From Candidatus Buchananbacteria bacterium (lineage in GTDB: Bacteria; Patescibacteriota; Patescibacteriia; 2-01-FULL-39-33): a stretch of 33,852 bases of DNA. The notes beneath the pieces were generated by a model that worked only from the letters and a program-made list of their open reading frames with translations, was not told the origin of the DNA and made no database searches. This document shows positions 1 through 33,852 of this stretch, one piece after another. Location: NCBI GenBank assembly GCA_903888345.1, contig CAISTG010000003.1, forward strand, positions 1 through 33,852, in the 5' to 3' direction. The translations under genes and the position numbers were made by a program. The number at the start of each line of letters is the position of its first letter. Positions within the stretch are counted from its first letter, which is position 1.

Positions 1-2
1 AT

Positions 3-260
3 TATTTTAATATTAAAAATTTAAAGCAAGTTTTTAATAATAATATTCATAAGAGTAACTTTACTAAAAAGAATATATTAGCTGCGGTGGGCGTGGTTTT
101 TGCGGCTCTGTTTACTGAGTTATTGCGCGGTGGGTTTGCAAAAAATTGGATCGGTGAAACTGTTGTTTTTTTAGTTATTTGTATATTTTATTATTTTGTA
201 GTAATCAATTTTGATGCTACCATACTGAATAATAATATAATTAAATTTAAAATTGATTAA
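3..260 (+). CDS. C-terminal part of a membrane protein truncated by the window edge (about two TM segments)
   Basis: Open frame from position 3 (YFNIKNLKQVFNNNIHKSNFTKKNILAAVGVVFAALFTELLRGGFAKNWIGETVVFLVICIFYYFVVINFDATILNNNIIKFKID) ending at TAA 258-260; absent from the ORF track because it has no start in the window. Confidence 0.6.
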   Translation, partial: YFNIKNLKQVFNNNIHKSNFTKKNILAAVGVVFAALFTELLRGGFAKNWIGETVVFLVICIFYYFVVINFDATILNNNIIKFKID

Positions 261-267
261 TACAATT

Positions 268-738
268 ATGTCAAAGAAGAAAAAAGTTATTATTGCTGTA
301 GTTATTATTGCTGTAATAATTATTATTTTTAATGTTGGGTTATTGGCTTGGGGACAAATTTCTTATGGCCTCGAGAAGAGTGCTATAAATAGCACAATAG
401 AAAGTTTTATTACTGATATCAGTGGCGGGCAATATGACACAGCTTACAATTTGGTGGCAGATAATACTAGGGCCAGTCTATCAAGCCAATCTTTCGCGGC
501 TATGTATAAAACTGTAGAAATGCCAAAAAATAGCTCAGTTACGAGCTTAAGCTTAATTTCATGGAATTATGATGCTGGAAAGTTATTAATGGGGACTAAG
601 TCCATGAACATTGAGAGCGGCAAGGCCTATTTTAAAGATGGACAATATAAAGTCTTTGGTGCTGGTTTATATAAGATTGAAAATGTTTGGAAAATTGAAA
701 GTTTTGGATTTTATAAAGAAAACCAATCAACTCAATAA
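268..738 (+). CDS. Hypothetical protein with N-terminal TM anchor, possibly NTF2/DUF4878-like extracellular domain
   Basis: ATG at 268 (MSKKKKVIIAVVIIAVIIIIFNVG) is a better start than TTG 253; small alpha/beta domain following one TM; 7 nt after upstream stop. Confidence 0.6.
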   Translation: MSKKKKVIIAVVIIAVIIIIFNVGLLAWGQISYGLEKSAINSTIESFITDISGGQYDTAYNLVADNTRASLSSQSFAAMYKTVEMPKNSSVTSLSLISWNYDAGKLLMGTKSMNIESGKAYFKDGQYKVFGAGLYKIENVWKIESFGFYKENQSTQ

Positions 739-847
739 CATTATTTGTTGAAAGTAGTTGCTATATTTAATTGATTCCGCCGCCTCCTTAATGGCCCGAT
801 AAATCGCAATAAGTTCGGAATAACAGAATTGCGCCCCAAAAATATCA

Positions 848-873
848 AAGAGTGGCATTTCGCCACTCTTTTT
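848..873 (+). terminator. Rho-independent terminator
   Basis: aagagtggc-atttc-gccactctt followed by ttt. Confidence 0.7.
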
Positions 874-892
874 GTTATACTTAAGTTAGTTA

Positions 893-921
893 TTGACTGA
901 AATATTGGTCATTGTTTCTAA
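893..921 (+). promoter_or_regulatory. Possible sigma70-type promoter for the first LamG gene
   Basis: TTGACT (893-898), 17 nt, TTCTAA (916-921); ATG at 948. Confidence 0.3.
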
Positions 922-947
922 ATTTTTTGCGTTTTTTTGATAAAAAT

Positions 948-3203
948 ATGCGACATCTTAAAACAATCTTAATGCTTTCGGCACTGATGGTGACCGCTTT
1001 TTTGGCATGGCCGCAAGTGATTTTTGCTGTTCAGGCAGATTCAGCTCCTACTAACGGTCTCATTGGTTATTGGAGTTTTGATGAGGGTACTGGAAATTAC
1101 GCCTATGATTATTCGGGAAATAAAAATACAGGTGTTTTGGCTGGGTCTCCTAAGCCTGTTTGGCTTAATGGGGTTTTTGGTAAGGCCTTGTCTTTTAATG
1201 GGTCAACTTCATATATTAACGCTGGTAATAAAGCCTCACTGCAAGCTTTTAGCGATATTACAATTTCCAGCTGGGTTAAATTTAATGGTATTGACTATGT
1301 AAGTTCTACTGGAAAGTTAGTTACGGTTTTGATTAAGGGAAATCCAGATAGTCTGGCCTCATCAACTGGTTTTTGGCTGTCTTATGATAATCGAAGTAAT
1401 GGACGTGGGTTTGGCTATACTTGTTTTGGCAATACTGCCGGCGGCTATGCGGGTGGTGGTAATAATTTTGCCGGCTATACTTACACATTTTCAAATAACG
1501 TTTGGTATTATATTACTGTCACTGTCGCTTCGTCGCAAGCTAAGCTATACGTTAACGGTGTTCAATTGGGCGCGACAAAAACATTTTCTAACTTGGCCTT
1601 ATCTAATGTCTCGGGTTCGATAAATATAGGGGGTTTTTCGTATTTTAATGGCGGGCTCGACGAGATAAGGCTTTATAATCGTGCACTCTCAGCCACTGAA
1701 ATTGCCAGTCTCTATAAGGTTGGTGCGGCTAAGGTAAATAGTCAACCGACGCTTAAATTAACTGGACTTGACGCTGGCTTAATTGGTTATTGGACAATGG
1801 ATAATCAGGATATTAATTGGACGACAAACGCAGTCGCCGATAAATCTGGAAACAATAATATTGGCACTTTAGCTGCTTTTACAAGTGCGGCCTCTGTTGC
1901 CGGCAAATCTGGACAAACACTTAAGTTTGACGGTAGCAGTAATTATATCATCAATAATCAAACGATAAATATCGCTAAGTCCACCGTCTCGGCATGGGTT
2001 TATCTGCCAGGTTATCCGACTAGCGGCAGTTTGGCGCTCGTTACTGGTTTTGCTCAAGGCAATAATTCTGACACCCACGATAAAGATTTATTTATTGATA
2101 GTAATGGCAAAGCTTATTATTATACTTACACCGGCCAATTGAAATGTACCACTGAACCCGCTCTAGCCATCCCCAAAAATTCTTGGCACTTACTAACCGG
2201 CACCAATGATGGCGTCAATAATTATCTTTATATCGATGGTGTTTCGGTCGGTTCGGTCGCTGCAGGAAATTCTTATACCGGATACGGTTCAGCTGATATT
2301 TTGATCGGTGGAAAAGTTAATTATTCTGGTTCAATCGGGTGTGGAAGCGGCAATACCACGCGTTCGTATTTGCCTTCAAATACCAAGATTGATGATGTCC
2401 GCGTTTATAATCGTGCTTTGACAGGAACCGAAGTCAAACAATTGTACAATCAGAGTGCTGGCACAAAAATTGAGGCTAATCCGGTTATCAAGCCACTGAC
2501 TCTTGATTCCGGTTTGGTTGGTTATTGGACAATGAATAATCAGGATATTAATTGGGCGACTAAAAAAATTACGGATAAATCGGGTAGTGGAAATACTGGC
2601 ACCTTAATTACCATGACGGCAACATCGTCGCCAGTTGCGGGCAAGATTGGCCAGGCACTTAAGCTTAATGGTCTCAATAGTACGTTATTTGTGGGCAGTA
2701 CTTCCAGCTTGAGGTATACTGGCGGCGATATGACCATAGCTACCTGGTTTTTTATTGATAAGAACGAGACTACGACGGGCGATCTCATTAGTAAGCCCTG
2801 GAATGGATGTGGAGAATATAATTATCGAATTGTAAAGGGTGCTGGTCGCACATTTTCCATAGCTTTGACTGGCGCTACGGGGTATGGTTCTTCTGGTAGC
2901 ATCCATGCTATTACGTCAAATAAGTGGCATCATCTTGTATTGCGCTTAACCTCGGCAAAAAAAGTTCAGGTCTATATCGATAATTTTTTGGAAATCGATA
3001 GCACCCACGGGATTACCAATTGGGTCGCCCCTTCTTGTGGCGATGGAAATGTTCCTTTGGATCTGGGGAGTTTGTATCCTTACGGAGAAGGTTGGGTAGG
3101 TAATACTGGTTATTCATTTGGTGGAGCGATTGATGATACGCGCATTTATAATCGTGCTTTGAGTGATGCTGAAATAAAACAGTTGTATAATCAGGGTAAG
3201 TAG
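948..3203 (+). CDS. Secreted protein with three LamG/concanavalin-like lectin domains
   Basis: Signal peptide MRHLKTILMLSALMVTAFLAWPQVIFAVQA; three repeats of G-L-I/V-G-Y-W-(S/T)-(F/M)-(D/N)... to ...D-(E/D)-x-R-(L/V/I)-Y-N-R-A-L-S-x-x-E-I-x-x-L-Y; ATG 948 preferred over TTG 912. Confidence 0.85.
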   Translation: MRHLKTILMLSALMVTAFLAWPQVIFAVQADSAPTNGLIGYWSFDEGTGNYAYDYSGNKNTGVLAGSPKPVWLNGVFGKALSFNGSTSYINAGNKASLQAFSDITISSWVKFNGIDYVSSTGKLVTVLIKGNPDSLASSTGFWLSYDNRSNGRGFGYTCFGNTAGGYAGGGNNFAGYTYTFSNNVWYYITVTVASSQAKLYVNGVQLGATKTFSNLALSNVSGSINIGGFSYFNGGLDEIRLYNRALSATEIASLYKVGAAKVNSQPTLKLTGLDAGLIGYWTMDNQDINWTTNAVADKSGNNNIGTLAAFTSAASVAGKSGQTLKFDGSSNYIINNQTINIAKSTVSAWVYLPGYPTSGSLALVTGFAQGNNSDTHDKDLFIDSNGKAYYYTYTGQLKCTTEPALAIPKNSWHLLTGTNDGVNNYLYIDGVSVGSVAAGNSYTGYGSADILIGGKVNYSGSIGCGSGNTTRSYLPSNTKIDDVRVYNRALTGTEVKQLYNQSAGTKIEANPVIKPLTLDSGLVGYWTMNNQDINWATKKITDKSGSGNTGTLITMTATSSPVAGKIGQALKLNGLNSTLFVGSTSSLRYTGGDMTIATWFFIDKNETTTGDLISKPWNGCGEYNYRIVKGAGRTFSIALTGATGYGSSGSIHAITSNKWHHLVLRLTSAKKVQVYIDNFLEIDSTHGITNWVAPSCGDGNVPLDLGSLYPYGEGWVGNTGYSFGGAIDDTRIYNRALSDAEIKQLYNQGK

Positions 3204-3273
3204 TTAGATATACTTATGGAAATATAGCTAAGTTCTTCCTCGTCTTATTAATTTTTATTGGTTAATTTTGTGT

Positions 3274-3279
3274 TATAAT
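3274..3279 (+). promoter_or_regulatory. -10 element (TATAAT, in TGTGTTATAAT context)
   Basis: Perfect TATAAT 31 nt before ATG 3310; same ttttgtgttataata string at 12680-12694. Confidence 0.5.
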
Positions 3280-3309
3280 AGTTGTAGTTATATTAATAAT
3301 TATATTTAC

Positions 3310-6300
3310 ATGGAAGCTCAACAAAGTCAGTATCTGACAACAAGATTTAAAAATCTTGTCTTTTTTGCTTTTCTGATATTGGGCTTGATCTATATCTCAT
3401 CACCGAAGCAAGTCTCGGCCGCCTTTGCTGGTGGAAGCGGTACTTCCACTAGTCCTTATCAGATTACTACTTGTGTGCAATTGCAAGAGGCTGGTTCTTT
3501 TGTAACTTCAAGTTACGTATTACTTAATGACATTGATTGCTCGGATACGATTAATTGGAATGGTGGTGCTGGTTTTATGCCGATTGGCACTTCTTCTGCC
3601 AATAGGTATGCTGGAAATTTCAATGGTAATGGGCATCAAGTCACTGGCCTTTTTATTAATCGTCCCGCCACCAATGGTATCGGACTCTTTGGCTATACTG
3701 CTACGACGGCGAATATTTACCGAGTGGGTGTAGCTGGTGCAACTTTTACTGGTGCGGCCAGTGTTGGCGGTTTGGTTGGGTCGAATACCGGTACGACGAC
3801 CGAGAGTTACGCTATCGCTGATATTACTACTACGGTCAATAATGCCGGGGGCTCGGCCGCTGGTCTGATGGGTGATAGTACTGGCAATGTCTCCAATTGT
3901 TATGCGCGGGGCACCGTTAATGGCGGTCCCAATTCTTTCTTATCTGGTCTGATTTCTTATAGTGTAGCTCCATCCATAATTACGAACTGCTTTTCTGCGT
4001 CAGTTGTTAACAGAGTTAACGGCAACGGATCGATAGCTAGTTCCAACGGCGTAACCAATAACGTTTTTTGGGATATGAACGTATCAGGACAGGTAAGCTC
4101 TGCCGGCGGTGCCGTGGGAACAACAACAACTGCCATGAATACTGCGGCAACTTTTTCTAGCTGGGGCTTAAGCACGAGCACTATCTGGGCCTTAAACTCT
4201 AATTATAACAATGGTTATCCTTATTTATTGAATAATAATTCTGGCCCCGATGTTGTTCGACAAATTGCCACCGTTGCTGACTTGCAAAATATGTCTCAGC
4301 ATCCTGGCGATCGTTATCTTCAGACCGCCAACATCGATGCTAGTACTACTGTTGCGTGGAATGGAGGTCAAGGATTTATACCAATTGGTATTTTTTATGG
4401 CAAGTATGATGGTAATAATTTTATGATTACTAATCTTACTAGTAATAGCTCTACTCGTGATTATGTCGGTGTTTTCGGGCAGAATCGTGGCACCATTACC
4501 AATTTCAGGATTGCTGACAGTAGCTTTACAGGTCAAAATTACGTTGGCGCTGTGGCTGGTTATAATTTGGGAACTATTTCACAAAGCCGCAGTTTTCGGC
4601 TAAAAGATTCATCCAACCAGGTGATCGGATCCTCTTATGCGGGCGGTTTTGTCGGTCAGAATAATGCTAATTCTAGTATTATTCAAAGTTTTGCAATTGC
4701 TAACGTTTCCACGACTTTTAATAACTCCGCGGCAGCCGTTGCGGGCTTTGTTGGTGTTAACTTTGGTGTTATTTCTGATTGTTATAGTCGGGGCGTAGTC
4801 AGCGGCGGTGCTAATGCCGGAATCTCCAGTTTTGTCGCTAATAATAATTCACCCGCCGTAATCACTAATAGTTTTTCCAGCTCCATTGTTTCCAATACGG
4901 CTGGCACGGGCTTCATCTTTAGTTCCAGTGCCGTTAATCCGGCAAATTCGTTTTTTGATCTCAATGTAGTCGGTAAAAATTCTTCTTGGGGCGTGGGGAC
5001 AACTACCGTAGCTTTAAATAACGCTGCCACCTTTTCCGCTTGGAATTTGAGCACTATTTGGAATATCGATCCGAATCGTAATAACGGTTATCCCTATTTA
5101 AGGAATAATGATCCTGGTGCTGATCGGGTAATTGAAATAGCGACAGCGGCTGATTTACAAAATATTGCGCTCAATCCCGGCTTGAATTTTCTTCAGACGG
5201 CTGATATCGACGCCTCTACTACAGCCACTTGGAATGCCGGTGCTGGCTTTAAGCCGATTGCTCTTTTTTATGGCAAGTATGAGGGTAATGGCTTTGTTAT
5301 CTCCAACTTAACTATTAATCGTCCAGCCGAAGATTATGTTGGCATTTTTGGTGAGAATCGCGGTACACTTAATAATTTCAAGATTTATAATAGCCGTATT
5401 ACCGGTAGTACTTACACAGGTGGTGTGGTTGGGTATAATAGGGGCACTTTGTATCGCACCAAGATTTATCGTGATAATATTTTGTATAGTTATGTGACTG
5501 GGTATGCTTATGTAGGGGGTTTGGTTGGTTATAACACAACTGGCGCTGTTCTGTCTCAAAGTTATGCCATTGCCAATGTTTCAACCACTCTTAATACGGG
5601 CGGTGCTTTTACTGGCGGATTAGCCGGTTATAATTCCGGTTTTGTGTTTAATTGCTATGCGCGCGGTACGGTCACTGGTGGAAATGGTGCGAATATTGCC
5701 GGTTTTATTTCTAGTAATATTGCACCAGCGGTCGTTAATAATAGTTTTGCTGCTAATGTGATAAATGGTAATAGTGGTACGGCTTTTATAAATTCGGCCA
5801 GTGCTTTTCCGGTGAATTCTTTTTATGATAGCAGTATTTCTGGCAAGAGTGATTCCTGGGCCACTGGAACATCGACGGCGAAGATGAAGACTCAAGCAAC
5901 CTTTACGAACGTTGGGTGGGATTTTGCCAGTGGTAATGTTTGGCACATGGATCCGTTAGGACTCAAAGATGACGGTTATCCCTATTTAAATCCGCCAATT
6001 CTGCCAGCTATCGAAGTTTGGACAGTAACCGACTTACAAAATATTTCAGTCAGTCCAGATAGTAGTTATATCCAAAAAGCGAATATCGATGCCACAGCTT
6101 CCGCTAGTTGGAATAGTGGAGCAGGCTTTGTACCAATTGTAAATTTTACTGGCAATTATGATGGTAATGGTTTTTACATTAATAATCTTACCATTAATCG
6201 TCCAACCGAAGATTATGTTGGTGTCTTTGCTCAAAACCGGGGCACGATTAATAATTTTAAAATATCTGATAGTAGTTTTACGGGTAAGATTAATGTTGGC

Positions 6301-8673
6301 AGTATTGCCGGCTTTAATCAGGGAACTATTTATCGCAGCCAAAGTTATCGCCTAAATAATTCCTCCAATCAAGTTACTGGTTTATATAATGTTGGTGGTT
6401 TAGTGGGTTATAATAATACAGTTGGCGTGATATCACAAAGTTACGCTATTTCTAATGTTAACACTACTTTAAATAGTAATGGTGCGTATACTGGTGGTTT
6501 GGCTGGCTATAATGCTGGCACAGTTGCTAACTGTTATGCTCGCGGTTCGGTTACTGGCGGATCTAGCTCTGCTATAGCCGGCTTAATTGGAGCAAATATT
6601 TCACCGGCTAGCGTTAGTAATAGTTTTGCTGCCTCAATTATTAATGGTGCTAGTGGTGCCGGTCTAATTGATACTCAAAGTGCTTTGCCAATTAACTCAT
6701 TTTGGGATTTGACTGTGTCGACGAAGCCTGGTTCATCGGGGGGAACGGGAGTGTCCACGGCCAGCATGCAAACGCAGTCCACTTTTACTGGCGTGGGTTG
6801 GGATTTTTCTACTATTTGGGGGATGCAACCGGCCGAAAATTCTAATTATCCCTATTTGTTAGCGACCGCTCCTAGTTATTTTTCCTTAATTATTACTCAT
6901 GTTAATGGCGCCGTAACTGTTGATGGGTCTCCATATACAGTACCGCTTAGTTACGCCTCGGGCACTTCAGTGGCGTTAGTGGCTACTCCAAGTTCCGGTT
7001 TTTCCTTTACCAACTGGGAAAACGCCATGACTAGCACCAATCGCAGTCTATTAATCGATAGCAATAAAACTATCGTTGCTACTTTTGACATTGCAAATTA
7101 TACTTTAAGCTATACTGCCGGCAACAATGGGAGTATTATTGGTAGTTCTACTCAAGTGGTCAGTTATGGTGCCACTGGGACTGTCGTCACTGCCAGCTCC
7201 TCGATTGGGCATTATTTTGCTAATTGGTCTGATGGCTATTTAAATGCCACCAGAACTGATGCTAATGTTACCTCGAGTTTATCAGTGACAGCTAATTTTG
7301 CTACAAATACCTATACTTTTATTTATATGGCTGGTGCCAATGGTTTGCTGGTTGGCAGTTCTACTCAGACCGTTGAGTATGGTAGCAGCAGCTCGGCGGT
7401 GACGGCAGTTGCTAACAGCGGCTATCGCTTTGTTAAATGGAGTGATGACTCAATTGATAATCCTCGCAGCGACACGGCTACAGCCAGTGATTTAACGGTG
7501 ACTGCCATTTTTGAGTTGATTCCTGTTGTGTCTGGTGGTGGCGGAATTATCGTAAGTATGCCGGCGGGAGTTGGCTCTGGCGCCAGTGATGTAGCAGCAA
7601 CTGCAGTTGGCGGAACTTTGAATGTTGGTCAAATTTCTACTGCCGGAACTAATGTTTTAACTTATATTAATACTTTCAATAATTTTACTATTATTAGTAG
7701 TTCTCACCCAGGAGAAGTTGGGAGCTACAGTTTTCAGATTATCAATTTTGATTTAAATACTTTAGTGATCGCGTTTAGAGTTTCTTCGGTAGTCCAAACT
7801 GCCACACTTAAAAAAGGTGAAAAGCTAAACCTAGATTTAGATGGTGATAAGATTAATGATATAAATTTTACTTTTGTTGGTAATTATAGTAACCGGGTAG
7901 AAATTACTGTCAGGTCGTTAATTGCGCTTGACTCGGTGTCAGTGGATTTTCCTGGTGTTGTGAGTGCGACTGGTGGTACGATTGCAAAGATTAATAACTC
8001 CAATCGTCCCGCCGTTTATTATATTAGCGATGGTTTAAGATATTTGTTTGTTAATCGTGATACGTATAGCTCTTGGAGTGGGGTGGTTGGTGATGCGGGG
8101 AATCGTTTTGCGACCTTGAAATATCTAACACAAGCAGAATTTGATGCCACTCCGGTTGGCGGCAACTTAACTGTTAAGCCAGGTAATTTGATTAAATTCG
8201 ATGATAGTGCGATTATTTATGCGGTCGGAGTTGATAAGAAATTATATCAATTAGTTGACGCGGCAGCGAAGGTTGCGCTCTACGGCGCTGTAAATCCGTA
8301 TATTATTCAGTCTGGTTTTAGAGTTGATTATTTTGATTTTGGTAAACCGGTTGATATTTTAACCGCTACCTCCAGTAAGCCAGATGGCGGACAGGCTAAA
8401 GCCACCGTCACCGCTACCACTCGGACGAATAAATTTATTTTCACCAAAGATCTAGTTACTGGCATGATTAATAATGATGTTTTGCAGCTCCAAAGATATT
8501 TAAATAGTAATGGCTTTATTTTGGCCAAAGCAGGAGCGGGAAGTCCGGGGCAAGAAACGACAAAATTCGGAGCAGCAACACGTGTTGCCCTGATTAACTT
8601 TCAGGTCGCTAATAATATTATTCCGGCTAATGGATCTTTTGGGCTCACAACCAGAAGTGTCATTAATAAGTAA
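3310..8673 (+). CDS. Secreted surface repeat protein: four GLUG-rich blocks, divergent InlB-B-like repeats, C-terminal peptidoglycan-binding domain
   Basis: Signal/TM (LVFFAFLILGLIYISSPKQVSAA); recurring VGGLVGYN/GTISQSYA/NCYARGTV motifs; SYTAGNNGSIIGSSTQVVSYGATGTVVTASSSIGHYFANWSDG repeats; C-term DVLQLQRYLNSNGFILA...TKFGAATRVALINFQVANNIIPANGSFGLTTRSVI is PG_binding_1-like. ATG 3310 preferred over TTG 3268. Confidence 0.85.
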   Translation: MEAQQSQYLTTRFKNLVFFAFLILGLIYISSPKQVSAAFAGGSGTSTSPYQITTCVQLQEAGSFVTSSYVLLNDIDCSDTINWNGGAGFMPIGTSSANRYAGNFNGNGHQVTGLFINRPATNGIGLFGYTATTANIYRVGVAGATFTGAASVGGLVGSNTGTTTESYAIADITTTVNNAGGSAAGLMGDSTGNVSNCYARGTVNGGPNSFLSGLISYSVAPSIITNCFSASVVNRVNGNGSIASSNGVTNNVFWDMNVSGQVSSAGGAVGTTTTAMNTAATFSSWGLSTSTIWALNSNYNNGYPYLLNNNSGPDVVRQIATVADLQNMSQHPGDRYLQTANIDASTTVAWNGGQGFIPIGIFYGKYDGNNFMITNLTSNSSTRDYVGVFGQNRGTITNFRIADSSFTGQNYVGAVAGYNLGTISQSRSFRLKDSSNQVIGSSYAGGFVGQNNANSSIIQSFAIANVSTTFNNSAAAVAGFVGVNFGVISDCYSRGVVSGGANAGISSFVANNNSPAVITNSFSSSIVSNTAGTGFIFSSSAVNPANSFFDLNVVGKNSSWGVGTTTVALNNAATFSAWNLSTIWNIDPNRNNGYPYLRNNDPGADRVIEIATAADLQNIALNPGLNFLQTADIDASTTATWNAGAGFKPIALFYGKYEGNGFVISNLTINRPAEDYVGIFGENRGTLNNFKIYNSRITGSTYTGGVVGYNRGTLYRTKIYRDNILYSYVTGYAYVGGLVGYNTTGAVLSQSYAIANVSTTLNTGGAFTGGLAGYNSGFVFNCYARGTVTGGNGANIAGFISSNIAPAVVNNSFAANVINGNSGTAFINSASAFPVNSFYDSSISGKSDSWATGTSTAKMKTQATFTNVGWDFASGNVWHMDPLGLKDDGYPYLNPPILPAIEVWTVTDLQNISVSPDSSYIQKANIDATASASWNSGAGFVPIVNFTGNYDGNGFYINNLTINRPTEDYVGVFAQNRGTINNFKISDSSFTGKINVGSIAGFNQGTIYRSQSYRLNNSSNQVTGLYNVGGLVGYNNTVGVISQSYAISNVNTTLNSNGAYTGGLAGYNAGTVANCYARGSVTGGSSSAIAGLIGANISPASVSNSFAASIINGASGAGLIDTQSALPINSFWDLTVSTKPGSSGGTGVSTASMQTQSTFTGVGWDFSTIWGMQPAENSNYPYLLATAPSYFSLIITHVNGAVTVDGSPYTVPLSYASGTSVALVATPSSGFSFTNWENAMTSTNRSLLIDSNKTIVATFDIANYTLSYTAGNNGSIIGSSTQVVSYGATGTVVTASSSIGHYFANWSDGYLNATRTDANVTSSLSVTANFATNTYTFIYMAGANGLLVGSSTQTVEYGSSSSAVTAVANSGYRFVKWSDDSIDNPRSDTATASDLTVTAIFELIPVVSGGGGIIVSMPAGVGSGASDVAATAVGGTLNVGQISTAGTNVLTYINTFNNFTIISSSHPGEVGSYSFQIINFDLNTLVIAFRVSSVVQTATLKKGEKLNLDLDGDKINDINFTFVGNYSNRVEITVRSLIALDSVSVDFPGVVSATGGTIAKINNSNRPAVYYISDGLRYLFVNRDTYSSWSGVVGDAGNRFATLKYLTQAEFDATPVGGNLTVKPGNLIKFDDSAIIYAVGVDKKLYQLVDAAAKVALYGAVNPYIIQSGFRVDYFDFGKPVDILTATSSKPDGGQAKATVTATTRTNKFIFTKDLVTGMINNDVLQLQRYLNSNGFILAKAGAGSPGQETTKFGAATRVALINFQVANNIIPANGSFGLTTRSVINK
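6880..7525 (+). other. Three divergent InlB B-repeat-like domains within the 3310-8673 CDS
   Basis: Tandem units ending in NWENAMTSTN, NWSDGYLNATR, KWSDDSIDNPR. Confidence 0.6.
8435..8673 (+). other. Peptidoglycan-binding domain (PG_binding_1-like)
   Basis: VLQLQRYLN...FGAATRVALINFQ...FGLTTRSVI pattern. Confidence 0.75.
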
Positions 8674-8698
8674 ATTTGATAACTGATTAATTGCAATA

Positions 8699-8727
8699 AA
8701 AAAGCGGAATTAGATTCCGCTTTTTTG
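8699..8727. terminator. Bidirectional terminator between convergent genes
   Basis: aaaaaagcggaat-tag-attccgctttttt; A-tract and T-tract on opposite sides. Confidence 0.8.
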
Positions 8728-8749
8728 ATTATGGAAAAATCCGATTATT

Positions 8750-10186
8750 TTATTTTTTATTAACAACTTTTTTGACCACCTTCTTTTTAAGTGTTTTAAG
8801 AATGGGCACTGGAATTTTGCGGAAGCTTGGTTTTGGTATTTCTTCAATTGCTTTTACGGCTGTCGGCAGTTCAGGTGGCACATTAACCTTAACAATCTTT
8901 TTTTTGATTATTTGTTTAGTTGTTTTTAACTCTTGAAGTTGTAGTATCTTTTTGCTCATGCTCTTTTGGGCCAGGATAATAAATAGCAAAGTCAGTAGCA
9001 GAGTGATGAGTGAAATTGTAATTGAAACCACAGACATGACATTGCCAAGTAAAAAAGTTTTAAGGCGCGCTAAGAATGATGATTTGATTTGGAAGAAGAG
9101 CTGTTTTTGGGTGGCATTGCCGGCCAAATCAATAGCGCGGACAGTTAATAAATGTTTGCCAGAGGCTAAATCCGGAGTATCAAAGTAGCTGTGCGGTCCG
9201 GCTGGCTTAGCGATTTGTGCCGGGCCAACGTCAATTCTGAATTCAACACGGTCAATCCCGGATAGTTTATCAGTCGCATCAAAGATAAATTTAGCGCGAT
9301 TAATCGCTAGGCTGTCTTTGGCTTCATCCACGGCCAAGCTGTCAGGGTTAGTATCATCAATTTGAATGGCAAAGTGAGCCGCAGGGCTCCAACCAATAGC
9401 ATTCTTGTATTTTAAATGGAAGTACCACGAACCATCAGTCAAAAGTTCAGAGGAGGTGAAGGATTCTGCCAGACCCAGGGATTTCTCAGTTGGATCAGTC
9501 GTTGGGTTATTATCAAAACTGTAGCTGACGTCGGTGATGCCATCAGGTAGACTCCAATTGATGGTGGTTGCCGGAATATTGTACCATTTGGTAGCATCGG
9601 GGGTAGTATTGGAATAAATTTGTGGTGCGGAAGGTGTTTCCCCCGCGACCGTCGCGACTGGGCTTGGTGTTGCTGGTTTCGTGGTTTCGGTCTTTACGGC
9701 AGCAGCGGCAATAGTTAGGCTAGCGCGACCCATGCTACTCAATAATTCGGTGCCTTGGCCGTCATTAGCGAGGATTGAACCGCTGGCAAAGGAAATCGTG
9801 GCTGCTCCTGGCGTGGTGGCTGTAAAAGTAACCGTTAAAACGCGACCAGAACCGGTAAAGCCCGGATTAGGAATTACACCCTCGAAAGAAACGCTACTGC
9901 CTGAATAGGCTGGTTCCTTGACCCAGAGCGTGACGATAGAGCCGGACTTACTAATCGAAGTCGGTCGTAATTTGTCAGAAGAAAAGGTTAGTGAGCCAGC
10001 GGTAGCATTAGCGGCGTCGGTTGTCGAAAGAGAAATACGTGCGGTGATTTTATCACCGACTTGATATTGTGATTTGTCGGTGGAGACTTGCAGACTTGCG
10101 GCGTGAGAAAGATTTGGAAATAAAAAAAATCCAACAGCAATGATGATTGTTGTCAGAAAAAAAATGTTGTATTTTTGTTGAATCAT
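8750..10186 (-). CDS. Membrane-anchored protein with N-terminal cohesin-like domain and C-terminal TM plus Lys-rich tail
   Basis: Signal peptide, then LQVSTDKSQYQVGDKITARISLSTTDAANATAGSLTFSSDKLRPTS...VSFEGVIPNPGFTGSGRVLTVTFTATTPGAATISFASGSILANDGQGTELL (cohesin-like); TM VMSVVSITISLITLLLTLLFIILA; tail rich in K. Confidence 0.75.
   Translation of the reverse strand: MIQQKYNIFFLTTIIIAVGFFLFPNLSHAASLQVSTDKSQYQVGDKITARISLSTTDAANATAGSLTFSSDKLRPTSISKSGSIVTLWVKEPAYSGSSVSFEGVIPNPGFTGSGRVLTVTFTATTPGAATISFASGSILANDGQGTELLSSMGRASLTIAAAAVKTETTKPATPSPVATVAGETPSAPQIYSNTTPDATKWYNIPATTINWSLPDGITDVSYSFDNNPTTDPTEKSLGLAESFTSSELLTDGSWYFHLKYKNAIGWSPAAHFAIQIDDTNPDSLAVDEAKDSLAINRAKFIFDATDKLSGIDRVEFRIDVGPAQIAKPAGPHSYFDTPDLASGKHLLTVRAIDLAGNATQKQLFFQIKSSFLARLKTFLLGNVMSVVSITISLITLLLTLLFIILAQKSMSKKILQLQELKTTKQIIKKKIVKVNVPPELPTAVKAIEEIPKPSFRKIPVPILKTLKKKVVKKVVNKK
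9706..10099 (-). other. Cohesin-like domain
   Basis: Residues about 30-160 of the 478-aa protein; FSSDKL, VSFEGVIP, GSGRVLTVTF, ILANDGQGTEL. Confidence 0.65.
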
Positions 10187-10189
10187 TTG

Positions 10190-11092
10190 TTAATGCCTCC
10201 GCTTTAATTTTAACATTAAAGATGGCAGGCTGGCAATGACTAAAAGTAAAATTATGATAATGAGAATTTTAAACGAACTAGTTTGCCAAAAGGCTAAAGA
10301 GATAACTGGATCAAGACGCGCTAATTTAATGTTGCCAGCAGCATCGGTAGCTTTAAAATAATGATACTGTTGAAATTCTGTAATCGGTAAGACGAACGGA
10401 CTATAGATATTAATAAAGTGTAATGAATTTATTTTTTGTTGATCAGTTTCGGGATTAAATTTTCGATTGGAAGTCGCTAGTGCAGTTTCGGTTAAACCCG
10501 ATTGTTTATCGACAATATTAAAAATTAATAAATAGTTATTGTCGGATAAATTTTCCGGTTTGATAATGTTTAAGGCAAGTATTTCCGGTGCTGTTTGATC
10601 GGTTTTAATTTGATCATTAAGTGTTTGTCGCACTTGTTGATCAAGAGTTTGGTTTTTAGCGATTGAAACATTGGCTAGCTGGCCGGTGCCGTCATTAAGA
10701 TAGATTTCAAAATCTTTGGGATTTAAAACGACGGGCGATTCAGAGATGTCGTTGTTAGAATTACAAGTGATAGTAGCAATTGACCCAGTGCCAGTATAGC
10801 CGCCGGGAATGATTCCAGCAAAAGAAATTTCGCCATTGTTACTCGCCGGGCTATTAATCCAAGTGTTGATAATTGAACTTGCTCCCGATTGAACAGTACA
10901 TTCGCGTTCAGTCGGTGTAAAAAAAATTTTTCCTGCCAAGGTATTGATACTGGTAGCTCCTGTATCGATGGTTACTGTTACTGCTGTCTTAGTTGGCGTT
11001 TCATTGTCAGTAACCAAATAAAGCGAAACAGCGCCGGCCGAGTGGGCGACAAATAAGAGCGCGAGTGAGGTGAGGAGTATTTTTTTGGTCAT
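10190..11092 (-). CDS. Membrane-anchored protein with cohesin-like domain and C-terminal TM
   Basis: Signal peptide; VSLYLVTDNETPTKTAVTVTIDTGATSINTLAGKIFFTPTERE...GEISFAGIIPGGYTGTGSIATITCNSNND...FEIYLNDGTGQ; C-terminal FKILIIIILLLVIASLPSLMLKLKRRH. Confidence 0.7.
   Translation of the reverse strand: MTKKILLTSLALLFVAHSAGAVSLYLVTDNETPTKTAVTVTIDTGATSINTLAGKIFFTPTERECTVQSGASSIINTWINSPASNNGEISFAGIIPGGYTGTGSIATITCNSNNDISESPVVLNPKDFEIYLNDGTGQLANVSIAKNQTLDQQVRQTLNDQIKTDQTAPEILALNIIKPENLSDNNYLLIFNIVDKQSGLTETALATSNRKFNPETDQQKINSLHFINIYSPFVLPITEFQQYHYFKATDAAGNIKLARLDPVISLAFWQTSSFKILIIIILLLVIASLPSLMLKLKRRH
10657..11029 (-). other. Cohesin-like domain
   Basis: GEISFAGIIPGGYTGTGSIATITC matches VSFEGVIPNPGFTGSGRVLTVTF of the neighbouring gene; both end with NDGxG. 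Confidence 0.6.
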
Positions 11093-11096
11093 AGGT

Positions 11097-12470
11097 TTAT
11101 CCGGTCCAATAATAAGCGATTATGCTAAAGTCGGCGAGATCAATTTTGCCGTCGCCATTTAATCTTTCTTTTTCGGTAGCGATGATGGCTCCGGTCAATT
11201 TACGTTTATACCAATAGGCGGCGATGGAGAAATCGACTAAATTAACTTTGCCATCTTTATTCATATCTCCCTTCAGGAACTTAACTGTTGGCTTGGCAAT
11301 AATATTTTGGGTACCAACCTGGAAATCAACCTCTTTACCGAAGGGGCTAATTTCGGTAGCGACAGCGGTTTTGGATTTGGCTTTATGTCCGCCGATTTCT
11401 AGAGGTGAGGTGTCTAAGTTATAGAGGTAGGCGCCGTATTTGTCGGTTGCAGTATTGGCAAAAATTTCATTTTCGGAGTTGATGGCAATAACCACACTGC
11501 CATTAGGGACACTTTGGCCAAAAATAGCCAAATTATCGCCTCGTTTGACCTCCTGTTTATCCACAGAGATAGAGGGGGCGATAAATATACCACTAATAGT
11601 CACACTGGATCCAGTTGTTAGGGTGACGGGAAAAGTTTGGGTTAAGGACTGAGACCCGGAGTTATCCACAGAGTTAACGCCGAAATTATAGGTTCCAGGG
11701 GTTAAGCCATTGATGCTAATCTCAAAGTTGGCATCTGGTCCAGATTTGGTGGTCGCAATTAATTGTCCGTCACGGAGTAAGATGACATCGGTTAGCGGAT
11801 AGGCGCGTCCCTTGAATGTTGCTGAGGCAGTTCCACTAATGGGTGGCAAGCCACCTCCGCCTCCTCCTCCACCGCCACTAGGTGGACAGGTACCACAATC
11901 GGCGGGGCAGCTAGAACAGGTCTCGCCACCATTACAATTGCCATTGCCGCAAGCCGGAGTCATTGGTGTTGCTGAAACTTGAGTCGAAGTAGCGATGTCA
12001 TTATTTAAATTATCTTTGACTTTGATGACAAAATAATAAGGCGTGTCATTGGTTAGTCCGGATTTGGTATAAGTGGTGACAGCACCGACACTAGTAAAAG
12101 TATATGGCCCACCAGAGGTTGTTGACCAGCCAACAGAATAGCCGGAAACAGTCCAACCAAGTATGCCGATCGCTGGTGTCCAACTGAGGGCGACTTGGTG
12201 ATTGCCGGCGGTGGCGGCAATAATGGGAGTGTTGACCATCGGGAAGTATAACCAGCCGGCTTTAAGATTGAAATCACTAGACTGGCTAGGACCGATGCTG
12301 ATTTGTGAGATCGCTCCGCTTAATTGAAAATTAGTCGAAGCAGAATAACCACCGGGTGCTATGGCGCTATCAAGAACTTTCATAGTTGCCGAAGCAAAAT
12401 AAACCACTGGGCAAAAAAATGCCAGTGAGATAATTATGGTAGCTAATGAAATTTTAAAAAGTCGCTGCAC
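11097..12470 (-). CDS. Secreted protein with FN3 domain, Cys cluster, carboxypeptidase-regulatory-like segment and C-terminal type I dockerin
   Basis: GTG start; FN3 (NHQVALSWTPAIGILGWTVSGYSVGWSTTSGGPYT...LTNDTPYYFVIKVKD); CGNGNCNGGETCSSCPADCGTC; poly-Gly; C-term GDMNKDGKVNLVDFSIAAYWYK...LNGDGKIDLADFSIIAYYW. Confidence 0.8.
   Translation of the reverse strand: MQRLFKISLATIIISLAFFCPVVYFASATMKVLDSAIAPGGYSASTNFQLSGAISQISIGPSQSSDFNLKAGWLYFPMVNTPIIAATAGNHQVALSWTPAIGILGWTVSGYSVGWSTTSGGPYTFTSVGAVTTYTKSGLTNDTPYYFVIKVKDNLNNDIATSTQVSATPMTPACGNGNCNGGETCSSCPADCGTCPPSGGGGGGGGGLPPISGTASATFKGRAYPLTDVILLRDGQLIATTKSGPDANFEISINGLTPGTYNFGVNSVDNSGSQSLTQTFPVTLTTGSSVTISGIFIAPSISVDKQEVKRGDNLAIFGQSVPNGSVVIAINSENEIFANTATDKYGAYLYNLDTSPLEIGGHKAKSKTAVATEISPFGKEVDFQVGTQNIIAKPTVKFLKGDMNKDGKVNLVDFSIAAYWYKRKLTGAIIATEKERLNGDGKIDLADFSIIAYYWTG
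11100..11278 (-). other. Type I dockerin domain (two F-hand-like repeats)
   Basis: DMNKDGKVNLVDF and RLNGDGKIDLADF; second loop has Arg where the first Asp ligand would be. Confidence 0.75.
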
Positions 12471-12536
12471 GATTTTTTATTACAGTTTATATATTTACCC
12501 ACAACTCTAGCCGCCGTCATTTAAGGTCCCGCAGAT

Positions 12537-12607
12537 GTCATTCCGGGCTTGACCCGGAATCTCCTTCTGTGTGATGGGCTCAGATTCCGGATCAAGTCCG
12601 GAATGAC
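12537..12607. repeat. REPIN-like double palindrome, family A copy 1
   Basis: GTCATTCCGGGCTTGACCCGGAATCT ... CAGATTCCGGATCAAGTCCGGAATGAC; halves are inverted copies. Confidence 0.9.
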
Positions 12608-12687
12608 TTGCGAACGGAATAAAAAAATATTTTTTACTTATCCCCAGTTACTAAAATAATCGTTAGGAAAAAAATATTGTTTTGTGT

Positions 12688-12693
12688 TATAAT
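12688..12693 (+). promoter_or_regulatory. -10 element (TATAAT)
   Basis: ttttgtgttataataa, same extended context as at 3274. Confidence 0.5.
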
Positions 12694-12707
12694 AAATACA
12701 TTATACC

Positions 12708-12827
12708 ATGAGAAAAATAATTTCTCAATCGCAAAAATCATGGAAGGTGGCTGCGACTGGTGTTTTAAAAAAAAGATGTGACAGTGTAGATATTTTCGTC
12801 ATTCTACCGCTGTCATTCCGGGCTTGA
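12708..12827 (+). CDS. Short ORF (39 aa), possibly leader peptide or truncated gene remnant
   Basis: MRKIISQSQKSWKVAATGVLKKRCDSVDIFVILPLSFRA; ATG 15 nt after TATAAT; stop TGA lies inside repeat element 12812-12883. Confidence 0.25.
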   Translation: MRKIISQSQKSWKVAATGVLKKRCDSVDIFVILPLSFRA

Positions 12828-12883
12828 CCCGGAATCTAGAATTGACGTTATGGGCTCAGATTCCGGGTCAAGCCCGGAATGAC
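12812..12883. repeat. REPIN-like double palindrome, family A copy 2
   Basis: GTCATTCCGGGCTTGACCCGGAATCTAGAATTGACGTTATGGGCTCAGATTCCGGGTCAAGCCCGGAATGAC. Confidence 0.9.
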
Positions 12884-12968
12884 AATAGTGAGAGGTTGGG
12901 ATGAGATCAAAGAATGCCCGGAATGACAATAGTGAGAGGTTGGGATGAGATCAAAGAGTGTCCGGAAT
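12872..12968. repeat. Tandem 44-bp repeat (two full copies plus partial third) overlapping the end of family A copy 2
   Basis: gcccggaatgacaatagtgagaggttgggatgagatcaaagaat at 12872 and 12916, then gtccggaat at 12960. Confidence 0.9.
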
Positions 12969-13030
12969 CACAACGGAGTGTTTTGTTTAATGTAAAAAAT
13001 AAAAAAAGTTTTCTTTTCAAAATTATTTAA

Positions 13031-16000
13031 ATGTTCTCGTTGCACAAAAAAAGAAAATCTAACATTTTATCTAAATTTGGCGTTTTATTTATTATCGCCT
13101 TAGTTTTTTTTGTCTCAAATTTTATTTCTGTTGTTCAGGCCGCTGAGGTACCGACGATAATTGGTTATCAAGGTAGACTGGCTGATGCTGATGGCAATCT
13201 ACTCGGCGGAGCGGGGACTAATTATCATTTCAAGATCTCTTTTTGGACTAGCCCGACGGTTGGAGTCGGCACCAAAGTCTGGCCGACCGGTGCGCCAAGT
13301 GATTATACGACAATGGTGCGTCATGGTTTATTTAATATCAATATTGGAGACACCGCCAATGGCTATCCTGACGCCCTGGATTATAATTTTTCTAATAATA
13401 GTAATGTCTATTTGCAAGTCGAGGTTTCTACTGATGGCTCAAGTTTTGAAACGGTTTCACCACGTCAAGCGGTTGCCAGTGCGCCATTTGCCTTAGTGGC
13501 GGGATCAGTTTCTGGGTCTGGTGCTTCGACCATGGGATCGTTGCAGGTTAATGGTAATTCCACGACTACTGGTAGTAGTTATTTGGGTAATTTGGCCGGT
13601 TTAGCTAACCAATATATTTCGCAATGGTCCGATTTGGCTAATTTTTTGCCCGCTAGTTTTTCTTCATCATCAGCTGATTTGTGGGCGTCAACCAAAGATT
13701 TTACCTCCAATATTTTGGGTGTTTTGGGTATTAATCATGGGGGCACTGGCACCTCGACAGCGCCTGGAGTTGGCCAGGTTTTGGTTGGTAACGCCAGTGG
13801 CGGTTATGACTTTGTGGCGGCTAGTAGTTTGAGCGCGGCTATTCTTAATACCAATAATACTTGGACTGGGACCAATAATTTTAATGCGACCACGACTTTT
13901 GCGGGAAATGTGGGGATTGGTGTTGCAGACCCGGGCACATTTAAACTTAACGTTAATGGTGCAATTAGAACTTCCAATAATTATTTTTATGTTGGTGCCA
14001 CTTCTCCTTGGCTCGGTTTTGTTACGGATGGAGGATCGGCATTGCCCATTAAGTCCGGTTCTTTAGCGATTGGCAATAATTATTCTAGTGCGGTAGCACC
14101 GGCTAATGGGCTATATGTGCAAGGTAATATTGGTATTGGTACTACAACTCCATTAGCCAAATTAGTAGTCCAAGGCACCTCGACGACGCCGTTATTAAGT
14201 ATTAATACCTCGTCTTCCGCCTCGGCTTTGTTTGTAGCAAGTAATGGTTATGTGGGTGTTGGTACCACGACCCCGGGGGCAATGCTTGATATTTATAGTA
14301 GCGATCCGGCAAAATACTTGCTGAATTTGACAGGAGACTCAACGGCTCATGGTCTTGGTTTGACTTTTCTTGATATTAGTTCTGCAGGAAGTTCGCGTAA
14401 TTGGGCTTTCGGTGCCTCAATTGCCGGTGGTTATGGTTGGGATTTTATGCGTAGCACAAGTAAAGGCGGTAATCCCACTACTTTAGCGATGAGAATTGAT
14501 AATAATGGCAATCTCGGTATTGGCCCCAGTTTTGTCACTGGTGCCGCATCCAAACTTTCGGTTACTGGCAACGCGTCATTCGGAACCAATTTTTATAATG
14601 TCGCCGCCCCTGCTGACGGCATGATTATTGAGGGTAACGTGGGAATTGGTACGGCTGCCCCAAGTACTAAACTCGAAGTTAGGGGTGGGACGCTTATCAA
14701 TGGTGTTACGGCTGGAACAGAAACGTATTTACAATTTAGAAACAGCAGCACCCCAGTTGCCTTACTAGGAACTGACGCCAGTATTAGCGCTGGCGCGGTA
14801 GCAGATGTCGGACTTTATGTTTATGGTAATAATAATTTTGATTTTTGGACTAATGCCACAAGAAGACTGCGAATCACTGGTTCCGGCAATGTCGGTATTG
14901 GCACCACAACGCCAACTCAAAAGTTAGATGTTGTCGGCAATATTAACATTAATTCTACTTCTAGCTATATGTTGAATGGAGTTAATGTTGTTTATGGCTC
15001 AACTACTTTATATAATTATTTTTTTGGTGCCGCTGGTAATACTTCTATGACGGGCATTGAAAATATCGCCGTGGGTGTAAATTCGTTTACTGGTAATACT
15101 TCGGGGTCTTGGAATACAGCCAATGGTGTGAACGCGCTTCATCTTAATACTACTGGTAACTATAATACCGCGATGGGTAATATTGCGCTTAATGGTGTTA
15201 ATAGTGGCAGTAATAATACAGGCATTGGCTATCAGGCACTATCAAAAATAACGGATGTAAACAATAATACTGCATTAGGCTATCAGGCGGGTCGTTTTTG
15301 GGCTGACGGTGCAACGGCGCTAGCTACCACAAGTCAATCAGTGTATATCGGATCGGGCGCGATGGGTTACAACAATTCCGATGTAAATAGCATAGTAATT
15401 GGATATCAGGCCAAGGGAATTGGTGCTAATAGTGTGGTTTTGGGTAATGATAGTATTTTGAACACAGCCTTAAAAGGGAGTGTCGGTATCGGCACGACAA
15501 CTCCCGCTGCGCCGTTGCATTTGGCGGTGACTGGTGCGCCGATGATGCAATGGGATCGTAGCGGAACGCAAATCGGCTTGATGACGGCAGCCAATAATGA
15601 CATGAATTTTATTGCCAATACTAATTTGCGTCTCGGGGCGGGCAATATTGGTTCGCAAGTTTCTTTGCTAGCTAATGGTAATTTTGGCATTGGTTCAACC
15701 AATCCTGCTTATATTCTTGATGTGGTTGGTCCGGCAGCGAGTTATGGCCAGGCGAGAATCAAAACCCAAACCACTGGCTGGGCCACACGGCTGTTCTTAG
15801 ATTCCGGCACCTTGTCATCGTCAATAACTTATTATGACAATGTCAGTGGAATGGAGTTTAAAACTAATGGATCCACAAAATTAGTGGTAATGGATAGTGG
15901 TCGCGTGGGCATCGGATCATCCAGTCCGCAATCACTGTTGACCGTTCAAGGCACCTCTACCAATTCTCTAGTGAGTATCATGACCTCCTCTTCAGTCTCC

Positions 16001-19000
16001 GCTATATTCGTTGATGCAAATGGCTATGTGGGAGTTGGTACTGCTAGTCCGACCTATCCTTTAGATATCCGTGGATATGGATCTGGTGTGTCGCAGTTGC
16101 ACTTTAATTCAGGAACTGGTGATGACGGTGGTTATATTAGAAGTAATGGGGGCAGTAATTTGAATATTTCTGGAGGTGCAGCTTATAGTAGTGGCTGGCG
16201 GGCCAAATCAACTGAAGCGGCTATTATTAATACCAACGGCTATTCTCCAGGAGACATGGTATTTTTTACTAACACGGGATTGACAGTAGGCAACGTGTTT
16301 AGTCCGACTCCTCGTTTGTATATTGCGCCGACTGGTAATGTTGGTATAGGTACGACTTCGCCCGGGTCAATGTTGACAGTACAGGCAGTTGCCGGTACTT
16401 CTCCATTAAATATTGCATCTTCAACTGGCGCTTCAATGTTGTATATTGCCAGTAACGGTTTTGTGGGCGTGGGCACGGTCAGTCCAGCGACCAACTTGGA
16501 TGTAGTCGGAAGCGGTTCTGTCAGTACCAACTGGACGGTTGCTGGAAATCTTTATAATAATTCTTTACGGCCATATTATGATTCAGCACTTAATCTTGGT
16601 GGAAACAGCATCGGCGGAGTAAATATTTTGACCAGTAATATAAGAAGATTATCTGTGGATAACTCTGGTTTGGTTGGCATTGGTACGACTTCTCCCAGTG
16701 CAACTCTAGCAGTCATGGGAACTTCCTCTTTACCTAGCATTAATCCTTTTGTTGTCGCTTCATCTTCTGGCGCAACTATGTTTGCGGTTGCTGCTAATGG
16801 CAATGTGGGAATTGGCACCTCGACGCCAGGTGCCGCTTTGGACGTCATGGGACCAATGTGGGTGGGTGATAACCGCACTGGCAGCGGGTTTTATAAATTC
16901 ACCGGTACCGGTGGTGCTAACTATATTCAATCCGGATTGGTGCCAGTCTCTGGCAGTGCCGCGCCGTTGTATTTTACCAGTATTAATAACGGCAATACCT
17001 GGATGACCTTGAGTAATGTTGGTAATTTAGGCATCGGCACAACGTCGCCAGCCGCTAGACTAGCTGTCACCGGTTCGGCATCTGATAATACTAAAGCGTT
17101 TATTGTTGCCGGTTCAACGGATATTCCAAAGTTTTGGGTTAGTGGTAATGGAACACTGGGAACATACATTGATGCTCAAACCAATTTCACTACTGTCCAA
17201 AGAAATCCCGGTCTTTTGGGCTTTCTTGGTAATTCAAATGATTATTTCATGAATTATGATACGGCCAACTTGCGAGTGATTATTGGTAATGGCGGTCTTG
17301 CGAGCAGCACCTTGACTGTCACTGGCAACGCCAGTATTGGGACAGGTTATGCCACGACATCAGCACCGACAAATGGGTTGATTGTGCAAGGTAATGTGGG
17401 CATTGGTACGGCGAGTCCTAGTCAAATGTTACAAGTAGGAGATACCTTAACTTCTGGTTCAAGACAGATTTTCATTACTGATTCTGGAACTGGCCTCAGA
17501 TTATCAAATGGTAGTGGTTCTGGTGCTTACATTCAAAGCGCTGGCACTAATGTTAATTTAGAATTTAGGGCGGGAAATAGTAATAACATGAATTATGTAT
17601 TCTCTAGCACTGGTAATGTCGGTATCGGCACTTCTACTCCGCAGGTTAAATTGGATGTAGTAGCCAGTGATTCTGGTAATACTCCTATATTTTCCACTAA
17701 TTATAACGGAGCGGGTGGAATGTTGGCTTTGCGCGCTAATGGAACTATGGCGTCACCCACCGCCTTACTAGCTAATGATTTGATTGGTGGAATGTTGGTC
17801 AGGGGCTATAACGGCTCTGGTTTTACTAGCGCCTCAAATGGGGGTGTCTATATTTACGCCGGAGAGAATTGGACTGGTAGCAATAATGGCACTTACATGA
17901 CTTTTGCTACCACACAAAATGGCGGTAGCAGAACAGAAAAGTTACGTGTGACTGGCGATGGATATATTGGCATTGGCACCTCAACACCAACAGTCTTGCT
18001 TGATGTCGGGTCAGATCAAAAAGGGACGGTAGCGAATCTTACTGGCGGTGCTAGCGGGGCTAATATTTTAACCTTCAACAGAACTAATGGGCTCAACGCC
18101 TCGGCTGGTATTAATCTTGGTAATGGTAGATTAAATTTCTCTCTGGGTGTTTATTCTCCGACTAATTCGGTTTTGGGTGCTTATTACGGTGATCCTGGAT
18201 CGGGCAATATGGCGCAAATTTTGGCTGGTGCGGATTTGGGTTCTAATACAAGCGTGGGAGTGCCAGGAATGTTTAGGGGAACTAATGCGGGGACTTCTGG
18301 CACTGATATTTCTGGCGGAGATTTGTATTTGGCCAGTGGCAAGGGAAATGGAATTGGCAGTCCCTCAAATATTTATTTTCAAACTCCGAATATTGGTGTA
18401 AGTGGCACAACGCAACAGTCATATTCAACGAAGTTGACTATATTGGGAACGGGCAATGTTGGTATTGGGACGACTACTCCTGCTTCTACTTTGATGGTTC
18501 AGGGAACTTCCGGTGTTTCGGCGCTTAATATCGCCTCTCCGACTGGATCTTCGATGTTTACGGTGCTGGCCAATGGCAACGTGGGAGTGGGGACAGCGAA
18601 TCCTGGGTATGCCAGTTATTCCCCGGTATTCCAAGTTGGCGGATCAAGTGACAGTAATTACACCTCAATTTACGCCAATAATAGTAATTCAGCTTATGGC
18701 TCATTTTTTCAACAATCAGAAGTTTCTGGTGCTACTTTATTCTTTGGAACTTACGGGAGCACAAATGCCGGCTCTTCAATATTTGGTGTTGCTAGACCGC
18801 AAAATAGTTTTATGACTGCTACTTATGGTTTAGCTATTGGCACAAATGGTGCTAATGCTAATCTTACTCTTGGTACAGCTGGTTCAGCTAGGGTCACAAT
18901 ATTGAATACCGGTAATGTCGGTATTGGCACAACAACTCCGCTGGCTACTCTTACTGTTCAAGCAACCTCTGGAGCTTCGGCGCTCAATATCGCCTCATCA

Positions 19001-22000
19001 ACCGGAGCTTCAATGTTATCAGTCGCTGCTAACGGTAATGTTGGTATTGGGACGACCACTCCGGTTTACCCATTGGATATTTTTAACAATTATGGCGGTG
19101 GTACCGGATTAAATATCAGATCGAGTGATAATAATTATCGACCAGGCATTAGACAAGAAGCGATCCGACCGACTCCAGCTGGCGTGGCGTATAATCTTTT
19201 TGAATCTTACATTGGCAATGACTCCAGACTGTTGACTCGCTCAGGAGCCATTGGAACTTATGGCGAGGCTCTCTCATATCCCATAACTTCAACCGTCTAC
19301 TATATGTATTTGGGTGCGGAAGCAACTGCTGCTTATAACAACAATACTTTGCGACTTTATCCCGACAAACGCGCGTATTTTGATGGTAATGTGGGAGTTG
19401 GAGCGCTTTCTCCACTAGCAAAATTGGAAGTGGATGCAGATGCCTCGGGTATTGGTCAAATAATCAAAGCTAATGCAACCACGCCCGGTAATTTGATGGA
19501 ATTTAGGAATAGCTCAGGCGCGTTGCTTTCAAGAATTAATGCAGATGGTACATTTAATTTGAATGCTGGTAGCGTTGTAATTGGTTCTAATGATATTAAA
19601 ACTTATTACCTAAATAATCCTGCTGGCACTACGCCTATTAATTTAAACGTCAATGGTAATATCGGGATTGGCACCACAACGCCACTGGCTACTCTTACCG
19701 TTCAAGCAACCTCCGGAGCTTCGGCACTTAATATCGCTTCATCAACTGGCGCTTCGATGCTTACTGTCGCCGCGAATGGTTTTGTCGGCATTGGAACTAG
19801 CTCACCAACGGTCGCTTTGGAAGTTTCGGGTGCAATTAAGGTTAGCGGCAGTGCCGATATCTCGTATTTGTTCTCGCCTTCCAGTGGAGCGACAAAAATC
19901 GGTCAGATTCATCAAAGTGGTGATAATCTCATAATTGCTGCTGCTGGTGTGGGTAATATTGCGCTCTTCAGTTTGGGTGCCCCAGTGCAGTCGTTCGTCT
20001 TAAACTCCAGTGGCTATCTTGGTTTGGGAAATTCCAATCCAACGCAAAGATTGAGCGTTAATGGTAATATAAACATCAATTCTACCTCAAGCTATATGTT
20101 TAATGGTGTTAATTTAGCCAATGCTTCTACGACATTGGGTAATTTTTTCTTTGGTAACGCTGGTAATTTGTCAGTTATGACGGGTGTGGATAACTTAGGT
20201 TTCGGCTCTACCACTTTGGCAGTTGCTACTTCCGGTTATGGCAACTTAGCATTTGGCAATAGTGCGCTTGATGTTTTGACTTCTGGCTATAGCAACATCG
20301 CCATCGGCACCTCTTCTTTGACCGCTTTGACGACTGGGTATAATAATATTGCGCTAGGCAATTGGTCTGGTGGCAATTTGACGACTGGTTATAACAATAT
20401 TCTGATCGGTCATGGACTTTTGACGGTGGCGTCAACGACGAGTAATTCACTCAATATTGGTAATCTGATTTCTGGCGATTTGGCGCTGGGCAGTATTGGG
20501 TTAGGTTCAACCAATTTCGCCAATGGTACGACTACTGTTTATAATGACTTCGTGGTGGGTAACGGCGCCTTGATGTTTGCCTCCTCAACCGGGCTCACGA
20601 CCATCGATAATATCGAGCTCGGGGCAACATCATTCCCAACCGATGCCGGTGCTGTTTCTTGGATTGATATGCCACTTACCTCATCAACAGCGAGTGGTGT
20701 GCCGGTTTATTACACTGCTAATTTGGCGGGAAATGCAATTTTGTCGGTGACTGGCGTGTCTAATGGCGCGGGTGATTTGTTGAGTTATGGTATTGGTATT
20801 GGAACTACCACGGCTCCGGCTACTTTGACGGTGCAGGCGACCACGAGTATGGCGGCATTAAATGTTGTTTCTTCGACTGGCGCTTCGATGTTTGCGATTG
20901 CTGGTAATGGTAATGTAGGAATTGGAACTAGTACTCCGAGTTATGGCTTTGATATCTATTCTAATCTTAGCGCCACAATGCGAATTAAATCAGGCAACAG
21001 TCGTGGCGATGCTCTTATTTATTTGGATCGAGATGCGCAAGCCGTCGCCTATGATAGTGCGGGTATTATCTACCAGTCTAATGGATCAACTAACTGGTTC
21101 TCTGGTATTCCTTATAACAGCGGAGCACCAACCTCGCAATTTGTCATTGGTAGCGATAATACGCTGGCTAATTCCAAGTTTACTATTTTGTCTAATGGTA
21201 ATGTCGGCATCGGCACTTCTACACCATTACAACGATTAGATGTTAATGGGAGTATTGCCATTGAGGGTAGTAATAGCATTATTTTTGGCAATGGCGTTAA
21301 CGGCGATTGGTCTTTTGCTGCTCAAAATTCTAATGTCGTGTGGCAACCAACTAGCAATTCTGTGGCTCGTACTTTGGCGATTAAAAATAGCGGTGGAGGA
21401 GTTGCGTTTGGTTTTTATCCTAATGGCACCCATCCAAGTTTTGATTTGGTCGCCGGCAGTTATATCTATTCAGATACCAATGCGACGAGCGCGATACAGT
21501 TCACTAATTCAGATAATAGCGCCGTCTTAATGAATTTTGATACGGTTAATAACCGAATTGGTATCGGTACATCGACCGCCACGGCCACGTTAACGGTACA
21601 AGCCACCTCTAGCATTTCTGCCTTGAGCGTTGTTTCTTCATCCGGGGCGTCAATGTTTACTATAGCGGGTAATGGTAATGTGGGGATTGGGACGACAAGT
21701 ACTCAGTATTTGTTTGATGTGGCTAAGGGAACAAGTGCGACTGCTCGTTTCTGGGATCAGACTGCGGGCACAGGAGCCACCCGTGTTGTAATAAAAGGCG
21801 GTGCTGCGGATACTATTGCATCTACTCTTTTGGCAATTGATGGATTTGCGGGAACTGGGCATATCAATTTTTCAGCAGATGCTAACGGAGGACAAGCCGT
21901 ATTTGCTGATAATGCTAATGGTCCAGGATTAAAACTGGGCGATGGGGGTGTTACTGTAAAAAGTAGTGGCTTTTTAGTTTTTACGACAGGGGACACTAAT

Positions 22001-25000
22001 GCTGCAACTGACTTACAATTAACGCGTAGTGCCGCAAATACTCTCAAGATATCCTCGGACGGAGCGGCAGGATTAGCCAATATTGTCGTTAATGGTAACG
22101 TCGGTATCGGCACCACGACTCCGGCACAAAAACTTGATGTCGCTGGCAACATTCAAGTCAATGGCACCTCGAGCTATATGATTAATGGTGTTAGCTTGGC
22201 GTTTGGCTCCACCACGCTGAGCAGTTATTTCTTTGGTGAGGCAGGTAATAATACCATGTTGGCGTCGGCAATTCAAAATACTGGCGTCGGTTATCAAGCG
22301 CTTTCAAAAGTAACAAGCGGTAACAACAATACGGCTATGGGGTATATGGCCTTAACAAATAATACGACTGGAGCAAATAACGCGGCCTTTGGTTTGCAGG
22401 CTCTTTCGGCCAATATTAATGGAAGGCAAAATACAGCCATTGGGTTTGCGGCTTTAAGTGCTAATACTAGTGGTATCAACAATACTGCCAATGGCTTTTA
22501 TTCGCTGACCACTAATACCACTGGCGGTTATAATACTGCCTTAGGCTATAAGTCATTATTAAGTAATTCGACTGGAACAAGTAGTGTGGCGCTTGGTGTT
22601 AGTGCTGGCCAATATGAACTTGGATCCAATGCTTTTTATGTAAATAATATCGATCAAGGGAATACTGCCAGCGACAAGGCTTTTTCGTTGTTATATGGCA
22701 AATTCTCTGGTGTCGCCACTTCGACGGCGGGTCAGTTCTTGACGGTTAATGGTCAATTGAATGTGAATACGACCACGATGGGCTCGACGTTTAATATTCT
22801 AGCGAATGCTGTGGGTGGCCGAGAAGGCGTGATGAAGGCGATGCTTAGTGACTCCGGCAGTGATTCGTTCATAATTGGAAATGGTACAAGCGATAATAAT
22901 ATTTTTGCTCCGACTTTTGCTGGTTATGTTGACTCCAGTAATGCGAAATGGTCTTTGAATTTTGCTGGAATGACTAACGCAACGCAAGATGCTAGTGACT
23001 CTTCGAGTTATGGTTTAGTGAGATTTAATGCCCATCGAACCGATAGTGCAGTTGATCCGTTAAATGGCAATTTAACCTCCATTGTAAACAGAAAACTCTT
23101 CACTTGGGAAAATAACTCTAACGTCTTAATGACGATGTCGTCTAATGGTAATGTCGGTATCGGCACCACCACTCCAATTTCAACTCTTTCTGTTAAAGGC
23201 ACCGCAGGAACGAATCCTTTCACTGTTGCTTCATCCAGTAACGCGTCAATGTTTACGGTGTTGCAGAATGGCAATGTGGGAATTGGTACGGCGAGTCCAG
23301 GTTATGCTTTAACTATAAATCAAATGACAAGTGGTAATAGTCTTATACCGGCGTTAGGTGTTAACGATACTAGGCAATTTGGAATGTTTAACTCCGCCAG
23401 TGTTGGCAGTGTTCCTTTATATGGTTTAATTGGCGGAGTATTGGGGAGTGGGAGCACTTATTTCCAAAGCCAAAGAGTAGATGGTACGGCTACAGCTTAT
23501 AACATATTGCTCCAACCAAGCGGTGGAAATGTCGGTATCGGTACCACCACCCCGCAAGGAAAGTTGCATGTTTATTCAAATGTCGCGGCAGACACAACTT
23601 CTTTATTTGAAAATGCGTATAGTGGCAACGGGTCTTATCTGACGGTTAAAGCCAATAGCGATTATGCCTCGGTCAATATCTTGGGTAATAATGGAAATTG
23701 GGCTTTTGGTAAATTTGGCGGAACCAATCAGTTTTCAATTTATGATTTAACCAACAGCCACACTCCTTTTGCGATCAAAAATGGCGCTCCGGAAAATTCA
23801 TTCTACATGACGGCTACCGGAAAAGTTGGCTTAGGCACTTATTTGGCTCAAAATACTTTGGACGTTGTTGGTAATGTTGCCATCGGAAGTTATGCGGGGA
23901 CGAATGCCGGACCGTCAAACGGCCTGATAGTTAGTGGTAGCGTCGGGCTTGGCACCACTAGTCCGCAGTCGATTCTTCATCTCTATGGATCAACTGTTAA
24001 GCCACGATTGGAACGCTCAGTCAGCTCGGGTGCCACCGTTTTGGACTTCTGGCCGTCAGGAACTTTGAGCCAATCAAATTCGGTCTGGAGCTTTGGTATG
24101 ATTGAAAATAATAGTAATTTCTCGGTTAATCAATGGACTGGCTCTCAAACGATGCAACGCCTGTTGGTCGATACCAACGGCAACGTTGGTATTGGCACCA
24201 CCACTCCGACCGGCGCACTACATGTGGTTGCTTCCTCTTCATCCGGTGTTTCAACTAACTTCCCAGGTGGAAATATGGCCATCTTTGAATCCGAGCGTCC
24301 TGGCACGGCTGGTAATTCCTATGGCATTCAAGTCGGCAAATGGGGGACATACGCGGTCTATATGGGTATTAACAAAAATACTGCTAGTGGCGCTATTCCT
24401 GCAAATGCTGCCTATATGGGAACCTATAGTAAAACTTATCCGTTGGTGTTGGGTCAAAATATTGGCAGTGGCGATGCAGCCACCGCTGATTTGACTATTG
24501 ATAACGGAAAAATTGGTGTTGGAACTACCTCACCCATCTCCACTTTCTCTGTCAAAGGTTCTGTTGGGGTAAATCCTTTTACTATTGCTTCCTCTTCAAA
24601 CGATACACTGTTGACTGTTTTGCAAAGTGGCAATGTGGGGATTGGGACGGCGACGCCTGGATCTAAATTAGAAGTTGCTGGCAATGTTACAATTACTGGC
24701 GGCACCTTGGTTTTGCCAAATATGGCGCTTGATGAGGCAGGTGGTTCTAGTTTATCGCAGATTAGAGCGCGTAATTCATTGCCTTTGGCTTTTAATACGA
24801 ACAACACTGTTCAGGCAGTTATTACTGTCGCTGGTAGCTTTGGCATCGGCACCACCACACCTTCCGCCAAACTTCAGATTACGGGTACGGCTGGAGCCAG
24901 TGATTTATTTGCGATTTCATCTTCTACTAATGACCGTATGTTATCCGTTAACAGCGATGGTAATCTGACGATTAATGCACTTAATGTCAATGGCGCGGTC

Positions 25001-25945
25001 TATTCCAATAACGGCGTGCTGACCAATGTCAATCCATCATCGCAAGCTTACAAAAATAATATCACTGAAACGAATTTAAACACTGACGCTTTGCTTGGCT
25101 TGCAGGTTAAGTCATACAATTGGAATAATAATGGACAAGCGGACTTTGGTTTGATTGCGGAAGATGTAAAATCAGCCTTGCCCGAGCTCTATCTGGAAAG
25201 TAATGGCACCAAGGGTTATCGCGCCGATCATTTGCCATTCTACTTATTACAGATTGCCCAAAAGCAGGCGAGTGAAATCAAAGTTTTGTCTGAGCAAATT
25301 TCTAGCTTCAATTCTTCCACCCCATTAGCAGTAACTGATAATTCTGGCAGCAGCTTCTCGACGTTGGCTGTTCAGTCATCGGCAAATTTCTATGGCACGA
25401 TTACGGTTAAGGGTGTGGCTGGGTTTGAATCTAAGGTTGTGTTTAATCAAGATATCGAAGTTAAGGGCAAGATTTATGCTTCTGCCGATCAGGCGGGTAC
25501 GGCCACAATTACTGCCAACGGTACTTCTACGGAAGTTGTTTTCGCGCAAGTATATGAAGTGGTGCCGAAGGTGACCGCACAAGCGCAAATTAATCCCAAA
25601 GCGTTCTATTGGATTTCTGATAAAACAACCAAAGGTTTCCGTATTAATATTGATGGCCAGGCAGCCACTGACACCCCGTTCGATTGGATTGTCTTAGCGG
25701 TTAAGTCCGATCCTAATGTTGCTGCGACAACTCCAGTGACCGAGACGCCAGCGCCGGAAGTTGTGACCGAACAGCCGAGTGAGCCGAATCCGACAGTTTT
25801 GGGAGAGTATGAAGCGTCATCGACGTCAGAGGTTATTACTGAGCCAGTAGTGCCAGCAGTGGCGCCGGTGGTGGAGGCGGCGTCTGAGGTTTTGGGCTCA
25901 GATTCCGGATCAAGCCTGCCTACCGGACAGGCAGGTCCGGAATGA
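13031..25945 (+). CDS. Giant secreted fibre/adhesin-like protein (4304 aa) with V-G-I-G-T repeats, YadA-head-like blocks and C-terminal Peptidase_S74-type intramolecular chaperone domain
   Basis: Signal peptide ending SVVQAAE; N-terminal PTIIGYQGRL domain; about 40 (N/Y/F)(V/I)G(I/V)GT(T/S)(T/S)P units; AKQN-like SSQAYKNNITETNLNTDALLGLQVKSYNWNNNGQADFGLIAEDVKSALPELYLESNGTKGYRADHLPFYLLQIAQ. Confidence 0.9.
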   Translation: MFSLHKKRKSNILSKFGVLFIIALVFFVSNFISVVQAAEVPTIIGYQGRLADADGNLLGGAGTNYHFKISFWTSPTVGVGTKVWPTGAPSDYTTMVRHGLFNINIGDTANGYPDALDYNFSNNSNVYLQVEVSTDGSSFETVSPRQAVASAPFALVAGSVSGSGASTMGSLQVNGNSTTTGSSYLGNLAGLANQYISQWSDLANFLPASFSSSSADLWASTKDFTSNILGVLGINHGGTGTSTAPGVGQVLVGNASGGYDFVAASSLSAAILNTNNTWTGTNNFNATTTFAGNVGIGVADPGTFKLNVNGAIRTSNNYFYVGATSPWLGFVTDGGSALPIKSGSLAIGNNYSSAVAPANGLYVQGNIGIGTTTPLAKLVVQGTSTTPLLSINTSSSASALFVASNGYVGVGTTTPGAMLDIYSSDPAKYLLNLTGDSTAHGLGLTFLDISSAGSSRNWAFGASIAGGYGWDFMRSTSKGGNPTTLAMRIDNNGNLGIGPSFVTGAASKLSVTGNASFGTNFYNVAAPADGMIIEGNVGIGTAAPSTKLEVRGGTLINGVTAGTETYLQFRNSSTPVALLGTDASISAGAVADVGLYVYGNNNFDFWTNATRRLRITGSGNVGIGTTTPTQKLDVVGNININSTSSYMLNGVNVVYGSTTLYNYFFGAAGNTSMTGIENIAVGVNSFTGNTSGSWNTANGVNALHLNTTGNYNTAMGNIALNGVNSGSNNTGIGYQALSKITDVNNNTALGYQAGRFWADGATALATTSQSVYIGSGAMGYNNSDVNSIVIGYQAKGIGANSVVLGNDSILNTALKGSVGIGTTTPAAPLHLAVTGAPMMQWDRSGTQIGLMTAANNDMNFIANTNLRLGAGNIGSQVSLLANGNFGIGSTNPAYILDVVGPAASYGQARIKTQTTGWATRLFLDSGTLSSSITYYDNVSGMEFKTNGSTKLVVMDSGRVGIGSSSPQSLLTVQGTSTNSLVSIMTSSSVSAIFVDANGYVGVGTASPTYPLDIRGYGSGVSQLHFNSGTGDDGGYIRSNGGSNLNISGGAAYSSGWRAKSTEAAIINTNGYSPGDMVFFTNTGLTVGNVFSPTPRLYIAPTGNVGIGTTSPGSMLTVQAVAGTSPLNIASSTGASMLYIASNGFVGVGTVSPATNLDVVGSGSVSTNWTVAGNLYNNSLRPYYDSALNLGGNSIGGVNILTSNIRRLSVDNSGLVGIGTTSPSATLAVMGTSSLPSINPFVVASSSGATMFAVAANGNVGIGTSTPGAALDVMGPMWVGDNRTGSGFYKFTGTGGANYIQSGLVPVSGSAAPLYFTSINNGNTWMTLSNVGNLGIGTTSPAARLAVTGSASDNTKAFIVAGSTDIPKFWVSGNGTLGTYIDAQTNFTTVQRNPGLLGFLGNSNDYFMNYDTANLRVIIGNGGLASSTLTVTGNASIGTGYATTSAPTNGLIVQGNVGIGTASPSQMLQVGDTLTSGSRQIFITDSGTGLRLSNGSGSGAYIQSAGTNVNLEFRAGNSNNMNYVFSSTGNVGIGTSTPQVKLDVVASDSGNTPIFSTNYNGAGGMLALRANGTMASPTALLANDLIGGMLVRGYNGSGFTSASNGGVYIYAGENWTGSNNGTYMTFATTQNGGSRTEKLRVTGDGYIGIGTSTPTVLLDVGSDQKGTVANLTGGASGANILTFNRTNGLNASAGINLGNGRLNFSLGVYSPTNSVLGAYYGDPGSGNMAQILAGADLGSNTSVGVPGMFRGTNAGTSGTDISGGDLYLASGKGNGIGSPSNIYFQTPNIGVSGTTQQSYSTKLTILGTGNVGIGTTTPASTLMVQGTSGVSALNIASPTGSSMFTVLANGNVGVGTANPGYASYSPVFQVGGSSDSNYTSIYANNSNSAYGSFFQQSEVSGATLFFGTYGSTNAGSSIFGVARPQNSFMTATYGLAIGTNGANANLTLGTAGSARVTILNTGNVGIGTTTPLATLTVQATSGASALNIASSTGASMLSVAANGNVGIGTTTPVYPLDIFNNYGGGTGLNIRSSDNNYRPGIRQEAIRPTPAGVAYNLFESYIGNDSRLLTRSGAIGTYGEALSYPITSTVYYMYLGAEATAAYNNNTLRLYPDKRAYFDGNVGVGALSPLAKLEVDADASGIGQIIKANATTPGNLMEFRNSSGALLSRINADGTFNLNAGSVVIGSNDIKTYYLNNPAGTTPINLNVNGNIGIGTTTPLATLTVQATSGASALNIASSTGASMLTVAANGFVGIGTSSPTVALEVSGAIKVSGSADISYLFSPSSGATKIGQIHQSGDNLIIAAAGVGNIALFSLGAPVQSFVLNSSGYLGLGNSNPTQRLSVNGNININSTSSYMFNGVNLANASTTLGNFFFGNAGNLSVMTGVDNLGFGSTTLAVATSGYGNLAFGNSALDVLTSGYSNIAIGTSSLTALTTGYNNIALGNWSGGNLTTGYNNILIGHGLLTVASTTSNSLNIGNLISGDLALGSIGLGSTNFANGTTTVYNDFVVGNGALMFASSTGLTTIDNIELGATSFPTDAGAVSWIDMPLTSSTASGVPVYYTANLAGNAILSVTGVSNGAGDLLSYGIGIGTTTAPATLTVQATTSMAALNVVSSTGASMFAIAGNGNVGIGTSTPSYGFDIYSNLSATMRIKSGNSRGDALIYLDRDAQAVAYDSAGIIYQSNGSTNWFSGIPYNSGAPTSQFVIGSDNTLANSKFTILSNGNVGIGTSTPLQRLDVNGSIAIEGSNSIIFGNGVNGDWSFAAQNSNVVWQPTSNSVARTLAIKNSGGGVAFGFYPNGTHPSFDLVAGSYIYSDTNATSAIQFTNSDNSAVLMNFDTVNNRIGIGTSTATATLTVQATSSISALSVVSSSGASMFTIAGNGNVGIGTTSTQYLFDVAKGTSATARFWDQTAGTGATRVVIKGGAADTIASTLLAIDGFAGTGHINFSADANGGQAVFADNANGPGLKLGDGGVTVKSSGFLVFTTGDTNAATDLQLTRSAANTLKISSDGAAGLANIVVNGNVGIGTTTPAQKLDVAGNIQVNGTSSYMINGVSLAFGSTTLSSYFFGEAGNNTMLASAIQNTGVGYQALSKVTSGNNNTAMGYMALTNNTTGANNAAFGLQALSANINGRQNTAIGFAALSANTSGINNTANGFYSLTTNTTGGYNTALGYKSLLSNSTGTSSVALGVSAGQYELGSNAFYVNNIDQGNTASDKAFSLLYGKFSGVATSTAGQFLTVNGQLNVNTTTMGSTFNILANAVGGREGVMKAMLSDSGSDSFIIGNGTSDNNIFAPTFAGYVDSSNAKWSLNFAGMTNATQDASDSSSYGLVRFNAHRTDSAVDPLNGNLTSIVNRKLFTWENNSNVLMTMSSNGNVGIGTTTPISTLSVKGTAGTNPFTVASSSNASMFTVLQNGNVGIGTASPGYALTINQMTSGNSLIPALGVNDTRQFGMFNSASVGSVPLYGLIGGVLGSGSTYFQSQRVDGTATAYNILLQPSGGNVGIGTTTPQGKLHVYSNVAADTTSLFENAYSGNGSYLTVKANSDYASVNILGNNGNWAFGKFGGTNQFSIYDLTNSHTPFAIKNGAPENSFYMTATGKVGLGTYLAQNTLDVVGNVAIGSYAGTNAGPSNGLIVSGSVGLGTTSPQSILHLYGSTVKPRLERSVSSGATVLDFWPSGTLSQSNSVWSFGMIENNSNFSVNQWTGSQTMQRLLVDTNGNVGIGTTTPTGALHVVASSSSGVSTNFPGGNMAIFESERPGTAGNSYGIQVGKWGTYAVYMGINKNTASGAIPANAAYMGTYSKTYPLVLGQNIGSGDAATADLTIDNGKIGVGTTSPISTFSVKGSVGVNPFTIASSSNDTLLTVLQSGNVGIGTATPGSKLEVAGNVTITGGTLVLPNMALDEAGGSSLSQIRARNSLPLAFNTNNTVQAVITVAGSFGIGTTTPSAKLQITGTAGASDLFAISSSTNDRMLSVNSDGNLTINALNVNGAVYSNNGVLTNVNPSSQAYKNNITETNLNTDALLGLQVKSYNWNNNGQADFGLIAEDVKSALPELYLESNGTKGYRADHLPFYLLQIAQKQASEIKVLSEQISSFNSSTPLAVTDNSGSSFSTLAVQSSANFYGTITVKGVAGFESKVVFNQDIEVKGKIYASADQAGTATITANGTSTEVVFAQVYEVVPKVTAQAQINPKAFYWISDKTTKGFRINIDGQAATDTPFDWIVLAVKSDPNVAATTPVTETPAPEVVTEQPSEPNPTVLGEYEASSTSEVITEPVVPAVAPVVEAASEVLGSDSGSSLPTGQAGPE
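14950..15460 (+). other. YadA-head-like repeat block 1
   Basis: STSSYMLNGVN...NTAMGNIALN...NNTGIGYQALSKI...NNTALGYQAG. Confidence 0.6.
20080..20500 (+). other. YadA-head-like repeat block 2
   Basis: STSSYMFNGVN...SGYGNLAFGNSALDVLTSGYSNIAIGTSSLTALTTGYNNIALGNWSGGNLTTGYNNILIG. Confidence 0.6.
22160..22660 (+). other. YadA-head-like repeat block 3
   Basis: TSSYMINGVS...NTGVGYQALSKVTSGNNNTAMGYMALTNNTTGANNAAFGLQALSANINGRQNTAIGFAALS. Confidence 0.6.
25037..25300 (+). other. Peptidase_S74-type intramolecular chaperone domain
   Basis: SSQAYKNNI with Ser4003/Lys4008 spaced as in S-x4-K motif; GLIAEDVKSALPEL; YRADHLPFYLLQIAQKQASEI. Confidence 0.8.
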
Positions 25946-25946
25946 C
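25894..25946. repeat. Family A half-element inside the 3' end of the giant CDS, interrupted by a second palindrome
   Basis: gggctcagattccggatcaag as in copy 1, then cctgcctaccggacaggcagg, then tccggaatgac. Confidence 0.85.
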
Positions 25947-25967
25947 ACAACAAAGGGTCAGAAGAAC

Positions 25968-26032
25968 GTCATCCTGAACTTGTGAAGGATCTCGTGGTAT
26001 CTAGGTGGGATCCTTCGTTAACTCAGGATGAC
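25968..26032. repeat. 65-bp palindromic element, family B copy 1
   Basis: gtcatcctgaacttgtgaaggatctcgtggtatctaggtgggatccttcgttaactcaggatgac; outer and inner inverted arms. Confidence 0.9.
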
Positions 26033-26066
26033 GACTAATTTCCTTGTTCGCGAACTAATATAAACT

Positions 26067-28151
26067 ATGAAATATAAATTTTTAATCAGCGCTTGTTTTC
26101 TGGCTATCGGCTTAATTTTGCCACTGGCTTCTTTTGCGACGCAGATTGATTCAGCGTCGGTTAGTGGTTTGATCGGTTATTGGGGGTTTGAGGAGGCGAC
26201 TGGGACGACGGCGTTTGATTATTCTGGTAACCAAAAAGACGCCACGTTGGTGGCGACTACTTGGGTGGCAGGCAAAAGAGGTAAGGCACTAAATTTTAAT
26301 GGCACGAGCGCTTCTGCGTCCGCCCCCTTAACTTTGACTGGCGCCACCAAATTTACTCTGAGTGGGTGGGTCAAAAAGAGCGCTACTAATAAACAGATGA
26401 GTTTTGGAATGTTGAATGGGGCATTAGAGCGCGCCGAAATCGTTTGGTATACTGACGGGTCGCTTTACGGAGAAGTCGGCGCGACGCAAGATATCTGGGG
26501 GAAAAAGGCAGTGACTAATGACACTAAATGGCATTTTATTTCTTTTGTCTATGACGGCGCCGGCGCCACAAATGCGGATAAAGTAAAACTCTATTTTGAT
26601 GGTACTCCGCAATCATCTTTGACTTTTAGTGGAACGATTGCTTCTTCGGTCACTTGCACCAGCACGCTATCAATAGGAGTCAGAAACACTGGTTATTCGA
26701 GCGGTCTGATTGACGAAGTGCGTGTTTATAATCGGGCCCTCTCCTCGGCAGAAATTGCGTCTATTTATAATACTGGCGTGGCCAAGATCAATGCGGAGCC
26801 GGCTCTCAAAAAAAATAATCTGGATGCCGGTTTGGTTGGATATTATACAATGGATAACCAGGATATCAATTGGACAACTGGAAAAATTATTGATAAGTCG
26901 GGGACGACGACCACCCTCGCCTCACTGATTGGTTTAGTTGGTGCGACTTCGACTGCTGTTGGCAAAATTGGACAAGCGATAAATTTGATTACTTCTAGTA
27001 CTTATATTGTTGCTCCGCCGGTTCAAATTGGCGCTAATAAAACCGTCAGTACTTGGATTTATCAACAAGGAACGACCAATGTCTATGCGCCTTTAGTAGA
27101 ACAGGGCGGAGGTGGCGTCTATGGCAATTTTCGACTTATTAAATATGGTAGTAGAGTCGGGTTTGGTTATGATAATAATGTCGATAATTTTTATACGACC
27201 ACCGGGGGATTGGGTACGCTCAAGAAATGGGTTCATGTTGTCGGAGTATATGATGGTACGTCGGTAAAGATATATATTAATGGAACATTAAATACATCTT
27301 CGCAATCGCTGGGAAATTACGGACCCTGGGGTACTAATACTTTAAATATTGGTTTTCGGCCTTATACCGATATTGTTGGTGGCTGGAATGGTTTAATCGA
27401 TGACACTCGCATTTATAACCGCGCCTTATCGGCAACTGAAGTTAAACAGCTTTACAATCAAGGCGCTGGCACCAAAGTTAATGCGGCGCCGGCGGTCAAG
27501 CCACTGACACTCGACTCCGGTTTAGTCGGTTATTGGACGATGAATAATCAAGACATCAATTGGCGTAATTTGACGATGACGGATAAGTCGGGTAACGGCA
27601 ACACCGGCACTCTCGTGTCGATGCCAACCTCGACGTCGCCAGTGGTGGGCAAAGTGGGACAGGCACTGAAGTTTTATGGCGGTAGTTCATATATTAACGC
27701 TGGGGCTGGTCAAAGTTTACAAATAACCGGCGATATTACTGTGGCTGCTTGGGTTAAGACATTTGGGGATACTGGTATAACTCAAGAAATTGTTAGTAAG
27801 AATAACTCCACTGATTATGAGCTTTTACTGGTTGCGGGGTTGACGCCACGTTTTTACACTGGCCAGAATGTTAATGAGGCGGCGGCAAATGGAAAAATTT
27901 TGGTTCCAAATAAATGGACACATATTGTTGGCGTTCATAACAGCTTAGGAACAATGATTTATGTTGATGGTCTTAGAGGTACTGATGCAAGTATTCCGGC
28001 GCCAATTACTGACAATAGCACGGGTGTTCATATTGGAAATAGAGCTACTGATAATTCTAGACCGTTTAATGGCTTGATTGATGAAGTAAAAGTTTATAAT
28101 CGCGCGCTCTCGGCCGCGGAAGTTAAGCAATTATATAATCAGGGGAAGTAG
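26067..28151 (+). CDS. Secreted protein with three LamG/concanavalin-like domains, paralogue of 948-3203
   Basis: Signal peptide MKYKFLISACFLAIGLILPLASFA; three LamG-like repeats with the same linkers (LDAGLVGYYTMDNQDINWTTGKIIDKSG; KPLTLDSGLVGYWTMNNQDINW). Confidence 0.85.
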   Translation: MKYKFLISACFLAIGLILPLASFATQIDSASVSGLIGYWGFEEATGTTAFDYSGNQKDATLVATTWVAGKRGKALNFNGTSASASAPLTLTGATKFTLSGWVKKSATNKQMSFGMLNGALERAEIVWYTDGSLYGEVGATQDIWGKKAVTNDTKWHFISFVYDGAGATNADKVKLYFDGTPQSSLTFSGTIASSVTCTSTLSIGVRNTGYSSGLIDEVRVYNRALSSAEIASIYNTGVAKINAEPALKKNNLDAGLVGYYTMDNQDINWTTGKIIDKSGTTTTLASLIGLVGATSTAVGKIGQAINLITSSTYIVAPPVQIGANKTVSTWIYQQGTTNVYAPLVEQGGGGVYGNFRLIKYGSRVGFGYDNNVDNFYTTTGGLGTLKKWVHVVGVYDGTSVKIYINGTLNTSSQSLGNYGPWGTNTLNIGFRPYTDIVGGWNGLIDDTRIYNRALSATEVKQLYNQGAGTKVNAAPAVKPLTLDSGLVGYWTMNNQDINWRNLTMTDKSGNGNTGTLVSMPTSTSPVVGKVGQALKFYGGSSYINAGAGQSLQITGDITVAAWVKTFGDTGITQEIVSKNNSTDYELLLVAGLTPRFYTGQNVNEAAANGKILVPNKWTHIVGVHNSLGTMIYVDGLRGTDASIPAPITDNSTGVHIGNRATDNSRPFNGLIDEVKVYNRALSAAEVKQLYNQGK

Positions 28152-28189
28152 TGGGTTTAGGGTTTCATTATTCGGGTGTTACTGGGGTG

Positions 28190-28213
28190 GATTCCCGCCT
28201 TCGCGGGAATGAC
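28190..28213. repeat. Short palindromic repeat, family C copy 1
   Basis: attcccgccttcgcgggaatgac. Confidence 0.75.
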
Positions 28214-28247
28214 GGGGAATTGACGGTAGTTAATTTTTAGAAAATAA

Positions 28248-28280
28248 AAAGCTCTTCCGGAGGGGAGAGCTTTGTTTTTT
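28248..28280. terminator. Terminator between convergent genes
   Basis: aaagctct-tccggagggg-agagcttt followed by gttttttt; A-rich on the other side. Confidence 0.75.
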
Positions 28281-28293
28281 TAATCTGAACCGA

Positions 28294-28929
28294 TTATTTT
28301 CCTTGGACGAACTTTTGGTAGAAAGGACGCAGGTCGCAGGCCTCGATTATCCGTGGATCATCGTTGGTCTTTTTGCCATTCAAGGTTACGTTTGCCACAT
28401 CTAACCAGTGTTCCAACTCCGCTTTGAGTTCAGGAGCGAAAGGCGAATCAAAATTTTGTTTTTCGGTGATCTTTTTATGTGCGCTGGCCGAGTCCTTAAA
28501 GGTGAAGGTAGCATAAGTAATGATGGTCAGTGGTTTTTCGCTCGGTTTATTGATAACCGATTGGCTATAACTGATTCGTAGCTCATAACTCTGCCCCTTA
28601 AACGATAGTAGCGACTTTTCACCGTCGCTCCAAGAAATCGTGACGCTGTAACGTCCTTCCTGTCGGCCCAATTCGCACCGATAAATTTCGGCGTCTTTGT
28701 TTTGTCGCAAACTAGTAATTGGTTCTGGCGTTGACTGGGGTTGGGTTCCTGTCTGCACGGGAATGACAGTGGACGGCGGTGCCGCTGTTGGTTTGTCAAC
28801 GGCGTGCTTGGACAAAACTTTGGCCCCGAGTTCGGACACTCTACCCAGTCTGGCATCATTCTGCGCGAGTGCGGTCGGTACCAGCAGCAAGCTAATCAGA
28901 CCAAAAATTAGCGCCCCTGTCTTCATCAT
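28294..28929 (-). CDS. Secreted hypothetical protein with repeat-derived peptide
   Basis: Signal peptide MMKTGALIFGLISLLLVPTALAQ; encodes STVIPVQTGTQPQ from an embedded family C repeat. Confidence 0.65.
   Translation of the reverse strand: MMKTGALIFGLISLLLVPTALAQNDARLGRVSELGAKVLSKHAVDKPTAAPPSTVIPVQTGTQPQSTPEPITSLRQNKDAEIYRCELGRQEGRYSVTISWSDGEKSLLSFKGQSYELRISYSQSVINKPSEKPLTIITYATFTFKDSASAHKKITEKQNFDSPFAPELKAELEHWLDVANVTLNGKKTNDDPRIIEACDLRPFYQKFVQGK
28744..28767. repeat. Family C palindromic repeat embedded in a CDS
   Basis: ggttcctgtctgcacgggaatgac; reverse strand gtcattcccgtgcagacaggaacc reads VIPVQTGT. Confidence 0.7.
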
Positions 28930-28977
28930 TTGTCTCCTCTGTGGTTGTGGAAGCGGTTAAGGTGCAACTGATTAAAT

Positions 28978-29006
28978 AGCCTAACAAGTAGCTGTCTAGT
29001 TGTCAA
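28978..29006 (-). promoter_or_regulatory. Sigma70-type promoter for 28294-28929
   Basis: Minus strand TTGACA (29006-29001), 17 nt, TAGGCT (28983-28978). Confidence 0.5.
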
Positions 29007-29027
29007 GTAATGCGGCGGTCGTCGAGC

Positions 29028-29056
29028 TTGACTATTATTAGAATAAATGTTAGAAT
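29028..29056 (+). promoter_or_regulatory. Sigma70-type promoter for the TIM-barrel gene
   Basis: TTGACT (29028-29033), 17 nt, TAGAAT (29051-29056). Confidence 0.7.
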
Positions 29057-29108
29057 AAGGCATAAATTAGTTCTTTTTAAACCAAATACAACTAACAGGA
29101 GCATACAA

Positions 29109-29843
29109 ATGAATCAGCAAACGAGCCAGGCTCGAGAACGACCGGTGGGATTTTCCACGGGCTGTCTCTATCGAAGTGTCGAGAATACTTATGCGCCGGA
29201 AACAGTACAGTTGCTCGCTCGGAAAAGTTCGGCGGCAATTGAAGTGATGTGCGCTTATCCCGATCATGTGTCGCGACTAGCCGCCATGATTCCAGCTTTG
29301 CAGGATTTTGACGTTAAGAGCGTCCATTTGCCAGTTCATACTCGTTACACCAACACTAAAGAAATTAGGTTGATGTTACGGGCGATTGAAAAGTTTTATC
29401 TGAAAATCGGTGCGAGCTTGGCGGTAATTCATCCGGATCTCGTCGATGATTGGCGAGTGTTCCAAGGACGCAAAATGTGTTTTGCGGTCGAAAATATGGA
29501 TTCGCGCAAAGGAAGTTTTAAGCAACCGGAAGAATTTGTGCAATTTTTTGCGCAACAGCCGGACTGGAAATTAGTGCTCGATATTAACCACTGCCATGCG
29601 CATGACAAGAGTTTGGCTTTGGCTGATGAATTTGTTGAGAGTTGCGGTGAACAGTTGGCGGAAATTCACATCAGCGGCGCTGGTGTCGATCTCTATCATC
29701 AACCGCTTTATCGTACGCGTCAAGCAAAGTTTATCGCCAAAATTCCGGCTGGATCTTGCCCGATAATTATTGAAAGCCCCTGTCATCCGTCAATGCTCGT
29801 GGTTGAACTTGCGTATATACGTCAGCGACTAAAGGGAGATTAA
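29109..29843 (+). CDS. Sugar phosphate isomerase/epimerase-like (xylose isomerase-like TIM barrel, AP2Ec superfamily)
   Basis: ATG 29109 with aggag upstream; FSTGCLYR, VMCAYPDH, VHLPVHTR, AVIHPDLVDDW, FAVENMDSRKGSF, LVLDINHCHAHD, EIHISGA, IIIESPC. Confidence 0.65.
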   Translation: MNQQTSQARERPVGFSTGCLYRSVENTYAPETVQLLARKSSAAIEVMCAYPDHVSRLAAMIPALQDFDVKSVHLPVHTRYTNTKEIRLMLRAIEKFYLKIGASLAVIHPDLVDDWRVFQGRKMCFAVENMDSRKGSFKQPEEFVQFFAQQPDWKLVLDINHCHAHDKSLALADEFVESCGEQLAEIHISGAGVDLYHQPLYRTRQAKFIAKIPAGSCPIIIESPCHPSMLVVELAYIRQRLKGD

Positions 29844-30082
29844 TGGTTATGAATAAGATATTGGAGACTGCTGGAAAAAAGTCCGCTCTACGTTTACGGT
29901 TTCTACTGATTTGTCAGTGGTCAATTATAGTATTAGCTTTAGTGGACTTAGTTTCTTCCTTTGATGGCTTTATGTTGCCAAGGGTGATAACGGTTGGTAT
30001 GATGGGATGTCTGGCCATAGTTTGCCTTGTTTCGCTCTTTTGTTTTATTACTAGTCTCTTTTGTAGCTTAATCAAGAAATAG
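29843..30082 (+). CDS. Small membrane protein (two TM segments)
   Basis: Overlaps upstream stop (TAATG); hydrophobic FLLICQWSIIVLALVDLV and GMMGCLAIVCLVSLFCFITSLF. Confidence 0.55.
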   Translation: MVMNKILETAGKKSALRLRFLLICQWSIIVLALVDLVSSFDGFMLPRVITVGMMGCLAIVCLVSLFCFITSLFCSLIKK

Positions 30083-30090
30083 AACCTTCA

Positions 30091-30113
30091 ACCGCAGTCC
30101 GCTGCGGTTTTTT
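30091..30113 (+). terminator. Rho-independent terminator
   Basis: accgcag-tccg-ctgcggt-ttttttt. Confidence 0.85.
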
Positions 30114-30160
30114 TAATCTCTATAATGTGATAAAATGGAGACAACAATAATTATTTTATT

Positions 30161-31654
30161 ATGTCTAAAAAAATTATCATTGTCGGCGCTGGTCCTGGCG
30201 GCTTAGCTTCGGGAATGTTACTCGCACACAAAGGCTTTGATGTCGAAATTTTTGAAAAGAATCCTGTGGTCGGGGGTCGCAATGGCTCAATACAATTAGG
30301 GGAGTATAAATTCGATATCGGTCCAACGTTCTTCATGATGGATTATGTGTTGCGCGAGATTTTTAAAACTACTGGTCGGGATTTAGAAGATTACGTGAAA
30401 CTTACGCGCTTGGATCCGATGTATAATTTGCATTTCGGCAGTCTAAATCAAGCGATTACTATTTTTTCTGATCGCGCCAAGATGAAAGCTGAATTGGCCC
30501 GTGTATTTCCGGGTGCTGAAAAGGGTTTAGACAAATTTTATCGTAAAGAAAAAACTCGTTTTGATCGTTTGATTCCGGTCTTGTCGCATCACAACAATAA
30601 TATTCTTGATGTTTTTAATTTTCGCACGATTCTGGCTTTGCCATCGTTTTCATTTGGTAAAAAGTTATATGATGTGATGGGTAATTATTTCAAACCAGAA
30701 TATGCGCGCTTGTCGTTTACATTCCAGTCAAAATATTTGGGCATGTCACCATGGGATTGTCCGGGCGCTTTTGCTTTAGTGCCATACACTGAACATCAAG
30801 ATGGCGTTTATCATCTCGAGGGTGGTTTATCACAGTCAACCGTAGCAATGGCTAAAGCCATTAAAGAAGACGGCGGAAAGATTCATTGCAGTACACCTGT
30901 TGCTTCGTTGTTGATTAAAAACAAAAAAATTTATGGTGTTAAATTAGCTGATGGTCGCGAAGTCTTGGCGGATAAGGTTATTGTTAATGCTGATTTTGGC
31001 TATACGATGAATAATTTAGTGCCTGCAGGTGCCGCTAGAAAATGGACGCCGAAAAAGTTAGCTAAAACTAAATTGTCCTGCTCGATATTTATGATGTATT
31101 TGGGTTTAAAGCGAACGACAACTTTACCCCATCACAGTATTTTATTTGCTAAGAATTATCGCCAGAATGTTGCTGATATTTTTTCTGGAAAATTAACTGA
31201 CAAGGATTTTTCGGTTTACGTTCGTGATGCTAGTAAGACCGATAAGACGTTGGCGCCGAAGGGCAAGACCGCTTTATATGTCTTAGTGCCGGTTGCCAAT
31301 AACCGCTCGGGCATTGATTGGGACAAAGTTAAAGGTAAAGTCAGAAAGCAAGCACTTAATATTCTGGCCACGGATTTTGGCTTGAAAGACATTGAGAAGG
31401 ATATTGAAGTTGAAAAAATTATTACACCAGCTGATTGGGAAAAGGATTATAATGTTTATGAGGGCGCGGTTTTTAATTTAGCGCACAATCTTAATCAGAT
31501 GATTTGGTTCCGACCCCACAATCGGTTTGAGGATTTTAAGAATTTGTATTTGACTGGCGGGGGAACGCATCCTGGAAGTGGCCTGCCCACGATTTATGAA
31601 TCCGGTCGGATTGCGGCTCGATTGATTTGTAAGGAATTTGGGGTGAAGTATTAA
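30161..31654 (+). CDS. Phytoene desaturase-like FAD-dependent oxidoreductase (CrtI/CrtN family)
   Basis: KKIIIVGAGPGGLASGMLLAHKGFDVEIFEKNPVVGGRNGSIQLGEYKFDIGPTFF; YHLEGGLSQSTVAMAKAIKEDGGKI; C-term LYLTGGGTHPGSGLPTIYESGRIAARLI. Confidence 0.85.
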   Translation: MSKKIIIVGAGPGGLASGMLLAHKGFDVEIFEKNPVVGGRNGSIQLGEYKFDIGPTFFMMDYVLREIFKTTGRDLEDYVKLTRLDPMYNLHFGSLNQAITIFSDRAKMKAELARVFPGAEKGLDKFYRKEKTRFDRLIPVLSHHNNNILDVFNFRTILALPSFSFGKKLYDVMGNYFKPEYARLSFTFQSKYLGMSPWDCPGAFALVPYTEHQDGVYHLEGGLSQSTVAMAKAIKEDGGKIHCSTPVASLLIKNKKIYGVKLADGREVLADKVIVNADFGYTMNNLVPAGAARKWTPKKLAKTKLSCSIFMMYLGLKRTTTLPHHSILFAKNYRQNVADIFSGKLTDKDFSVYVRDASKTDKTLAPKGKTALYVLVPVANNRSGIDWDKVKGKVRKQALNILATDFGLKDIEKDIEVEKIITPADWEKDYNVYEGAVFNLAHNLNQMIWFRPHNRFEDFKNLYLTGGGTHPGSGLPTIYESGRIAARLICKEFGVKY

Positions 31655-31676
31655 ATTTACTTTATTATATAAGCAG

Positions 31677-31701
31677 GTCATTCCTGCGAAGGCAGGAATC
31701 T
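31677..31701. repeat. Short palindromic repeat, family C copy 2
   Basis: gtcattcctgcgaaggcaggaatct. Confidence 0.75.
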
Positions 31702-31710
31702 GAGTCTTTC

Positions 31711-31775
31711 GTCATCCTGAACTGGCGAAGGATCTCATGGCTTAAGGGTGGGATCCTTCGTAAACTCAGGATGAC
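31711..31775. repeat. 65-bp palindromic element, family B copy 2
   Basis: gtcatcctgaactggcgaaggatctcatggcttaagggtgggatccttcgtaaactcaggatgac, same length and orientation as 25968-26032. Confidence 0.9.
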
Positions 31776-31794
31776 GTGATATTTAGAATAATAA

Positions 31795-31826
31795 AAAAGC
31801 GCCGTCCCGAATTTCGGGGCGGCGTT
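31795..31826 (-). terminator. Terminator of 31840-32766
   Basis: Minus strand cgccgccccg-aaat-tcgggacggcg followed by cttttttatt. Confidence 0.75.
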
Positions 31827-31839
31827 GTTGTATAAGGGA

Positions 31840-32766
31840 CTAGATTTGGTCGGGGTTGCCGTATTTGGCAATTATCTCGTGACGACGAGTTGCATCATTG
31901 ATTAAGTGATCATGGTGGGATTGTCGCAAAAGCCGCAGTGATTCGTCTAATGTCGCCTGGTTCTTGGGAAACATCAGGTGATTGATATCGCAAAGCTCAG
32001 TGTCGGCTTTGACTTTAGCTCTCTCCGCTTTGCATTTTTCTTTGTGCATGAATGTCATCTTTTCAATCAAAGGCAGAAAGGACAGATCAAAATGCCGTTC
32101 GCGCAGGATGATCTTGAGTGCTCGTTCCACTTGGATGAAATCTTCCGGATTATAATCGATGCGGAGTGCTTCTTCCTTCCTGAAAATGCCACTGTAATGG
32201 AAGATGGAGTTTAGCATCGCTTCAAGTAATTTTTTGATTTCCGGCAAAACTCCAAACAGGCCGTCTAGTTGCAGAATAATGCCCAATCGTTTAATTTGAG
32301 GATCGGGAGTTCTTGCATCAAAATGGAGGCCACGATTCAAACGACTGCAAATTGTTTTGACGATGTGGTTATCTCCGGCCATCAGCACTTCATGCTTTCC
32401 TTCAAGTAGGGCCAGGGCGAAGCGGATGGCGCGCAGGTTAGCGAGCGAGGAGCTACGCATAACATAGCCAGCTAAGACTTTAGGATAAAGGCACTCGTAA
32501 TGCCGGCGTTCATTATCCCTAAGAAAGACGATCAAGTCCTCCCATTCGTCGCATTCTTCCTGGTTGAAGGTCATCAGATCGCTATACGTATTAAAGCCGT
32601 TAATCGCGGCTTCGCGCAGTTCGTAGGCATTGTATTTGGAAAAAAAGTAGGGGAGTTTCAAGTGAGTGGCGCAACTCGGACGATCCAAGTATTCTTGGAG
32701 CATTTTGTTGTGCTGATAACTAGCTGGAAATGCTTTTCGGACTCGCTGAGGCACTGTTTGTTCCAT
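31840..32766 (-). CDS. Hypothetical protein, no family recognised
   Basis: 308-aa ORF, ATG with acaggag upstream, own promoter and terminator. Confidence 0.65.
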   Translation of the reverse strand: MEQTVPQRVRKAFPASYQHNKMLQEYLDRPSCATHLKLPYFFSKYNAYELREAAINGFNTYSDLMTFNQEECDEWEDLIVFLRDNERRHYECLYPKVLAGYVMRSSSLANLRAIRFALALLEGKHEVLMAGDNHIVKTICSRLNRGLHFDARTPDPQIKRLGIILQLDGLFGVLPEIKKLLEAMLNSIFHYSGIFRKEEALRIDYNPEDFIQVERALKIILRERHFDLSFLPLIEKMTFMHKEKCKAERAKVKADTELCDINHLMFPKNQATLDESLRLLRQSHHDHLINDATRRHEIIAKYGNPDQI

Positions 32767-32835
32767 AACTCTGGTCTCCTGTGTGTCCTGGTTCGGACGG
32801 TTGAAAGGAACATCCTGCCGGTTGGCATTGGCCTG

Positions 32836-32864
32836 ATAGTAGTCGAAATTAGTTCAATTGTCAA
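32836..32864 (-). promoter_or_regulatory. Sigma70-type promoter for 31840-32766
   Basis: Minus strand TTGACA (32864-32859), 17 nt, TACTAT (32841-32836). Confidence 0.75.
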
Positions 32865-32876
32865 GGAATTTGAATT

Positions 32877-32910
32877 AAAAAAAGCGCCGTCCCGGTAATG
32901 GGGCGGCGTC
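32877..32910 (-). terminator. Terminator of 32937-33515
   Basis: Minus strand gacgccgcccc-attac-cgggacggcg followed by ctttttttaatt. Confidence 0.75.
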
Positions 32911-32936
32911 TTGCAAGAAATGTGCATGTTCTGCTT

Positions 32937-33515
32937 TTAGCTGGTGGCAGAAGCCAGCGGTAGTGGTAACATCATAGAGATGTTATAGATCATCTTTTCA
33001 GCCAGTGCTCTCTCGCCAAAAGATCTCTCAACTCCGACTGCAACTATTTTGCCCTCTCCGCTTTCATCGGCAGCCAGGACACGAAAGTCGCAAGCCAACA
33101 GTTCAGAATCAGTTCTGGTGATGAAGACACCGACTAAGCCCAATGTTCCATCTTTGAGTGGCGCGGTATTGTTAGCGGCGAGTAGAGCGCCGGTTGCTTC
33201 ATCGGTAAGCTTGACCGTAATCCCATATTTCAGAAACTCGCCAATGAGGTTGGTTTCAAAACATGTTCTGCGGCCGTCACTCTTGCGGATGTAGACGTAA
33301 AACTTTTGCTGTTGCAGGTTTTTTAGGCGCCGTTCTTTGCGCTCTCCTTCGGCCAACATTGTAGCCTGCGCAATTTTGTTCATTAGATATGAATTCTCTG
33401 CTTCTTGTTTGCGCTTGGCTTTGGTGGCAGGCCAATAGAAAAATATAATGTAGAAGGTAATGCCAAGAATCATTGTACTAAGCAAAAACCAGCCCAACAT
33501 TGTTCCACTAAACAT
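32937..33515 (-). CDS. Hypothetical protein with N-terminal TM anchor
   Basis: MFSGTMLGWFLLSTMILGITFYIIFFYW; aaaaaggag upstream of ATG 33515 favours this start over GTG 33563. Confidence 0.6.
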   Translation of the reverse strand: MFSGTMLGWFLLSTMILGITFYIIFFYWPATKAKRKQEAENSYLMNKIAQATMLAEGERKERRLKNLQQQKFYVYIRKSDGRRTCFETNLIGEFLKYGITVKLTDEATGALLAANNTAPLKDGTLGLVGVFITRTDSELLACDFRVLAADESGEGKIVAVGVERSFGERALAEKMIYNISMMLPLPLASATS

Positions 33516-33680
33516 AAGCCTCGACTCCTTTTTTCCTATCCGATGCGAGAAATCTTCGTTCACTTAAAGTGAAGAGTTTTCTAGTTCAGATATGGATTCA
33601 GGCGCACTTTTTACAAAGTGCAGTTGCCATGATACTCGCATGGCCGAGAACCTTGGAGACGCTCTCCAAAAGTATTCATT

Positions 33681-33709
33681 ATAATATCATAGTTTAATAT
33701 AAATGTCAA
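33681..33709 (-). promoter_or_regulatory. Sigma70-type promoter for 32937-33515
   Basis: Minus strand TTGACA (33709-33704), exactly 17 nt, TATTAT (33686-33681). Confidence 0.8.
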
Positions 33710-33710
33710 G

Positions 33711-33852
33711 AATGTGTACAGTTAACATCAAAGGGTGACATTTTGGTAAGATAAGGGTGACACTGTTAACTCACCTAAACTTAGCAAAATATATGCCAGG
33801 ATCAAAGCTTAGCGCCCCTCAAGAAATAAGGTTCAGATGGTATCGTCAGGTC
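33711..33852 (+). mobile_element. Probable left end of an insertion sequence
   Basis: tgtgtacAGTTAACA...TGTTAACT inverted octamers enclosing two aagggtgaca direct repeats (33731, 33753), followed by start of an ORF running off the window. Confidence 0.45.
33793..33852 (+). CDS. N-terminus of a possible transposase (partial)
   Basis: MPGSKLSAPQEIRFRWYRQV, open to window end; compositional resemblance to HTH starts of integrase-core transposases. Confidence 0.4.
   Translation, partial: MPGSKLSAPQEIRFRWYRQV

Follow-up and report, generated by a model that had tools for sequence, protein, structure and literature searches.

A cohesin-dockerin operon conserved across CPR bacteria is probably a non-catalytic connector of the cell surface

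Cohesins and dockerins are the connectors of the cellulosome, and finding both in the tiny genome of a CPR (Patescibacteria) bacterium raises the question of what they connect there. In the window (the whole stretch of 33,852 nt analysed here), three minus-strand ORFs (11097-12470, 10190-11092 and 8750-10186) are separated by 4 and 3 nt. They encode a dockerin protein (P0001) followed by a small (P0002) and a large (P0003) cohesin-membrane protein, and signal peptides are seen in the sequences of all three. The ORFs and spacings agree with the initial annotation, which had described three genes 3-4 nt apart with a secreted dockerin gene first. We think it reasonably likely that this operon is a self-contained, non-catalytic cohesin-dockerin connector that holds P0001 on the membrane. 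The features upstream of and within the first gene are:

12700..12728, minus strand: candidate promoter TTGAGA-17-TATAAT with an extended -10 (11 of 12 consensus positions; consensus match only)
11097..12470, minus strand: P0001, dockerin protein of 457 aa, GTG start, operon gene 1 (ORF)
12387..12470, minus strand: P0001 signal peptide, approximately residues 1-28 (sequence)
12009..12212, minus strand: P0001 FN3 domain, residues 87-154 (PF00041, 25.8 bits against a cut-off of 25)
11625..11819, minus strand: P0001 Ig-like domain (Big_6-like), residues 218-282 (PF17936, 21.7 bits, below the cut-off of 27.6)
11100..11270, minus strand: P0001 type I dockerin, residues 401-457, two F-hand repeats (PF00404 and PDB profile matches)

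The candidate promoter lies about 230 nt upstream of P0001, and Rfam gave no match within the window. P0001 consists of a signal peptide, an FN3 domain, a Cys-rich/Gly-rich linker, two Ig-like domains and the C-terminal dockerin. It lacks a membrane anchor, its sole hydrophobic segment by hydropathy being residues 3-30. The FN3 and dockerin domains proposed earlier both score above their Pfam cut-offs (for the dockerin, Dockerin_1 at residues 400-452, 23.6 bits against 22.9). Most relatives of P0001 match the same models (50/52 for PF00404 and 48/52 for PF17936), and a PDB profile search with the dockerin returned type I dockerins. No enzyme domain was found in the three genes, in agreement with the earlier statement that the operon carries no carbohydrate-active enzyme. 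We defined a type I dockerin by two 12-residue Ca loops with D/N at positions 1, 3, 5, 9 and 12. Loop 1 of P0001 is complete, while loop 2 (ERLNGDGKIDLAD) has Arg instead of Asp at position 1. This Asp is missing in 29/29 of the dockerins with the longest spacer, and the remaining 76 of the 105 dockerins have Asp or Asn there.

The two membrane proteins have the following features:

10190..11092, minus strand: P0002, small cohesin-membrane protein of 300 aa (ORF; AlphaFold mean pLDDT 89.8, pTM 0.73)
10655..11023, minus strand: P0002 cohesin domain, residues 24-146 (family profile, 85 bits; Foldseek 2w1n, 6kgf, 2xdh)
10199..10306, minus strand: P0002 C-terminal membrane segment, residues 263-298 (hydropathy; helix in the AlphaFold model)
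8750..10186, minus strand: P0003, large cohesin-membrane protein of 478 aa (ORF; AlphaFold mean pLDDT 85.7)
9710..10102, minus strand: P0003 cohesin domain, residues 29-159 (family profile, 139 bits; Foldseek rank 1 is 2w1n)
9089..9211, minus strand: P0003 membrane-adjoining Ig-like domain, residues 326-366 (PF19077, 28 bits against a cut-off of 27)
8954..9061, minus strand: P0003 membrane segment, residues 376-411 (hydropathy; model helix 371-431)
8753..8953, minus strand: P0003 Lys-rich tail past the membrane segment, residues 412-478 (sequence composition)

The signal peptide, cohesin-like domain and membrane segment assigned to both receptors by the initial annotation stand, but the membrane segment of P0003 is not C-terminal, being followed by a 67-residue tail. 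The final 70 residues of P0003 hold 20 K/R against 4 D/E, and the tail is presumably cytoplasmic. Pfam Cohesin (PF00963) scored P0003 at 14.8 bits, under the cut-off of 24.1, and did not match P0002; among the relatives it did match 18/47 of the large and 7/45 of the small proteins, at E values of up to 0.1 (5.6e-9 at best). The sequence of P0003 had no useful match among PDB sequences, and the cohesin profiles matched PDB entries weakly, to the scaffoldin cohesins 5m2o and 5aoz. The absence of a cohesin fold from either membrane protein had been named beforehand as grounds for abandoning the proposal, and the AlphaFold models of both rank 2w1n first. The cohesin part of P0003 (pLDDT about 95-98) matches it with a Foldseek E of 2.3e-11. 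Further matches of the P0002 model include the CaDoc-CaCohA2 complexes 6kgf/6kge (target TM 0.69 against 6kge_A), 2xdh and type II cohesins. By modelled fold and through their relatives, the two domains are cohesins. Pfam alone is a misleading test for such divergent members, for which fold and relatives are both required.

Chance ORFs and an artefact of a single genome are ruled out by conservation across relatives. The large-cohesin family is present in 140/381 genomes of the class, and its cohesin domain in 96/380 genomes of the phylum. A dockerin gene lies directly upstream in 118 of the 160 cohesin clusters (median gap 2 nt) and one ORF away in 9 more; 22 have no dockerin. The same order was found in 20/20 loci of a phylum-wide sample. 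Its recurrence far exceeds chance, because it is found in more than 100 distinct loci. The named close relatives are Parcubacteria-type MAGs, which bears out the suspected CPR origin of the DNA.

Covariation over 107 dockerin-cohesin pairs supports a direct contact between the two domains. The top covarying positions are dockerin Y21, A18 and A52 with V104 of P0003 and with I74, its homologous position in the small cohesin domain, i.e. one site in both cohesins; A61 of P0003 also co-varies with the dockerin. Y21 and A18 occupy positions 20 and 17 of the Ca loop in repeat 1, and A52 occupies position 17 in repeat 2. Among the covarying dockerin sites are known recognition positions (loop positions 10 and 17). 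The changes are swaps of size: Ala in the dockerin goes with Ile/Val in the cohesin, and Leu/Ile/Met with Gly. Mapped on a tree built from other domains, and leaving out the misaligned dockerin rows L188 and L079 here and in the coupling analysis, 4 and 5 switches were inferred, with 4 branches in common, two of them single tips for which tree error or transfer could account. Randomisation gave a mean of 0.16 shared branches, and 0 of 10,000 draws reached 4. Held-out pairs obeyed the size rule in 49/58 cases (p 4e-8), including 18/18 scorable pairs of L235-L254, and the exceptions make up a third class, in which Val/Thr/Ala in the dockerin goes with Phe/Tyr. These exceptions weigh against our reading, as does the fact that the two size classes for the most part track two clades.

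Strong couplings with the dockerin numbered 42.9 and 36.2 per 10,000 in the cohesins versus 4.7 in the control Ig domains of P0003. Moderate couplings with the Ig domains of the dockerin's own polypeptide reached 36 per 10,000 (max z 10), nearly equal to the figure for the small cohesin, which means that the top covarying pairs alone are distinctive. Mean column identity is 68% for the dockerin and 62% and 39% for the cohesins. Enrichment of the covarying cohesin columns on one strand face was not significant (p 0.12) and was set aside as evidence. Alternatively, the operon could co-express a set of Ig-rich surface proteins with no specific binding between their dockerin and cohesin-like domains. 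The sub-threshold Pfam scores of both cohesins fit such a view; we nevertheless hold it very unlikely given the fold matches, the gene order and the matched size swaps. The covariation, shared switches and held-out pairs thus strengthen the earlier proposal that dockerin and cohesins are a likely physical pair.

In the connector that we favour, P0001 would be secreted unanchored. The dockerin at its C-terminus would plug, Ca-dependently and in cis, into the cohesin domains of P0002 and P0003, made from the same transcript, and these would retain P0001 at the membrane's outer face. The FN3 and Ig-like domains would then project outward as the working part, adhesive or structural, and the whole would serve to display proteins at the surface, for attachment or for assembling the envelope, and not to degrade polymers. 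We counted against this reading that two cohesins face a single dockerin, that loop 2 of the P0001 dockerin is short of one Ca ligand, and that the 22 clusters mentioned above lack a dockerin.

The contact may also be real and yet bridge different cells or surfaces: P0001 would first bind to a host, to the matrix or to sister cells, after which its dockerin would be gripped by the membrane cohesins. This reading shares the sequence evidence of the connector, and WxL-like and WxL-interacting-protein (WxLIP)-like surface genes often precede the operon in related loci. Proteins at position -1 matched Pfam WxLIP_PGBD in 17/32 cases (best 9.7e-8); the WxL-like proteins had no match to a Pfam WxL model, and neither kind of gene adjoins the window operon. 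For Gram-positives, WxLIP has been proposed to bridge the surfaces of bacterium and host (PMC10599100), and in the epibiont Southlakia the essential envelope proteins include one with a dockerin, whose target was guessed to be host glycans (PMC10633639). However, co-transcription and near-invariant pairing favour a partner from the same cell, and our data indicate no host ligand. We regard bridging as rather unlikely.

Profile searches of the source genome found two genes for dockerins and three for cohesins, and no enzyme domain in any of them. The initial annotation had suggested looking through the genome for other dockerin proteins, and the second dockerin belongs to a further cohesin-dockerin pair on another contig (the C15 pair). 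No scaffoldin with many cohesins was found by these searches. With neither a scaffoldin nor a dockerin-tagged enzyme among the profile matches, we rejected the reading as a cellulosome. A reduced cellulosome-like or protease complex, in which the cohesins gather dockerin-tagged enzymes encoded elsewhere, is in our judgement most improbable. In its favour, the cohesins and dockerins reported as expressed in the CPR Shapirobacterales were read as a cellulosome (PMC9123182), and some relatives within the class encode proteins of about 1100 aa in which subtilisin-like sequence motifs occur together with 9-13 dockerin matches. Against this stand the absence of a multi-cohesin scaffoldin, the dockerin genes of the source genome, which are only two and without enzyme domains, and the cohesin's partner gene, which is nearly always adjacent.

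The connector proposed here resembles several known systems. Like the type I/II pairs of clostridial cellulosomes, it combines a two-repeat F-hand dockerin with a nine-stranded cohesin. Cellulosomes, however, comprise enzymes and a multi-cohesin scaffoldin, whereas in the CPR operon a single dockerin protein precedes one to three membrane proteins with one cohesin each. Among solved structures, those nearest in fold to P0002 and P0003 are non-cellulosomal cohesins from Archaeoglobus fulgidus (2xdh) and from glycoside hydrolases of C. perfringens (2w1n, 2jh2). In 2w1n, from GH84C, the cohesin adjoins an FN3 module; the C. perfringens modules sit on secreted hydrolases, and those described here on dedicated membrane proteins that share an operon with the dockerin. 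A cell-surface, non-cellulose use was likewise proposed for ANME cohesin/dockerin proteins (PMC9012536) and the hypothetical 'planctosome' (PMC6461901), but these are variable, scaffoldin-like or peptidase-linked, without a fixed dockerin-then-cohesin operon. Many CPR loci share with Gram-positive WxL/WxLIP clusters a WxLIP-like gene in an operon with secreted surface proteins; unlike the CPR loci, those clusters are described without dockerin or cohesin (PMC10599100).

Non-cellulosomal pairs are already known in archaea, ANME and planctomycetes, and CPR examples have been noted once, as a cellulosome. The locus is therefore neither the new use nor the solitary minimal pair that it was first thought to be, since the operon occurs phylum-wide, often behind WxL/WxLIP-like genes, and the genome has a second pair. 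From this recurrence and from the joint change of plug (dockerin) and socket (cohesin), we read that CPR carriers probably use the cellulosome connector to keep proteins on their own surface, not for cellulose digestion. The joint presence of cohesin and dockerin in the genome of a CPR bacterium does not have to signal a cellulosome, which corrects a likely misreading. Few CPR bacteria are cultivable, and for studying how they make their surface and hold on to partners, a conserved three-gene module with a nameable predicted interface is a tangible starting point, since it yields predictions of particular partners, particular residues and two classes of compatibility.

More tentatively, such pairs might form a Patescibacteria-wide, orthogonal 'socket set' by which an outer layer, secreted and WxL/WxLIP-like, is tied to the membrane and, via the cytoplasmic P0003 tail, also to the cell interior. 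It could be a core part of the envelope or host-attachment machinery in episymbiont-type cells, with bump-and-hole classes separating paralogous pairs. New orthogonal cohesin-dockerin pairs are of use, too, as protein connectors. The C15 pair belongs to the size class opposite to that of the window pair (Met/Met with Gly).

The three-gene operon in the window is a real, conserved variant of the known cohesin-dockerin connector. The genome that holds it is 1.39 Mb in 66 contigs (98.5% complete), and the window is one entire contig. The operon comprises the following reading frames:

11097-12470, minus strand, P0001, the secreted dockerin protein
10190-11092, minus strand, P0002, the small cohesin-membrane protein
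8750-10186, minus strand, P0003, the large cohesin-membrane protein

The genes are separated by 4 and 3 nt, and a promoter-like site matching 11 of 12 consensus positions lies ~230 nt upstream of P0001. This protein begins with a signal peptide, followed by an FN3 domain, a linker rich in Cys and Gly, and Ig-like domains, and ends in a dockerin (PF00404, 23.6 bits vs a cut-off of 22.9); a scan of its sequence revealed no membrane segment beyond the signal peptide. As the initial annotation described, P0002 and P0003 both combine a signal peptide with a cohesin-like domain and a membrane segment; they also contain Ig-like sequence. Its placement of the membrane segment at the C-terminus does not hold for P0003, where a Lys-rich tail of 67 residues, previously missed, follows. 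Dockerins aligned with window positions 11100-11200 differ in spacer length: the longest-spacer ones (29/105) all lack Asp at position 1 of calcium loop 2, and the 76 with a shorter inter-repeat spacer always have Asp or Asn there.

In the Pfam search, P0003 stayed under the cohesin cut-off (14.8 bits vs 24.1) and P0002 had no cohesin match. At E values up to 0.1, PF00963 was matched by 18 of 47 P0003 relatives (best 5.6e-9) and 7 of 45 P0002 relatives. AlphaFold models built from alignments of relatives were confident, and their top PDB match was in both cases 2w1n, a structure of the joined cohesin and FN3 modules of C. perfringens GH84C (E = 2.3e-11 for P0003, 4.5e-6 for P0002). The P0002 model further matched CaCohA2-dockerin complexes, the A. 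fulgidus non-cellulosomal cohesin and type II cohesins. These results uphold a cohesin fold for both membrane proteins, the absence of which the initial annotation had named as refuting its reading.

Within the class, 140 of 381 genomes encode a member of the P0003 family; within the phylum, 96 of 380 encode the cohesin domain of this family. Named relatives are Parcubacteria-type MAGs (Vogel-, Portnoy-, Uhr-, Magasanik-, Falkow-, Komeili-, Wolfe-, Yanofsky-, Kaiser-, Nomura- and others). We analysed gene order for 160 cohesin clusters from 151 non-redundant loci, which were selected via cohesins and not dockerins. A dockerin ORF lies immediately upstream on the same strand in 118 clusters (median gap 2 nt) and one ORF away in 9; a contig edge immediately precedes 11 clusters, and the remaining 22 have no such dockerin. 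The dockerin gene comes first in the linked operons (n = 127), followed by two cohesin genes in 104, three in 12 and one in 11. A further phylum-wide, cohesin-selected sample had a dockerin in 20/20 loci. Conservation is highest in the dockerin domain (68% mean column identity; cohesins 62% and 39%).

Type I dockerins recognise cohesins through loop positions 10, 11, 17, 18 and 22. We measured covariation between the dockerin and each cohesin in 107 operon pairs, as mutual information corrected for column averages. The peak pairs joined dockerin residues 21, 18 (loop positions 20 and 17 of repeat 1) and 52 (position 17 of repeat 2) with V104 of the P0003 cohesin domain, and its homologous counterpart in the small cohesin independently gave identical top pairs. 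The residues are complementary in size: Ala goes with Ile/Val in 70 pairs, a bulky residue with Gly/Ala in 35, and 2 show other combinations. On a tree of the Ig domains alone, the two sites switched 4 and 5 times, sharing 4 branches; random placement shared 0.16 on average and reached 4 in none of 10,000 draws. Strong couplings with the dockerin numbered 42.9 and 36.2 per 10,000 for the cohesins vs 4.7 for the control Ig region of P0003; the Ig domains of the dockerin's own chain gave 36, with lower peaks. The size rule fits 49 of 58 held-out pairs, some of them from genomes near the training set (Fisher p = 4e-8), and, in loci L235-L254, every one of the 18 pairs that could be scored; most exceptions belong to a class that combines Val/Thr/Ala with Phe/Tyr. 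Assuming the canonical strand order, V104 and A61, another residue of the P0003 cohesin domain, would lie on strands 6 and 3 of the binding sheet. An enrichment test over cohesin strands was not significant.

The same genome encodes a second pair on another contig, C15:

L007:7202-8623, minus strand, adjacent dockerin and cohesin genes

Here the dockerin gene (205 aa) comes after that of a 1601-aa HYR/Ig protein, and a cohesin-membrane gene (264 aa) directly follows the dockerin gene. With Met at both size positions of the dockerin and Gly in the cohesin, this pair is of the size class opposite to the window pair, which would keep the two pairs separate within one cell. Elsewhere in the genome no dockerin gene exceeds the cut-off, and both dockerin proteins are free of enzyme domains.

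The operon most likely serves to anchor a secreted, Ig-rich surface protein to the membrane of the producing cell with the help of calcium; the anchored protein may then form part of envelope or attachment structures. Non-cellulosomal cohesins and dockerins are established in A. fulgidus and C. perfringens. They are also established in ANME (PMC9012536) and planctomycetes (PMC6461901). Among CPR, Shapirobacterales are reported to express cohesin and dockerin genes, which that study interpreted as a cellulosome (PMC9123182). In Southlakia, one of the essential envelope proteins is a dockerin protein (PMC10633639). In the openly accessible papers searched, the dockerin-cohesin operon was not described, and we claim no priority for it.

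The window also encodes the following secreted or surface proteins:

912-3203 and 26067-28151, plus strand, two secreted proteins with three Laminin_G_3 (concanavalin-like) domains each
3268-8673, plus strand, 1801-aa surface protein that carries GLUG motifs and InlB B-repeats and has a peptidoglycan-binding domain at its C-terminus
13031-25945, plus strand, 4304-aa secreted protein with repeated GNVGIGTTTP-type motifs and, towards its end, an intramolecular chaperone of the Peptidase_S74 type

The gene of the 4304-aa protein is divergent from the operon, and interrelated giant proteins resembling it precede the dockerin operon in 13 related loci. Secreted WxL-like proteins lie upstream of the dockerin in 78 of 127 related loci. 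They share its operon, end in GxYxxTxxxxxTxxF, and are WxL-like by position and ending; they do not match Pfam WxL. Membrane proteins, mostly at position -1 to the dockerin, match Pfam WxLIP_PGBD in 17 of 32 cases (best 9.7e-8). L044:3745-4776 and its equivalents upstream of the dockerin gene exemplify these WxLIP-like and WxL-like proteins in an operon with the dockerin. The window operon has no WxL-like genes.

Other architectures were observed in relatives:

L215:5353-8631, L216:6939-10385, L217:4857-8114, L218:3120-6434 and L219:306-3602, dockerin-rich subtilases
L202:9509-10255, L210:8375-9121 and L214:8400-9167, single proteins with cohesin and dockerin

The former, in some members of the class, are ~1100-aa proteins that have 9-13 dockerin matches apiece and show subtilisin-like sequence motifs C-terminally. 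The latter (~250 aa, N-terminal cohesin, C-terminal dockerin) lie downstream of the dockerin-cohesin operon and are possible adaptors. Finally, this CPR contig carries a phytoene desaturase family (CrtI) gene at 30161-31654 on the plus strand (TIGR02734, E = 2e-131).
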